Shown here: positions 1 through 64,000 of the stretch, piece after piece
Position numbering within the stretch: the stretch's first letter is position 1
Layout: every line of letters starts with the position of its first letter
Assembly (NCBI GenBank): GCA_019448385.1
Contig: JAGTXO010000051.1
Coordinates: 186,001-250,000 of the forward strand
Direction of reading: 5' to 3'
DNA from: Diacronema lutheri
Taxonomy: Eukaryota; Haptophyta; Pavlovophyceae; Pavlovales; Pavlovaceae
DNA length: 64,000 bases
The notes under the pieces: generated by a model
What the model was told of the DNA's origin: nothing
The model's database searches: none
What the model saw: the letters and a program-made list of their open reading frames with translations, nothing else
Made by a program: the position numbers and the translations under genes

Positions 1-278
1 ACCGGCTGATGCTCGACATCCGCTTCGAGCACCTCGACGCCACGCGCAAAGAAGACCGAGAGCGTTTCGAGGCCACGCGCAAAGAGGACCGGCTCGAGCT
101 GGACAAGCGCTTCGATCGTTTGGACACGCGCCTCGACCGTTTGGACACGCGCCTCGACCGTTTGGACACGCGTCTCAGCGGCGTCGAGGTGTCGCTCAGC
201 GGCGTCAAGGTGTCGCTGAACTTCCTGCATGGCCGGAACGCTCACACCACGCACAATGGAACCAATACTGGGCCGTGA
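1..278 (+). CDS. Plastid-targeted coiled-coil protein, copy 1 (3' end only)
   Basis: This is the C-terminal 91 residues of the array's coiled-coil family; the start lies left of the window, and the reading frame enters at base 3. It shows two 11-residue RKED units, then three RLDRLDT heptads, the SGVEVSLSGV segment and the family's fixed tail ending in NGTNTGP. The frame is open and equals the end of the copies at 5328 and 8715. It belongs to a long unit, since about 5 kb separates it from the next copy. The function of the family is not known. Confidence 0.7.
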   Translation, partial: RLMLDIRFEHLDATRKEDRERFEATRKEDRLELDKRFDRLDTRLDRLDTRLDRLDTRLSGVEVSLSGVKVSLNFLHGRNAHTTHNGTNTGP

Positions 279-515
279 GCAAGTCACTCTCACTGCCACG
301 TTCGTCACGCCATAGCGCCACTCCTGACCGCTGCTACGCTCGTCACGCCTCAGTCAATGTCCGTGTCCTCCTGACCGCGCGCCAGGTACAAAATCGCCCA
401 GTGCAAGCTCGCGGACGACGAAGCAAGTCGGCGCGCCGGACGCACGCCGAGCGGCAGACCGGCCGGCGCGCGCGACGGCCGGTCGAGCGGATGCAAGGTG
501 TCTCCCTCGCCCACG

Positions 516-1172
516 ATGGCCGATTCTGAGCGCAAGGCGCTCGTGCGCGCGCTCGGGGAGCAGAGCAACGCGCTGCTCGCCGAGCAGCAAACGTTTGACG
601 CCAGGACCGCCCAGTCGTCGGTCGACATGGGCCGCGTTCGAATCCTGCAGCACATTCATGCCACCATTCGGAGGGGCACGCCGTCGCTCTCGCGCATGCC
701 GCCGATGCCCGTCCGTGCGAGCCGGCAGGGCGGCGCACAGGGCGCCGGCGCCGACGGCTGCGCTGGCGGCGCCGCCCTGTCCGTGTCGCTCACCGCGAGG
801 TGCTGCCGTGCGCTCGCGCTGCCAATCGTCAGCGTGGCACGCGTCGCGCCGCGCGTTGCACGCTGCTCCGATGTGGCTTCCGCCGGCGGCCAGGCGGCGT
901 CGCCGGCGGACGCCGCGCCGGCGAGCGCCAGCTGGACCGCTGAGCTCAGCAAAGCGCGCGCAGAATGCGCGGCCGTTGCTGCGCTCATCGCGCCCGCTCG
1001 CGCGCGCGCCTCGGACGAAGAGGCGAGCTTTGACCGCTTCAACGCGAGCGTGCGCGAGGAGCTCGGGCGCGCGCTCGCGCTCATGAGCTGGCAGTTGAGC
1101 CGGCCTGTGTCGAGTACAGGCGGCCTGGCCGCGCAGCGCTCGCGCCGACAGCACAACGTGTCGATGAGCTAA
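516..1172 (+). CDS. Hypothetical gene X, copy 1 (shortened)
   Basis: This copy starts at the conserved ATG (MADSERKALVRAL). It differs from the others near base 1170, where a two-base change gives a TAA and leaves 218 residues instead of about 317. If the 3' part of X is really read in another frame after an intron (see the copy at 24711), this change may not matter. It lies 237 bp downstream of the coiled-coil gene on the same strand and converges on the BAF copy. I do not recognise the family; it is Ala/Arg-rich and mostly helical. Confidence 0.4.
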   Translation: MADSERKALVRALGEQSNALLAEQQTFDARTAQSSVDMGRVRILQHIHATIRRGTPSLSRMPPMPVRASRQGGAQGAGADGCAGGAALSVSLTARCCRALALPIVSVARVAPRVARCSDVASAGGQAASPADAAPASASWTAELSKARAECAAVAALIAPARARASDEEASFDRFNASVREELGRALALMSWQLSRPVSSTGGLAAQRSRRQHNVSMS

Positions 1173-1552
1173 AAGCGCATCTCCTCCTCTGCCGTCGGCG
1201 GCTCGACGACACGCCTCTCCTCCTCCGCCGTCGGCACCTGCGCGACGCCGACGGCGAGCACGAGCCCGTCGATTCCGTCCTCGCCAACAGCGTGGGCGAG
1301 CGTGCTGCCCTGTCGGCTGCTGACGCCGCTCGGGCGTAGCCGGTTGGGCGGTGGCTCGCCCGCCCTGGTCGGCCAGCTCTGCACGCCCGACGAGCATGTG
1401 GCCACCATCACGCCGCTCTCGCGCGGCCGCGCGGACCGCAAGAGGCGCGCGGTCTCGACAACGAGCTGATTCTCCGCAAGTCCGCAGCATGCTGATGGTG
1501 AAAACTTTCAATTGCCTGTAGGTTCTCATTCATGGGACCGCTACAAAGACTT

Positions 1553-2902
1553 TCAAGGATAGCCGCCAGCGCGCGCGAGCACGGCCACGGCCGAGCAGCA
1601 GCAGCCAGCCGAGCGACGAACGCGTGCTTGCGACCTGCGTCACGACTGCTGCCTCGTCCGCACCTGCGCCGCGTACGGCGCTCTCCACCTTGGGCGATTC
1701 AAGCCGCGAGCCCGTGCGCTGCGTCGTCGGCGTCGACTGCCCAGCGGCGAAGTGGGCGGCGGTGCACCGCGGGCGAGGGTGAGCGCGCGCGTGTGAGCTT
1801 CGCGCGCGCGCGTGGCCGCGAGGCGTGCGGACGAACGTCTCGGCGAAGGCGCGAGGCGGGCGGGCCCCGTACGCCGCGCAGGGCGAGCGCGCGAGGCGGG
1901 CGGGCCCGAGAGGCCGCGCAAATACCGTGCCGGCGGTCTGCGCGTCGCAGATCGACCCCGCCTTGGACTGGAGCGCCTCGACGGTGCGCCTGGCGTGCTG
2001 CGGCTGGCAGCCGCGGTCCGTCGTGAGGAACGCGTTGACTGCGAGGCGTCGCCCCCGAGCGCGAGGAAAAGCCCGAGAAGTTGCACGGCGGGCGGTACAT
2101 TGGCCTTGTCGGACGACGCGAGCCTCAATACAACCGCCGCGGCGACCTTTGCGATGCCGGCCGCGCCGAGGCCGGGCACCTGCCCCGGCACAATCTTGCC
2201 CGTCCAAAGCGGGCTGCGCGCAAAGTTCTCGTGGATGGCCGTCGTGCTCCCGTCGGCGCCGTGCGGCGGCGAGCGCGGGTAGACGGGCGTTTCGTCAGTA
2301 CAAAACTCGACAGACCTGCTTGCGAGTGCGTGCAGGATGACCTGCACGTACCTGCGAGGCCCTGACCGGGGCCGAGAGGCGGACAAGGCCGGGCGATCGC
2401 GCTGGCGCGCGCGGCCGTCGCACCGTTGCTGAATGTCGCAACCCTTGAGCCAGCGCGTGTTCACAGCGGCGTCGCGGTAGGAGGCGTGTGTGAGTGTCCG
2501 CCCATAACGCGTCCTGCCGCGTCCTTGCCGTCCCGGCCGTTCCCGCTGCCGGCGTGCATAGGGTCGACGCCCTGATATCGGGCTGATGTTGGCGTGCGCC
2601 CTTTCGCTCGCTCCGCTTGTCCAGCCTCGGCCCCGTGCACGCCCCCCCCTGCTGACCCGCCTGTAAGCGTCGTTAGTACTCTCACGAATGAAAGGTGCGC
2701 TCCGCGGGCTGCTCGCCCGCTGCGCGCAATGAGAGGCGCGTGCACGCACCCCATCAGCTGCTGCGCTGAGCGCACGTCTTGGCCCGCAAGCTTTTGCACG
2801 TCTTTCCCCCCCGACGCCGGGCACGAAGCCCGGCACGAGCACCGCGTCCGACAGCGGCTCGCGGAGGAAGCGTCGCTCGGTCTTGGTCTGCTCTGCCGAC
2901 AT
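1553..2902 (-). pseudogene. Tandem-BAF membrane protein gene, copy A (broken)
   Basis: Same exon order as the intact copy at 25751-27050. Compared with that copy, a run of seven G residues in exon 1 adds one base and shifts the frame inside the first helix-hairpin-helix. A 196-bp SINE-like repeat (2479-2674) has replaced the start of exon 2. One base is missing in exon 3 after the DASQ codons, and the membrane-anchor exon has lost about 14 bases. It therefore cannot make the full protein. The region upstream of its ATG is block Y, not the native promoter of the right-most copy. Copy C carries the same exon 1, exon 2 and exon 3 lesions, so A and C share an ancestor. Confidence 0.7.
2479..2674 (-). 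repeat. SINE-like dispersed repeat inserted in BAF copy A
   Basis: A 196-bp block is present in copies A and C of the BAF gene but absent from copies E and F, where about 12 bp of exon 2 stand instead. Read on the minus strand, it contains a core (GGAGCGAGCGAAAGGGCG, then GCGTCGACCCT and CACGCCGGCAGCGGG) that recurs at 3203, 12345, 21857, 31815 and 42095. The gap comparison shows an insertion with loss of target bases. No clear target-site duplication or poly-A tail is visible, so SINE status is an inference. Confidence 0.6.
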
Positions 2903-3245
2903 GCGGCCGCGGCGTCGGCGCCGTCGCGCGACGGCTCGGTGGCAGCGCCGGCGCGTGCGCAGCCCGCGCGCAACCCCGACGTCTGCCGCCGCGGCGACGG
3001 CGCGCCGCCGAGGAGCCGCGCGATGATCGGGTGCACCGCGTCCGCGACCGCGCTCGTCGCATCGTGCGGCGCGACCGGCTGCGCGGATCGCTCGATGTCG
3101 AGGTTGGCGAGCACGGAGGCGAGCGCGTCGACGAGCCCTGCGTCGTCGAGCCGCAGCCGCCAGCGTTGCCGCGCCGCTGCGCGCTCGCCGTGCAGAGGCG
3201 AGGCGTGACGAGGCGTGACGAAAGGAGCGAGCGAGAGAGCGCACG
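2903..3245 (-). other. Coding-like block Y upstream of BAF copy A
   Basis: The minus-strand frame VLANLDIERSAQPV onwards, through ADAVHPIIARLLGG, has almost only G or C at codon third positions and is conserved in copies C and E. It ends directly at the ATG of the BAF copy but in another frame. It is missing before the intact copy, where the sequence changes abruptly at 27050/27051. It may be an exon of a lost gene, or the 3' part of the neighbouring LINE-like element. I do not recognise a domain. Confidence 0.35.
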
Positions 3246-3355
3246 CAGCGTCAGTCCGGAGTCAGGGCGACGACCCTGTGCACGCCGGCAGCGGGGACGG
3301 CCGGGACGTCAAGGACGCGGCAGGACGCGGGATGGGCGGACACCCACACACGCCT
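3203..3355 (+). repeat. SINE-like repeat at the 3' end of LINE remnant A
   Basis: Carries the repeat core (GGAGCGAGCGAGAGAGCGC, then ACGACCCTGTGCACGCCGGC) in + orientation, opposite to the copy at 2479. It sits where the minus-strand LINE-like remnant ends, which fits a SINE that borrows a LINE tail, or simply a LINE 3' end. Confidence 0.5.
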
Positions 3356-3379
3356 AGCCAACCCGCGCCGGCCCCCGTC

Positions 3380-5230
3380 GGCCGCCGCCGCCGTCGTTGC
3401 GCCGGCAGCAGACGCCGTCCACACCGCCGCAGGCGTCCACGTCCGCCTGGACGCCGTGAGCGGCGTGGCGGTGCGGCGGCGCCTGCCCGCGCGCCATCCG
3501 CGCACGCGCGAGCAGGAGCTGCGCGTGCCCACGCACGACGCACGCGGCAAGCTGGAGGCGCATGTGCTGCTCGAGCGCCGCCCGGGCGACGGCACGCGAG
3601 GGCGCGCCCATGCGCGCCATCCACGCGTCTGCGCCCATGTGCGAGAAGGTGGCGAGCAGGTCGGCGAGGCCGGCCGACCATTCGCCAAACGAGCCGATAA
3701 CTAGCGCGCACATTGGCGCGAACGAATTGAGGCGCGCCTGCATCGGGCCCATCTGGCCCGGCTGCATGCCGATGAGCTCCTCGTCGAGCTGGGCGCACGC
3801 GCGCCGCCGTTCGCCGCCGAGGCCCCCCGTAGTGGGGCGGTACGAGATCGACTTGAGCTCGCACAGCGTCTACACGAGCTGAGGGGCCGAGCCCGCACCG
3901 CTGAGCACAACGACGAGATCGACGGTGGGCACGCGCCGACGCCGCAGGGCTGCGCGCCCGGCCGGCGGCACGCCGGCGAGCACGGAGCCAAAGATGCGGC
4001 CGCGTCCTCGCGCTGCGCGTACGTCCCAGCGTATCCGCGAGCGAGCGAGGCGAGCAAGTTGAGAGCGGGCTCGTGGCGAAGCTTCGCGACGTGGTCGTGG
4101 GCGACGCCCGGAGCCGCCGCGAGCGCGTCGCCGTACGCTTCGACCGGGATCGGGCGCTGGCTGCCGCTGCGCGCGAGGCGCGCGCCCGCCGCCGCGAGCT
4201 GCGCGCACACGGGGCTCGGCAGACCCAAGTAGCGCGCAACCCTCCGCCGGCAAGAAGGCGGCGTAGGCTCGCGGCAGTGCTTCAAGGAAGAGGCCGCTCT
4301 CCAAACCAGAGGCCGCGTGGGCGCGAGCCCGGCGGCATGGCGGCGTGCTCAGCGTTGAGCATGTAGAAACGGCAGCGCTCGCGGTCGCCGGTGATGTCGG
4401 CGAAGAGGCTAGGCCGGCGGCCGGCGGCGGGAGCGGCGGGCGCGACGGAGCCCGGCGACAGGCAGAGGACGCGCACCGCCGTGTCGCCCTGCCCGCCGCC
4501 GAGCTCAGCCTGCACGGCGTGCCAGTCGGAGGCGAGCTCGCGCCCCCACCGGCGAAGGCGCCGCGCCCGACGCGTGTCACGAGGGCACGCCGGTCGAGGA
4601 CGCCCGCCTCCAGGACCGAGCTGTCCGCGGCGCGCGTGTCGAGCAGGTGCGGCAGGGCGAGGCAGGCGGCGCTCCAGAGCAGGGCGGGCGCGAGGTCAAC
4701 CTGCTTGCGCAGGCCGGCGCCATGCATCGCGATCGAGAGCGGCGGCCAGCGGCTCGCGATGGCATCCGTCGAGAGGGAGGCACCAAGAGCGACGGTAGTC
4801 TGCCGGGCGACGATGTCGTCGAAGGCAGCCGAGGCAGGCAGGGAGTCCGACAGGTACGAGTGGGAGATCAAGGAGGAGAAGCGGAAGATGCGTCGGTCTT
4901 GGTCGCGTGTGTCGTGCCCAAGAAGCCTGGCGAGCCCACCGGCACGCCGTAGATGTTGAAGCCATAGTGGAAAGCGCCCGTCGTCGGGTCCGCCACCGAG
5001 CCAAGGGGACGGCCCCCCGGCATCCCTCGAGCGTGTCGGCGCTGCGCGGGTCGACCCAGCACGCCGACTTGGCCAGGTTGGCGTGGAGGCCGAGGCCGGC
5101 CAGCGCGCTCTCGAAGCGCGAGAGCGCAGCGCCGACGAGAGCGGGCGGGCACACGGCGTAGACGTCGTCATGACCTGCGCGCGCGGTCCCACCGACCGCG
5201 GCGAGCTCGGCGTCGACAGGCCACAAGCGC
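3380..5230 (-). mobile_element. LINE-like reverse transcriptase remnant A (5'-truncated, broken)
   Basis: Minus-strand frames show the C-terminal part of a reverse transcriptase: a HDDVYAV motif in place of YxDD, then LGLHANLAKSACW, IYGVPVGSPGF, LPLSIAMHGAGLR, a YGD-containing segment, and a distal ELKSISYRPTTG domain with an FGEWSAG motif. This arrangement is familiar from reverse transcriptases scattered through algal genomes. Finger domains and any endonuclease are missing, so it is 5'-truncated. Several frame breaks make it dead. It is repeated with the array, so the insertion predates the tandem duplications. Assignment to non-LTR elements is an inference from truncation and domain order. 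Confidence 0.6.
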
Positions 5231-5237
5231 GGGCTGG

Positions 5238-5327
5238 AAGGTACCCATAATACTGACCTCGTCGTCCGGATGAGCTTTGTTCAAGCCGCACCAGGGAACC
5301 GGCCTTAAAAAGGGGAGAAAGGAAGGG
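5238..5327 (+). promoter_or_regulatory. Conserved promoter of the coiled-coil gene
   Basis: The 90 bp before the ATG are almost identical in all five complete upstream regions. They contain CCATAATACTG, a GTCCGGATGAGCTTTGTTCAAG block and a TTAAAA or TTTAAA box about 20 bp before the start codon. Conservation through otherwise drifting copies suggests that these bases matter. Transcription start sites cannot be seen. Confidence 0.4.
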
Positions 5328-5951
5328 ATGAGAGTGGTGGCGTTGGCGGCGCTCGCGCTCGCGGGCGCGGTGGCGGTTGAGGGTTTCGCAGCGCCGCACG
5401 CCCGCGAGCGGCGCACGCGCGCAAGTGCTGTGCAGCGACGCACGTCTGCACCCCGCACAAGCCGACCGCTCGCGATGAACGGCGTCAAGGACATCTTCGA
5501 TGTCGCGAAAGATTTTGGCATTTACGGCGCGATTGCGACGGCGACGTTCACCTTGTACACGGCCTCTGAGAAAGCGCGCAAGGAAGACCGGCTGATGCTC
5601 GACATCCGCTTCGAGCACCTCGACGCCACGCGCAAAGAAGACGGGTCGAAGCTGGAGAAGCGCCTCGAGCAGTACGAGGCGCTTCGCAAAGAAGACCGAG
5701 AGCGTTTCGAGATCACGCGCAAAGAAGACCGAGAGCGTTTCGAGACCACGCGCAAAGACGACCGGCTCGAGCTGGACAAGCGCTTCGATCGTTTGGACAC
5801 GCGCCTCGACCGTTTGGACACGCGCCTCGACCGTTTGGACACGCGTCTCAGCGGCGTCGAGGTGTCGCTCAGCGGCGTCAAGGTGTCGCTGAACTTCCTG
5901 CATGGCCGGAACGCTCACACCGCGCACAACGGAACCAATACTGGGCCGTGA
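5328..5951 (+). CDS. Plastid-targeted coiled-coil membrane protein, copy 2
   Basis: A 207-residue protein with a typical bipartite red-plastid leader: a signal peptide (residues 1-19, MRVVALAALALAGAVAVEG), then FAAP with Phe at the cleavage site and an Arg/Thr-rich transit peptide to about residue 45. A short hydrophobic helix follows (DFGIYGAIATATFTLYTAS, about 57-75). The rest is a coiled coil of 11-residue units (RKEDRERFEXT type) and 7-residue RLDRLDT heptads, ending in a conserved NFLHGRNAHT tail. It should therefore be a plastid membrane protein with a stromal or lumenal coiled coil. I do not recognise the family. The ATG is chosen because it begins the signal peptide and is shared by all copies. 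It is followed on the same strand by gene X and preceded by the conserved promoter. Confidence 0.8.
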   Translation: MRVVALAALALAGAVAVEGFAAPHARERRTRASAVQRRTSAPRTSRPLAMNGVKDIFDVAKDFGIYGAIATATFTLYTASEKARKEDRLMLDIRFEHLDATRKEDGSKLEKRLEQYEALRKEDRERFEITRKEDRERFETTRKDDRLELDKRFDRLDTRLDRLDTRLDRLDTRLSGVEVSLSGVKVSLNFLHGRNAHTAHNGTNTGP

Positions 5952-6188
5952 GCAAGTCACTCTCACTGCCACGTTCGTCACGCCATAGCGCCACTCCTGA
6001 CCGCTGCTACGCTCGTCACGCCTCAGTCAATGTCCGTGTCCTCCTGAACGCGCGCCAGGTACAAAATCGCCCAGTGCAAGCTCGCGGACGACGAAGCAAG
6101 TCGGCGCGCCGGACGCACGCCGAGCGGCAGACCGGCCGGCGCGCGCGACGGCCGGTCGAGCGGATGCAAGGTGTCTCCCTCGCCCACG

Positions 6189-7142
6189 ATGGCCGATTCT
6201 GAGCGCAAGGCGCTCGTGCGCGCGCTCGGGGAGCAGAGCAACGCGCTGCTCGCCGAGCAGCAAACGTTTGACGCCAGGACCGCCCAGTCGTCGGTCGACA
6301 TGGGCCGCGTTCGAATCCTGCAGCACATTCATGCCACCTTTCGGAGGGGCACGCCGTCGCTCTCGCGCATGCCGCCGATGCCCGTCCGTGCGAGCCGGCA
6401 GGGCGGCGCACAGGGCGCCGGCGCCGACGGCTGCGCTGGCGGCGCCGCCCTGTCCGTGTCGCTCACCGCGAGGTGCTGCCGTGCGCTCGCGCTGCCAATC
6501 GTCAGCGTGGCACGCGTCGCGCCGCGCGTTGCACGCTGCTCCGATGTGGCCTCCGCCGGCGGCCAGGCGGCGTCGCCGGCGGACGCCGCGCCGGCGAGCG
6601 CCAGCTGGACCGCTGAGCTCAGCAAAGCGCGCGCAGAATGCGCGGCCGTTGCTGCGCTCATCGCGCCCGCTCGCGCGCGCGCCTCGGACGAAGAGGCGAG
6701 CTTTGACCGCTTCAACGCGAGCGAGCGCGAGGAGCTCGGGCGCGCGCTCGCGCTCATGAGCTGGCAGTTGAGCCGGCCTGTGTCGAGGTCAGGCGGCCTG
6801 GCCGCGCAGCGCTCGCGCCGACAGTACAACGTGTCGATGAGCTCGACGCGCATCTCCTCCTCTGCCGTCGGCGGCTCGACGACACACCTCTCCTCCTCCG
6901 CCGTCGGCACCTGCGCGACGCCGACGGCGAGCACGAGCCCGTCGATTCCGTCCTCGCCAACAGCGTGGGCGAGCGTGCTGCCTAGTCGGCTGCTGACGCC
7001 GCTCGGGCGCAGCCGGTTGGGCGGCGGCTCGCCCGCCCTGGTCGACCGGCGGTGCCCGCCCGACGAGCATGTGGCCACCATCACGCCGCTCTCACGCGGC
7101 CGCGCGGACCGCAAGAGGCGCGCGGTCTCGACAACGAGCTGA
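6189..7142 (+). CDS. Hypothetical gene X, copy 2
   Basis: A 317-residue open frame from the conserved ATG. Residues 1-60 and about 140-205 have strong coding bias (SWTAELSKARAECAAVAALI and EEASFDRFNASEREELGRAL are clearly helical). The last third is Ser-rich and may be read in another frame after an unseen intron. No known domain was recognised. It lies between the coiled-coil gene and the BAF remnant and is duplicated with them. Confidence 0.45.
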   Translation: MADSERKALVRALGEQSNALLAEQQTFDARTAQSSVDMGRVRILQHIHATFRRGTPSLSRMPPMPVRASRQGGAQGAGADGCAGGAALSVSLTARCCRALALPIVSVARVAPRVARCSDVASAGGQAASPADAAPASASWTAELSKARAECAAVAALIAPARARASDEEASFDRFNASEREELGRALALMSWQLSRPVSRSGGLAAQRSRRQYNVSMSSTRISSSAVGGSTTHLSSSAVGTCATPTASTSPSIPSSPTAWASVLPSRLLTPLGRSRLGGGSPALVDRRCPPDEHVATITPLSRGRADRKRRAVSTTS

Positions 7143-7235
7143 TTCTCCGCAAGTCCGCAGCATGCTGATGGTTTCAACTTTGAACTTTCAATTGCCCGTG
7201 CAGTAGGTAAGTACTCATTCGTGGAACCGCTACAA

Positions 7236-7546
7236 AGTCTCCAGCATAGCCGCCAGCGCCCGCGAGCACGGCCACGGCGGCGACGAGGGCGCCGAGCAGC
7301 AGCAGCCAGCCGAGCGACGAACGCGTGCTCACGACCTGCTACCGTGATCGCTGCCTCGTCCGCACCTGCGCCGCGTCGCCACCTCGGGCGTCGATTCAAG
7401 CCGCGAGCCCGTGCACTGCGTCGTCGGCGTCGACTGCCCAGCGGCGAAGTGGGCGGCGGTGCACCGCGGGCGAGGATGCGCGCGCGCGTGTGAGCTTCGC
7501 GCGCGCGCGTGGCTGGAGGCGTGCGGACGAACGTCTCGGCGAAGGC
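7236..7546 (-). pseudogene. BAF gene remnant, copy B (last exon and part of intron 3)
   Basis: Only the region matching exon 4 (membrane anchor) and about half of intron 3 of the BAF gene remains. At 7546/7547 the sequence jumps into the LINE-like remnant at the point matching base 4336 of the first long unit, with GGC shared at the junction. About 2.5 kb, including both BAF domains and block Y, is gone. Copy D has the same junction, so the two short units descend from one deletion. Confidence 0.75.
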
Positions 7547-8625
7547 ATGGCGGCGTGCTCAGCGTTGAGCATGTAGAAACGGCAGCGCTCGCGGTCGCCG
7601 GTGATGTCGGCAAAGAGGCTAGGCCGGCGGCCGGCGGCGGGAGCGGCGGGCGCGACGGAGCCCGGCGACAGGCAGAGGACGCGCACCGCCGTGTCGCCCT
7701 GCCCGCCGCCGAGCTCAGCCTGCATGGCGTGCCAGTCGGAGACGAGCTCGCGCCCCCACCGGCGAAGGCGCCGCACCCGACGCGTGTCACGAGGGCATGC
7801 CGGTCGAGGACGCCCGCCTCCAGGACCGAGCTGTCCGCGGCGCGCGTGTCGCCCTGCCCGCCGCCGAGCTCAGCCTGCATGGCGTGCCAGTCGGAGGCGA
7901 GCTCGCGCCCCAGGCGCCCACCCGTGCGGGCCCACGTCGGCGAAGGCGCCGCGCCCGACGCGTGTCACGAGGGCACGCCGGTCGAGGACGCCCGCCTCCA
8001 GGACCGAGCCGTCCGCGGCGCGCGTGTCGAGCAGGTGCGGCAGGGCGAGGCAGGCGGCGCTCCAGAGCAGGGCGGGCGCGAGGTCAACCTGCTTGCGCAG
8101 GCCGGCGCCATGCATCGCGATCGGGAGCGGCAGCCAGCGGCTCGCGATGGCATCCGTCGAGAGGGAGGCACCAAGAGCGACGGTAGCCTGCCGGGCGACG
8201 ATGTCGTCGAAGGCAGCCGAGGCAGGCAGGGAGTCAGACAGGTACGAGTGGGAGATCAAGGAGGAGAAGCGGAAGATGCGTCGGTCTTGGTCGCGTGTGT
8301 CGTGCCCAAGAAGCCTGGCGAGCCCACCGGCACGCCGTAGATGTTGAAGCCATAGTGTAAAGCGCCCGTCGTCGGGTCCGCCACCGAGCCAAGGGAACGG
8401 CCCCCCGGCATCCCTCGTTCGTGTGGCGCTGCGCGGGTCGACCCAGCACGCCGACTTGGCCAGGTTGGCGTGGAGGCCGAGGCCGGCCAGCGCGCTCTCG
8501 AAGCGCGAGAGCGCAGCGCCAACGAGAGCGGGCGGGCACACGGCGTAGACGTCGTCATGACCTGCGCGCGCGGCCCCACCGACCGCGGCGAGCTCGGCGT
8601 CGAGGGGCCACAAGCGCAAGCTGGA
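7547..8625 (-). mobile_element. LINE-like remnant B (shortened further)
   Basis: Same reverse-transcriptase C-terminal segment as remnant A but lacking its distal third, removed by the short-unit deletion. It contains an internal tandem duplication of about 150 bp (around 7696-8030) that copies A and E lack and copies C and D share. It is broken. Confidence 0.55.
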
Positions 8626-8714
8626 AGATACCCATAATACTGCCCTCCTCGTCCGGATGAGCTTTGTTCAAGTCGCACAAGGGAACCGGCCTTTAAAGGG
8701 GGAAAAAGGACCGG

Positions 8715-9425
8715 ATGAGAGTGGTGGCGTTGGCGGCGCTCGCGCTCGCGGGCGCGGTTGCGGTTGAGGGTTTTGCAGCGCCGCACGCCCGCGAGCGGCG
8801 CACGCGCGCAAGTGCTGTGCAGCGACGCACGTCTGCACCTCGCACAAGCCGACCGCTCGCGATGAACGGCGTCAAGGACATCTTCGATGTCGCGAAAGAT
8901 TTCGGCATCTACGGCGCGATTGCGACGGCGACGTTCACCTTGTACACGGCCTCTGAGAAGGCGCGCAAGGAAGACCGGCTGATGCTCGACATCCGCTTCG
9001 AGCACCTCGACGCCACGCGCAAAGAAGACGGGCTGAAGCTGGACAAGCGCCTCGAGCAGTTCGAGGCCTCGCGCAAAGAAGACGGAGAGCGTTTCGAGGC
9101 CACGCGCAAAGAAGACGGGCTGAAGCTGGAGAAGCGCCTCGAGCAGTACGAGGCGCTTCGCAAAGAAGACCGAGAGCGTTTCGAGGCCTCGCGCAAAGAG
9201 GACCGAGAGCGTTTCGAGACCACGCGCAAAGAGGACCGGCTCGAGCTGGACAAGTGCTTCGATCGTTTGGACACGCGCCTCGACCGTTTGGACACGCGCC
9301 TCGACCGTTTGGACACGCGTCTCAGCGGCGTCGAGGTGTCGCTCAGCGGCGTCAAGGTGTCGCTGAACTTCCTGCATGGCCGGAACGCTCACACCACGCA
9401 CAATGGAACCAATACTGGGCCGTGA
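8715..9425 (+). CDS. Plastid-targeted coiled-coil membrane protein, copy 3
   Basis: A 236-residue paralogue with the same signal peptide, FAAP site, transit peptide and hydrophobic helix as copy 2. It has extra 11-residue units (KEDGLKLDKRLEQFEA type) in the coiled coil, followed by three heptads and the common tail. One heptad Arg is Cys here (LDKCFDRL). It opens the third unit and is followed by gene X. Length differences between paralogues come only from gain or loss of coiled-coil repeats. Confidence 0.8.
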   Translation: MRVVALAALALAGAVAVEGFAAPHARERRTRASAVQRRTSAPRTSRPLAMNGVKDIFDVAKDFGIYGAIATATFTLYTASEKARKEDRLMLDIRFEHLDATRKEDGLKLDKRLEQFEASRKEDGERFEATRKEDGLKLEKRLEQYEALRKEDRERFEASRKEDRERFETTRKEDRLELDKCFDRLDTRLDRLDTRLDRLDTRLSGVEVSLSGVKVSLNFLHGRNAHTTHNGTNTGP

Positions 9426-9662
9426 GCAAGTCACTCTCACTGCCACGTTCGTCACGCCATAGCTTCACTCCTGACCGCTGCTACGCTCGTCACGCCTCAG
9501 TCAATGTCCGTGTCCTCCTGACCGCGCGCCAGGTACAAAATCGCCCAGTGCAAGCTCGCGGACGACGAAGCAAGTCGGCGCGCCGGCCGCACGCCGAGCG
9601 GCAGACCGGCCGGCGCGCGCGACGGCCGGTCGAGCGGATGCAAGGTGTCTCCCTCGCCCACG

Positions 9663-10616
9663 ATGGCCGATTCTGAGCGCAAGGCGCTCGTGCGCGCGCT
9701 CGGGGAGCAGAGCAACGCGCTGCTCGCCGAGCAGCAAACGTTTGACGCCAGGACCGCCCAGTCGTCGGTCGACATGGGCCGCGTTCGAATCCTGCAGCAC
9801 ATTCATGCCACCTTTCGGAGGGGCACTCCGTCGCTCTCGCGCATGCCGCCGATGCCCGTCCGTGCGAGCCGGCAGGGCGGCGCACAGGGCGCCGGCGCCG
9901 ACGGCTGCGCTGGCGGCGCCGCCCTGTCCGTGTCGCTCACCGCGAGGTGCTGCCGTGCGCTCGCGCTGCCAATCGTCAGCGTGGCACGCGTCGCGCCGCG
10001 CGTTGCACGCTGCTCCGATCTGGCCTCCGCCGGCGGCCAGGCGGCGTCGCCGGCGGACGCCGCGCCGGCGAGCGCCAGCTGGACCGCTGAGCTCAGCAAA
10101 GCGCGCGCAGAATGCGCGGCCGTTGCTGCGCTCATCGCGCCCGCTCGCGCGCGCGCCTCGGACGAAGAGGCGAGCTTTGACCGCTTCAACGCGAGCGTGC
10201 GCGAGGAGCTCGGGCGCGCGCTCGCGCTCATGAGCTGGCAGTTGAGCCGGCCTGTGTCGAGGTCAGGCGGCCTGGCCGCGCAGCGCTCGCGCCGACAGCA
10301 CAACGTGTCGATGAGCTCGACGCGCATCTCCTCCTCTGCCGTCGGCGGCTCGACGACACGCCTCTCCTCCTCCGCCGTCGGCACCTGCGCGACGCCGACG
10401 GCGAGCACGAGCCCGTCGATTCCGTCCTCGCCAACAGCGTGGGCGAGCGTGCTGCCCTGTCGGCTGCTGACGCCGCTCGGGCGTAGCCGGTTGGGCGGTG
10501 GCTCGCCCGCCCTGGTCGGCCAGCTCTGCACGCTCGACGAGCATGTGGCCACCATCACGCCGCTCTCGCGCGGCCGCGCGGACCGCAAGAGGCGCGCGGT
10601 CTCGACAACGAGCTGA
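9663..10616 (+). CDS. Hypothetical gene X, copy 3
   Basis: A 317-residue frame, nearly identical to copy 2, beginning at MADSERKALVRALGEQ. It converges on BAF copy C with about 80 bp between the stop codons. No recognised domain. Confidence 0.45.
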   Translation: MADSERKALVRALGEQSNALLAEQQTFDARTAQSSVDMGRVRILQHIHATFRRGTPSLSRMPPMPVRASRQGGAQGAGADGCAGGAALSVSLTARCCRALALPIVSVARVAPRVARCSDLASAGGQAASPADAAPASASWTAELSKARAECAAVAALIAPARARASDEEASFDRFNASVREELGRALALMSWQLSRPVSRSGGLAAQRSRRQHNVSMSSTRISSSAVGGSTTRLSSSAVGTCATPTASTSPSIPSSPTAWASVLPCRLLTPLGRSRLGGGSPALVGQLCTLDEHVATITPLSRGRADRKRRAVSTTS

Positions 10617-10699
10617 TTCTCCGCAAGTCCGCAGCATGCTGATGGTGAAAACTTTCAATTGCCTGTAGGTTCTCATTCATGGGACCGCTACAAAGACTT

Positions 10700-12044
10700 T
10701 CAAGGATAGCCGCCAGCGCGCGCGAGCACGGCCACGGCCGAGCAGCAGCAGCCAGCCGAGCGACGAACGCGTGCTTGCGACCTGCGTCACGACTGCTGCC
10801 TCGTCCGCACCTGCGCCGCGTCTCCACCTCGGGCGTCGATTCAAGCCGCGAGCCCGTGCGCTGCGTCGTCGGCGTCGACTGCCCAGCGGCGAAGTGGGCG
10901 GCGGTGCACCGCGGGCGAGGGTGAGCGCGCGCGTGTGAGCTTCGCGCGCGCGCGTGGCCGCGAGGCGTGCGGACGAACGTCTCGGCGAAGGCGCGAGGCG
11001 GGCGGGCCCCGTACGCCGCGCAGGGCGAGCGCGCGAGGCGGGCGGGCCCGAGAGGCCGCGCAAATACCGTGCCGGCGGTCTGCGCGTCGCAGATCGACCC
11101 CGCCTTGGACTGGAGCGCCTCGACGGTGCGCCTGGCGTGCTGCGGCTGGCAGCCGCGGTCCGTCGTGAGGAACGCGTTGACTGCGAGGCGTCGCCCCCGA
11201 GCGCGAGGAAAAGCCCGAGAAGTTGCACGGCGGGCGGTACATTGGCCTTGTCGGACGACGCGAGCCTCTATACAACCGCCGCGGCGACCTTTGCGATGCC
11301 GGCCGCGCCGAGGCCGGGCACCTGCCCCGGCACAATCTTGCCCGTCCAAAGCGGGCTGCGCGCAAAGTTCTCGTGGATGGCCGTCGTGCTCCCGTCGGCG
11401 CCGTGCGGCGGCGAGCGCGGGTAGACGGGCGTTTCGTCAGTACAAAACTCGACAGACCTGCTTGCGAGTGCGTGCAGGATGACCTGCACGTACCTGCGAG
11501 GCCCTGACCGGGGCCGAGAGGCGGACAAGGCCGGGCGATCGCGCTGGCGCGCGCGGCCGTCGCACCGTTGCTGAATGTCGCAACCCTTGAGCCAGCGCGT
11601 GTTCACAGCGGCGTCGCGGTAGGAGGCGTGTGTGAGTGTCCGCCCATAACGCGTCGTGCCGCGTCCTTGCCGTCCCGGCCGTTCCCGCTGCCGGCGTGCA
11701 TAGGGTCGACGCCCTGATATCGGGCTGATGTTGGCGTGCGCCCTTTCGCTCGCTCCGCTTGTCCAGCCTCGGCCCCGTGCACGCCCCCCCCTGCTGACCC
11801 GCCTGTAAGCGTCGTTAGTACTCTCACGAATGAAAGGTGCGCTCCGCGGGCTGCTCGCCCGCTGCGCGCAATGAGAGGCGCGTGCACGCACCCCATCAGC
11901 TGCTGCGCTGAGCGCACGTCTTGGCCCGCAAGCTTTTGCACGTCTTTCCCCCCCGACGCCGGGCACGATGCCCGGCACGAGCACCGCGTCCGACAGCGGC
12001 TCGCGGAGGAAGCGTCGCTCGGTCTTGGTCTGCTCTGCCGACAT
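10700..12044 (-). pseudogene. Tandem-BAF membrane protein gene, copy C (broken)
   Basis: Nearly identical to copy A, with the same extra G in exon 1, the same 196-bp repeat replacing the start of exon 2, the same missing base in exon 3 and the same altered anchor exon. The shared lesions show that units A and C arose by duplication after the copy was already dead. Confidence 0.7.
11621..11816 (-). repeat. SINE-like repeat inserted in BAF copy C
   Basis: Same insertion, same orientation and same junctions as 2479-2674, hence copied together with the unit rather than inserted twice. Confidence 0.6.
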
Positions 12045-12387
12045 GCGGCCGCGGCGTCGGCGCCGTCGCGCGACGGCTCGGTGGCAGCGCCGGCGCGTGC
12101 GCAGCCCGCGCGCAACCCCGACGTCTGCCGCCGCGGCGACGGCGCGCCGCCGAGGAGCCGCGCGATGATCGGGTGCACCGCGTCCGCGACCGCGCTCGTC
12201 GCATCGTGCGGCGCGACCGGCTGCGCGGATCGCTCGATGTCGAGGTTGGCGAGCACGGAGGCGAGCGCGTCGACGAGCCCTGCGTCGTCGAGCCGCAGCC
12301 GCCAGCGTTGCCGCGCCGCTGCGCGCTCGCCGTGCAGAGGCGAGGCGTGACGAGGCGTGACGAAAGGAGCGAGCGAGAGAGCGCACG
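12045..12387 (-). other. Coding-like block Y upstream of BAF copy C
   Basis: As at 2903-3245: a GC3-rich minus-strand frame with LANLDIERSAQPV, abutting the ATG of the BAF copy. No recognised domain. Confidence 0.35.
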
Positions 12388-12497
12388 CAGCGTCAGTCCG
12401 GAGTCAGGGCGACGACCCTGTGCACGCCGGCAGCGGGGACGGCCGGGATGTCAAGGACGCGGCAGGACGCGGGATGGGCGGACACCCACACACGCCT
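12345..12497 (+). repeat. SINE-like repeat at the 3' end of LINE remnant C
   Basis: Same core and position as 3203-3355 within the unit. Confidence 0.5.
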
Positions 12498-12519
12498 AGC
12501 CAACCCGCGCCGGCCCCCG

Positions 12520-14570
12520 TCGGCCGCCGCCGCCGTCGTTGCGCCGGCAGCAGACGCCGTCCACACCGCCGCAGGCGTCCACGTCCGCCTGGACACCGTG
12601 AGCGGCGTGGCGGTGCGGCGGCGCCTGCCCGCGCGCCATCTGCGCACGCGCGAGCAGGAGCTGCGCGTGCCCACGCACGACGCACGCGGCAAGCTGGAGG
12701 CGCATGTGCTGCTCGAGCGCCGCCCGGGCGACGGCACGCGAGGGCGCGCCCATGCGCGCCATCCACGCGTCTGCGCCCATGTGCGAGAAGGTGGCGAGCA
12801 GGTCGGCGAGGCCGGCCGATCATTCGCCAAACGAGCCGGTAACCAGCGCGCAGGTTGGCGGGAACGAGTTGAGGCGCGCCTGCATCGGGCCCACCTGGCC
12901 CGGCTGCATGCCGATGAGCTCCTCGTCGAGCTGGGCGCACGCGCGCCGCCGTTCGCCGCCGAGGCCCCCCGTAGTGGGGCGGTACGAGATCGACTTGAGC
13001 TCGCACAGCGTCTACACGAGCTGAGGGGCCGAGCCCGCACCGCTGAGCACAACGACGAGATCGACGGTGGGCACGCGCCGACGCCGCAGGGCTGCGCGCC
13101 CGGCCGGCGGCACGCGGGCGAGCACGGAGCCAAAGATGTGGCCGCGTCCTCGCGCTGCGCGTACGTCCCAGCGTATCCGCGAGCGAGCGAGGCGAGCAAG
13201 TTGAGAGCGGGCTCGTGGCGAAGCTTCGCGACGAGGTCGTGGGCGACGCCCGGAGCCGCCGCGAGCGCGTCGCCGTACGCATCGACCGGGATCGGGCGCT
13301 GACTGCCGCTGCGCGCGAGGCGCGCGCCCGCCGCCGCGAGCTGCGCGCACACGGGGCTCGGCAGACCCAAGTAGCGCGCAACCCTCCGCCGGCAAGAAGG
13401 CGGCGTAGGCTCGCGGCAGTGCTTCAAGAAGGATGCCGCTCTCTTTGCCAAGACCAAACAAGAGGCCGCGAGGGCGCGAGCCCGGCGGCAAGGCGGCGTG
13501 CTCAGCGTTGAGCATGTAGAAACGGCAGCGCTCGCGGTCGCCGGTGATGTCGGCAAAGAGGCTAGGCCGGCGGCCGGCGGCGGGAGCGGCGGGCGCGACG
13601 GGGCCCGGCGACAGGCAGAGGACGCGCACCGCCGTGTCGCCCTGCCCGCCGCCGAGCTCAGCCTGCATGGCATGCCAGTCGGAGGCGAGCTCGCGCCCCC
13701 ACCGGCGAAGGCGCCGCACCCGACGCGTGTCACGAGGGCACGCCGATCGAGGACGCCCGCCTCCAGGACCGAGCTGTCCGCGGCGCGCGTGTCGCCCTGC
13801 CCGCCGCCGAGCTCAGCCTGCATGGCGTGCCAGTCGGAGGCGAGCTCGCGCCCCAGGCGCCCACCCGTGCGGGCCCACGTCGGCGAAGGCGCCGCGCCCG
13901 ACGCGTGTCACGAGGGCACGCCGGTCGAGGACGCCAGCCTCCAGGACCGAGCCGTCCGCGGCGCGCGTGTCGAGCAGGTGCGGCAGGGCGAGGCAGGCGG
14001 CGCTCCAGAGCAGGGCGGGCGCGAGGTCAACCTGCTTGCGCAGGCCGGCGCCATGCATCGCGATCGGGAGCGGCAGCCAGCGGCTCGCGATGGCATCCGT
14101 CGAGAGGGAGGCACCAAGAGCGACGGTAGCCTGCCGGGCGACGATGTCGTCGAAGGCAGCCGAGGCAGGCAGGGAGTCAGACAGGTACGAGTGGGAGATC
14201 AAGGAGGAGAAGCGGAAGATGCGTCGGTCTTGGTCGCGTGTGTCGTGCCCAAGAAGCCTGGCGAGCCCACCGGCACGCCGTAGATGTTGAAGCCATAGTG
14301 TAAAGCGCCCGTCGTCGGGTCCGCCACGGAGCAGAGGGAACGGCCCCCCGGCATCCCTCGTTCGTGTGGCGCTGCGCGGGTCGACCCAGCACGCCGACTT
14401 GGCCAGGTTGGCGTGGAGGCCGAGGCCGGCCAGCGCGCTCTCGAAGCGCGAGAGCGCAGCGGCAACGAGAGCAAGCGGGCACACGGCGTAGACGTCGTCA
14501 TGACCTGCGCGCGCGGCCCCACCGACCGCGGCGAGCTCGGCGTCGAGGGGCCACAAGCGCAAGCTGGAAG
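12520..14570 (-). mobile_element. LINE-like reverse transcriptase remnant C (broken)
   Basis: Same domains as remnant A (HDDVYAVCP, GVPVGSPGF, LPLPIAMHGAGL, FGEWSAG). It also carries the roughly 150-bp internal duplication seen in B and D. Broken by several frame changes. Confidence 0.6.
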
Positions 14571-14657
14571 ATACCCATAATACTGCCCTCCTCGTCCGGA
14601 TGAGCTTTGTTCAAGTCGCACAAGGGAACCGGCCTTTAAAGGGGGAAAATGGATGGG

Positions 14658-15401
14658 ATGAGAGTGGTGGCGTTGGCGGCGCTCGCGCTCGCGGGCGCGG
14701 TTGCGGTTGAGGGTTTTGCAGCGCCGCACGCCCGCGAGCGCCGCACGCGCGCAAGTGCTGTGCAGCGACGCACGTGTGCACCTCGCACAAGCCGACCGCT
14801 CGCGATGAACGGCGTCAAGGACATCTTCGATGTCGCGAAAGATTTTGGCATCTACGGCGCGATTGCGACGGCGACGTTCACCTTGTACACGGCCTCTGAG
14901 AAGGCGCGCAAGGAAGACCGGGTGATGCTCGATATCCGCTTCGAGCACCTTGACGCCACGCGCAAAGAAGACCGAGAGCGTTTCGAGGCCACGCGCAAAG
15001 AAGACGGGCTGAAGCTGGACAAGCGCCTCGAGCAGTTCGAGGCCTCGCGCAAAGAAGACGGAGAGCGTTTCGAGGCCACGCGCAAAGAAGACGGGCTGAA
15101 GCTGGAGAAGCGCCTCGAGCAGTACGAGGCGCTTCGCAAAGAAGACCGAGAGCGTTTCGAGGCCACGCGCAAAGAGGACCGAGAGCGTTTCGAGACCACG
15201 CGCAAAGAGGACCGGCTTGAGCTGGACAAGCGCTTCGATCGTTTGGACACGCGCTTCGACCGTTTCGACACGCGTCTAAGCGGCGTCGAGGCGTCGCTCA
15301 ACGACGTCAAGGTGTCGCTCCGCGTCGTCGAGGCGTCGCTGAACTTCCTGCATGGCCGGAACGCTCACACCACACACAATGCAACCAATACTGGGCCGTG
15401 A
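14658..15401 (+). CDS. Plastid-targeted coiled-coil membrane protein, copy 4
   Basis: A 247-residue paralogue. The start at MRVVALAAL is kept for homology, although an in-frame ATG three codons upstream (MDGMRVV) also exists here and in copy 5. It has the signal peptide, FAAP cleavage site and hydrophobic helix. The heptad block is shorter (RLDTRFDRFDT) and is followed by an added segment (EASLNDVKVSLRVVEASL) that copies 1-3 lack, so copies 4 and 5 form a second subtype. Confidence 0.8.
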   Translation: MRVVALAALALAGAVAVEGFAAPHARERRTRASAVQRRTCAPRTSRPLAMNGVKDIFDVAKDFGIYGAIATATFTLYTASEKARKEDRVMLDIRFEHLDATRKEDRERFEATRKEDGLKLDKRLEQFEASRKEDGERFEATRKEDGLKLEKRLEQYEALRKEDRERFEATRKEDRERFETTRKEDRLELDKRFDRLDTRFDRFDTRLSGVEASLNDVKVSLRVVEASLNFLHGRNAHTTHNATNTGP

Positions 15402-15644
15402 GCAAGTCACTCTCACTCTTTCTTGCCACGTTCGTCACGCCATAGCTTCACTCCTGACCGCTGCTACGCTTGTCACGCCTCAGCCAATGTCCGTGTCCTC
15501 CTGAACGCGCGCCAGGTACAAAATCGCCCAGTGCAAGCTCGCGGACGACGAGGCAAATCGGCGCGCCGGCCGCACGCCGAGCGGCAGATCGACTGGCGCG
15601 CGCGACGGCGGTCGAGCGGAGGCAAGCTGTCTCCCTCGCGAACG

Positions 15645-16598
15645 ATGGCCGATTCTGAGCGCAAGGCGCTCGTGCGCGCGCTCGAGGAGCAGAGCGACGC
15701 GCTGCTCGCCGAGCAGCACATGTTCGACGTCAGGACCGCCCAGTCGTCGGTCGACATGGGCCGCGTTCGAATTCTGCAGCACATTCATGCCACCATTCGG
15801 AGGGGCACGCCGTCGCTCTCGCGCATGCCGCCGATGCCCGTCCGTGCGAGCCGGCAGGGCGGCGCACAGGGCGCCGGCGCCGACGGCTGCGCTGGCGGCG
15901 CCGCCCTGTCCGTGTCGCTCACCGCGAGGTGCTGCCGTGCGCTCGCGCTGCCAATCGTCAGCGTGGCACGCGTCGCGCCGCGCGTTGCACGCTGCTCCGA
16001 TGTGGCCTCCGCCGGCGGCCAGGCGGCGTCGCCTGCAGACGCCGCGCCGGCGAGCGCCAGCTGGACCGCTGAGCTCAGCAAAGCGCGCGCAGAATGCGCG
16101 GCCGTTGCTGCGCTCATCGCGCCCGCTCGCGCGCGCGCCTCGGACGAAGAGGCGAGCTTTGACCGCTTCAACGCGAGCGAGCGCGAGGAGCTCGGGCGCG
16201 CGCTCGCGCTCATGAGCTGGCAGTTGAGCCGGCCTGTGTCGAGGTCAGGCGGCCTGGCCGCGCAGCGCTCGCGCCGACAGTACAACGTGTCGATGAGCTC
16301 GACGCGCATCTCCTCCTCTGCCGTCGGCGGCTCGACGACACACCTCTCCTCCTCCGCCGTCGGCACCTGCGCGACGCCGACGGCGAGCACGAGCCCGTCG
16401 ATTCCGTCCTCGCCAACAGCGTGGGCGAGCGTGCTGCCTAGTCGGCTGCTGACGCCGCTCGGGCGCAGCCGGTTGGGCGGCGGCTCGCCCGCCCTGGTCG
16501 ACCGGCGGTGCCCGCCCGACGAGCATGTGGCCACCATCACGCCGCTCTCACGCGGCCGCGCGGACCGCAAGAGGCGCGCAGTCTCGACAACGAGCTGA
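15645..16598 (+). CDS. Hypothetical gene X, copy 4
   Basis: A 317-residue frame from the conserved ATG, with small differences (EEQSDALLAEQHMF). It converges on BAF remnant D. No recognised domain. Confidence 0.45.
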   Translation: MADSERKALVRALEEQSDALLAEQHMFDVRTAQSSVDMGRVRILQHIHATIRRGTPSLSRMPPMPVRASRQGGAQGAGADGCAGGAALSVSLTARCCRALALPIVSVARVAPRVARCSDVASAGGQAASPADAAPASASWTAELSKARAECAAVAALIAPARARASDEEASFDRFNASEREELGRALALMSWQLSRPVSRSGGLAAQRSRRQYNVSMSSTRISSSAVGGSTTHLSSSAVGTCATPTASTSPSIPSSPTAWASVLPSRLLTPLGRSRLGGGSPALVDRRCPPDEHVATITPLSRGRADRKRRAVSTTS

Positions 16599-16691
16599 TT
16601 CTCCGCAAGTCCGCAGCATGCTGATGGTTTCAACTTTGAACTTTCAATTGCCCGTGCAGTAGGTAAGTACTCATTCGTGGAACCGCTACAA

Positions 16692-17002
16692 AGTCTCCAG
16701 CATAGCCGCCAGCGCCCGCGAGCACGGCCACGGCGGCGACGAGGGCGCCGAGCAGCAGCAGCCAGCCTAGCGACGAACGCGTGCTCACGACCTGCTACCG
16801 TGATCGCTGCCTCGTCCGCACCTGCGCCGCGTCTCCACCTCGGGCGTCGATTCAAGCCGCGAGCCCGTGCACTGCGTCGTCGGCGTCGACTGCCCAGCGG
16901 CGAAGTGGGCGGCGGTGCACCGCGGGCGAGGATGCGCGCGCGCGTGTGAGCTTCGCGCGCGCGCGTGGCTGGAGGCGTGCGGACGAACGTCTCGGCGAAG
17001 GC
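16692..17002 (-). pseudogene. BAF gene remnant, copy D
   Basis: Same truncated remnant and same junction as copy B (7236-7546). Confidence 0.75.
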
Positions 17003-18085
17003 ATGGCGGCGTGCTCAGCGTTGAGCATGTAGAAACGGCAGCGCTCGCGGTCGCCGGTGATGTCGGCAAAGAGGCTAGGCCGGCGGCCGGCGGCGGGAGC
17101 GGCGGGCGCGACGGAGCCCGGCGACAGGCAGAGGACGCGCACCGCCGTGTCGCCCTGCCCGCCGCCGAGCTCAGCCTGCATGGCGTGCCAGTCGGAGACG
17201 AGCTCGCGCCCCCACCGGCGAAGGCGCCGCACCCGACGCGTGTCACGAGGGCATGCCGGTCGAGGACGCCCGCCTCCAGGACCGAGCTGTCCGCGGCGCG
17301 CGTGTCGCCCTGCCCGCCGCCGAGCTCAGCCTGCATGGCGTGCCAGTCGGAGGCGAGCTCGCGCCCCAGGCGCCCACCCGTGCGGGCCCACGTCGGCGAA
17401 GGCGCCGCGCCCGACGCGTGTCACGAGGGCACGCCGGTCGAGGACGCCCGCCTCCAGGACCGAGCCGTCCGCGGCGCGCGTGTCGAGCAGGTGCGGCAGG
17501 GCGAGGCAGGCGGCGCTCCAGAGCAGGGCGGGCGCGAGGTCAACCTGCTTGCGCAGGCCGGCGCCATGCATCGCGATCGGGAGCGGCAGCCAGCGGCTCG
17601 CGATGGCATCCGTCGAGAGGGAGGCACCAAGAGCGACGGTAGCCTGCCGGGCGACGATGTCGTCGAAGGCAGCCGAGGCAGGCAGGGAGTCAGACAGGTA
17701 CGAGTGGGAGATCAAGGAGGAGAAGCGGAAGATGCGTCGGTCTTGGTCGCGTGTGTCGTGCCCAAGAAGCCTGGCGAGCCCACCGGCACGCCGTAGATGT
17801 TGAAGCCATAGTGTAAAGCGCCCGTCGTCGGGTCCGCCACCGAGCCAAGGGAACGGCCCCCCGGCATCCCTCGTTCGTGTGGCGCTGCGCGGGTCGACCC
17901 AGCACGCCGACTTGGCCAGGTTGGCGTGGAGGCCGAGGCCGGCCAGCGCGCTCTCGAAGCGCGAGAGCGCAGCGCCAACGAGAGCGGGCGGGCACACGGC
18001 GTAGACGTCGTCATGACCTGCGCGCGCGGCCCCACCGACCGCGGCGAGCTCGGCGTCGAGGGGCCACAAGCGCAAGCTGGAAGAT
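17003..18085 (-). mobile_element. LINE-like remnant D
   Basis: Equivalent of remnant B in the second short unit, nearly identical to it, including the internal duplication. Broken. Confidence 0.55.
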
Positions 18086-18170
18086 ACCCATAATACTGCC
18101 CTCCTCGTCCGGATGAGCTTTGTTCAAGTCGCACCAGGGAACCGGCCTTTAAAGGGGGAAAATGGATGGG

Positions 18171-19088
18171 ATGAGAGTGGTGGCGTTGGCGGCGCTCGCG
18201 CTCGCGGGCGCGGTTGCGGTTGAGGGTTTTGCAGCGCCGCACGCCCGCGAGCGGCGCACGCGCGCAAGTGCTGTGCAGCGACGCACGTCTGCACCTCGCA
18301 CAAGCCGACCGCTCGCGATGAACGGCGTCAAGGACATCTTCGATGTCGCGAAAGATTTCGGCATCTACGGCGCGATTGCGACGGCGACGTTCACCCTGTA
18401 CACGGCCTCTGAGAAGGCGCGCAAGGAAGACCGGGTGATGCTCGACATCCGCTTCGAGCACCTCGACGCCACGCGCAAAGAAGACGGGCTGAAGCTGGAC
18501 AAGCGCCTCGAGCAGTTCGAGGCCTCGCGCAAAGAAGACGGAGAGCGTTTCGAGGCCACGCGCAAAGAAGACGGGCTGAAGCTGGACAAGCGCCTCGAGC
18601 AGTTCGAGGCCTCGCGCAAAGAAGACGGAGAGCGTTTCGAGGCCACGCGCAAAGAAGACGGGCTGAAGCTGGAGAAGCGCCTCGAGCAGTACGAGGCGCT
18701 TCGCAAAGAAGACCGAGAGCGTTTCGAGGCCACGCGCAACGAAGACGGGCTGAAGCTGGACAAGCGCCTCGAGCAGTTCGAGGCTGCGCTCGCCAAGCGC
18801 CTCGAGCAGTACGAGGCGCTTCGCAAAGAAGACCGAGAGCGTTTCGAGGCCTCGCGCAAAGAGGACCGAGAGCGTTTCGAGACCACGCGCAAAGAGGACC
18901 GGCTCGAGCTGGACAAGCGCTTCGATCGTTTGGACACGCGCTTCGACCGTTTCGACACGCGTCTGAGCGGCGTCGAGGCGTCGCTCAACGACGTCAAGGT
19001 GTCCCTTCGCGTCGTCGAGGCGTCGCTGAACTTCCTGCATGGCCGGAACGCTCACACCACACACAATGCAACCAATACTGGGCCGTGA
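18171..19088 (+). CDS. Plastid-targeted coiled-coil membrane protein, copy 5 (longest)
   Basis: At 305 residues this is the longest paralogue. The coiled coil is enlarged by repeated blocks of two 11-residue units (KEDGLKLDKRLEQFEASRKEDGERFEAT pattern, about 66 nt per block) and a unique AALAKRLEQYEA segment. It has the same leader and helix as the other copies and the subtype-2 tail. The DNA repeats inside the gene behave as a coding minisatellite, so slippage or unequal exchange probably drives the length change. Confidence 0.8.
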   Translation: MRVVALAALALAGAVAVEGFAAPHARERRTRASAVQRRTSAPRTSRPLAMNGVKDIFDVAKDFGIYGAIATATFTLYTASEKARKEDRVMLDIRFEHLDATRKEDGLKLDKRLEQFEASRKEDGERFEATRKEDGLKLDKRLEQFEASRKEDGERFEATRKEDGLKLEKRLEQYEALRKEDRERFEATRNEDGLKLDKRLEQFEAALAKRLEQYEALRKEDRERFEASRKEDRERFETTRKEDRLELDKRFDRLDTRFDRFDTRLSGVEASLNDVKVSLRVVEASLNFLHGRNAHTTHNATNTGP

Positions 19089-19339
19089 GCAAGTCACTCT
19101 TACTCTTTCTTGCCACGTTCGTCACGCCATAGCGCCACTCCTGACCGCTGCTACGATCGTCACGCCTCAGCAAATGTCCGTGTCCTCCTGAACGCGCGCC
19201 AGGTACAAAATCGCAAAATCGCCCAGTGCAAGCTCGCGGACGACGAGGCAAATCGGCGCGCCGGCCGCACGCCGAGCGGCAGATCGACTGGCGCGCGCGA
19301 CGGCGGTCGAGCGGAGGCAAGCTGTCTCCCTCGCGAACG

Positions 19340-20293
19340 ATGGCCGATTCTGAGCGCAAGGCGCTCGTGCGCGCGCTCGAGGAGCAGAGCGACGCGCTGC
19401 TCGCCGAGCAGCACATGTTCGACGTCAGGACCGCCCAGTCGTCGGTCGACATGGGCCGCGTTCGAATCCTGCAGCACATTCATGCCACCATTCGGAGGGG
19501 CACGCCGTCGCTCTCGCGCATGCCGCCGATGCCCGTCCGTGCGAGCCGGCAGGGCGGCGCACAGGGCGCCGGCGCCGACGGCTGCGCTGGCGGCGCCGCC
19601 CTGTCCGTGTCGCTCACCGCGAGGTGCTGCCGTGCGCTCGCGCTGCCAATCGTCAGCGTGGCACGCGTCGCGCCGCGCGTTGCACGCTGCTCCGATGTGG
19701 CCTCCGCCGGCGGCCAGGCGGCGTCGCCGGCAGACGCCGCGCCGGCGAGCGCCAGCTGGACCGCTGAGCTCAGCAAAGCGCGCGCAGAATGCGCGGCCGT
19801 TGCTGCGCTCATCGCGCCCGCTCGCGCGCGCGCCTCGGACGAAGAGGCGAGCTTTGACCGCTTCACCGCGAGCGTGCGCGAGGAGCTCGGGCGCGCGCTC
19901 GCGCTTATGAGCTGGCAGTTGAGCCGGCCTGTGTCGAGTACAGGCGGCCTGGCCGCGCAGCGCTCGCGCCGACAGCACAACGTGTCGATGAGCTCGACGC
20001 GCATCTCCTCCTCTGCCGTCGGCGGCTCGACGACACACCTCTCCTCCTCCGCCGTCGGCACCTGCGCGACGCCGACGGCGAGCACGAGCCCGTCGATTCC
20101 GTCCTCGCCAACAGCGTGGGCGAGCGTGCTGCCTAGTCGGCTGCTGACGCCGCTCGGGCGCAGCCGGTTGGGCGGCGGCTCGCCCGCCCTGGTCGACCGG
20201 CGGTGCCCACCCGACGAGCATGTGGCCACCATCACGCCGCTCTCACGCGGCCGCGCGGACCGCAAGAGGCGCGCGGTCTCGACAACGAGATGA
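19340..20293 (+). CDS. Hypothetical gene X, copy 5
   Basis: A 317-residue frame starting MADSERKALVRALEEQ; it ends with TTR rather than TTS. It converges on BAF copy E. No recognised domain. Confidence 0.45.
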   Translation: MADSERKALVRALEEQSDALLAEQHMFDVRTAQSSVDMGRVRILQHIHATIRRGTPSLSRMPPMPVRASRQGGAQGAGADGCAGGAALSVSLTARCCRALALPIVSVARVAPRVARCSDVASAGGQAASPADAAPASASWTAELSKARAECAAVAALIAPARARASDEEASFDRFTASVREELGRALALMSWQLSRPVSSTGGLAAQRSRRQHNVSMSSTRISSSAVGGSTTHLSSSAVGTCATPTASTSPSIPSSPTAWASVLPSRLLTPLGRSRLGGGSPALVDRRCPPDEHVATITPLSRGRADRKRRAVSTTR

Positions 20294-20382
20294 TTCTCCG
20301 CGAGTCCGCAACATGGATCGTCTCAACTTTCAATTGCCCGTGCAGTATGTGGGTAGGTACTCATTCGTGGAACCGCTACAAA

Positions 20383-21553
20383 GTCTCCAGCATAGCCGCC
20401 AGCGCCCGCGAGCACGGCCACGGCGGCGACGAGGGCGCCGAGCAGCAGCAGCCAGCCGAGCGACGAACGCGTGATCACGACCTGCTACCGTGATCGCTGC
20501 CTCGTCCGCACCTGCGCCGCGTCTCCACCTCGGGCGTCGATTCAAGCCGCGAGCCCGTGCGCTGCGTCGTCGGCGTCGACTGCCCAGCGGCGAAGTGGGC
20601 GGCGGTGCACCGCGGGAGAGGGTGCGCGCGCGCGTGTGAGCTTCGCGCGCGCGCGTGGCTGGAGGCGTGCGGACGAACGTCTCGGCGAAGGCGCGAGGCG
20701 GGCGGGCCCCGTACGCCGCGTAGGGCGAGCGCGCGAGGCGGGCGGGCCCGAGAGGCCGCGCAAATACCGTGCCGGCGGTCTGCGCGTCCCAGATCGACCC
20801 CGCCTTGGACTGGAGCGCCCCGACGGTGCGCCTGGCGTGCTGCGGCTGGCAGCCGCAGTCCGTCGTGAGGAACGCGTTGAACTGCGAGGCGTCGCGCCCG
20901 AGCGCGAGGAAAAGCCCGAGAAGTTGCACGGCGGACGGTACACTTGCCGCGTCGGACGACGCGAGCCTCTATACAACCGCCGCGGCGACCTTTGCAATGC
21001 CGACCTCGCGGAGGACGGGCACCTGCCCTGGCACAATCTCGCCCGTCCAAAAGCGGGCTGCGCGCAAAGTTCTCGTGGATGGCCGTCGTGCTCCCGTCGG
21101 CGCCGCGCGGCGGCGAGCGCGGATAGACGGGCGCTTCGTCGGTACAAAACTCGATAGACTTGCTTGCGAGTGCGTGCAGGATGACCTGCACCTACCTGCG
21201 AGGTCCCGATCGGGGCCGAGAGGCGGACAAGGCCGGGCGATCGCGCTGGCGCGCGCGGCCGTCGCACCGTTGCTGAATGTCGCAACCCTGGAGCCAGCGC
21301 GTGTTCACAGCGGCGTCGCGGTTGAGCAGGCAATAGTACTTACACGAATGAAAGGTGCGCTCCGCGGGCTGCTCGACCGCTGCGCGCAATGAGAGGCGCG
21401 TGCGCGCACCCAATCAGCTGCTGCGCTGTGCACACGTCTTGGCCCGCAAGCTTTTGCACGTTTTTCGCCCCGACGCCGGCCTGGCACGAGCACCGCGTCC
21501 GACAGCGGCTCGCGGAGGAAGCGTCGCTCGGTCTTGGTCTGCTCTGCCGACAT
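20383..21553 (-). pseudogene. Tandem-BAF membrane protein gene, copy E (broken)
   Basis: This copy lacks the SINE-like insertion and keeps most of exon 2 (KYYCLLNRDAAV). It has lost 11 bp in the first helix-hairpin-helix of exon 1, gained one A in exon 3 after the second SPL motif, and changed the intron 1 acceptor from CAG to a shifted AAG. The anchor exon is also frameshifted. It represents an older lineage than A and C. Confidence 0.7.
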
Positions 21554-21895
21554 GCGGCCGCGGCGTCGGCGCCGTCGCGCGACGGCTCGGTGGCAGCGCC
21601 GGCGCGTGCGCAGCCCGCGCGCAACCCCGACGTCTGCCGCCGCGGCGACGGCGCGCCGCCGAGGAGCCGCGCGATGATCGGGTGCACCGCGTCCGCGACC
21701 GCGCTCGTCGCATCGTGCGGCGCGACCGGCTGCGCGGATCGCTCGATGTCGAGATTGACGAGCACGGAGGCGAGCGCGTCGACGAGTCCTGCGTCGTCGA
21801 GCCGCAGCCGCCAGCGTTGCCGCGCCGCTGCGCGCTCGCCGTGCAGAGGCGAGGCGTGACGAGGCGTGACGAAAGGAGCGAGCGAGAGAGCGCAC
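21554..21895 (-). other. Coding-like block Y upstream of BAF copy E
   Basis: Third copy of block Y, with LVNLDIERSAQPV and a GC3-rich frame. The SINE-like repeat at its left in other units is shortened here. No recognised domain. Confidence 0.35.
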
Positions 21896-21985
21896 GCAGC
21901 GTCAGTCCGGAGTCAGGGCGACGACCCTGTGCATGCCGGCAGGGCAAGCACGCGGCAGGACGCGGGATGGGCGGACACCCACACA
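21857..21985 (+). repeat. SINE-like repeat at the 3' end of LINE remnant E (shortened)
   Basis: Same core as 3203-3355, but missing about 25 bp in its distal part (after GCCGGCAG). Confidence 0.45.
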
Positions 21986-21999
21986 CGCCTAGCCAACCC

Positions 22000-23885
22000 G
22001 CGCCGGCCCCCGTCGGCCGCCGCCGCCGTCGTTGCGCCGGCAGCAGACGCCGTCCACACCGCACCAGGCGTCCACGTCCGCCTGGACACCGTGAGCGGCG
22101 TGGCGTCGCGGCGGCGCCTGCCCGCGCGCCATCTGCGCACGCGCGAGCAGGAGCTGCGCATGCCCACGCACGACGCACGCGGCAAGCTGGAGGCGCATGT
22201 GCCGCTCGAGCGCCGCCCGGGCGACGGCCCGCCAGGGCCCGCCCATGCGCGCCATCCACGCGTCCGCGCCCATGTGCGAGAAGGTAGCGAGCAGGTCGGC
22301 GAGGCCGGCCGACCATTCGCCAAATGAGCCGATAAGCAGCGCGCACATTGGCGCGAACGAGTTGAGGCGCGCCTGCATCGGGCCCACCTGGCCCGGCTGC
22401 ATGCCGATGAGCTCCTCGTCGAGCTGGGCGCACGCGCGCCGCCGTTCGCCGCCGAGGCCCCCCGTAGTGGGGCGGTACGAGATCGACTTGAGCTCGCACA
22501 GCGTCTACACGAGCTGAGGGGCCGAGCCTGCACCGCTGAGCACAACGACGAGATCGACGGTGGGCACGCGCCGACGCCGCAGGGCCGCGCGCCCGGCCGG
22601 CGGCACGCGGGCGAGCACGGAGCCAAAGATGTGGCCGCGTCCTCGCGCTGCGCGTACGTCCCAGCGTATCCGCGAGCGAGCGAGGCGAGCAGGTTGGGAG
22701 CGGGCTCGTGGCGAAGCTTCGCGACCTGGTCGTGGGCGACGCCCGGAGCCGCCGCGAGCGCGTCGCCGTACGCATCGACCGGGACCGGGCGCTGACTGCC
22801 GCTGCGCGCGAAGCGCGCGCCCGCCGCCGCGAGCTGCGCGCACACGGGGCTCGGCAGACCCAAGTAGCGCGCAACCCTCCGCCGGCAAGAAGGCGGCGTA
22901 GGCTCGCGGCAGTGCTTCAAGAAGGATGCCGCTCTCTTTGCCGAGACCAAACAAGAGGCCGCGAGGGCGCGAGCCCGGCGGCAAGGCGGCGTGCTCAGCG
23001 TTGAGCATGTAGAAACGGCAGCGCTCGCGGTCGCCGGTGATGTCGGCAAAGAGGCTAGGCCGGCGGCCGGCGGCGGGAGCGGCGGGCGCGACGGAGCCCG
23101 GCGACAGGCGGAGGACGCGCACCGCCGTGTCGCCCTGCCCGCCGCCGAGCTCAGCCTGCATGGCATGCCAGTCGGAGGCGAGCTCGCGCCCCCACCGGCG
23201 AAGGCGCCGCACCCGACGCGTGTCACGAGGGCACGCCGATCGAGGACGCCCGCCTCCAGGACCGAGCTGTCCGCGGCGCGCGTGTCGAGCAGGTGCGGCA
23301 GGGCGAGGCAGGCGGCGCTCCAGAGCAGGGCGGGCGCGAGTTCAACCTGCTTGCGCAGGCCGGCGCCATGCATCGCGATCGGGAGCGGCAGCCTGCGGCT
23401 CGCGATGGCATCCGTCGAGAAAGAGGCAGCAAGAGCGACGGTAGTCTGCCGGGCGACGATGTCGTCGAAGGCAGCCGCGACAGGCAGGGAGTCCGACAGG
23501 TACGAGTGGGAGATCAAGGAGGAGAAGCGGAAGATGCGTCGGTCTTGGTCACGTGTGTCGTGCCCAAGAAGCCTGGCGAGCCCACCGGCACGCCGTAGAT
23601 GTTGAAGCCATAGTGGAGGGCGCCCGTCGTCGGGTCCGCCACGGAGCAGAGGGGACGGCCCCCCGGCATCCCTCGATCGTGTGGCGCTGCGCGGGTCGAC
23701 CCAGCACGCCGACTTGGCCAGGTTGGCGTGGAGGCCGAGGCCGGCCAGCGCGCTCTCGAAGCGCGAGAGCGCAGCGGCGACGAGAGCAAGCGGGCACACG
23801 GCACAGACGTCGTCATGACCTGCGCGCGCGGCCCCACCGACCGCGGCGAGCTCGGCGTCGAGGGGCCACAAGCGCAAGCTGGAAG
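22000..23885 (-). mobile_element. LINE-like reverse transcriptase remnant E (broken)
   Basis: Same segment as remnants A and C, without the internal duplication. Reverse-transcriptase motifs HDDVCAVCP, GVPVGSPGF and the distal FGEWSAG motif are recognisable. Broken. Confidence 0.6.
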
Positions 23886-23972
23886 ATACCCATATTACTG
23901 CCCTCCTCGTCCGGATGAGCTTTGTTCAAGCCGCACCAGGGAACCGGCCTTAAAAGGGGGAAAAAGGACGGG

Positions 23973-24466
23973 ATGAGAGTGGTGGCGTTGGCGGCGCTCG
24001 CGCTCGCGGGCGCGGTTGCGGTTGAGGGTTTTGCAGCGCCGCACGCCCGCGAACGCCGCACGCGCGCAAGTGCTGTGCAGTGACGCACGTCTGCACCTCG
24101 CACAAGCCGACCGCTCGCGATGAACGGCGTCAAGGACATCTTCGACGTCGCGAAAGATTTTGGCATCTACGGCGCGATTGCGACGGCGACGTTCACCTTG
24201 TACACGGCCTCTGAGAAAGCGCGCAAGGAAGACCGGCTGATGCTCGACAACCGCTTCGAGCACCTCGACGCCACGCGCAAAGAAGAACGAGAGCGTTTCG
24301 AGGCCACGCGCAAAGAAGACGGGCTGAAGCTGGAGAAGCACCTCGAGCAGTACGAGACCACGCGCAAAGAGGACCGGCTCGAGCTGGACAAGCGCTTCGA
24401 TCGTTTGGACACGCGCTTCGATGGAACGTTCACACCACACACAATGCAACCAATACTGGGCCGTGA
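23973..24466 (+). pseudogene. Plastid-targeted coiled-coil gene, copy 6 (dead)
   Basis: Starts like the other copies, but the arginine codon after ASAVQ (CGA elsewhere) is TGA, stopping after 36 residues inside the transit peptide. Near 24420 an internal deletion removes the end of the heptad block and the tail and shifts the frame. The coiled coil is also short. It is nearest to the right end of the array, so here the coiled-coil gene is dead while its neighbouring BAF copy is the only intact one. Confidence 0.8.
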
Positions 24467-24710
24467 GCAAGTCACTCTCACTCTTTCTTGCCACGTTCGT
24501 CACGCCATAGCGCCACTCCTGACCGCTGCGACGCTCGTCTTGCCTCAGTCAATGTCCGTGTCCTCCTGACCGCGCGCCAGGTACGAAATCGCCCAGTGCA
24601 AGCTCACGGACGACGAAGCAGGTCGACGCGCCGGCCGCACGCCGAGCGGCAGACGGGCCGGCGCGCGCGACGGCCGGCCGAGCGGAGGCAGAGTGTCCCT
24701 CTCGCTCACG

Positions 24711-25664
24711 ATGGCCGATTCTGAGCGCAAGGCGCTCGTGCGCGCGCTCGAGGAGCAGAGCGACGCGCTGCTCGCCGAGCAGCAAACGTTCGACGCCAGG
24801 ACCGCCCAGTCGTCGGTCGGCATGGGCCGCGTTCGAATCCTGCAGCACATTCATGCCACCTTTCGGAGGGGCACGCCGTCGCTCTCGCGCATGCCGCCGA
24901 TGCCCGTACGTGCGAGCCGGCAGGGCGTCGCACAGGGCGCCGGCGCCGACGGCTGCGCTGGCGGCGCCGCCCTGTCCGAGTCGCTCACCGCGAGGTGCTG
25001 CCGTGCGCTCGCCCTGCCAATCGTCAGCGTGGCACGCGTCGCGCCGCGCGTTGCACGCTGCTCCGATGTGGCCTCCGCCGGCGGCCAGGCGGCGTCGCCG
25101 GCGAACGCCGCGCCGGCGAGCGCCAGCTGGACCGCTGAGCTCAGCAAAGCGCGCGCAGAATGCGCGGCCGTTGCTGCGCTCATCGCGCCCGCTCGCGCGC
25201 GCGCCTCGGACGAAGAGGCGAGCTTTGACCGCTTCAACGCGAGCGTGCGCGCGGAGCTCGGGCGCGCGCTCGCGCTTATGAGCTGGCAGTTGAGCCGGCC
25301 TGTGTCGAGTACAGGCGGCCTGGCCGCGCAGCGCTCGCGCCGTCAGCACAACGTGTCGATGAGCTCGACGCGCATCTCCTCCTCTGCCGTCGGCGGCTCG
25401 ACGACACACCTCTCCTCCTCCGCCGTCGGCACCTGCGCGACGCCGACGTCGAGCACGAGCCCATCGATTCCGTCCTCGCCAACAGCGTGGGCGAGCACGC
25501 TACCCAGTCGGCTGCTGACGCCGCTCGGGCGCAGCCGGTTGGGCGGCGGCTCGCCCGCCCTGGTCGACCGGCAGTGTCCGCCCGACGAGCATGTGGCCAC
25601 CATCACGCCGCTATCGCGCGGCCGCGCGGACCGCAAGAGGCGCGCGATCTCGACAACGAGCTGA
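24711..25664 (+). CDS. Hypothetical gene X, copy 6
   Basis: A 317-residue frame from MADSERKALVRALEEQSDAL. From about base 25340 the next frame has higher third-position GC and reads VDELDAHLLLCRRRLDD and later LDNELIILRKSAAC before a stop at 25693. A splice or frame change in the last third is therefore plausible, and this annotation may be wrong there. In copies 2, 4 and 5 that alternative frame is interrupted by a TAG, so only some copies may encode it. The stop codon lies about 60-90 bp from the stop of the convergent, intact BAF gene. No domain recognised. Confidence 0.45.
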   Translation: MADSERKALVRALEEQSDALLAEQQTFDARTAQSSVGMGRVRILQHIHATFRRGTPSLSRMPPMPVRASRQGVAQGAGADGCAGGAALSESLTARCCRALALPIVSVARVAPRVARCSDVASAGGQAASPANAAPASASWTAELSKARAECAAVAALIAPARARASDEEASFDRFNASVRAELGRALALMSWQLSRPVSSTGGLAAQRSRRQHNVSMSSTRISSSAVGGSTTHLSSSAVGTCATPTSSTSPSIPSSPTAWASTLPSRLLTPLGRSRLGGGSPALVDRQCPPDEHVATITPLSRGRADRKRRAISTTS

Positions 25665-25750
25665 TTATTCTCCGCAAGTCCGCAGCATGCTGATGGTTTC
25701 AACTTTCAATTGCCCGTAGGTTCTCATTCGTGGGAGCGCTACAAAGACCT

Positions 25751-27050
25751 TCAAGGATAGCCGCCAGCGCGCGCGAGCACGGCCACGGCGGCGACGAGGG
25801 CGCCGAGCAGCAGCAGCCAGCCGAGCGACGAACGCGTGCTTGCGACCTGCGCCACGACTGCTGCCTCGTCCGCACCTACGCCGCGTACGGCGCTCGCCAC
25901 CTCGGGCGTCGATTCAAGCCGCGAGCCCGTGCGCTGCGTCGTCGGCGTCGACTGCCCAGCGGCGGAATGGGCCGCGGTGCACCGCGGGCGAGGGTGCGCG
26001 CGCGTGCGTAAGCTTTGCGCGCGCGCGTGGCCGCGAGGCGTGCGGACGAACGTCTCGGCGAAGGCGCGAGGCTGGCGGGCCCCGTACGCCGCACAGGGCA
26101 AATGCGCGAGGCGGGCGGGCCCGAGAGGCCGCGCAAATACCGTGCCGGCGGTCTGCGCGTCGCAGATCGACTCCGCCTTGGACTGGAGCGCCTCGACGGT
26201 GCGCCTGGCGTGCTGCGGCTGGCAGCCGCAGTCCGTCGTGAGGAACGCGTTGAACTGCGAGGCGTCGCGCCCGAGCGCGAGGAAAAGCCCGAGAAGTTGC
26301 ACGGCGGACGGTACACTGGCCGCGTCGGACGACGCGAGCCTCGTTACAACCGCCGCGGCGACCCTTGCGATGCCGGCCGCGCCGAGGCCGGGCACCTGCC
26401 CCGGCACAATCTTGCCCGTCCAAAGCGGGCTGCGCGCAAAGTTCTCGTGGATGGCCGTCGTGCTCCCGTCGGCGCCGCGCGGCGGCGAGCGCGGGTAGAC
26501 GGGTACTTCGTCAGTACAAAACTCGGCAGACTTGCTTGCGAGTGCGTGCAGGATGACCTGCACGTACCTGCGAGACCCCGTGGTGGGGGCCGAAAGGCGG
26601 ACAAGGATGGTAAACGCGTGCAGGATGACCTGCACCTACCTGCGAGGCCCCGATGGGGGCCGAGAGGCGGACAAGGCTGGGCGATCGCGCTGGCGCGCGC
26701 GGCCGACGCACCGTTGCTGAATGTCGCAACCCTGGAGCCAGCGCGTGAACACAGCGGCGTCGCGGTTGAGCAGGCAATAATATCTGCACGAATGGAAGGT
26801 GATTGCGCGACGGGCGCTCGTCTGGCGAGGGAGGCACGACAGCCAGCGCTCCGCGGGCTGCTCGAGCGCTGCGCGCAATGAGAGGCGCGTGCGCGCACCC
26901 CATCAGCTGCTGCGCTGAGCGCACGTCTTGGTCCGCAAGCTTTTGCACATTTTTCGCCCCGACGCCCGGCACGACGCCTGGCACGAGCACCGCGTCCGGC
27001 AGCGGCTCGCGGAGGAAGCGTCGCTCGGTCTCGGTCTGCTCTGCCGACAT
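25751..27050 (-). CDS. Tandem-BAF-domain, tail-anchored protein (only intact copy)
   Basis: Four exons on the minus strand (26899-27050, 26712-26783, 26141-26567, 25933-25751) with GT-AG introns of 115, 144 and 207 nt and matching phases give 277 residues. Residues about 8-92 and 117-210 each align by eye with metazoan barrier-to-autointegration factor (BANF1). Both have a short helix, an EPL or SPL step, a helix-hairpin-helix PGVG/PGLG loop, an L-G-x-[FY]-x-x-L segment before [NR]RDA or GRDA, then a Cys-containing loop and a last helix ending in Cys. Residues 254-272 (LGWLLLLGALVAAVAVLAR) form a C-terminal membrane anchor. BAF binds DNA and LEM-domain proteins at the nuclear envelope; here the anchor would place DNA-binding domains directly on a membrane, which is inference. 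A duplicated block of about 75 bp at the exon 3 acceptor (26545-26655) offers a second acceptor. Confidence 0.72.
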
Positions 27051-27161
27051 TATTTTGTGGACTGGTCAAGTGGCGGTCAAAGACGTATGGAGGTATGAGT
27101 ATGAAATTTTTAAAAGGTTTTTAAATGTTAACTGTCTTGGTCTGGCGGTTTGGCGGGAAAG
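27051..27161. promoter_or_regulatory. Divergent promoter between the BAF gene and Ctf8; array boundary
   Basis: An AT-rich stretch (TATTTTGTGG, then AAATTTTTAAAAGG) in otherwise GC-rich DNA, lying between the minus-strand ATG at 27050 and the plus-strand ATG at 27162. Homology to the tandem array ends exactly at 27050. With only 111 bp between two start codons, it probably serves both genes. Confidence 0.5.
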
Positions 27162-27868
27162 ATGGCAGCAACCGGGGAGGGGCCGAGTCAGTCTCCGCGC
27201 GAACTGCCAACGCTGAGCGGCGTGCAGATTCAGCTGCGCGGCGCGCCGAGCGGCGGCGCGCCCGGCGAGTGGACAATGATGGAGCTGCAGGGCACTGTCG
27301 AGACCGGGGCGCACACGCTTCCTGGCATGGAGATCGGCGACTTTGTCGTTCTTCCGGGCGTGCGCGCGTCGCGGCGCGCGCGCGACGGCCAAGGCGGCGC
27401 GTGCGCGGCCGACCGGCCACCTTGCCGTGGCCGCGCTGTGCGCGCCGCGCGGCGCCGGCGCAGGACAAGGCCAAGCTGCGCATTGGCCGGCAACTGCTCG
27501 ACGGCGCAGCAGTGCCGCTCAAGAAGCCCCAAGCTGTGCTCGTCAAAGTCCGCGCAACGTCCTTACGCGCGCGCCGCGCGCGCCGAGCGCGACGCCGCGC
27601 GTGGCGAGCGGCCTTGATTCGCAGCGGCGCCACGCCTCGGCGCGTCCGCGCTCGCCGACAGACCCCGGCAAAGGACGGACACGGCACAGTGTACACCGTG
27701 GTGGGCGTGATTCGCCGCAAGGTCTCCTTCACCACGCGCCCAAACCCGGCCAAGCCGCCCGCACTCCCCCCGCCTCCCCCCTGCGAGCGTCAGGAGGCGG
27801 AGAACCGCGCGCCGCTCGCCGCAGCGGCGCACGGCTGTGACCGCGACACACAAGTGACCACTCAGTGA
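27162..27868 (+). CDS. CTF8: Ctf8-like subunit of the alternative clamp loader
   Basis: Three exons (27162-27359, 27464-27547, 27662-27868), GT-AG introns of 104 and 114 nt, both phase 0, giving 162 residues. The order of motifs matches eukaryotic Ctf8: EWTMMELQGTVE, GDFVVLPG joined to DKAKLRIGRQLLDG, LKKPQAVLVK, and YTVVGVIRRKVSFTTRPNP near the end. Ctf8 works with Ctf18 and Dcc1 in the RFC-like complex that loads PCNA and promotes sister-chromatid cohesion in the nucleus. Intron 2 happens to be open in frame, but joining the exons restores the usual spacing between LVK and the YxV strand. The ATG at 27162 is chosen over an upstream in-frame TTG. A 40-residue Pro/Arg-rich tail follows the conserved core. 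Confidence 0.85.
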
Positions 27869-27947
27869 CTGAGCCAGTCAGTCAGACTGAGAGCGTGTCA
27901 CACACAGTCATGATTTGAAACGTGTGGCAAGGCCTCGCCGTCAGCCG

Positions 27948-29489
27948 TCAGCCATGCAGCAGCTCGGGCTCGATGCTGACGGCCTGCGCCGCGCCGCCGT
28001 TTTGGGCCCCGCTGCGCGGTGCGGGCGTTGGCGCGGCAGCCGCCGCGAGCCCGATCGCCGCGAGCGGCACGCCCTGGCCTTCGCCATGGGCGCCGCCGTC
28101 GCCGTCACTTTCACCTTCGTCCGAGTCCGAGTCGTCCTGGGCCGCAGCGACGGCGCCCGGCTCGGCGGAGAAGGCGGCGGTGATCACACGCTCGAGCATC
28201 TCCTCAGGCAGGCCCTGCCGCGCGCGCTCGCCCTCGAACGAGCGGATGCGCGACACGAGCTCGGTTGGCGGCATCAGCCAGCGCCACTCTTCGTTTGGGT
28301 CCGACAGGTCGGACAGGTCCGGCAAGTCCGACAGGCCCGGCAGGCCCGGCGCGCCCGGTAGCGCGGCCACCGCCGCCGCGGCGCAGGCGGCGGCGCGTGC
28401 GGCGCGCGCGACGGCGTCGAGCGGCACGACGGGCATGCACGAGACCATCATCTCAAAGTCGGCGGCCTCGGCCTCCTCCGCGTCCGCGACAGTCTCGGCC
28501 GCGCGCACGCGCTCGCCATCCACGCCACTCCGCTTGTAGTACACCCGGCCGCCGATCGGCACGGCGTCGACGGGTAGCGGTGGGAGCGCAGTCGGCGCGC
28601 GCAGGCCGCGCAGCAGCTGCGCGACGAGCACGTGCCGTGCCGCGCCGTCTGCGCCCGCGCACGGCGGGCGCGGGCAGAGCGCGACACCCGGGCGGTACAC
28701 GAACTTCATCCATGGCGGCCACGCCGGCGGAGGCACAAAGTCAATGTATTGCAGTGAGTCCGTGAGGAACGGGCGGGCGTCGAGCGCGCGCTCGTCGCGC
28801 GAGCCCGCCGCACCGGCGAGTGCGGGCGGTGGGCGGACCTGCGCGAGCCAGCGGACGTAGCCGGCGGCCTGCACGGTGCGATCAAACGTGAAGCTGCCGT
28901 CCGCAAAGTAGGTATGCGACTCGCCCCAGGGAGTGATGAACATGCCCTGCAGCCACGATGGCAACCGGCGGACGACGAGCGGGCGCGCGTCAAAGCGCGC
29001 GCGCAGCTCGATGACGAGGCCGTAGGTGGTGCGCGAGCAGAAGGTGAGGTCGAGCACGCGCAGCCGCCGCCACGGGCCCGCGTGCCGACCCGCCGTCTGC
29101 GCGAGCAGCGCGAGCACGCCCGCGTCGGTGAGCGCGGCTGACTGCGACACGTCGAGCTCGGCGAGCGACGGTTGCTCGACGTCGGCGAGGCCGGCGAGGA
29201 GCGCGTCGGTGGCGTGGCCGACGAGCGCAAGCGTGCGCAGCGCTGCGAAGCGCGGGAGTAGCGGCACGATCGGCGCTGGCGCGCGCAGACGCGTGCGCGT
29301 CTCGAACGGTGCAAAGCGCGCAAGGCGAGCGTCCGCACGCGCGACGGCGGCGCGCAGCGCGGTGCACGTGCCGGCGGCGCAGATGCGGTCGCGACCGGGC
29401 GCGAGCAGCTCGACGATCGCCTCGCGCAGCTCGAGCACGAGCCGATCGAGCGCAAGTGCCTCGATCGGCTCGGGCTCATCAGCGTCCAT
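27948..29489 (-). CDS. F-box/leucine-rich-repeat-type protein
   Basis: A 513-residue single-exon frame. An F-box-like helix (LDRLVLELREAIVELLAPG, then CTALRAAV) is followed by LRR-type strands (LRTLALVGHATDALLAGL, LAELDVSQSAALTDAGVLAL, RLRVLDLTFCSRTT). A distinct domain follows (SYFADGSF-type block SHTYFADGSFTFDR, and PPWMKFVYRPGVAL), known from many algal F-box proteins. The C-terminus is acidic and carries a repeated GLSDLPDLSDLSD stretch. It is probably a substrate receptor of an SCF ubiquitin ligase. The frame is open upstream to an ATG at 29594; the inner ATG is preferred because the added part is low-complexity. It is divergent from the ANP32-like gene, with under 200 bp between starts. 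Confidence 0.7.
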   Translation of the reverse strand: MDADEPEPIEALALDRLVLELREAIVELLAPGRDRICAAGTCTALRAAVARADARLARFAPFETRTRLRAPAPIVPLLPRFAALRTLALVGHATDALLAGLADVEQPSLAELDVSQSAALTDAGVLALLAQTAGRHAGPWRRLRVLDLTFCSRTTYGLVIELRARFDARPLVVRRLPSWLQGMFITPWGESHTYFADGSFTFDRTVQAAGYVRWLAQVRPPPALAGAAGSRDERALDARPFLTDSLQYIDFVPPPAWPPWMKFVYRPGVALCPRPPCAGADGAARHVLVAQLLRGLRAPTALPPLPVDAVPIGGRVYYKRSGVDGERVRAAETVADAEEAEAADFEMMVSCMPVVPLDAVARAARAAACAAAAVAALPGAPGLPGLSDLPDLSDLSDPNEEWRWLMPPTELVSRIRSFEGERARQGLPEEMLERVITAAFSAEPGAVAAAQDDSDSDEGESDGDGGAHGEGQGVPLAAIGLAAAAAPTPAPRSGAQNGGAAQAVSIEPELLHG

Positions 29490-29685
29490 TCTTGTCTCGC
29501 GCCACACTTCGAGCGTTGCGCCTCGGCCCTGTGTACGGCCCCCTGCTGGCTCGTCCGGAAGCGTCGAGTGTGCTTCGAGCAGCTGCTCCGCCATTGTCGC
29601 CCTTCCGCCACGATCCGGGTGCCCGGACTGTGCAACGGAAGAATGAGCCCGCGTGTTGGCTGTCCGGCCCCGCCGGCGATCGAGG

Positions 29686-30819
29686 ATGGCGCTGGTCTCC
29701 GAGATCGCCCGGCAAAAGGGAACGAAGAAGCCTTTCGAGGTGCGCGAGCTGCTCTTGGACAAGTGTTCAGTGGCCAAGCTTAAGGGGAACGAGTTTGACG
29801 GCTTCGTTAACCTCGAGGTCCTCTCGTTGAATAACGTCGGCCTCACGACGCTCGAGAACTTCCCGCCGCTCGTGCGGCTCAAGAGGCTCGAGCTCAACGA
29901 TAACAAGATCAGCGGCGGGCTCGATGTGCTGCAGGAGCTATCGCTCATCAGCCTCTCCACCCTCTCGCTCAGCGGCAATCGCATTAAGTCGCTCAGCGAG
30001 CTCGAGCCGCTCGGCGGGCTGCCAAACCTCAAGGTGCTCGACCTCGAGCACTGCGACGTGACGTCGGCGCCGGGGTACCGCGAAAAGGTCTTCGAGATGA
30101 TTCCGGCGCTCAAAGTGCTGGACAACGCGGACGCAAACGGCGAGCCTGCCGACCTTGATGAGGACGACGACGACGAAGACGCCGACGCAGAGGAGGACGA
30201 CGAGGACGACGATGACCTCGAGCCCGAGGACGTCGTTGAGGTGCGCGCGCCAGGCCGCACCCGGTGCCAACCAACGGCCGGGGCGGTGGGTGGGCGGGCG
30301 GGCGGGGCGGAGGGGCGAAGGGTGGGCGTGCCGTGCCGTGCGCTGCTGGCGAGCACCGGGCTTGGCGGCTGGCGGGCCGGCGGGGTGCGAGGCGGCGATC
30401 CGATCGCGCGCCCAGCGAGCGGGACGCGCCGCTGCGGGCTCGGGCCGGGGCGCGTGCACACGCCGGCGCGACGCGCGTGAGCGAGCGGCGCGCGGACGCG
30501 TGCGCTGCTTGAGTTGCGTGCGCCGGCCGCCGTCGTCTCGCCGCGCCGCGCCTCCGATCGGCAGGACGACGAAGGCGACGACGATGGCGAGGAGGAGGAG
30601 GGTGAGGGCGACTTGGACGAAGGTGGAGAGGACGGCGGCGAGGCCGGAGCGGATGAGGGCGAGGAGGACGGCGAGGAGGACGGCGAGGAGGACGATGGAG
30701 AGGGCGTCGAGGAGGGCGACGACGATGCTGGCGAGGAGGGCGACGACGGCGACGAGGACGACGACGAGCAGGGCGACGACGGTGCCGCGGCGGGCGGCAA
30801 GCGGCCGCGGCTCGGGTGA
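29686..30819 (+). CDS. ANP32-like acidic leucine-rich nuclear phosphoprotein
   Basis: Two exons (29686-30240, 30565-30819; intron 324 nt, GT-AG, phase 0) encode 269 residues. Residues 1-150 have the ANP32 layout: VRELLLDKCSV, four LRRs (NLEVLSLNNVGLTTLENFP, RLKRLELNDNKISGGLDVL and similar), and the LRR cap with EMIPALKVLDN. A long Asp/Glu tail (about 110 residues) ends in KRPRL, a nuclear signal also found at the end of some ANP32 proteins. The family acts in chromatin acetyltransferase inhibition, H2A.Z removal and mRNA export; which role applies here cannot be told. The intron is GC-rich and in frame for part of its length, so an unspliced reading would replace the acidic tail. Confidence 0.85.
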
Positions 30820-32050
30820 GGCGTCGCGCGGCCGCCGCGCGCAGCGGCCGAGCACGGCGTGCGTCCGTCGGTACGACGGCGCGCACGCCCTCAAAGTCGC
30901 ACCAAGCACGGGCAGGCACGAGCGCTGCGCGCGCTCGGGGTCGCAAGCCGGCGAGGGTTGTGTCGCAGCGCGGAGGAAGCGAGCACCGTCGCGCGCGGCA
31001 CAGCACTGCAGGGAGGGGGGCGCTGGCGCATGAGGGGCACCGCCGAACGGATCGCGAGGCTTTGGCAGCAGCGGGCCGACGGCGAAGAAATGGCTAGCCG
31101 TCTGCATGTCCATGGGGCCCATCCACCACCCGCGCCGCCCAAGGGGACGAGCTGACTGCCTAGGGCGTTTTCGAATACATTGTGCAGGACGGGCCGCGGC
31201 CCATGCACAGCTCCAAGCTGCCACGCGAGGCGTCGGATTCTGATCCGACGGGCTCGCACGTCGGCGGAGCGCACCCAAGCCCGCCGACTTGCGAGCAAGG
31301 GCGGCCGAGAGTGCGATGAGCCGTGCGTTTGTCGAGACGTCACCGAACGCTCTGGCGCAGCGCAGTCCGGTGAGCGCATGCGGCACCTGAGCGGACATCG
31401 CGCACACGGCAGCGCGGGACGCGGCAGTGACGCCTGTGAGCAAGCGCGCGCTTCGATGCCGCCAGCTGCGGGGACAGCTCAGCGCGTGTTGCTCAGTCCC
31501 TTAGATGTTCATGTGTTTCGCCTTCACCAGCGTATCAAGCTTCGGCCACAGTGCCGTAGGCACTCCTCATTGCAAAGCGCGCCATCGCGCGCATCGCTCG
31601 AGGCCTGCCGCGCACGCACCTTGTCGCGGAGCGCAAAGTGCTGCGCACGCGCTTGCCGCGGCGCGCCAGCTCGTTGGCGCCATCGGCGACAAGGACACGC
31701 GTGCTCTCCCCCGAGCGACCCACGCGCTCGAGTGCTTTTCTCGTCAGAACGTGCGCCATCGCCGCGCGAGCCGCGCGACGCGACAACGCGAGGCAGTCGC
31801 ACGCGCGCTTTTTAAAAAATACGAACGACGCTTACAGGCGCGTAAGCAGGAGGGGCGCGCACGGGGCCGAGGCGTGACGGAGGGAGCGAGCGAAAGGGCG
31901 CACGCAACATCAGGCCGGATTCAGGGCGTCGACCCTGTGCACGCCGGCAGCGGGGACGCTTCTTGAAAATCGGGCATGGTGGGATGGCGCCATCCCTCTC
32001 GCGAACGGCATTTCGCATCAGTCATCACGCATCTCCACCTCGTGCTCCAC
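30820..32050. other. Intergenic region without a convincing gene
   Basis: About 1.2 kb between the ANP32-like gene and the methyltransferase gene. Open frames here are short and inconsistent. A SINE-like repeat occupies 31815-31970. I see no tRNA or other structured RNA. Confidence 0.5.
31815..31970 (+). repeat. Solitary SINE-like repeat
   Basis: Contains the family core (GGAGCGAGCGAAAGGGCGCA, then GGGCGTCGACCCTGTGCACG and CGGCAGCGGGG) outside the array. It is preceded by TTTTTAAAAAATACGAACG and followed by CTTCTTGAAAATC. Being free of the LINE remnant, it argues that the repeat moves on its own. Confidence 0.6.
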
Positions 32051-33220
32051 TCATGGCGCCAGCTCGCCCGCGTCGGGCCCATCGCCGCGCCGACGCTTGC
32101 GCACGCCGTCATCCTCGGCCCGAGCCTCCGCCTTGCGCCGCGCGGCGGTGAGCGTTCGCTTGCGCGGGTCGCGCGCGTCGAGCGCATGGTACGGAAGGTG
32201 GCGGATGCTGCGCACTATGTCCACGCCCGCGCGCCACGCGGCGAGCGCCTCGGCGCGCGCGCCGCCTGTCGGTGGCTGCGCCGGCCGCTGCCGCGCCCAA
32301 AATGCCGCGGTCAGCACCACCGGCGCCGCAGCGCACAGGTCGACGCACCACAGCGCAAAGTGGCGCGTGCGCACGTCGCGCGCGCTCTTGAGGAAGCGCT
32401 CGGCGTACCGGTATTGCGCGCGCGGCACGATGCAGATCGGCTCGGCTGGCGCGCCGCCCGGCATAAACGTGAGGCGCATGACCTTCGAAAAATGGTCGCG
32501 CTCTGTGTTCAAATAGACGAAATTGGGGAGCAGCACGACCCACGGCCGGCCGGACGCGCGGCAAAAGCGAAGGCAGCGCTCGACGTGGTCGCCGCCCCAC
32601 GGCGGGTTCGTCACAAGCACGTCAAAGTCAGGCGTCGATTTGTCGGCGATCGCAGCGTAAAAATCGACGCACTCGTGGTGTACGCGCGCAAAGCCCAGGG
32701 ACGCGAGGTGGCGCTTGGCGGCGCCGGCGCAATAGTACGGATCGTAGATGCGCAGCGCAGCCGGCGTCGTGCCGAGCGCGCCCGCCAGCAGCCGCAGCAG
32801 CGGCGCGATGTGCTCGTATGCGGCGAGCGGGGTCTCGCACTGGTCGAGTGCGTCGACCGGGAACGGCCACGATGCCGGCGCGTCGCCGTCGCCGCCGTCA
32901 GCGTCTGCGCCGATAAGCGGCGCGCCGAATGGGCCCGTGCGCGCTCCGCGCGCCGGCCGCGCCGCGGGCGACGCGGCGCAGCGCGTGCACCGCGGCTCCG
33001 CGCGCTTCCACTGCCGCTTTGTGAAGTGCTCGGCGGTGAGCTGCGCGCCGCACCCGCCCGCGCACGCGCGCGCCTTTCGCGCGGGCGACTTTGGTGGGTC
33101 GGGCTCGGGCGCGACGAACGCGCACGACGCGCACGTCGGCGCGCCGAGCTTCCACTGCCGCTTGGAGAAGGAGGCACCAGGCTGCTGCGCGCAGCATATC
33201 ATGCACATTTTTGTCGCCAT
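32051..33220 (-). CDS. Zinc-finger methyltransferase-like protein
   Basis: 389 residues, single exon. The N-terminus has two tandem zinc-binding units with the pattern CxxC, then F(S/T)KRQWK, then CxxC (CMICC to CASC, and CAGGC to CTRC), similar to the Stc1-type zinc domain. The core has RIYDPYYCAGAAKRHL (a DPYYC AdoMet-site motif) followed by DFDVLVTNPPWGGDHVERC, the NPPW catalytic motif of amino-methyltransferases, and PWVVLLPNFVYLN. An Arg/Lys-rich tail (VRKRRRGD) could be a nuclear signal. The substrate (nucleic acid or protein) cannot be told from sequence. It is divergent from the calpain gene, with about 55 bp between starts. Confidence 0.75.
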   Translation of the reverse strand: MATKMCMICCAQQPGASFSKRQWKLGAPTCASCAFVAPEPDPPKSPARKARACAGGCGAQLTAEHFTKRQWKRAEPRCTRCAASPAARPARGARTGPFGAPLIGADADGGDGDAPASWPFPVDALDQCETPLAAYEHIAPLLRLLAGALGTTPAALRIYDPYYCAGAAKRHLASLGFARVHHECVDFYAAIADKSTPDFDVLVTNPPWGGDHVERCLRFCRASGRPWVVLLPNFVYLNTERDHFSKVMRLTFMPGGAPAEPICIVPRAQYRYAERFLKSARDVRTRHFALWCVDLCAAAPVVLTAAFWARQRPAQPPTGGARAEALAAWRAGVDIVRSIRHLPYHALDARDPRKRTLTAARRKAEARAEDDGVRKRRRGDGPDAGELAP

Positions 33221-33276
33221 CGTGCGTACGTGCGATGCGGCCGCCGGCGTGATCGACCTGCTGGACGCGGGACCGG

Positions 33277-36200
33277 ATGTCGGTCGTCGAGGTCATCGAC
33301 CTGGATGCGGATGACGACGGCGGCGTGCCGCCCTCGACAGCTGGCAACGAGTCGGGCACGCGCGGCGCGAAGCGCGCGCGCGCCGACGAGCCGGTGGCGC
33401 GACGGTCGACGGAGCTGCCCGCGCTCCTGCGCGTCGACCTGCCGAGCGTGCTCGCGCTCGGCGACGACGAGATCTCCATCGAGGCCGAGAGGCCGTGGCG
33501 CGTGATCGCGCGCGCGCACGAGAGTGCAGCTGCTGGGCCGTGGCGCGACCCCGATTTCCCGGCGACCTCGCAATCCATCTGCGGCAAGCCGGACAAGGAC
33601 AAGGGCGACGACGACCAAGACAACGGCGGCGCCGCGCCGCCGCCCGCTGCCGGCCAGCCGCCATCGTGCCGCTGCCGTCTGCCGTGCGAGCGCAAGGCCG
33701 TCAAGATGGACACGGCCAACAAGGGCCGCCTCTATTTCTGTTGCAACACGCGCGCGTGCGGATTCTTCGCATGGGCGGACGGCGGGCCGGTGGCGTCGCG
33801 CTCGAGAATGGCTGAGCTCAAGTGGGCGCGCCTGCCGCAGCTGGACGTCGTGTCGGACTATGGCTTTCGCGCGCAAGACCTGCGCCAGGGCGGCGTCGGC
33901 GACTGCTGGTTCATGTGCGCCCCCCCCCCCCCCCCCCCCCCCCCCGCCGCCACCGCCGCCCCCCCCCCCCCCCCCCCCCTCTCCCCCGGGCACCAAACAA
34001 CCCCCCCCCCCCCCCCCCCCCCCCCCCGCCGCCCCCCGCCCCCTTCCCCCCGGGCACCACCGCGCGTTTCCACGCGCCCACGCCCGGCGCCAACCGTACG
34101 GTGTGCGGCGCGCGTTCGCGCCAAGCCTCCACGCGCCGGCCTCGGTCCGAGTTCTGAGCCTTCCCGAGTTCCGAGCCTTTCCGATTTCCCGCCTCGGTCC
34201 GAGTTCCGAGCTTTCCGGCCCTCGCGCACTGCCAACCTGCGCTCGCGCGCGCTCGCGCGCGCACGCTCGGGCGCACGTTGGCAGGTCAGCACTCGCCGTC
34301 ATTGCGGAGCGACACGACCTGATTGCAAAGCTCTTCGTCGAGACGAGCAGGCAGCCTTCCGTGCGCGCCCTCTGCGCGCCCTCCACGCACCGCCCCTGCA
34401 GCGCGCGGCCCGCGCAGCTCGTGCTATGCTGCGTATGCGCCGCGGGGTGGTTGTGGATGGGCGGTTGGGCGGTTGTGGATGGGCGGCTGGGCGGTTGTGC
34501 ACGGGCGGTTGGGCGGTTGTGGACGGGCGGTTGGGCGGTTGGGCGGTTGAGCGGTGCGCCTGCGCCCGCCCTCTGCCCTCGTGCGGCCTCTTCACTAAAC
34601 CTCACGAGCGCACCAACCGCTCAACCGCCCAACCGCCCATCCACAACCGCCCAACCGCCCATCCACAACCGCCCATCCACAACCGCCCAACCGCCCAACT
34701 CACCCGCCCGACCGCCCAATGCGCGCCGTCTCGATCACCACCATGCGCGCCGCCGGCCGCGCCCCGCGGGCAGGGCGCGTACGCTCTCCGCCTCTTTCTC
34801 GACGGGCGATGGCAGGTCATCCTTGTCGACGACCACCTGCCCGTCACGAGCGCGCCGCGCCGGCCCGACCTCGCCTTTGACACCAAGCTCGCGTTCTGCC
34901 GCACGACGTCGCCGCACGGCGCGCAGCATTTGTGGGCGTCGCTCGTCGAGAAGGCGTACGCCAAGGCGCACGGCAGTTACAGCTCCATCTCGGGCGGCGA
35001 GATCTCAGAGGCGATGCTCGACCTGACAGGCTGCCCGACGGTGCGCCCCCAGCCCCCCCTCCGCCCCCCCCCCCCCCCCCCCCACCCACCTGAACCCTAA
35101 TCTTAACCCTGACCCCGCACCACCCGTGACTGCGCACACGTGACGCAGGTGACGCTCGACCTGGACGAAGCGCACGATTTCAGCCTCCTGTGGCAGAGGC
35201 TGCGCGCGTGCAGCTGGCTCGGCCTTCCGCTTGGCTGCGCGACCGCGCACGACCCGCAGTTACGCGAGGTCGGCCTCTGCGGCAGCCATGCGTACTCGAT
35301 CCTCGAAGTGCGCGAGGCGCGCGCGCGGTCCGGCGGTCCGGCGGTCCGGCTCGTGCGCATCCGCAATCCGCATGGCGTCGGCGAGTGGACAGGCGCGTGG
35401 AGCGACAAGTCCGCGGAGTGGGCGCAGCTGCTCGGCTCGGAGGCGCGCGACCTCGAGCGGACGGGCGTCAATGACGGAACCTTTTGGATGGAGCTCACGC
35501 ATTTCGTCATGGGCTTTGCGCTTGTCGATGTGTCGCTCGCGCACCGCGGCTGGCACGCGCGCTCCTGCCAGAACGCCTTCCCCTTCGACAAGAAGTCGGG
35601 CCGTCGGCTCTGCGCCTCCTCGTGCGCGCGCCACGCCACGCCAGCGCCGCACGGACGCGTGCGGCGCTGGCGCCGCGCTGGCGCCGCGCGCGCTCCGCGC
35701 GCGCTGCAGCGTCGCCATCGTTCGCTCCGCGCGCGCCACGCGCCTACGCACCCACAGCACCCGTCCGCCACGCGCCTTCCCCTTCTCGCGCGCCGTCGCC
35801 GGCCCATCGCGCCGCCGCGCAGCTACCTCGTGCGGTGCGCGCAGCCGACGACCTTTTACGTCCTCGCCCTCCAACCGACGAAGCGCGGCGCGTGGTGCCG
35901 GCAGGACCGCAAAAAGTCGTACCGACATGGCGACGTTAGCGTGCTGATCGCGCGCCTCTCCGACGACGGCTCGACGCTCGCGGAGATCGTCGGCTACGGC
36001 CTGCGCGGCGCCGAGCGCGGCTCGCGCGCCTTTGGCGCGCGGCTCGCGCGCGCCGGCGCCGTCTACATCGTGATGCCTTTGTGTCTTGGCTCGCCGCCGA
36101 CCGCTGCGGAGATCAGTCGAGCAGCACCATTCGTCGTGCGCTTCTTCGCGTCCGAGCCGCTCGAGATCACGCCCGTGCCCTCGGGCACGGATGCGCCGCC

Positions 36201-37702
36201 CCTCGGCGTCCGTGGCGCGCGCGGCGGCGGCGTCCGCGGCGCGCGCGGCGGCGGCGGCGCGCGCGGCGGCGCGAAGGAGGAGCGCGCGCAGGGGACGCGC
36301 GCAAAGGCGGGCGCGCCACGCGCCGACTGCGCGCGGCGGACAGACAGCGCAGCGTGCGACTCGCTTGACGAAGATGACGGCGACTTTCGCGGCGTTGACA
36401 GCGCCGCCGCCGCGCCGCGCACGGCAACCGCTGCTCCTGCCGGGCGTTCCGGGCGTTCCGATCCGGGGGGCGCGCGCCAGTCCGGACCGCCCTTGTCGCC
36501 GCCGTGCGCGCGCACGCAGCCGTCAGTCAAAGCGCTGCGCGCCGCGATTGAATACTGGAGCGCGCGCGCGCTGCAGCTTGTCGTTACGGGCGGCGGTGGA
36601 TGCGCCGACGTCGCCGGTCTGCGCGGCGGTTACGGCGGTCCGGGCGGCTGTGTCGGCGGTTACGGCGGTCCGGGCGGCTGTGTCGGCGGTCCGGGCGGCA
36701 GCGGCGGCGGCGGCGGCGGCTCGGCGTACGGCGCGCGCTCTCGCGTGACCGAGGCTGCGGAGGCTGCGCTGCTCGAGGCGTCGGCCGAGCGCGTCTCGCG
36801 CACCGCCGCCCGGTTGAGCGCGCGCCTCACCGCCGTCATCGCGCGCGGCGGCGGCTGCGCGCTCGTCCTCGCCGCAAATTTTGACCACGTGCACGACGCG
36901 CACGTCGATGTGCTCGCCTACGCCAAGACGCACGTGGCGCGCACGGCGGACGGGCCCCTGGCCAGCGACCAGGCGCTTGGCGCGGCCTACGCCGAGCGGC
37001 TCAAGGCCAAGGCCGCCGCGCGCGCCGCGGCCGACGCGGCGCGCGCGGCGGCGAGTGGGCGCGTGCTCCCATCGCCACCGGTCGAGCGCGCCTCGAGCGG
37101 CGGCTTTCGTTGGCCCGCCAAGTGGGCGGCGTTCTGCGCGCGAGGGCTGGTCGTACCACCACGCACGCAGCGTCTGCTCCTTGTCCTTTGCTCGTCCGGC
37201 ATGCAGGCGCAGCTCGGCGAGCTCGAGGTGAAGCTCGCGGCGCCGGCGGTGGTGGCGAGCGCGCCGGCGTGCGTCGGAGGCGTGCACGGAGGCGTGCGCG
37301 GAGGGGGGACTGAAGGCTGCCGCGGCGGGAGAGGCGGCGCGGGGCCGGGCGGGGCCAAAGCGGCGCCATCGCGCGCGCAGCCGCCGCTCGAGTCATTCTT
37401 CGCGCGCGCGCAGCCGCCGCACGCGACGGGTATGGGCAGGTCGGACGCCGGCGCGGCGGGGCCATATGCGCCTGGCGACAGCCGTGCGGACGGCGCCGCG
37501 CACGCGGGAGAGCGCTCGGCGCCGCCCGCGCGCGTCGCCGCGGCTGGCATCTTTGCCGCGATGCGCCTCGGCAGCGCGGACGTGGCGGCGCTCGCCGCGC
37601 TGAGCGCTGCCATCGACCTGCGCGACTCGGCGCAGCAGGCGGCGGCGGACGCCAACTTGGAGGCGGCGCTCGCGGCCAGCATCGCCGATGCCGCCGGCGG
37701 CG

Positions 37703-37742
<40 letters not shown>

Positions 37743-38325
37743 CAGTGGCGGCGGTGGCGGCAGTGACGATGGCGGTGGCGGTGGCAGCGCCGGTGGCGGG
37801 AATTCCGAAATGGACGCTGCGCTCTCCGCCGCGATTGCCGCCAGCTTGGCGCACGCCCGTGAGCGCGGCGGCGCGCGTGGCGGCAATGGCGGCAAAGGGC
37901 CTGACCCGGATGCAGGCCTGCTAGCCACAGGCGCAGAGGATGACGACGACGCCGAGCTGCGCCGAGCGATTGAGCTCAGCCTGCGCGCACGCGCGCCTTG
38001 GCCCGCAAAAGGGCCGACGGCGGGCGGCCAGCCCGTCGTCATTGATTTGGACGGCGAATTGGACGTGCACGATGGAGGCGGCAACTGCGATGGCGGCGCG
38101 GGCGGCAGCGCGGGCGGCGGCGACGAGCGAGATCGCGCGAGCGACGCGGTTGGTTGGAGCGATGGCGTCGCACGATGGCGCAAGCCTGCAGCCGCGCATG
38201 CGGGTCATTCGGACGCGGTGGCCGCGCCCGCTGCCGCCGAGTGCGGCGTGGAGTCGACGCCGCTCAGCGCGCACGAGCTGCGCGAGGCGCGGCTGCGCCA
38301 CTTCCAGTCGCACCGACGCGCGTGA
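33277..38325 (+). CDS. Calpain-type cysteine protease with GRF zinc finger, UIM and SIM motifs
   Basis: Five exons (33277-33914, 34285-34360, 34774-35040, 35149-35594, 35823-38325), all GT-AG with consistent phases, give 1309 residues. Order: SUMO-interacting motif VVEVIDLD (3-10); zf-GRF (131-170: CRCRLPC, NKGRLYFCC, ACGFFAWADG); and the calpain core with QGGVGDCWF (Cys210), GSHAYS (His374) and RIRNPHGVGEW (Asn400), so the triad is complete. A domain III-like segment follows, then a long low-complexity region with an AxxxS-type ubiquitin-interacting motif (DDAELRRAIELSLRA) and weaker repeats (LEAALAASIADA, LSAAIAASLAHA), and a second SIM (PVVIDLDGELD). It is probably a nuclear or chromatin-linked protease acting on SUMO- or ubiquitin-marked proteins; that role is inferred. 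Confidence 0.82.
33915..34284 (+). other. Calpain intron 1 with long poly-C tracts
   Basis: The intron interrupts the codon after GDCWF. It holds several runs of 19-30 C residues (33920 to about 34026) and then a stretch of repeated TTCCGAG-type words. Such C runs can form i-motif or, on the other strand, G-quadruplex structures. Confidence 0.7.
34361..34773 (+). repeat. Calpain intron 2 with inverted minisatellite arms
   Basis: A G-rich array of GGGCGGTTGTGGAT-type units (about 34445-34560) faces a C-rich array of its complement (about 34612-34710) across about 50 bp. The transcript could fold into a long imperfect hairpin inside the intron. Confidence 0.75.
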
Positions 38326-38365
38326 GGCGCGCGTGCGGGGCGTGCAATATGTGCCCATCGAGCTT

Positions 38366-39625
38366 TTAAAAATCGCACCGAGGCACGCCCACTTCGGCGT
38401 CGCCCTCGACCAGGCTTCGAAAGACTGCGGGGCAGTGGCGAGCGCGGAGCGAGCCGATGAGCGTGCTCGCGTACGGCGGCGGCGTTGAGGAGGACTTCGA
38501 GTTGAGGGCTTCCGTGGTGCTCGCCTTCCGGTGCATGCCGCCGCGCGCGCCGCTCGCTCCGAGTCCGGCCCAAGGAGCGTCCGGCTGACCACGGGCACGC
38601 GTCCCAAGGCACGACGCTCGCTCCGCGCGCTGGACCTCGTGGTTGTACAGGTGCACGCATAGCAGCGATCCGTTGCGCTCCGCCTGCGCGAGCCGGGTGA
38701 GGATTGGCGACTTCACGTGCGCCGTCCTGCGCACCAAGTTGCGCGCCGAGTTGAAGGGCAAGATGGGCGCCGTGTCCTCAAAGGGCAAGCGGGCGATGCC
38801 AGCGCACCACGCCTCGTCCGGACTCGTCCGGCTGCCGGAGTGCTTGAGCGATGGGCAATGGGCCTTGGCGTGTGCGTCCCACATGCTCGGCCCCGTGCCG
38901 CCCCATTCTCGGCCGTGCGCCTCGAAACGCTGCGAAAACTCGGCCATGAGCGTCGCGAGCCACGGGTGCCCGGGCTGTTCGAAGCGGAACAGACCATTGT
39001 TGATCGACGTGGGCGGCGCCTGGTACGCGATGAAGCGCGCGGGCTGCGATCGTACGTCGCGCAGCACCACGTGGTCCAGGTCGAGGTACAGCCCGCCAAA
39101 TCTGTGCACGAGGGCGAGGCGCAGCGCGTTGGACCTCACGTTGCCCTCGAACGGACCGAGCGTGCCCGGGCCGTGCGCGCTGAAGAAGCGCGCGAGCGGC
39201 GTGCCCTCGAACGCGAGCGCGGGGCTGAGCGGCAGGACGAGCACGCTCGGCGTGTCGCGCTGCCGCCCGAGCGCGGCGTAGAGGCGGGAGACAAACGCCC
39301 CGTGCCTCGCGCGGAACGCGTCGACGTTCGAGACCCAAACGACGATTGCGACGGGTCGCTCGGCCGGCGCTCGGGCGGAGCGAGCGGCGGCGCGGATGAG
39401 CGACTCGAGCACGCACAGGTGCACGCGCCGTCCGCCGTCCGCGTACGCGGCGATCAGATGGACGAGCGAACGGCCGTGCGCGCTGCGGAGCTGGGCGTCG
39501 ACGGCGTGCGAGTCGCGCGCGGCCGCGAGGCTCGTGAGCCGAGCGAGCCAAGGATCGTCGACAGAGGGTGAGGCTGCGTGCGACGCCGCGAGCAGGGCTA
39601 CCACGACCGCTCGGAGCGGGCTCAT
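38366..39625 (-). CDS. Secretory-pathway glycosyltransferase with DXD motif
   Basis: 419 residues, single exon, starting with a signal peptide or anchor (MSPLRAVVVALLAASHAAS). The centre matches the glycosyltransferase sugar-binding region with DXD motif (alpha-1,4-glycosyltransferase type): RSNALRLALVHRFGGLYLDLDHVVL with LDLD at 181-184, then a GTGPSMW and a WCAGI segment. The DXD aspartates bind Mn and the nucleotide sugar in the Golgi lumen. Donor and acceptor sugars cannot be predicted. The last 60 residues look unstructured. It ends 40 bp from the convergent calpain gene. Confidence 0.8.
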   Translation of the reverse strand: MSPLRAVVVALLAASHAASPSVDDPWLARLTSLAAARDSHAVDAQLRSAHGRSLVHLIAAYADGGRRVHLCVLESLIRAAARSARAPAERPVAIVVWVSNVDAFRARHGAFVSRLYAALGRQRDTPSVLVLPLSPALAFEGTPLARFFSAHGPGTLGPFEGNVRSNALRLALVHRFGGLYLDLDHVVLRDVRSQPARFIAYQAPPTSINNGLFRFEQPGHPWLATLMAEFSQRFEAHGREWGGTGPSMWDAHAKAHCPSLKHSGSRTSPDEAWCAGIARLPFEDTAPILPFNSARNLVRRTAHVKSPILTRLAQAERNGSLLCVHLYNHEVQRAERASCLGTRARGQPDAPWAGLGASGARGGMHRKASTTEALNSKSSSTPPPYASTLIGSLRARHCPAVFRSLVEGDAEVGVPRCDF

Positions 39626-39764
39626 GCCGTCCGACCCGAAGACCAGCCGTCCTGGTCTTCAGGTCGCCTCGTGACTGAGATTGATGACTGACCGTCGTGG
39701 GACTTGACGTGGCAGCGGAGAGCAGCCGCAGTCGCTTGCCTGCAGAGGCGCTGAATGCCTTCGC

Positions 39765-41961
39765 TCAGCCCGCGGCCTGCTTCTCGGCGCTAGCCGCGCG
39801 CGCGGCCACCAGCTCCACTTCAAATCCGCCTGTCGGCACCGCCCGCCAGAACTCGTGCGCCAAGTCGCCGTCGTCGTCCCGCACCAGGCTCGGATCATGC
39901 CGCGCCTCGGCCGCTCCCATCGTCTCCCACTCCGATGCGTACACGTCCACACTGTCCGCATCCTGTATCACTGGCCGACGCGCGCGGCGCTCCCGCACAA
40001 GTCTGTCCTTCTCCGCCTGCGCGGTGGACGGCGCGGCGCGGCGAGGGGCGGACGGCGAGGGGCGGACGGCGAGGGGCGGACGGCGAGGGGCGGTCGGCGA
40101 GGGGCGGACGGCGAGGGGCGGACGGCGAGGGGCGGACGGCGAGGGGCGGACGGCGAGGGGCGGACGGCGAGGGGCGCGCGGCGCGTGTGCGTGACGCGCG
40201 AGCACTGCGCGCACGCGCGCGCGAGGTTGACGCGCCGCCGCGGGCGGGCGAGCGGGCGGGCGGGCGGGGGACGTGCTGCCGAGGCGCCATGCTTTTGCTA
40301 TGCTCCCGCCGTGCGCGTGCCACGCGCCCGGCGCGCGGTGTGCTCAGCGGAGCAAGGAGGGCAGGACGGGGGGCGGGTGCGCGTTGCGACCGGGGTCGCA
40401 ATTCCAAAAAGATGGAGCCTATTGGGTTGGCGCACGCACCTGCAGGTCTGCGAGCGTACGCCTGCGGCCATGCGGCCCACCGCCATCCGCGCGCCAGTCG
40501 CCGTCGGCGCCGCCGTCGGCGAGCGCGTTCATGTACACGCTGCGGCCGGGCGGCGTGCGAGGAATGGCGCGCGGCGGGGTGACGGGCGCGAGGGCGCGGC
40601 GATGCGCGGTGGCCAGCGCTCGCGGGCCGACGGCTGTGCCCGGCGCAGCGCGGCACGCGGCGGCGCCCGCGCGTGTGCGAAGGTGGCGGTGAGGCGCCTG
40701 CGGGCCGGGTCAAAGGAGGGGAGGGGGAAGACAAGAAAACTGGCGCATGGGCCGCCGCGCGCCTGCCGCGCTCGGCGCTGCGCACGCACCGGCCGACAGT
40801 GAGCGCTGCTGCCGCGTTGACGAAACTGCGTGACAGTGTCACCCACTCAGCCCAGCTGGCGCGCTCGAGCGCAACCGCCCACCGCGACAGCGCAACGCCG
40901 CCCTCCACGCCCGCGCGCTCGGATTGCAAAGGTGGGTGAGGGGCCCTGTAGCGCAAGCGCCCGAGCGCGGCGGCGAGCGCGAGCGCGGCGGCGAGCGCGA
41001 GCGGCAGGATCGACTGCACCAGCCTGTGGCGCAGCCACGCGGCCTCGTCGTGCGCGGCCGCAACGGGCACGAGCGCCGCGCTGGGGCTGGGGCTGCCGCC
41101 GGCGCGCGCGGCGCGCGCAGCGCGTGGAGGGAGGAGAGCTGCGGCGAGGCGGCCGGTGTATGCCGCGCACAGGATGGCCACCGCGAGGGCATCGAGGGCG
41201 AAGCCGCCAAGGTTCGTGTCGTGCTCCAGCGGCACGAGCGCGGGCGCGGACGCGCCGCCGCGCGTTGCGCTGCCAGCGCCGGTGACGCCGCCGCCGCCGG
41301 TGCCGCCGGCCGCCGCGAGCGCGGGCGCGGTCGAGCCGTGGGCGACAGTTTGCTGCGCGCACGCGACAATGGCGGCGGCCGGGATGGCGGCGAGCGCGAG
41401 CACGGTCGACCAGGGTAGGGCGTGCGCCGCGCCGACCAGCCGCCCGCTCGCCGCCGCGAGAATTGTCTGGGCGAGCGCTCGGAGAAGCGCTTGGCTTGGC
41501 GAGCGCGCCATCGCGAGAACGAGCGAGCCGACCGCGCCAAGGCCGTCGACCGCGCCCGCCGCGGCGGCTGCGGCATGCGAGCCGCCCGGCTGCGCGAGCC
41601 CTGGAAGCGCCGAGGAGCGCTCGTCTGGCGAGCGCAGCTGCTCGACGGTCGCGAGCACGTCGGCCGCGAGCGCGACGGCGAGCGCGGCGAGCGCGAGACC
41701 GCCTCCGCGCGCGCCCGAGCGGCGCAGCCGGTGGACGAGCAATGCGGTGGCGACGAGGCTGCATAGCGCGGGGACGGGCCCGAGCGCGGCCGCGAGCGCG
41801 GGCAGCGGCCAGCCGCGCGTGGCGGCGGCAAGGCAAGCAATGGCGACGCCGCCAAAGACGAGCGCGCACGGCGCGAGCGCGAGTTGCGCGACGGGGCCGC
41901 GCGCTCCGTCGCCGAGGCCGGCATATGGGTCGACGTCCGAACGCTGATTGGCTTGGGCCAT
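39765..41961 (-). CDS. Multi-pass membrane protein, hypothetical
   Basis: The first exon begins at ATG 41961 (MAQANQRSDVDPYAGLG) and contains about seven hydrophobic helices (for example LALAPCALVFGGVAIACLAA, LALAALAVALAADVLATV, LVQSILPLALAAALALAAAL). It ends around 40805. A second exon ending at 40440 (VYMNALADGG, RRTLADLQ then GTGCGT) and a last exon 40016-39765 (AEKDRLVRERRARRPVIQDADSVDVY to the stop after EKQAAG) have good splice sites and coding bias. The exact 5' edge of exon 2 is uncertain. The last intron carries a minisatellite. No family recognised. Confidence 0.55.
40025..40185. repeat. Intronic minisatellite (GGGGCGGACGGCGA units)
   Basis: About ten tandem units of roughly 14 bp (GGCGAGGGGCGGAC with GGTC variants) inside the last intron of the membrane-protein gene. 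It is open in all frames, which creates false long reading frames. Confidence 0.8.
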
Positions 41962-42094
41962 CGCGATGGGCGGCGTGCCGGCGGGCGCGAGGCTCGGAGG
42001 CCCTCGGCCCACGCGCGACGGCCGGAGGTGACGCCGCGCACGTGCGAGTCTGGAATCCAGCGAATAATAAAAAGGCACTTATACTCGGACGTCG

Positions 42095-42232
42095 GCCCGT
42101 TCAAAAGGCGGGTCAGCAGGAGGGACGTGTACGGGGCCGATGCGTGACGAACGGAGCGAGCGAAAGGGTGCACGCAGCGTCGGTCCGAAGGCAGAGCGTC
42201 GACCCTGTGCACGCCGGCAGCGGCAGCGTTGT
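42095..42232 (+). repeat. Solitary SINE-like repeat
   Basis: Core GGAGCGAGCGAAAGGGTGCA and GCGTCGACCCTGTGCACGCC, 20 bp upstream of a G20 run. Same family as 31815-31970. Confidence 0.55.
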
Positions 42233-42246
42233 AAACATACTAACGA

Positions 42247-42266
42247 GGGGGGGGGGGGGGGGGGGG
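42247..42266 (+). repeat. Poly-G run (20 bp)
   Basis: Uninterrupted run of 20 G residues between the SINE-like repeat and unique DNA. Confidence 0.9.
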
Positions 42267-42459
42267 CACCTGCGGGGGAATCGAGTAGCCACCAATGTCA
42301 ATTTCCGTTCCCAAAACATGCCTCCTCCGCCAGCGCGCTCATTGTTAGACGATGACGTTCGCGGTCGATGCACTTTCCCACCCCCCGGCACCCGCTCGAG
42401 CGCGAGCGCGAGATCTTGCGCAACTGGACGCGGGCGGGGTGCATCGTGCGAGCGAGTGG

Positions 42460-42540
42460 CGGTCTTGGCGGATGAGTCGGGATGACACGGCGGTCCATGG
42501 GCATTGGCGGATGAGTCGGGATGACACGGCGGTCCATGGG
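42460..42540. repeat. Tandem repeat, two units of about 39 bp
   Basis: The unit TTGGCGGATGAGTCGGGATG followed by ACACGGCGGTCCATGGGCA occurs twice in direct succession, with almost no differences, so it is young. Confidence 0.85.
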
Positions 42541-42547
42541 CAACCCC

Positions 42548-42950
42548 AAAACTGCTGGCATTTGAGATCTCGAAACATTGATGTGCTCCGCTCCGGCCGC
42601 TGAGAACAGTAGCCAAGCTGGTATGTTGCTGCAGGCCAGCTGCTAAGTGATGGCCTGTTTGCGTACTTGTGCCCTCTCGGCGTGGACCGGGCTCGGACCG
42701 GTCCACAGGGCACCATCCCTCAAGGCTCACACGGGGTCACGACTCCACAACTCACTTTTTGACTCCTGTCGTAAAAGGAAATAGGAATGGCGCGTTGTGT
42801 AAAAGGTCTCAGTATGGGTATGGCGGATATGCAGGCATGAAACGTTCGAGGTGGTCGAATGCCACGAGGAGCGGTGCAACGCACGCGCATGCGACGCGCG
42901 ATCTCCCGCGCGCGCGCCGCCATTGCGCAACCCACGTGCTCTGCCCCTGT
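42548..42950 (+). repeat. Inverted-repeat element, left copy
   Basis: About 400 bp that reappears in reverse complement at 45236-45690 with roughly 80 percent identity by eye. Shared blocks include GCCAAGCTGGTATGTTGCTG, TGCGTACTTGTGCCCTCTCG, TTTTTGACTCCTGTCGT and CGAGGAGCGGTGCA. It has no coding capacity. The pair flanks the UBE2J-like gene. Confidence 0.8.
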
Positions 42951-43121
42951 CTGCGTGCGTTTCTCGCTTTGCCGCCCGGAGGATGCGCGCGTTCCTCTTC
43001 TTGTCCGCCGGCCGCGCATCGAGTCAGGCGAGATTGGCGAGCTTCCCTGCGGTCGGCGCTGCACGGTGCGCGTAGATCAAAGCCGTGAGCAGCATTGACC
43101 ACGGGCCACGCCCAGGGTGGG

Positions 43122-43124
<3 letters not shown>

Positions 43125-43153
<29 letters not shown>
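43125..43153 (+). repeat. Poly-G run (29 bp)
   Basis: Uninterrupted G run preceded by GGTGGGGGA, between the left inverted-repeat copy and the UBE2J-like gene. Confidence 0.9.
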
Positions 43154-43329
43154 TCAAGCTGGGCGGCCACGGTGCGCTCCAGATGCTGCTCGGTTGCAGT
43201 GCGCTGAACCTGACCGCCGATTGAGCGTACGCTTCGCGTGCCCGCGACCGAATGCGGCGCGCGTGAGACGCTGCTTTGGCCCTGCTGAGTTTAGTTCTCG
43301 GGCGCACGGAAATGACGTTTCAGTCAGGG

Positions 43330-44405
43330 CTAGGCGTTGAGCACCTTGTTGAGGACCAGCGTGGCGATCGTCGCGAAGAGAAGGATGGCCAGGTGGTGCA
43401 GCAGCCGGTCCATCGGCTGCGACGCGCCAGCTGCCGCGCTGGCTGGGGCGGAACACGCGTTCGCGTCGCTCGGCCCAGGGGCCTGCGTGTGCGCCTCCGA
43501 GCGGCTCCTCTCGCCGGCGGCTGGAGCGGCCACGCGCGCGCCGCGCGCGCGATCAACCTCCACGTCGTCGCGTGCGACGTCCAACGCGCGCGCGAGATCG
43601 TCACCCGCCGAGCCGCCATCCGCCGCATCCGCCGCGGCGGGCGCGTCCGCGGGCGCGGCGGCTCGTCGAACCTCCGCTGCCGCCTGCCGCGCGCCGCTTC
43701 GAAAGGCAGCCATGCGCTCGCCGCACATCTCACAGTGCCACGCGGCTGAGCGCACGGCAAGGCGTTCGCGCTCCGCCGCCGTGTAGTCCAGCCCACCGAT
43801 CGCGCCGTCGGCAGGCGACGGGAAGAAGGCGATGAGCGCGGTCATGATCGTGCGCACGCCCCACGCCGGCTGCCATTGCTCCGGATGGAAGTCGGAGATG
43901 GAGAGGCAGATGCGCTTGCGCACCTGCGCCGCGCGCGCGCGCGCATGCGCGCGACGTGTGCGCCACGGCGTACGCGGCACGGCGAGGCGCGAGCGTGCGC
44001 GCGCCAGAGGACGTCGCGCGTCGGGCGGCGCACCTCGAAGCGGCCATTCGGCGTGAGCATCATGATGGTCGGCGGCTTGAACGGATAGTCGGCCGGCATG
44101 AGCAACCGCCCGTGATACCTGCCGCGCAAAAGCGGCGTCCGACGCTGCCACGGCTGAGAGCACGACGGCGAAAGCCAAGCTCGTGGTCGCGCGCGCTGCA
44201 GCGTGCGCTGTGCGCCGCGCGCGCACCTGCCGCCCTCGAAAGGGGTGCCGTCGGGCCCGCGCACGGTGAAGTGCCACTCGAAGAGATTGTCCTCGAGCGG
44301 CGCCGCGCGGAACTGGTCGCTCGGCTCTAGCTCCAACTCGCGCGTCTCCTGTAGGATCCGCTTCACCGAGGGGAGATTCGGGTTGAACGCTCCGGGCGCT
44401 GCCAT
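43330..44405 (-). CDS. UBE2J-type (Ubc6-like) ER ubiquitin-conjugating enzyme
   Basis: Three exons (44227-44405, 44034-44118, 43330-43923; introns 108 and 110 nt, GT-AG) give 285 residues. The UBC fold is complete: VKRILQETRELE, NLFEWHFTVRGP, GRYHGRLLMPADYPFKPPTIMMLTPNGRFEV, then RICLSISDFHPEQWQPAWGVRTI with catalytic Cys94. The TPNGRF in place of HPN and the CLS-x-SDFHPE signature are typical of the UBE2J/Ubc6 branch. A C-terminal hydrophobic tail (last 24 residues, LLHHLAILLFATIATLVLNK) is the expected tail anchor in the ER membrane. The enzyme passes ubiquitin to ER-associated degradation ligases. Confidence 0.9.
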
Positions 44406-44933
44406 TCTTGCAGCTCCAAGCGCCCCTGTCCAGGGGGACGGAAAACCCGGGAAAAGACGGCCCGCACAGTGTATGGTCAATACTCTCACCGCTCCACGGG
44501 GGAGATCCCGGGGGAGGCGGGAGGTTCCCAAGGCCCTCTTTGTTTTCGGAAGCGGCGGCTCGGCTCGGCAGCTCGGCGGTGCATCCGGTGCGGAGCGGCG
44601 TCTCGCACGCGCAGAGCTCGACACGCGGCTTTGCGCCTGCCCCGGCTTAAAAACGCGATGACCAAACGCGTTTCCGCCCCGCGCAATGCCTGGCGCGGGG
44701 CGGCGGCGCGGGGCGGAGGCGGCCGCGGGGCGGAGGCGCATGCGACCACCGTTGCCGCGGCCACCGTTGCCAGCACGAGCCCAAACGCGGCCGCCTTCGC
44801 CCCGCGCAATACCTGGCGCGGCGAGCGGCGATCAGGGCGCTTTTCGCGCCTGGATCGACTCGCCTTGAACGATTGCGACGCGTTGCCGCCACAGATGCCA
44901 CAGCCACCACAGCCACCACAGGTGCCACCACAG

Positions 44934-44970
44934 GCGACATATAGGGCGCGTGGCGCCCTACATATGTCGC
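44934..44970. repeat. Near-perfect palindrome
   Basis: Arms GCGACATATAGGGCGC and GCGCCCTACATATGTCGC around GTG; the right arm has two extra bases (a bulge). It could form a cruciform or a hairpin RNA. Confidence 0.85.
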
Positions 44971-45128
44971 CCACGCCTCGTCCCCCGCGCTCGATCGAGC
45001 CGCGGTACCGGACGCGAGCAGCCGCCGCCCAGTCGCTCGCGTGACGTCGACCATACTGTGCGCTACCGAGCAGTATCCGGAGAAGCCCGCGGTGGCACGT
45101 GATTCATCTTGTTCACGGCGGTGAGCTA

Positions 45129-45129
<1 letters not shown>

Positions 45130-45162
<33 letters not shown>
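45130..45162 (+). repeat. Poly-G run (33 bp)
   Basis: Longest uninterrupted G run of the window, 74 bp left of the right inverted-repeat copy. Confidence 0.9.
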
Positions 45163-45163
<1 letters not shown>

Positions 45164-45235
45164 ATGCACCGTGGGCTCGCCTCCGGCTTGATGCGCGGGC
45201 GGCGGAAGACTGGAGGAACGCCTCGGGGGCATCAC

Positions 45236-45690
45236 ACGTGGGTGGCGCGATAGCGGTGCGCGCGAGGCAGATCGCGCGCCGCATGCGCGTGCGATGCACC
45301 GCTCCTCGCGGCATTTAAGCGCGCACACGCGAGCAGGGTTGACGATCGGCAGTCCGCACCACCTTTCATGCCTGCGTATCGCCCATACCCACACCCTCAC
45401 AATGTCATAATGTGAGACCTTTTACGACAACGCCCGAGTCCTTTGACGACAGGAGTCAAAAAGTTAAAAGTGAGTCTTGGAGTCGTGATCCCATTTGAAT
45501 GTGAGCCTTTGATGAGGGATGGTGCCCTGTGGTCTGTGGACCGGTCCGCGCCCGGTCCACGCCGAGAGGGCACAAGTACGCAAATAGGCCATCGCTCAGC
45601 AGCTGGCCTGCAGCAACATACCAGCTTGGCCACTGGCCGGAGCGGAACACACCAATAATGGATCGAAACCCCAGACGCCAGCTGTTTTTA
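45236..45690 (-). repeat. Inverted-repeat element, right copy
   Basis: Reverse-complement partner of 42548-42950. It is slightly longer, with small insertions such as a repeated ACCACAG and a TTTAACTT block. No open frame is shared between the copies. Confidence 0.8.
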
Positions 45691-45821
45691 TCGCGCGCGC
45701 GGCGCGCAGCTGCGCTCGTAGGCGCGAACGAGGCGCACGCAAGCGCCGCCGCGCCTGCATCGCGCGCGAGAGGCGCCACCGCACTCGCGCTAGGTCGCAT
45801 GAACCGCGCCATTGTCGACGT

Positions 45822-45893
45822 GCGCAGAGCGATGGCGACGAGCGCGAGGCAGAACGCCATTCTGCCTCGCGATCGCCGCCATCGCTCTGCGCA
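45822..45893. repeat. Long hairpin (33-bp stem, 5-base loop)
   Basis: GCGCAGAGCGATGGCG to GAGGCAGAA is followed by its reverse complement after a CGCCA loop, with two or three mismatches. It could be a foldback element, a small-RNA precursor, or part of the terminal region of the large element to its right. Confidence 0.8.
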
Positions 45894-45899
45894 TGCGCC

Positions 45900-46468
45900 G
45901 TCGCATCGCGCCTGAGCCGTGCCGCTCCTTTTCATGTACATAATTGCGGTGCTGACCCCGCTGTCCTGACATAAGCGCCATTAGCGTCGTTAGTATAATT
46001 ACGGTTTCGACGACATTGGTGGCCCCTTGAAGATGCAAGCTTAGTTTTGGCGAGGACGGGCATGTATAGATGGTCAAGCCAAATCCGATCAGGGGCACGA
46101 TCGCGCCCCGAGTGCAGCGCGGGCCGTTCGGAAGGACGTCCTTGTGAGGGAGCTCTTCGCGTTTGGCGAGCGGGGGAGCACGACGCGCAGCGTTGCTGCG
46201 GCGGCGTGCGGGCGGCGAGCAGCGGTCGGGCTGCTCGCGACGAGGCCGGAGCAGACGGCGCCGTGGCCGCCGGCGCAGGTGACGCGCGCCGACGAGCCGT
46301 AGCGAGCGTCCGTGATCCGCACGGCGGTTGGAGCGGGCCGGCTGGTGCGGCGCGCTCGGCCACGGGTGGCGGCGTGCACGGTCGTGCCGCGCGCGGCACG
46401 CGTCGCCAGCCGCGCGCGACCTGGGCAGAGCCCGCAAAGCGTCGACCGCTGCGCGGCTCGGCCGTGCG
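45900..46468 (-). other. Region downstream of the Fanzor stop codon; candidate guide-RNA locus
   Basis: No convincing gene. Fanzor and TnpB guide RNAs are normally transcribed from the 3' end of the nuclease gene and its downstream flank up to the element end, so this is the expected place. The element's end has not been identified; the AT-rich stretch around 45935-46020 (TATAATTACGG) marks a change of composition. Confidence 0.25.
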
Positions 46469-48193
46469 TCAACGCCGGCCGCGCTTCGGCCCGCGCGCGC
46501 TGCCGCCGCCGGCACTGGCGCTGGCAGCTCCGCGGGCGGGGGTGCGGGCGCGAGAGCCGCCGCCGCCACCGCCGCCGCGCCCGCCGCCGTCGTCGCCACC
46601 GCCGTCGCCGCCGCCGCCTCCCCCGCCGTCATCGTCGTCGTCGCCGCCGCCGCCTCCGTCGCCGTCGCCGTCGCCGTCGCCCTCGCCGCCGCCGCCGTCG
46701 CCGCTGCCATCGTCGTCGTCGTCGTCGTCGCCCTCGTCGTCGCCCTCGTCGTCGCCGTCGCACTCGTCGTCGCAGTCGTCGCCCTCGCCGTGCACCATGC
46801 GCTCCTCACGCTCCCACACCTCGCCGCGCGCCCACCAGGCGAGCACGAGGGCAAAGCGCTCAGGCGTCGACGTGGTGTCGCGCCCGGCCGCGTGCGCCGC
46901 CATGTCGTGCACGTCGTAGAAGATGTTGCGCGCGGCGTTGTAGTCGCGGTGCACGGGCTTCTTGCCGCCGTTGCACGCCGGGCAGATGACGAGCGCGTGC
47001 ACCGTGCGCGTGCCGCCCTTTGCCACGGGCAGGCGCGGGTTCTGCGCGAGCTCCGCGCCGCAGCGCTGCAGCCTGCCGCCCTTGGCGAGCCGCGGCATCG
47101 AGCAGTGCATCGACGTGTACGGCTCGGGCACGAAGACGGCCGCGACGCCGCGCCGCCGCAGCTCGCGCAGCAGCCCCACCTGGAAGGCGGGCGGCGCGCC
47201 CTTGGGCTGCGCGCCCTTGTGGTCGCGCAGCCACTTGCCCACGCACACGAGCAGCCGGTCGCGCGTCACGCCGTCGACACAGTGCGCCGCGATGAGCGCC
47301 TCGGCGACGCGCGCCGCGTTGGACCGCCCGCCGCTGTCGCGCCGCCAGCGCTCCTTCCGGCGCGCCGGCGCGTCGTACACGTGCTCGGCGGCGCGCTCGC
47401 GCACCCGCGCGCTCTCGCGGTGGAAGGCGTGGAACTCGCCCTCGCCGAGCACCTTGGCGCTGTGCGCCTCGCCAAGCCGCGCCTCGTCCGCCTCCACGCT
47501 GAACTCCTCGCCGCGCCCGTCCTTGCGCACGCGCCGCCGCGCCGCGTTGGTCTTGGCCGTCTCGCGCGCAAAGCCCGCGGCGCGCGCGCGCGCGCGCTGC
47601 GTGAACTGCCGCCAGACGGCCGCCCGCCCGACGTGCGCAGAGTAGGTGGTGATGTTGCCCATGTTCGGGTCGGCCGCGACGACGACCGCCGCCTCGACGT
47701 CGATCGCCCGCCGCAGCTCGGAGCCGAGCGCGACGGCGATGCGCCCGTCCGGCCGGCGCCAGCGGTGCAGGACGCCCGAGCCGCCGGCCGGCGCCTGCGC
47801 CTTCGGCACGAGGACGGTCCCGACGGCGTGCACGGCGACGCCATCTGTCACCACCGACTTGACGGGCTGCCGGCCCGGGAGCGGCACGCGCGGCAGCGGC
47901 GCGAGGCCAACCCACGAGCGCCGCGCGTGCCACGGCAGATCGGCCGGCGGCCGCTCGCGCCCGGCGTAGTCGAAGACGCGGTTGGAGATGTCGAAGCGCG
48001 TCGCAAAGACCGCGTACCTGACGCGCACGTCCGACATCGGCGGGGTGTTGCCGTTTGTGCCTGTCCACTTGATCGGCTCGCCATCGTGGTCGCGCAGGTC
48101 CAGCGCCTTGAGCCGCGCGCGCAGCTCCTTGCGCTCGTCATCCGAAAGCGTCACCCAGATGGCGCTCGCGGCGAGGCGCACGTTGCGCGGCAC
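46469..48193 (-). CDS. Fanzor (TnpB-like RuvC nuclease) domain, last exon of the giant gene
   Basis: 574 residues. RuvC-I is VVVAADPNMGNITTYSAH (Asp175 of the exon), RuvC-II is VFVPEPYTSMHC (Glu357), and RuvC-III is HRDYNAARNI (Asp417). Between the last two lies a zinc ribbon (Cys364, Cys378, then CPAC at 404-407). This set and order define TnpB and its eukaryotic relatives, the Fanzors, which are RNA-guided DNA nucleases carried by mobile elements. A 120-residue Asp/Gly-rich tail ends in PKRGRR, a possible nuclear signal. The exon starts after CGCAG at 48194 and joins the preceding exon in phase 0 (intron 48194-48321, GT-AG, 128 nt). The frame upstream of 48193 is open but Arg/Pro-rich and is judged to be intron and antisense noise. 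The acidic residues are intact and the gene looks whole. Confidence 0.82.
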   Translation of the reverse strand: MPRNVRLAASAIWVTLSDDERKELRARLKALDLRDHDGEPIKWTGTNGNTPPMSDVRVRYAVFATRFDISNRVFDYAGRERPPADLPWHARRSWVGLAPLPRVPLPGRQPVKSVVTDGVAVHAVGTVLVPKAQAPAGGSGVLHRWRRPDGRIAVALGSELRRAIDVEAAVVVAADPNMGNITTYSAHVGRAAVWRQFTQRARARAAGFARETAKTNAARRRVRKDGRGEEFSVEADEARLGEAHSAKVLGEGEFHAFHRESARVRERAAEHVYDAPARRKERWRRDSGGRSNAARVAEALIAAHCVDGVTRDRLLVCVGKWLRDHKGAQPKGAPPAFQVGLLRELRRRGVAAVFVPEPYTSMHCSMPRLAKGGRLQRCGAELAQNPRLPVAKGGTRTVHALVICPACNGGKKPVHRDYNAARNIFYDVHDMAAHAAGRDTTSTPERFALVLAWWARGEVWEREERMVHGEGDDCDDECDGDDEGDDEGDDDDDDDGSGDGGGGEGDGDGDGDGGGGGDDDDDGGGGGGGDGGGDDGGGRGGGGGGGSRARTPARGAASASAGGGSARGPKRGRR

Positions 48194-48321
48194 CTGCGCG
48201 CAGCGCGCGGCGCGCGAGCGCGCGGGCGCGTGACCAACCTGGCCGCGGGGCGGCGCGCACGGCGGCGGCGCGCGCGCTTGGGCGCTCGGCGGCGGCAGCG
48301 GCAGCCACGCCTCGCGCGCAC

Positions 48322-51300
48322 ATTGTGCGTGCGCAGCGGCGCCACATTGTACCGCGGCGGCCGTCCGGTCAGCTGCGTGTGGATGTGCGCGAGCCGGCAG
48401 AGCAGCGCCTGCCCCTCGGCCACGTGCTGCAGGGTGCGGATCTGCACGAGGAAGTAGCGCGTCGTGTGCCGGTCGTAGTTCCACCTTTTCGTGGGCGTGC
48501 ACTTGTAGTCGATCTTGTGGAGGACCATGTCGGGCAGGTGGCGGTCGAGCGCGGCGGGGCAGCCGACGCGCGCGCCCTCCACGTCGCCGCGCAGCAGCCG
48601 CTCGCACAGCTCGCGCACGCGCGCGTTTCGCTGCATCTCGGGCAGCGCGACGAGCGCCTCGTCGCGCTCGACTGCCGCGCGGACGACGTCGCGGAGCAGC
48701 CCGTTCACGACGCGCGATGGGTGCATCAGGCACGCGGTGGACACCTGCGTCGCCTCCGCCTCGAGGATCTCCGTGAGGCCCACCGCGCAGACGGGCTGGA
48801 CGCCCTCGGCCATCTCGCCGACGGCGCGCGCCGTCGCCGCCTTGGTCTGCGCGGCGGCTTGCTCGGCGGGCTTGCCTCGCGGCGCTGCACCGTACGTGCT
48901 CTCGTCCTTGTGCCAGCCGATGGCCGAGAAGATCGCACGGACGGATCCCTTGTCCATCGTGGTCGACGTGTGCACGCTGGTCGACGGGCCGCCCGACGCC
49001 GCGCCGACGGCCTGCGCGCTCGCCACCGCAGCCTCGTCGCGCACCACCTTGTTGATGACGCGGTACGCCTGTGTCGTGAGCCTGTGCACGGCCGCCGCGA
49101 TGCGCCGCAGCTCCTTCCGCGCACCGGGCTGCGCCGTCACCGCCTGCGGCCCCGCGTTGAGCGTCGAGCGCTTGACCACGAAGCCCGGGAGCACGCTGCC
49201 GCGCGTGCGCGCCGTCGCGCCGCCGGCGGCGCGCGCGCTCGGCGCAGCGGGCTCGTCCACGCGCGCGCGCTCGACGCCGCGCGCGCGGGGAACGCTCGGC
49301 GCGCGCGCGCCCGCGGCGTCGCGCGCGCTCGCGGCGGCACCCGCCGCGGCGCGCTTGCCCGCGGCGCCCGACTCGCCGTGCGCGCGAAGCGGCGCCGACG
49401 CCAATGCCGACGCCGCGCCCGCGCCGCCGCTGCCGCTGCCCGATCCGCCCGCGCGCCGCTTCTGCTCGTCGCGCGTCTTGCGGAACTGGGCGACGAGGTC
49501 GCTGCTCACGTTGGCCTCAGGCTCCCACGTGTCGGCGCTCTCGTCGTAGCCCCGCCACCTGATCCGGAACTGGAACGTCACCTTCTTGCCCGCCTTGCGG
49601 CGCTCGTCGACGACCGCCTCGACCTCGTACGTGCGCGCCTCCTCGTCGACGCTCGCGCCCGCCGCGCTCGCGCCCGTGTCCGGCCACCCAGCGACCGTGC
49701 CGCCCAGCCTCTCGGCGGCCGCGCGCAGCTGCCGCTCGCGCTGGGCGGCCGCGGCGCCTCGCGCGACCAGCGCGGGCAGCATGCCCGCGCCGCCCGCGAG
49801 GCCGTGCGCGCCGACGCTGGCGGTCATCAGCGCGTCGAGGCACGCGAACGTTGCGAGCGCACGCGCGCCATCGTCGCCGCCGCGCGGCTGCGAGCGCACG
49901 ACGGGCGATGGCCGCGGCTCCCCCTCGGCCGCGAGCAGCGGCCAGATCGCACTGGCCAGCGCGACGGCATGCGCGCCGACCGCGACGGCCACGTCCGCGT
50001 CGAGCGGCGCAAAGTCGTAGCGCACGAGCGCGGCCGGGCGCGAGTCGTCCGTCGGCCGGTCGGCGACGAGCAGCCCGACCGGGCGCGGCGGCTCGCCGGA
50101 CGGCGCGGCGACGGGCACGCAGAGGAGCACGACGAGCAGGCGCGGCGTGCCGCCGAGCAGCGCGCGCGCGGCATCCGCCCCGTCGGCTCCGCCGCGCGCG
50201 GCCGCGGCGAGCAGCTCGGCCGCGCGCGTCGGGCCCAGCGCCGTGCGCGCGTCCTTGCGCGCGCGTGCGCGGGCCGTGTACGCGGCGCAGGCGTCGTCGA
50301 GCACCGCCGCGCTGGGCGCGGTGCCAGTCGTCGCCCACGCGCGCAGCGCGTCGCGCACCCGCGTGACGATCGCCTGGTCGACCGCCGCCTCGCCGGCAGC
50401 GTGCGCCGGCGCGCACGCCGGCGGTGCGGCGGCAGGCGCGAGCGCGGGCGCGCCGTCGGCGCCGTCAACGCCGACGGCGCCGTCGGCGCGCCGCCACGCG
50501 AGCTTCGCCTCGATCTGCTGCCGGACGGCGTGGCAGTGCCGGTCGATGCCGCGCGCGTCGTCGAGCGCGGCCAGCGCGTCCTCAGCGGCGGGACGGCCGC
50601 TCGCGTCCGCGACGGCCTGCAGGCAGAGCAGCGCGGCCGCACGCGCGTTGCACGCGCTCTGCGGCTCGGGCGCGAGCGCGAGCTCGAGCTCGAGCGGCGA
50701 CGCGCCTCGCGCCGCGGCGATCGCGTCCATCAGCACGTCCAACCGCTGCACCAGCGCCCTGTGCGCGTCGCGCGGCGCGCCCGTCGACGGCGCGCGCGAG
50801 CGCGTCGCCACGAGCCCGAGCGCGCGCGCCGGCGCGCCCGCCGGCGTGTGCAGCACGAGCAGCGCCGCGCCCGCCAAGCTCGCGTTGCGCGTGACGAGCG
50901 CGAAGATGCGCGTCGCCTCGTGCGCGCCCACCGACGCCCAGATCGCAGCGCGATCGGCGTCCGTCTGCGCGTCGCACAGGTCGCGCACGTCGTCCGGCGC
51001 GAGCAGCGCGCCGCCGCCGGCGGAGCGCGCGACGATCGCCCGCGCCTCCGCCACGAAGACGGCCTGCGGCAGGTCGGCGTGGCGCGCGTCGACGATGGCG
51101 CGCGTCGCGTGCACGCCGAGCTCCACGCCGCGGTAGAAGGCGCGCGCGTTGGCCGCGCGCGCGTGCGCCGGCCGTCCGTCCGCGTTGCGCCTCGCGCGCG
51201 CCTGCTTGCTCGTGCGCGCGAGGCCGTCGCGTGGCGGTGGCGGCAGCGTGGCGAGGAAGCGCGCGGCGGGCGGCGGCGCGCGCACGCCGCGCTGCCGCCG

Positions 51301-54300
51301 TGCGATGGCCGCGAGCCGCCGGCCCGCCGCGCTGCCGCCCGCGCCGACGTGCTGCCGGCGGCCGAGCGCCGCCGGTGGCGGCGGCGGCGGCGGCGCGGCG
51401 GCGGGCGGCGGCGCGACGGCGGGCGGCGGCGCGGCGGCGGGCGGCGGCGCGGCGGTGGGCGGCGGCGCGGCGGCGGGCGGCGGCGCGGCGGCGGGCGGCA
51501 GCGGCGGCGGCGCGGCGGCGACGGCAGCACCAGTCGGCTTGTCCGCCCACGCACCCGAGACTCTGTCCCAGACCTTGCCCCATGGCGCGCGCCCACGCGG
51601 CCGCGCGAACTGCCCCGGCTCGAGCGCCTGGCCGCGCTTGGCGGCGGCGGCGGCGGCAGGGGGCGGGCGGCCGGCGCGCCAGTCGAAGACAGGTGCAACC
51701 GTGGCGGCAGGCGCCGAGTGCCGCGCGTCGGTCACAGAGCGCGTGGTGCGCGCGGCGACCGTGGCACGCCTGGCGGGCGGGCGGTGAGCAGCGCCCGCCG
51801 GCGCGCCGGCGGGCGCGGCCGCCTCGAGCCCGGCGGAGGCGCCGCGCTTGCGCTTGCGCGTGCCGCCGCGCGTGCGCCTGCGCGCGCGCCCGCCGCGCGC
51901 CCGTTCGGCCTGCGCGTCGCCAGCCGCGTCGCCGGCCGCGTCGCCGCGCCGCACGTAAACGACCGCGAACGCCTCCTCGCCGGTCCCGTCGACGCCGCCG
52001 CGCGCGCGGCGCAGGACCGACCGCCACTGCAGCCGCCGCGCGCGGCCGGGCTCGCACGCAAACCAGCGCCCACCGCGCCTGACGACGGCCACAAAGTCGT
52101 CGTCGCGCCGCCCGCGCCGGCGCGTGCGCAGCAGCACGCACTGCACGTCGAGCCAGCCCTCGTGCCAGTCGGCCGTGCTGGGGGCGACGCGAATCGACTG
52201 CGGGAGCTCGACGCCAAAGCCGGCGAGGCGCACGATGTGCGCGACGATGACGCTCGAAATGGCGGGGGCGCTCGACGGGTCGCCCGCTGCAGCGAGCACC
52301 GCCCCGCCCCAGTGCTCACGCGTGACGCAATCCGCGTCCTCGACGTGCACGTGCGCCACGCTCGCGCCGAGCTGGTGCAGCAACGCGCAGATGTCGGCGT
52401 CGACCGTCCTCTCCTCCTCGGCCGCCTCGGCCGTGCCGCGGGCGGCGGCGTCGCCTGCCGGCTGCCCGAGGTACGCGATCGCCCGCTCGACGGCCGCGCG
52501 CTCCGCACGCGCTGCGCTGTCGATCGCCGCATTGCCGACGGGCGCGCGCAGCGCCGCGATCGCGTCTTGCAACGCCGTCGCGTCGCCCGTCGCCGCCGCC
52601 GCCGTCACCGCCGCCGCGCTCGCGGTGCCGTGCGCGACGGCGTGCAGCGCGGCGGCGCGCGCGGCGGGGATGCGCCCGTCCAGCGCGAGCACGAGCGGCG
52701 GCCCGGCCGGCGTCTGCTGCCGCCGGTGCCGCCGGCTCGCAGCCGGGTGGTCGGCGCGCGCGCGCTCGAGCCGCGCGCGCCGCTCGACGACGCGCGCCCA
52801 GAAGGCCTGCACCCTCGGCTGCGCGAATGCAAGCCAGCCGGCGCCGCGCGTCACGACGTGCACGACGATCCGGTCCTCGTGCCTGAGGTACTGCACGTAG
52901 AGCGCTTTGCTCACGCCGAGGACGTGCATGCCGAGCTGCAGCTGATCGCGGTGCGGCTGCGGCGGCCCGTCCTCGTGCGCCGTGGCGCCCGCCTTGGTGA
53001 GCGTCTTCACCTCGACGAGGACCTGCTCGTTGTTTTCGGGGAGGATGGCGAGCCCGTCCGGCGAGAAGGCGAACGGCGCGCTCTTGTCGTGCGGGTCCGC
53101 ACGCACCATCGGCAGGTTGCACACGACGGTGATGCCGTACGCGGCCGCCAGCTTGCGCAGCGCGACGGCCTCGCCGAGGATGCCCGCGGTCGTCGCCTTG
53201 GTCCGCACCTCGCGCCGCCGCCGGTGCACGTACTCGTCGGTGAGCGTCTCGTGCGCGACGCCGGCGTTGTCGTTCACGACGTCGCCAACCTTGCTGCCCG
53301 TGACCTCCTCCCATCGCTCGTCGTGCCAGCGCGGGCTGCGCTGCGCGGGCGCGCCCGCGCCGACGGCGTCGAGCACGCGGCGCAGCGCTGTGCCGTCGGG
53401 CGCAGCAGGCACGCGCGCGCGGTCCTGGGCCTCGCGAGCGTCGAGGACGCGGCCCGTAGTGGAATCTTGGGGTAGGTCGAGCTTGCTCGCCTCGCCGTAG
53501 CGGCTCTCCAGCTGGCGCGGTGCGTCGGCAGGGCCGCCGTCCGTGCGCGCACCCGACGCGCCCGCCAGTGCACGCGGCGCAGCGTCCGAGGCGCCCGCCG
53601 CGCCCGCGCCGCCGCCAATCGCGCCAGCGCACGCGCGCGCCGCGACCTGCGGACGGCCAGCCGCAGGGACCTCGTCCGCTCGGCCGGCCGCTGCGTCGGC
53701 CGTCCGCTTGGCCACCTCGCGCACGTCTCCGAGCGCGAGCGTGGCTGGCGCCGTCGAGCTCCCGTGGTCTTTGTCCCAAAATTTGAGCAGCCCGCCAAGG
53801 AAGGGCGTGCCCGTCGGGCGGTCCTCGGGCACCTCCGCCAGGATCGCGTCGACGCGCAGCGCGGCCGCCACATCGCAGAACGCGCGCGCGGCGCGCGCCA
53901 TCCGCTCGGCGCGCGCGCCGCCGTCGTCCGCCGCGCGGCGGATGGCGTGGCTCACGTGCGCGACGCGGAGCGAGACGACGGCGTGCGCCGGCGCGTCGGC
54001 GCCCGTGCCGAGCGTGTGCCGCCGGATGGCCAGCTGCCCATCGCCCATGCGCGGCGGCAGCGACGCGCACGCCGCGACGGTCGTCGTGCCGGCCGCGCTG
54101 TCGCACAGCCAGCTCGCCTCGCCGCCGCCCGCAAACTCAAAGGTCGCGAAGCCCTCGCGGCCGAAAAGCGCGACGAAGTGGTCGAGCACCGCCTTGTTGA
54201 TCGCGCGCGCCGCCGGCCGCGTCGATGCGCCGCGGGCAGCGCCACCCGCCGCGCCGCGCGCATCGCTGCACGTCGCAGGGCAGGTGCAGCCGGACGCGCG

Positions 54301-57042
54301 CACGCCGTCCGACCGCGTCCGCGGCAGCTCGAGCTCGCGCACCTTGGGGCAGAACCAGAGCGGGTTGGACGCCTCGAGGCACAGCACGACGAGCCGCCCG
54401 TCCGTGCCGGCCAGCGCGCGCGCGTCGCGCAGCAGCTCGACGGCGAGCTCGGACGTCGCCGCGTGCACCGCCGGCTCGCCCGTCGCGCGGTCGGGCGGGA
54501 AGAGGCCGCCGCCGACGAGCGGGCTGGGGCAGCGGCCGAGCATCACGAGCAGCGGCGGCGGCGGCGTCTGCGGCGCCTGCTGCCCGACCGCAGCCGCCGT
54601 CAGCCCGGCCAGGTCGGAGCTCGTGCGGAGGGCCTTGAGCGCGACGCGCGAGCCGGTGCCCGCCTGCTCGGAAAACGTGGCGAGCATGGCGCACGTGCTC
54701 GCCCTCGCGCCGCACTGCCAGCTGACGCGCGCGAGGAGGCCTTCCAGCGTGTCGTTTTCGCGCGGCCGCGTGACCGCGTCGAGCGCCGCCGGGCCGAGCT
54801 GGAGGCTGCCGGGCGTGACGCACAGCACCGCCTCGTGGTAGGCGCGCAGCAGCTCCCTCGGCAGCTGCTCGGCGGGCGTCGCCGCCTGCCCGCCCACCCA
54901 CCGTGCACCGTGGCCGCCGTCGCCCGCGCCCGCGAGCCGGACCGCCGGCCCGCCCGTGATCGCCGAGGTCGGTGGCGTGCCGAGCGCGTCGACGAGCGCG
55001 CGCACGGGCGCGACACGCCTGCGCGCAGCGTCCGCGCCGACGGCGAGCGCGGCGATCTGAGCGTCCTCCCATGCGCGCTCCCTCGCGTCGTCCCGCGCGG
55101 CCGCCGGCGCGGCGCCCGGCCGCGCGCCGTGCGGCACCGCGCACGCCGCCGCGACGACCTCCGCGCGCGCGCCGGCGGCGTCGGGCGCGTGCAGCTGCGC
55201 GATCGCGCCAAAGAGCGCGGCGGCCGAGCGGTAGCGGCCGTGCGCCGCGACGAGCGCGTAGAGCACGCGCAGCGCGGCCACGCCCGCCTGGTCGGGCGCG
55301 TCGCCAGCGATTTGCTCGACCTCCCACGTGCGCGTGGGCGGCGGGCTGCCGTCAGCCGGGTCCGGACGCAGCGCCCACGCGCGCTCGACGATCGCGTTGA
55401 ACACGCCGTGCGCGGCGCCCTCGTCAAACTCGGCGGCGCCCGCCGCGTGCGCGCACCACCCGTGCACGCGCGACGTGGGCGCGTCCACGGCGCGCTGCAC
55501 GACGAGCACCGCCGGCCGGTCGACGCAGCCGAGGCTCACCGCCGCGTGCTTGCCCTCGAGCAGCGCCGCCGCCGCAGCCTCGACCAAGGCGTCATCAGGC
55601 GCGTCGCCGACGACGACGGCACAGCCGTCGCCGTACTCGGCCTGCATCGCGGCGACGCACGACGCGACAAAGTCGCCGCCCGCGGCCGCCGCGTGTCGCG
55701 CCGCCAGCATCCGGCGCGCGATGGCAAGCCAGACGTACTCGGCCGGCGCGCGCGCGGCGCGCGCGCGAGGCGCGCCGGCCGCGCCGCGTGCGCCAGCGCG
55801 TGCGCCTCCAGCGGCCGCAACGGCCGAGGCGGCTGGAGCGGCGGTGAGCGTGCGCCGCGCGCGCTTCGCCGGCCGCGTGATGGGCGATGCACCCGCCGTC
55901 GCACCGCCCGCAGCAGCCGGTGCGGCCGCCACAGCGCCCGCCGCGACGCCACTCGTCACGACGCCCGTGGCGGGCGGCGCGGCGTCGGACGCGGCCGCCT
56001 CGACGGGCGTCGCGCAACTACCGCCAGCGGTCGCGGACGCGCCCGGCGACGCGTCGGCGAGGAGGTGGCGCAGCACGCCGCGCGCGAGCGCGACTCGCAC
56101 GGCGAGCGTCAGCGCGCGCAGGCGGTCGGAAGGCGAGGCGTCGCGCTCGGCGTCGGCGGACGTGGCGGCAGCAGGCGGGGCGGCGGGCGGCGCGGCGGCG
56201 GACCGGGCGGCCGCCGGCGCAACCTCGTCGGCCTTGGCCAGCCAGACGAGCCCGGCGACTGCGAGCACGACGCTGTACGCGCCGACATCGTCACCCGCAA
56301 CGCGCGCCAGCCGGGCGTGGGCGTCGGCCTCGGACACGGCGACGCGGAAGAGCACGTCGTCGCGGGCAGCTTGCTCGGCAAACTGACGCAGCTGCTTGGC
56401 CATCGTCACGCCGGCGACGGACGCCTCGCCCGCCTCTGCCTCGACCTGCTCGTCCTGGCCGATGGCGGACGCGCCGGCCTCGGCGCCACCGTCGAGTGTC
56501 CGGCGGCGCTCGAGGGCAAAGCCACGCACACAGACGCTCTGGAGGCCGCCGAGCGCGCCCGCCTTCTCGTGCAGCGCGCACGACAGCTCGACCACCGAGT
56601 CCACGCGCCTCGCGGCGGCGCCCCCCCGCTCGCCGCGCGTGGCCGCGCGCACGACGAACACCGTGAATTGCGCGCGCTTCGCCGCGCGCGCCGACGCGCA
56701 CGCGTGCTTCAGGAGCCGGCAAAGCGCGGGCCTTTGCGCCGCTGCGCCCCGCGTGCACAGCAGCAGTTGGCCGCGCTCGTCGCCCAGCTCCTGCTCGACG
56801 GCGGCCTCGAGCGCGTCGTCCGTCAAATCGCCGTGCTCCGTCGAGGCGAGCGCGCGCGCAGCCGCGAGCGCCAGCTCGCCTGCGCCCGCGCGCCGCCGGC
56901 GGCGCGCACCGGCGGGCGCGTGCGGCGCCGACGCGTGTGACGACGCCGCCGCGTCCGCGCGCGCACACGCGGCGCGCAACGCCTCACGCGCCGAGGCGGC
57001 CGCGCGCGCCCTGGGCGCGAGCTTCAAGAACGTGCGCGCGGC

Positions 57043-57115
<73 letters not shown>

Positions 57116-60100
57116 TCGCCCGCGTCGCCGGCCGGCGGCGGCGGTGGCGGCGGTGGCGGCGCGGCCACGGCGGCGGCAGCAGCGGCGGCGGCGGCGGTGG
57201 CGGCGGCGGCGGCGCCCAGCGCGGGCGGCGGCGGCGTGGCGGCGGCGGTGGCGGCGGCGGTGACGCCAGCGGCGGCCTTGGCGCCGCGCGTCTGCGGCGG
57301 CGTTTCGGCGCGATCGGGGCTGCCCCCGCCGCGCACCGCGCTCGTGACCGCGCAGACGCCGCCCGGCGCACGATCGCTGGCCGCGCCGGTCAGCGCGACG
57401 CGGAGGCGCTCGCCGACAGCGTACATGTCCGCCACGCTGAACGTGCGCGGCGCGGACGAGCAGCCCGCCGCGGCGAGCGCGTCGTTGAGCGCGCCCACTA
57501 TCGCGAGGCCGCACGTCGCGCCACGCTGCGCCGCCTCGTTGAGCAGCAGCGCGCGGCGCACGCGCGAAATGTCGAGACCCGCCGCGTGCAGCGTGGCAGT
57601 TATCGCCTTGGCGAGCATGAGCGCCTGCCTGCAGGGCGACGCGAGCGTGTCGACGAGCACCGCGTCGTAGCGATGCTCGCCCGCGCGCGCGACGCGCACA
57701 AGGCGCAACGCGGTGAAATGGCCGGAGGCGAGCTGCGCGCCGTCGTCACCGCCCGCGCCGCCGCGCTCGTCCGACGGGCTCCACACGCCGATGACAGCCT
57801 GCGTTGTCGCCTCGCTGCGCAGGCGGTGCAGCAGCGCGGCGCGCTCGGCGTCGTCCTGAAACACCGCGGGTTGCGCGGCGAGCGGCACGTGGCAGACATG
57901 CCCGCCGCCGGCCTGCCCGTGCACGCGCAGCACGACCTCGCAGCACGCGTCGACGGTTGAGGCGAGCATGTCGCCGCTGGCGATGCGCTCCACCTCTGCC
58001 TGCGGGAGGCCGGCGCTCGCGGCGGCGGCGGCCAGCCGGCGCGCAGCCGCGTCGCCCGCCCACGCAAGCAGCGCCGAGTTGGCGGGTTGGAGGGGAAGCT
58101 CAAGGGCGGCTGGTTCGGTGGCGGTAGCCTCGTTGGCAACGGGCACGTTGGCGGTGCGCGCGTTGGCGGCGGGCGCGGCGGCGATGGCTGGTGGGGCGGA
58201 AGACGCGCCCGCGGCGGCGGGCGCGGACGCGGCAGCGGCAGCGGCTAGTGGGGCGGGGAAAACGCCGTCGGTGGCGGGCGCGGAGGCGAATGCAGGAGCA
58301 ACTAGTGGGGCGGGAAAATCGGCGGCAGGCGCGAAGGCGGATGCAGCAGCGGCTAGTGCGGCGGGGAAAACACCGTCGGCGGCAGGCGCGAAGGCGGATG
58401 CAGGAGCGCCCAGCGGGGCGCAGAAAACACCGTCGGCGGCAGGCGCGAAGGCGACAGCAGCAGCGGCCAGTGGAGCGGAGGCGCAGGGCCACGCGCGCGC
58501 CAGCCGTGCAAGCCCAAGCCGCGCGCGAGCGACGCACGCGCCGATGGCCGAGGCGGCGGCGCAGGCCACGACGTGGCCTGGCACCGGTGTGGCCAGCCGC
58601 TCGCGGGTGTGCACGTCGAGCCGCGCCCCACGCCAAGAGCGGCGGCGCGCTGAACGGAGGCGCGCGACCCCGATCGATCCGCCCGCGCACGCGCGCGCCG
58701 GCTCAGTGTGGCCAACGCGCGCCGCTATGCAAGGCGCGCGCGCGATAACGGCGGCTGTCGGCCGTGGCGTGCGCGTGGCGGCGCCGCGGCGACGGGCGCG
58801 GCACACGAGCCGCTCGGGCGCGCCGCCGCCGCGCGGCACGATGTCGAGCAGCACGGTCACGCCGCGCGCGCGCGCGACCGCCGTGCACGCGAGCCGCACG
58901 GGCAGCGGCGGCCCGTCCGGGCGCGCGAGCGCCGCCACCTCGGCGTCGGTGAGGCTGTGCAGCTCGCGGCGCGCGCGCGCGAACGCGGCGATGTCCGCGC
59001 GCAGCTCCGCGTCCGTGCCGAGCGCGGCACGCGCGTGCACGGGGAGCGACGCGCGCAGCGCGTGGAGCACGCCGCCGCGCGCGCCGCGCGGCGCCGGCGC
59101 GCGCTCGCGCTCAGCGCGCGCGGCGCGCGTGAGCTCGCGCACCGCGCGCGCGAGATTGCGCCGCGCGGCCGCGACGGGAGGGCTAGGTGCGCGCGCGCGC
59201 CGGTTGTAGCGCGGCCGCGCCGAGTCGAGGGGCGGCGGACGCGGTGCGTACGCCGCGGCGCGGCCCGCGCGCCAAAAGGCCGGCGGCGGGCGCAGCTCCG
59301 TCGCGTCGACCGCGGCCGCGAGCGCGCCGAGCGCGGCGTCGCTGTCGCCCGCCGCGTCGGCCGCGTCGACGAGCACGAAGAGCGCGCCGAGCGCGCGCGA
59401 CGCGGCCGCCTGCGCGGCGGTGGGGCGGGCGCAGGCAGCGACGCATGCGGCCGCCATGCCGCGCGCCGCGGCGAACGCCGGTGACGTGACGGCCGCGCCG
59501 ATGGCAACGGCGGCGGCGGCGACGGTGGAGGCGGCAGCGCCGGCGATGGAGGTGGCAGCGGCGGCGGCGCTTGCCATCGCGCGGCGCGCGAGACGCGAGG
59601 CGCCACCGACCGCCGCCGCCGCAGCGCGCGCTGCGCGCGCGCCGGTGGCGCGCATCGTCGCCGCGCCAGGCGCCGCCGCGCCGACGCCGCCGGCGCCCGC
59701 GCCGTCGCCGCTCTCGGCCGTGCAGGGCTCCGATGGCGAACCCGGCGTGCGCTGGCGCGTGATGCGCGCGCCGAGGCGCGCGCTCCGCGCCGCGCGGCCG
59801 GCGACGTCGAGGAAGCGCCGTGCGCGCGCCGCGCGCAGGCCACGCGCGCGCGGCGGCGCACCGACAGGCGCCGAGCGCCGCGGCGCGCACGCCGGCGCGT
59901 CGCTGTCGGGTTGCGCAGCGCGCGCGCGGGAACTCGGCGCGGCGTGTGCGGGCGGCGGGCGCGCGCCCGCGCGGCGCAGAGGCGCGAGGCGCCGGCCGCA
60001 GACGAGGCGTGTGCGCAACCAGGACGGCGAGGGCCGCAGGGCGCCGTCGACGTCGCGCATCGGCGGGCCGCGAGCCCGCCGCGCAGCCGTGCGGCGCGCG

Positions 60101-61563
60101 CGAGGCGCTCGGCGGCGCGCGCGCCGCACGGCGCGCGCGGCGGCGCGCACGCCAGCGACGGCTGCGGCCACGCCGCGCGCCAACACGGCCGCGGCGTGCG
60201 CCATCGCACCGAGCACGGCGCGTGGCGCGCCGAGCAAGCGCAGCAAGCGCGACGCCGTCGCGCGCGCCGGCGCACCGTGTGCAGGGGCCTCGCCAGCGCC
60301 AGCACCGACGCCGCCATCGCCGCAGCCGCAGGTGGCGTCGCCGCCGCCGCAGGCGTCGCGACGGACGCCGCCGCCGCCGAAACAACCGCCGCACACGTCG
60401 CCGCCGACGTTGCCACCCCAGCCGCCGTTGCGTGCGCAGGTGGCTGCGGCGCGTGCGTGCGGGAGGCGTGCCGTGCGGCGCGCATCACACGGGCTGCGCG
60501 ACGCGAGCGACGCCGCCGGGGGCCCCGCTGCGCCAGGCGCGCCGTGCGCGCCAGCCTCGCCGGCCTCGCCGGCGCGCGGTCGCGCGCTCGCCTCGACGTG
60601 GCCGCCTCCGCCGCCATCGCCGCCGTCGAACCGGGCGGCGGAGGGCTGCCGCTCGAACCGCTCGTCGGCGTCGGCCGCCACCGCCGCCTCGCGCTCCGCC
60701 GCCGCGGCGGCCGCACGGCGCGCGTGGCGGAGCGCGCGGCCGCCGTCCGCTGCGCGGCGTGGCGGCGCGGGCGCGGGCTTCGGCGCGCGCGGCCCCTCGG
60801 CGCGCTCGCGGAGCACGGCGAGCGGCGTGCCCGTGGCGACGCTCGTGCAGACGCGCCGCAAGGCGGCGCTTACGCACGCGTGGACGACGCGCGCCGTCCG
60901 CTTGTCGGCGGCGCGCGCGGCGCGGCGCGCGGCCTTGGCGGCGGCCTTTTTGGCGCGCCTCTGCTCCGCCTGCTCCGACAGCGCGCGCGCCTGGCGCTCG
61001 GCTGCGAGCGCGTCCTCGGGCGAAACGGTCGGCCTCGGCGGCCGCGCGCGCGCGCTGCGACGCTGCGCGCTGCGGCGGTCGGACGGCGGCTGCCGCGGCG
61101 GCGAGGACGGCGAGCGCGAGCTCGGCGTGGGCGACCAATCGCCGCTGACGGTTGCGAGCGGCGCAAACGGGTTGTCGTCCCCGCGACCCGCGGCGTGCGA
61201 CAGTGCACGCGGCGTCGGGCGCCGGCCGACCGCTGGCGGGCCCCACTCGGACGGCGGCTCCGAGGGCGAGCGCGCCGTCGGCGCCGCGCGTTGCGCGGCC
61301 GGCGGCGCCTCCCGGTCCAGCGCCGCCTGCTCTCTCGCCGCGGCCTGCTCGTCACCCTCCGGCACGCCACGCGGCGCGAGCACCGCGGTGGCGCAGCGCG
61401 TCGCGTTGAGCAACGCCGCCTCCATCTGCCGCACGCTGGCCTTGGCGCACGCCACACCCTGTCTCGCCCGGCGCAGCGCCTCGTGCGCGCGGCGCACTTC
61501 CGCGTCGGCATCTTCGCGCATGCCAAAGTGCGCCTGTTGCAGCCGCAGGTCCGCAGGGCGCCC
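48322..61563 (-). CDS. Central 13.2-kb exon: C48-like protease, YqaJ exonuclease, chromodomain, Fanzor N-part
   Basis: A single exon of 4414 codons without a stop. In protein order: coiled-coil and low-complexity parts (61560-58700); five repeats of about 18 residues of the FAPAADGVFPAPLAA type (58470-58240); an Ulp1/C48-like protease (57960-57420) with SGHFTAL (His), AVLVDTL (Asp) and AAQRGATCGLA (Gln and Cys); a poly-Ala and poly-Pro linker (57300-57035); further modules that resemble C48 folds without the nucleophile; a YqaJ-type exonuclease (53345-52760) with GEAVALRKL, FSPDGLA, VLVEVKT and RDQLQLGMH; a chromodomain (49640-49455) with YEVEAVVDER, IRWRGYDES and TWEPEANV; and a basic segment reaching the donor at 48321. 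Codon bias stays uniform throughout, which argues for one functional gene. Confidence 0.75.
49455..49640 (-). other. Chromodomain within the giant gene
   Basis: About 60 residues with the chromodomain pattern: YEVEAVVDERR, FQFRIRWRGYDESADTWEPEANV, then a helix (DLVAQFRKTRDEQ). Aromatic cage positions (Tyr, Trp, and Trp or Glu) are kept. Chromodomains bind methylated histone H3; in transposon proteins they steer insertion into heterochromatin. Confidence 0.85.
52760..53345 (-). other. YqaJ-like exonuclease domain within the giant gene
   Basis: PRWHDERWEEVTGSKVGDV, GILGEAVALRKLA, FSPDGLAILP, EQVLVEVKTLTKAG and HRDQLQLGMHVLG reproduce the YqaJ/lambda-exonuclease layout: active Glu, Asp, Glu-x-Lys and the downstream Gln. 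Such nucleases resect DNA ends in phage and virus recombination. Confidence 0.8.
57035..57120 (-). repeat. Poly-alanine-coding GCC repeat
   Basis: An almost pure GGC array on the + strand that codes for a run of more than 20 Ala on the minus strand, next to a Pro run. It links the active C48-like module to the next part of the protein. Confidence 0.85.
57420..57960 (-). other. Ulp1/C48-like cysteine protease module
   Basis: His in SGHFTALRLVR, Asp in YDAVLVDTLAS, and Gln plus Cys in AAQRGATCGLAIVGALN occur in the spacing of Ulp1-type proteases. Such proteases cleave SUMO or viral and transposon polyproteins. The module could release the nuclease parts of the giant protein; that is an inference. 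Confidence 0.6.
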
Positions 61564-61696
61564 CTGCGCGCGAGGGGCACGGGCGCGGCGGCGCGCAGGT
61601 GACGGAGCTGGCGCGCCGTTCTGCGCTGCGCGCACGCCAATCGACGGGCGCGCGCGCGGCGGGGCGCGCGCGCGCGCGCGCGCGCGCGCTGCCTAC

Positions 61697-64000
61697 CCAG
61701 CCGCCGGCCGGCTCGCGCGAGCGCGCCAGCTGCTCCGCCGCCTCGGCGTCGAGCACGCGCTGCTGCGCCTCCTCCTCGCCCAGTGCAGCGAGGTGCAGCC
61801 GGCGGGCTGCCTTGCGGCAGTTGCCCTCCGCCTTGCCCACGGCCTTGCGCGCCGCGTCGACGGGGTCGTCGTTGGCTCTGGCGCGCCTGCGCTTGCCCTT
61901 GTCGGCGGGCGGCGGCTCGGCGCGCTGCAGCGTGCCGAGCGCGTCGTCGGCTCCGCGCGCGGCCGCCCGCGGGCGGCGGGCCCCAAAAAGCGCACCGGTC
62001 GCCGTGCGCGCCGCGCAAGCAACGACCAGCGCTGACATGCCGGCGAAGACCGCACCGCCCAGCGCCACGGTTGCCACGATGCGCAGCGTCCCGTGCGCAG
62101 GCCGCGCTGCCTCCGCCGCTTTGGCGGCCTCGCGCGCGCGCGCATCGGCGGCTCTCATCTCGTGCAGCAGCCCGGCCGCGCCGCTCGCGCCGTCGCGGCC
62201 GCGCGCGAGCTCGCACAGCACCGCCGCCGCGCGCCGCGTGGGCTCGCGCGCGAGCAGCTGCGCGCCGCCGTCGGGGCGCAGCTTCTCAACGAACTCGACA
62301 AACGTCGCGTCGCGCCAGAGGGACATGCGGAAGGCCCTGTGCACCGCCCCCTCGTGCTCGCGCATCCGCCGTGCCGCCCGCCTGCCGTCGCGCGCGTGCG
62401 CGTGCGCGGCCGCGTCGACTCCCGCGACGCCGCGCTGCGCGTCGCGCGCGGCCGACGACGGCGCCGCCGCGCTGCCCGCCAAGGGCGCCGCAGCGGCGAC
62501 GCGCGCGTGCGGAGCGACGGGATCGCCGGCGGCCGGCGGCTCGGCGCGCTGCGGCGTGCCGTTTGCTCCGCGCGCGGCCGTCCCGGGGGAGATGGCCGCG
62601 ATGGCGCCGCCAGCCGCGCCGCGCGCCAGCCACGCGCATAGGCTGCCGACGAGCTCGCCGAGACCCCCGACGGTCGCCGCGGCGGCGAGTGCGCCGGGCT
62701 TGCCGGCCGACAGCGGCTCGCGAGCGTCGTCGTCGCAGCCGCCGGCACCCGTCTTGGCGAGTGCGTCGCGCTCGCCCTCGACGCCCGCCACGACCGCCGC
62801 CCCTCCGTCGTCCGCCGCGCCGGCCGCGCGCGCGGCCGGGCGCAGAGGAGGCGTGCCGGTGCAGCCGTCGCCGCTCGTCTTCGCCGTTTCCTCCACTTTG
62901 GTCACTTCGTCGCCACCTGCGCCATCTCCGACGCCGGGGCCCTTGGTCACGCTTGCCGCCATGCGCGCCGTGCCCGCCGGCCAGCCCGCCGACTGCTCGA
63001 GCGCGGCGGCGAGCGGCGCGACGCGCGTCGACTCGGGCGCGCTCTCGTCATCGGGCTCGAGCGCGTTGTGCAGGCGCGCGAGCGCGCGCTCGACGGCCGC
63101 GGCGCCACTGCCGGGGGCGCGGCTCGCCGCGCGCACCGCGCGCCGCCAGGCCGGCGCGAACATGAGCGCCGGCTCGAGCGCCGCGAGCGCGCGCGCCTCG
63201 CGCGCGTCGCTCGCGCCGAGGCGCGGCGGCACGCGCGCGGCTCCGCGCGGCGCGGTGCCTCGGAAGCGTGGGCTCAGCGTGTAGGCGAGGTGCTGCGGCA
63301 CGCCGCGCGCCTCCGCGCGCGCGCGTCCGTCCTCGACCTCGCGCCGCGCCTTCGCGATCGCCGGCGTGGCGCGCGCGAGCCAGTCGGGGTCGGCGGGCAG
63401 GTGGATCACGACGAGAATCGGCGCCCAGTCCAGCCGCGGGTTCTTGTGACGGTCGGGCACGACCCACACGAGCAGCACCGTGCCCTCCGCGCCGCACGCC
63501 GCCTCGTAGATCCTGGGCTGCGAGCGCCAATCGGGCCTGACGCGCAGCGCCCGCGCGTGGTCGATGGCGGCGGCGCGGTCGCCATTGAAGTGAACCGTCG
63601 TCACCTCGCCGATGACGGACCGGCCGGACCGCCAGCAGAACACCGCGTCCGCCGACCCGCCGGCGATGGCCGCGAGCGATTCGGGCGCGGCGAGCCGCGG
63701 CAAGCCCTCGAAGGCGGCAAAGTCCTCGTGCGCATTGTACACGCCGCCCCAGCCGTCGTGCGCGTACGCGCGCGCGGCCGCTCGTACCGCGCGCGGCTGG
63801 TTCTCCACGCCCGACGTCATGTGCCATGTCGTCCCCGCGAAGCCGGGCTCGCCCAGCTCGGCCCGCACGACGGCACCGTACCCCGCGCCCTGCGTCGGGG
63901 CGGCGAGGTGGTGCATGCCCGCGCCGGTCACGCCCTCCGTGCGCTGCCGCGTGACGATCGTGCCCGTCGCGTGCGCGAAAAGCGTGTCGACCACGGCGGG
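61697..64000 (-). CDS. Giant gene, first visible exon (partial, 5' end beyond the window)
   Basis: At least 766 codons are open to the right edge; the in-frame GTG at 63994 is not a credible start, so the gene continues outside. Residues around DAVFCWRSGRSVIGEVTTVHF, with a later LLVWVVPD strand, are reminiscent of PD-(D/E)xK nuclease folds, but this is weak. A hydrophobic helix (TLRIVATVALGGAVFAGMSALVVAC, about 62090-62020) suggests a membrane segment, followed by a charged coiled coil (AARKAVGKAEGNCRKAARRL). The exon ends at TGG followed by GTAGGC, phase 0, and joins 61563 across a 133-nt intron ending in GCGCAG. Confidence 0.6.

Follow-up and report, generated by a model that had tools for sequence, protein, structure and literature searches.

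A predicted giant spliced gene with a Fanzor-like C-terminus in a probably mobile 31-kb element of Diacronema lutheri

A giant gene of Diacronema lutheri, predicted to comprise 6,213 codons in three exons on the minus strand, is the largest gene of a 31.0-kb element whose mobility is well supported by the comparison of its copies. The encoded protein would carry a YqaJ/RecE-like exonuclease domain, a chromodomain and a C-terminal Fanzor-like region. A PIF1 helicase sequence and a ubiquitin-protease-like frame lie in the same 31.0-kb element. Fanzors are nucleases carried by transposons. Here, a Fanzor would be built into one protein with an exonuclease that resects ends and a domain that reads chromatin, and the family, young, abundant and for the most part unbroken, is found in an alga grown in culture; therefore, the service of a Fanzor to its transposon should be directly testable. 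We infer that the element is probably a Helitron-derived giant transposon, in which Fanzor and exonuclease would aid spread or persistence. The window is the whole stretch of DNA that was analysed (64,000 nucleotides), and its copy of the element lies on contig C10 (Table 1).

Table 1. Features of the element and of the giant gene in the window.
Feature	Position	Strand	Description
Element, part in window	46064..64000	-	Element continues on C10, the contig ending inside it
Element right end	46064..46468	-	405 bp following the stop codon; end sequence GACCATCTATAC, read on the + strand as GTATAGATGG (at 46064)
Exon 1, part in window	61697..64000	-	Residues 1-1225 of 6213, counted from the ATG at 65371
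Predicted intron 1	61564..61696	-	133 nt, GT-AG, phase 0; read directly in the sequence
Exon 2	48322..61563	-	Residues 1226-5639
Predicted intron 2	48194..48321	-	128 nt, GT-AG, phase 0; comparisons with C71, C63 and a gene model
Exon 3	46469..48193	-	Residues 5640-6213 and stop; Fanzor RuvC and zinc part
H-D-Q-C stretch	57439..57951	-	Residues 2430-2600; likeness to C48 (Ulp1-like) cysteine proteases judged by eye
YqaJ/RecE-like exonuclease domain	52777..53352	-	Residues 3963-4154; SPDG, EVK, QLQLGM
Chromodomain	49477..49629	-	Residues 5204-5254; PF00385, 5.6e-12, 45.8 bits (cut-off 25.1)
Fanzor-like region	46781..49203	-	Residues 5346-6110, split by intron 2; limits by eye

Reading frame of the giant gene

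The first exon runs past the window to the ATG (extended window coordinates), and its open frame (61355-65389) has a G+C content of 0.79/0.64/0.90 by codon position. The exon 2 frame contains 4,513 codons without a stop (48151-61692). The longest ORF in 200 first-order Markov sequences of equal length and dinucleotide make-up (79% GC) had a mean of 878 codons and a maximum of 1,873. Both exon junctions are codon boundaries, and position 3 has the highest G+C of the three codon positions in 58 of 61 windows of the joined frame. The original prediction of three minus-strand frames joined by two phase-matched GT-AG gaps was confirmed (133 and 128 nt). Its length of more than 5,700 residues was exceeded, since the joined frame reaches the ATG beyond the window with 6,213 aa and 0 internal stops.

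The alignment of the window copy with the copy on C71 contains a single indel (2 bp) across the 18.9-kb gene, and this indel is located in gap 2. The same gap can be aligned in a decayed relative on C63, in which the GT and CAG ends are kept. The NCBI gene model KFE25_006464, which describes another copy, has the identical exon 2-exon 3 junction (RTHNV|PRNVRL). The prediction of one spliced frame is well supported. It is quite improbable that the long open region holds several separate genes and not a single protein. The joining of the exons was read from sequence alone and the NCBI model begins at an internal methionine within exon 2, as separate genes would allow, but there is no stop between the domains, the codon signature runs through nearly all windows and the junctions are in phase 0.

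Among the copies listed, the exon 2 frame has at least 4,400 codons in 52 of 95. Exon 3 was free of internal stops in 90 of the 91 scored copies (window copy counted; 419 candidates), with identities of 98-100% along the 464 aa covered. Such unbroken frames could be explained by youth alone. Purifying selection was not detected between the C10 and C71 copies, in which 15 of 52 changes were synonymous vs 12.6 expected without selection. The comparison with the decayed C63 relative did not detect it either, as dN/dS was 0.104/0.116 (NG86) and similar in both wrong frames.

Domains of the giant protein

The C-terminal region matched PF07282 (TNB zinc/RuvC-III part) at 46922-47161 with an E-value of 4e-6 (27.3 bits vs a cut-off of 26.3). 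The published Fanzor motif is D-X(125-275)-[TS][TS]XX-C4-X(5-50)-RD (PMC3627910). The giant protein has D5814, X(184), TS at 5999-6000, C4 (C6003/C6017/C6043/C6046), X(8) and R6055-D6056, and G5958 was also noted. Fanzors have an alternative glutamate (Ealt) six residues ahead of the zinc motif (PMC10711439), and E5996 lies six residues ahead of C6003. DPG at RuvC-I is near exclusive in Fanzors (PMC10711439), whereas RuvC-I of the giant protein is DPN; therefore, we named the region Fanzor-like. It shares with Fanzor nucleases the RuvC-I aspartate, the glutamate six residues ahead of the first zinc cysteine, C4 and RD, and differs from them in DPN, in the first zinc pair (C-X13-C) and in its fusion to other domains (PMC10711439, PMC10432273). 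The guided_TnpB profile gave 12.1 bits, far below its cut-off of 100, and PADLOC and NCBIfam contributed nothing beyond weak TnpB/Cas12f lines and a single Csx1 line. A single-sequence structure model of the Fanzor exon was unusable (mean pLDDT 36.4), and phmmer with the Fanzor frame against the PDB returned one meaningless line (E 0.51).

The exonuclease domain matched phrog_434 (6e-15), and its three short motifs are presumably those of YqaJ/RecE-type exonucleases. The TIGR03033 match (3e-5) was below the cut-off of that profile, and PF09588 scored 15 bits in the window copy (under the cut-off of 22) and 28.2 bits in the C71 copy (over it). The domain is like RecE/lambda-type YqaJ exonucleases by phrog_434 and, under the cut-off, by TIGR03033; unlike them, it lies in a eukaryotic mobile element and is joined to a Fanzor. 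A tblastn search of phages with the YqaJ domain returned 22 records, and the best 20 of 22 had 26.8-28.0% identity. The matched features were mostly tail-fibre or structural proteins, and two were named 'putative endonuclease'. No close phage source for the domain was shown by this search.

The top PDB match of the chromodomain was 2dnt, a CDY-like chromodomain (5.9e-9). The two H-D-C-patterned stretches of the protein had no Pfam match, no PDB sequence match and no useful alignment to each other. Matches to RuvC, YqaJ and chromodomain profiles were present, and on this count the fusion originally predicted was not refuted. Besides the spliced frame, the Fanzor-type C-terminus (by PF07282 and the motif with its repositioned glutamate), the YqaJ/RecE exonuclease (by phrog_434) and the chromodomain (by PF00385) held up. 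The Ulp1-like protease did not, as neither candidate stretch had profile or PDB support; therefore, self-cleavage of the giant protein is a guess. One protein might combine RNA-guided cutting, resection and heterochromatin targeting.

Extent, ends and copies of the element

A copy of the element with both ends is located at C71:151838-182854 and is 99.55-99.56% identical to the window copy. Homology stops sharply at 46064. The two ends are fixed and differ from each other (TATATACGG / CATCTATAC). The 33-bp terminal pattern of the right end was found 218 times in the genome (at most 3 mismatches; control 0), and the left end was found 201 times by pattern (control 0). All 40 scored right-end copies (window copy counted; 857 candidates) had a rounded identity of 100% over 1,001 bp, and all 40 scored left-part copies (C71 counted; 293 candidates) had 99-100% over approximately 3.1 kb. 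Since scored copies are 98-100% identical, the element probably spread recently, and it looks freshly active.

The pairing of ends covered 100 of the 218 right ends and, from 100 of the 201 left ends, the 51 located on C1-C50. It gave 31 pairs, of which 13 had a spacing of 30.9-31.1 kb and the rest fell into classes near 29.1, 26, 21.6 and 12.6 kb. These 31 copies represent 1.9% of the genome; by extrapolation, 200 copies at the mean length would represent approximately 12.5%. The part of the D. lutheri genome paper available names only LTR and LINE classes for its annotated repeats (PMC8379373).

Of 25 correctly cut flank pairs, 1 had a repeat of more than 4 bp (13 bp), the pairing across near-identical 31-kb repeats being doubtful. 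A 26th pair (C9d), outside the 25, had no repeat by eye. One left flank was joined to two different right flanks, and the assembly may have paired flanks wrongly across the near-identical 31-kb repeats. A 43-bp duplication was present at one 5'-truncated copy. Among four copies whose right-end matches were short, an adjacent duplication was found at L036 only and not at L025, L033 or L038.

A guide RNA of the Fanzor, if any, would be expected in the right end of the element. Rfam gave no match in 46000-64000, which bears weakly on an undescribed RNA, and two terminal DNA folds were near those of shuffles (z -1.84 and -0.67).

Possible mode of movement and relation to known elements

The helicase of the element matched PIF1 (3.7e-14 and 1.8e-24) and Pif1_2B (6.2e-13) and is thus of the PIF1 type found in Helitrons. 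Over 128 bp, the helicase part is 92% identical at the DNA level to a Helitron RepHel relic on C63. This relic, itself decayed, gave the sole Helitron_like_N match found in the genome (86 bits). Like Helitron RepHel, the element has a PIF1 helicase and a 2B domain; unlike it, the element has no recognised Rep domain and another N-terminus, and its helicase does not form a continuous open frame in the two copies compared. Pfam gave no HUH Rep, DDE, tyrosine recombinase or serine recombinase profile in the left 11.7 kb translated in all six frames, none was matched by the giant frames, and Helitron_like_N (HUH Rep) was absent from the element. The Helitron1 termini 5'-TC and CTRR-3' were absent from the ends. 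The longest candidate for the asymmetric terminal inverted repeat of Helitron2 (8-15 bp) was 7 bp, equalled in 347 of 500 shuffles. Helitron2 elements have hairpins at both of their ends. Here, a 9+9-bp palindrome lies at positions 48-65 of the 5' end (equalled in 4 of 300 shuffles), and the best perfect stem of the 3' end is 6 bp (equalled in 70 of 300 shuffles).

The element probably stems from a Helitron-type (rolling-circle) system or makes use of one, since its helicase is closely similar to that of the RepHel relic of the same genome, most sampled copies have no target duplication and no other transposase was recognised. The nuclease would be guided by an RNA of the right end, which adjoins the Fanzor exon, as in TnpB and other Fanzors, and would cleave sites without the element. 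The exonuclease would then resect the break, and the element would be copied in or retained via recombination. The chromodomain may tether the giant protein to marked chromatin.

The giant gene may instead be passive cargo of a non-autonomous Helitron-like element that is moved in trans by a Helitron RepHel, with Fanzor, exonuclease and chromodomain acquired over time; we consider this possible but rather unlikely. It would agree with the lack of a recognised Rep, with the interrupted helicase of two copies, with the related helicase of the RepHel relic and with the multiplication of internally shortened classes near 21.6 kb. However, the sole Helitron_like_N match found is decayed, the ends lack both the Helitron1 termini and the inverted repeat of Helitron2, and the long exon 2 frames and unbroken Fanzor exons also speak against it, although youth could suffice for these.

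A TATA-like sequence is common to both ends (CTATAT... and ...CTATAC), the left hexamer is nearly fixed, and the left flanks of L053-L055 are CCTATAT. Elements of tyrosine or serine recombinases can have such shared end sequences. Most of the giant protein, including residues 1-2400 and 3460-3860, had no domain assigned by profiles, and an unrecognised transposase in, for example, these residues could move the element in a way unrelated to Helitrons. This is unlikely, as the helicase is Helitron-related and the structure model of residues 458-780 (single-sequence) was unusable (mean pLDDT 38.5), with nothing positive in favour. It is distinctly unlikely that the giant protein itself is the mobility machine, with no classical transposase, by RNA-guided break, RecE-like resection and recombination copy-in, the chromodomain choosing the chromatin. 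If true, this would be a self-contained eukaryotic transposon, both RNA-guided and recombination-based.

The helicase, YqaJ exonuclease, proteases and Fanzor could also belong to an endogenous virus or virus-like element and not to a transposon. Large DNA viruses can carry YqaJ and ubiquitin proteases. Fanzors are also present in large DNA viruses (PMC3627910). This origin is nevertheless highly improbable, since none of the profiles for capsid, packaging ATPase or polymerase passed its threshold in the left 11.7 kb or the giant frames. At the sensitivity used, the Fanzor exon had no pattern match in viral contigs and the YqaJ domain had six chance matches, with no relative of either. A Phage_cement_2 line in Pfam (E 0.38, 11.6 bits vs a cut-off of 24) was taken as chance.

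Starships and Mavericks are large elements of tens of kilobases with enzyme cargo. The D. lutheri element is like them in size and cargo but differs in that Pfam found no profile of a tyrosine recombinase, an integrase, a polymerase or a capsid.

CRe-1, -2 and -3 of Chlamydomonas are Fanzor1-bearing Helitron2 elements (PMC3627910). As far as they are described in the available text, the D. lutheri element is similar to them in having a spliced Fanzor with the same published motif, no transposase recognised within it, intact copies that apparently lack target duplications and a 5'-truncated copy with a duplication. The CRe elements have a Fanzor1 protein without fusion, whereas here the Fanzor forms the C-terminal end of a predicted 6,213-aa protein that also carries the exonuclease and the chromodomain, and the element, of 31 kb, has helicase and ubiquitin-protease sequences. 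Unlike in the CRe Helitron2 elements, inverted repeats were not found. The duplication is 43 bp vs 7-19 bp in Fanzor Helitron2 copies (PMC3627910).

No description of such a Fanzor fusion was found in the accessible text of the open-licence PMC literature. In protein searches, which scored only candidates with shared exact words, exon 2 had no match among 1,346 scored and the YqaJ piece none among 5,236 scored at E 0.01. The Fanzor part had two matches among 8,000 scored, one 99% identical and the other a D. lutheri gene model.

Frame and coding signature of the giant gene

The genome examined comprised 43.49 Mb in 103 contigs, with the window at C10:186001-250000. The three minus-strand frames of the original prediction, separated by GT-AG gaps of 133 and 128 nt with matching phases, were borne out, with phase 0 at both junctions. 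Exon 1 extends to an ATG, and the joined frame, with 9.6 kb added up to the contig end, contained 6,213 codons and no internal stop. Composition alone does not give the middle frame of 4,513 codons, which lies far outside the range of the longest ORF in 200 Markov sequences (mean 878, maximum 1,873). The G+C contents by codon position were 0.79/0.64/0.90, 0.82/0.66/0.91 and 0.78/0.57/0.95 in the three exons, and position 3 exceeded the other positions in 58 of 61 windows.

The sole indel between the gene copies of C10 (the window contig) and C71 is located in gap 2, and the decayed relative on C63 retains the GT and CAG ends of this gap. The NCBI model KFE25_006464, which represents another copy, has an exon 2–exon 3 junction identical to the predicted one. 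The D. lutheri annotation described in PMC8379373 was made by BRAKER2 with RNA-seq input. KFE25_006464 supports the junction and not the whole gene, because the model starts within exon 2 and extends into the adjoining SAM-domain gene. Parts of the model were found on C69, where the 3′ part of an element copy is fused with that gene in the public model. The fusion looks like either exon capture or an annotation merge.

The coding changes between the C10 and C71 copies were 15 synonymous and 37 nonsynonymous (12.6 synonymous expected), the pattern of copies that have drifted since they inserted. In the comparison with the C63 relic, NG86 gave a dN of 0.104 and a dS of 0.116 in the true frame, and similar dN/dS values in the shifted frames (0.099/0.117 and 0.103/0.116). 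YN00 on the same relic gave 0.090/0.226 in the true frame, and 0.101/0.114 and 0.154/0.071 in the shifted frames. Selection on the giant frame was therefore not demonstrated by these two comparisons, unlike its coding signature, which is demonstrated.

Domains of the giant protein

Profile searches agreed with the predicted chromodomain (PF00385, 5.6e-12) and YqaJ nuclease. The YqaJ region matched the RecE-like family phrog_434 at 6e-15, and the Pfam YqaJ profile was below cut-off in the window copy (0.031) and above it in the C71 copy. The Fanzor assignment was backed by PF07282 (27.3 bits, cut-off 26.3) and by the motif residues D5814, a gap of 184, T5999-S6000, four cysteines, a gap of 8 and R6055-D6056, although RuvC-I reads DPN instead of the DPG of Fanzors. 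The glutamate E5996 is six residues ahead of the first zinc-motif cysteine, a placement described as Fanzor-type in PMC10711439. The searches lent no support to an Ulp1-like protease, nor to the suggestion that it may release parts of the protein. The assigned domains cover a minor share of the protein, and the greater part carries none.

Ends, copies and insertion sites of the element

A 27.5-kb stretch of C71 shared 99.56% identity with the window copy and extended beyond the C10 contig end. The element on C71 has sharp limits, CTATATACGG on the left and GACCATCTATAC on the right, and is 31,017 bp long, with one boundary base included in the count. With up to three mismatches, the genome contained 218 matches to the right-end pattern and 201 to the left-end pattern (reversed-pattern controls, 0). 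The terminal 1,001 bp showed 100% (rounded) identity in 40/40 scored copies, including the window copy. The Fanzor exon was 98–100% identical in all 91 scored copies and stop-free in 90. Among the matches listed, 52 of 95 copies had an exon 2 frame of 4,400 codons or more, and in 14 it was shorter than 2,000. The 31 pairs among the ends listed fell into lengths of 31 kb (13), 29.1–29.2 kb (6), 26.0–26.5 kb (3), 21.4–22.2 kb (8) and 12.6 kb (1); these discrete classes indicate that shortened versions multiplied too. The element probably breaks the assembly, since C1 and C12 start exactly at its right terminus (base 1) and C10 ends within a copy. An 870-bp palindrome (91–92% matched) lies in the left part of the element and was seen in all 40 scored copies. 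Next to the left end is a member of a distinct repeat family of 1,114 bp, which occurs in at least 39 further places, some partial, at 98–100% identity.

The bases ahead of ACGG in 41 distinct left flanks were C (35), T (38), A (41), T (41), A (41) and T (40), and the right flanks had no signal apart from a slight preference for G in first position (27/55). A repeat (13 bp) was found in one of 25 correctly cut flank pairs. Comparison of 42 left with 55 right flanks, all against all, gave this 13-bp junction match and one of 36 bp, the latter between different copies and within repeated sequence; the rest were at most 9 bp. The lack of target duplications is uncertain, because a single left flank was seen with two different right flanks (C39 and C45) and copies may have been mis-joined in the assembly. 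A 5′-truncated copy on C4, which retains approximately 165 bp of the right end and nothing else, has a 43-bp duplication (95% identical) on both sides and resembles a one-ended insertion. Five flanks (L073, L079, L084, L089 and L029) and the window flank share a whole or partial motif near AAGCGYCGTTAGTATA, which could belong to a further repeat family or mark a target that the element prefers.

Locations of the features; positions are window coordinates unless a contig (C) is named, and L numbers are sequence pieces cut from contigs
Feature	Location	Piece
Giant gene, exon 1 (minus)	61697 onward	
Gap 1	61564-61696	
Exon 2	48322-61563	
Gap 2	48194-48321	
Exon 3	46469-48193	
Element right end	46064-46468	
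Flank with motif	45940-46063	
Calpain-type protease (+)	33253-38325	
Long-repeat array	1-26606	
Element copy with both ends	C71:151838-182854	
870-bp palindrome	C71 element ~2000-2870	L007 ~7838-8708
1,114-bp repeat	C71:150560-151673	L007 4561-5674
5′-truncated copy	C4:1155042	L036
Copy fused with SAM-domain gene	C69:1672449-1675608	
Decayed RepHel and chromodomain-Fanzor stretches	C63:31500-41499; C63:23500-31499	L092; L094

Helitron relationship and possible mechanism

Upstream of the giant gene, two frames of the element matched PIF1 helicase (3.7e-14 and 1.8e-24), with a 2B domain at 6.2e-13, and a ubiquitin carboxyl-terminal hydrolase match (4.3e-8) lies there as well. The helicase sequence has several frame changes in C71 and no indel in C10 there; the frame changes are therefore common to both copies, and could be introns or decay. 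A six-frame Pfam search of the left 11.7 kb gave no transposase profile. The genome yielded a single Helitron_like_N match (86 bits), which lies within a decayed RepHel gene on C63; the start of the helicase part of this gene was 92% identical to that of the element across 128 bp. Decayed stretches related to the chromodomain-Fanzor part (81–89% identity in pieces >150 bp) are on the same contig, and these relics may derive from an ancestor that encoded a Rep of its own. No Rep domain was recognised in the element, and its ends lack both the motif of Helitron1 and the inverted repeat of Helitron2. Judged by its helicase, the element is related to Helitrons, yet we did not class it as one.

Transposons that carry a Fanzor, among them Helitron2 elements, are already known. 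The combination of Fanzor, YqaJ exonuclease and chromodomain in one protein was not found in the searches of open-licence papers, nor in protein searches confined to relatives with shared short words. Near-identical copies with fixed ends, the gene structure and the three domains can be read from the sequence. The element probably spreads in a rolling-circle-like manner, aided either by factors acting in trans or by some unrecognised portion of the giant protein. Guide RNA from sequence 3′ of the nuclease gene is established for TnpB and Fanzor loci, and here the right end of the element, at most 405 bp past the Fanzor stop codon, would supply the RNA that guides the nuclease. The YqaJ domain would carry out resection, and the chromodomain may tether the protein to chromatin.

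Elsewhere in the window, the long-repeat array is approximately 92–99% identical across 1.2–4.6 kb and has coiled-coil-like reading frames, two of those scanned matching DUF7310 below cut-off; a connection of this array to the element was not seen. Upstream of the calpain-type cysteine protease, which is spread over two frames, lies a GRF zinc ribbon.
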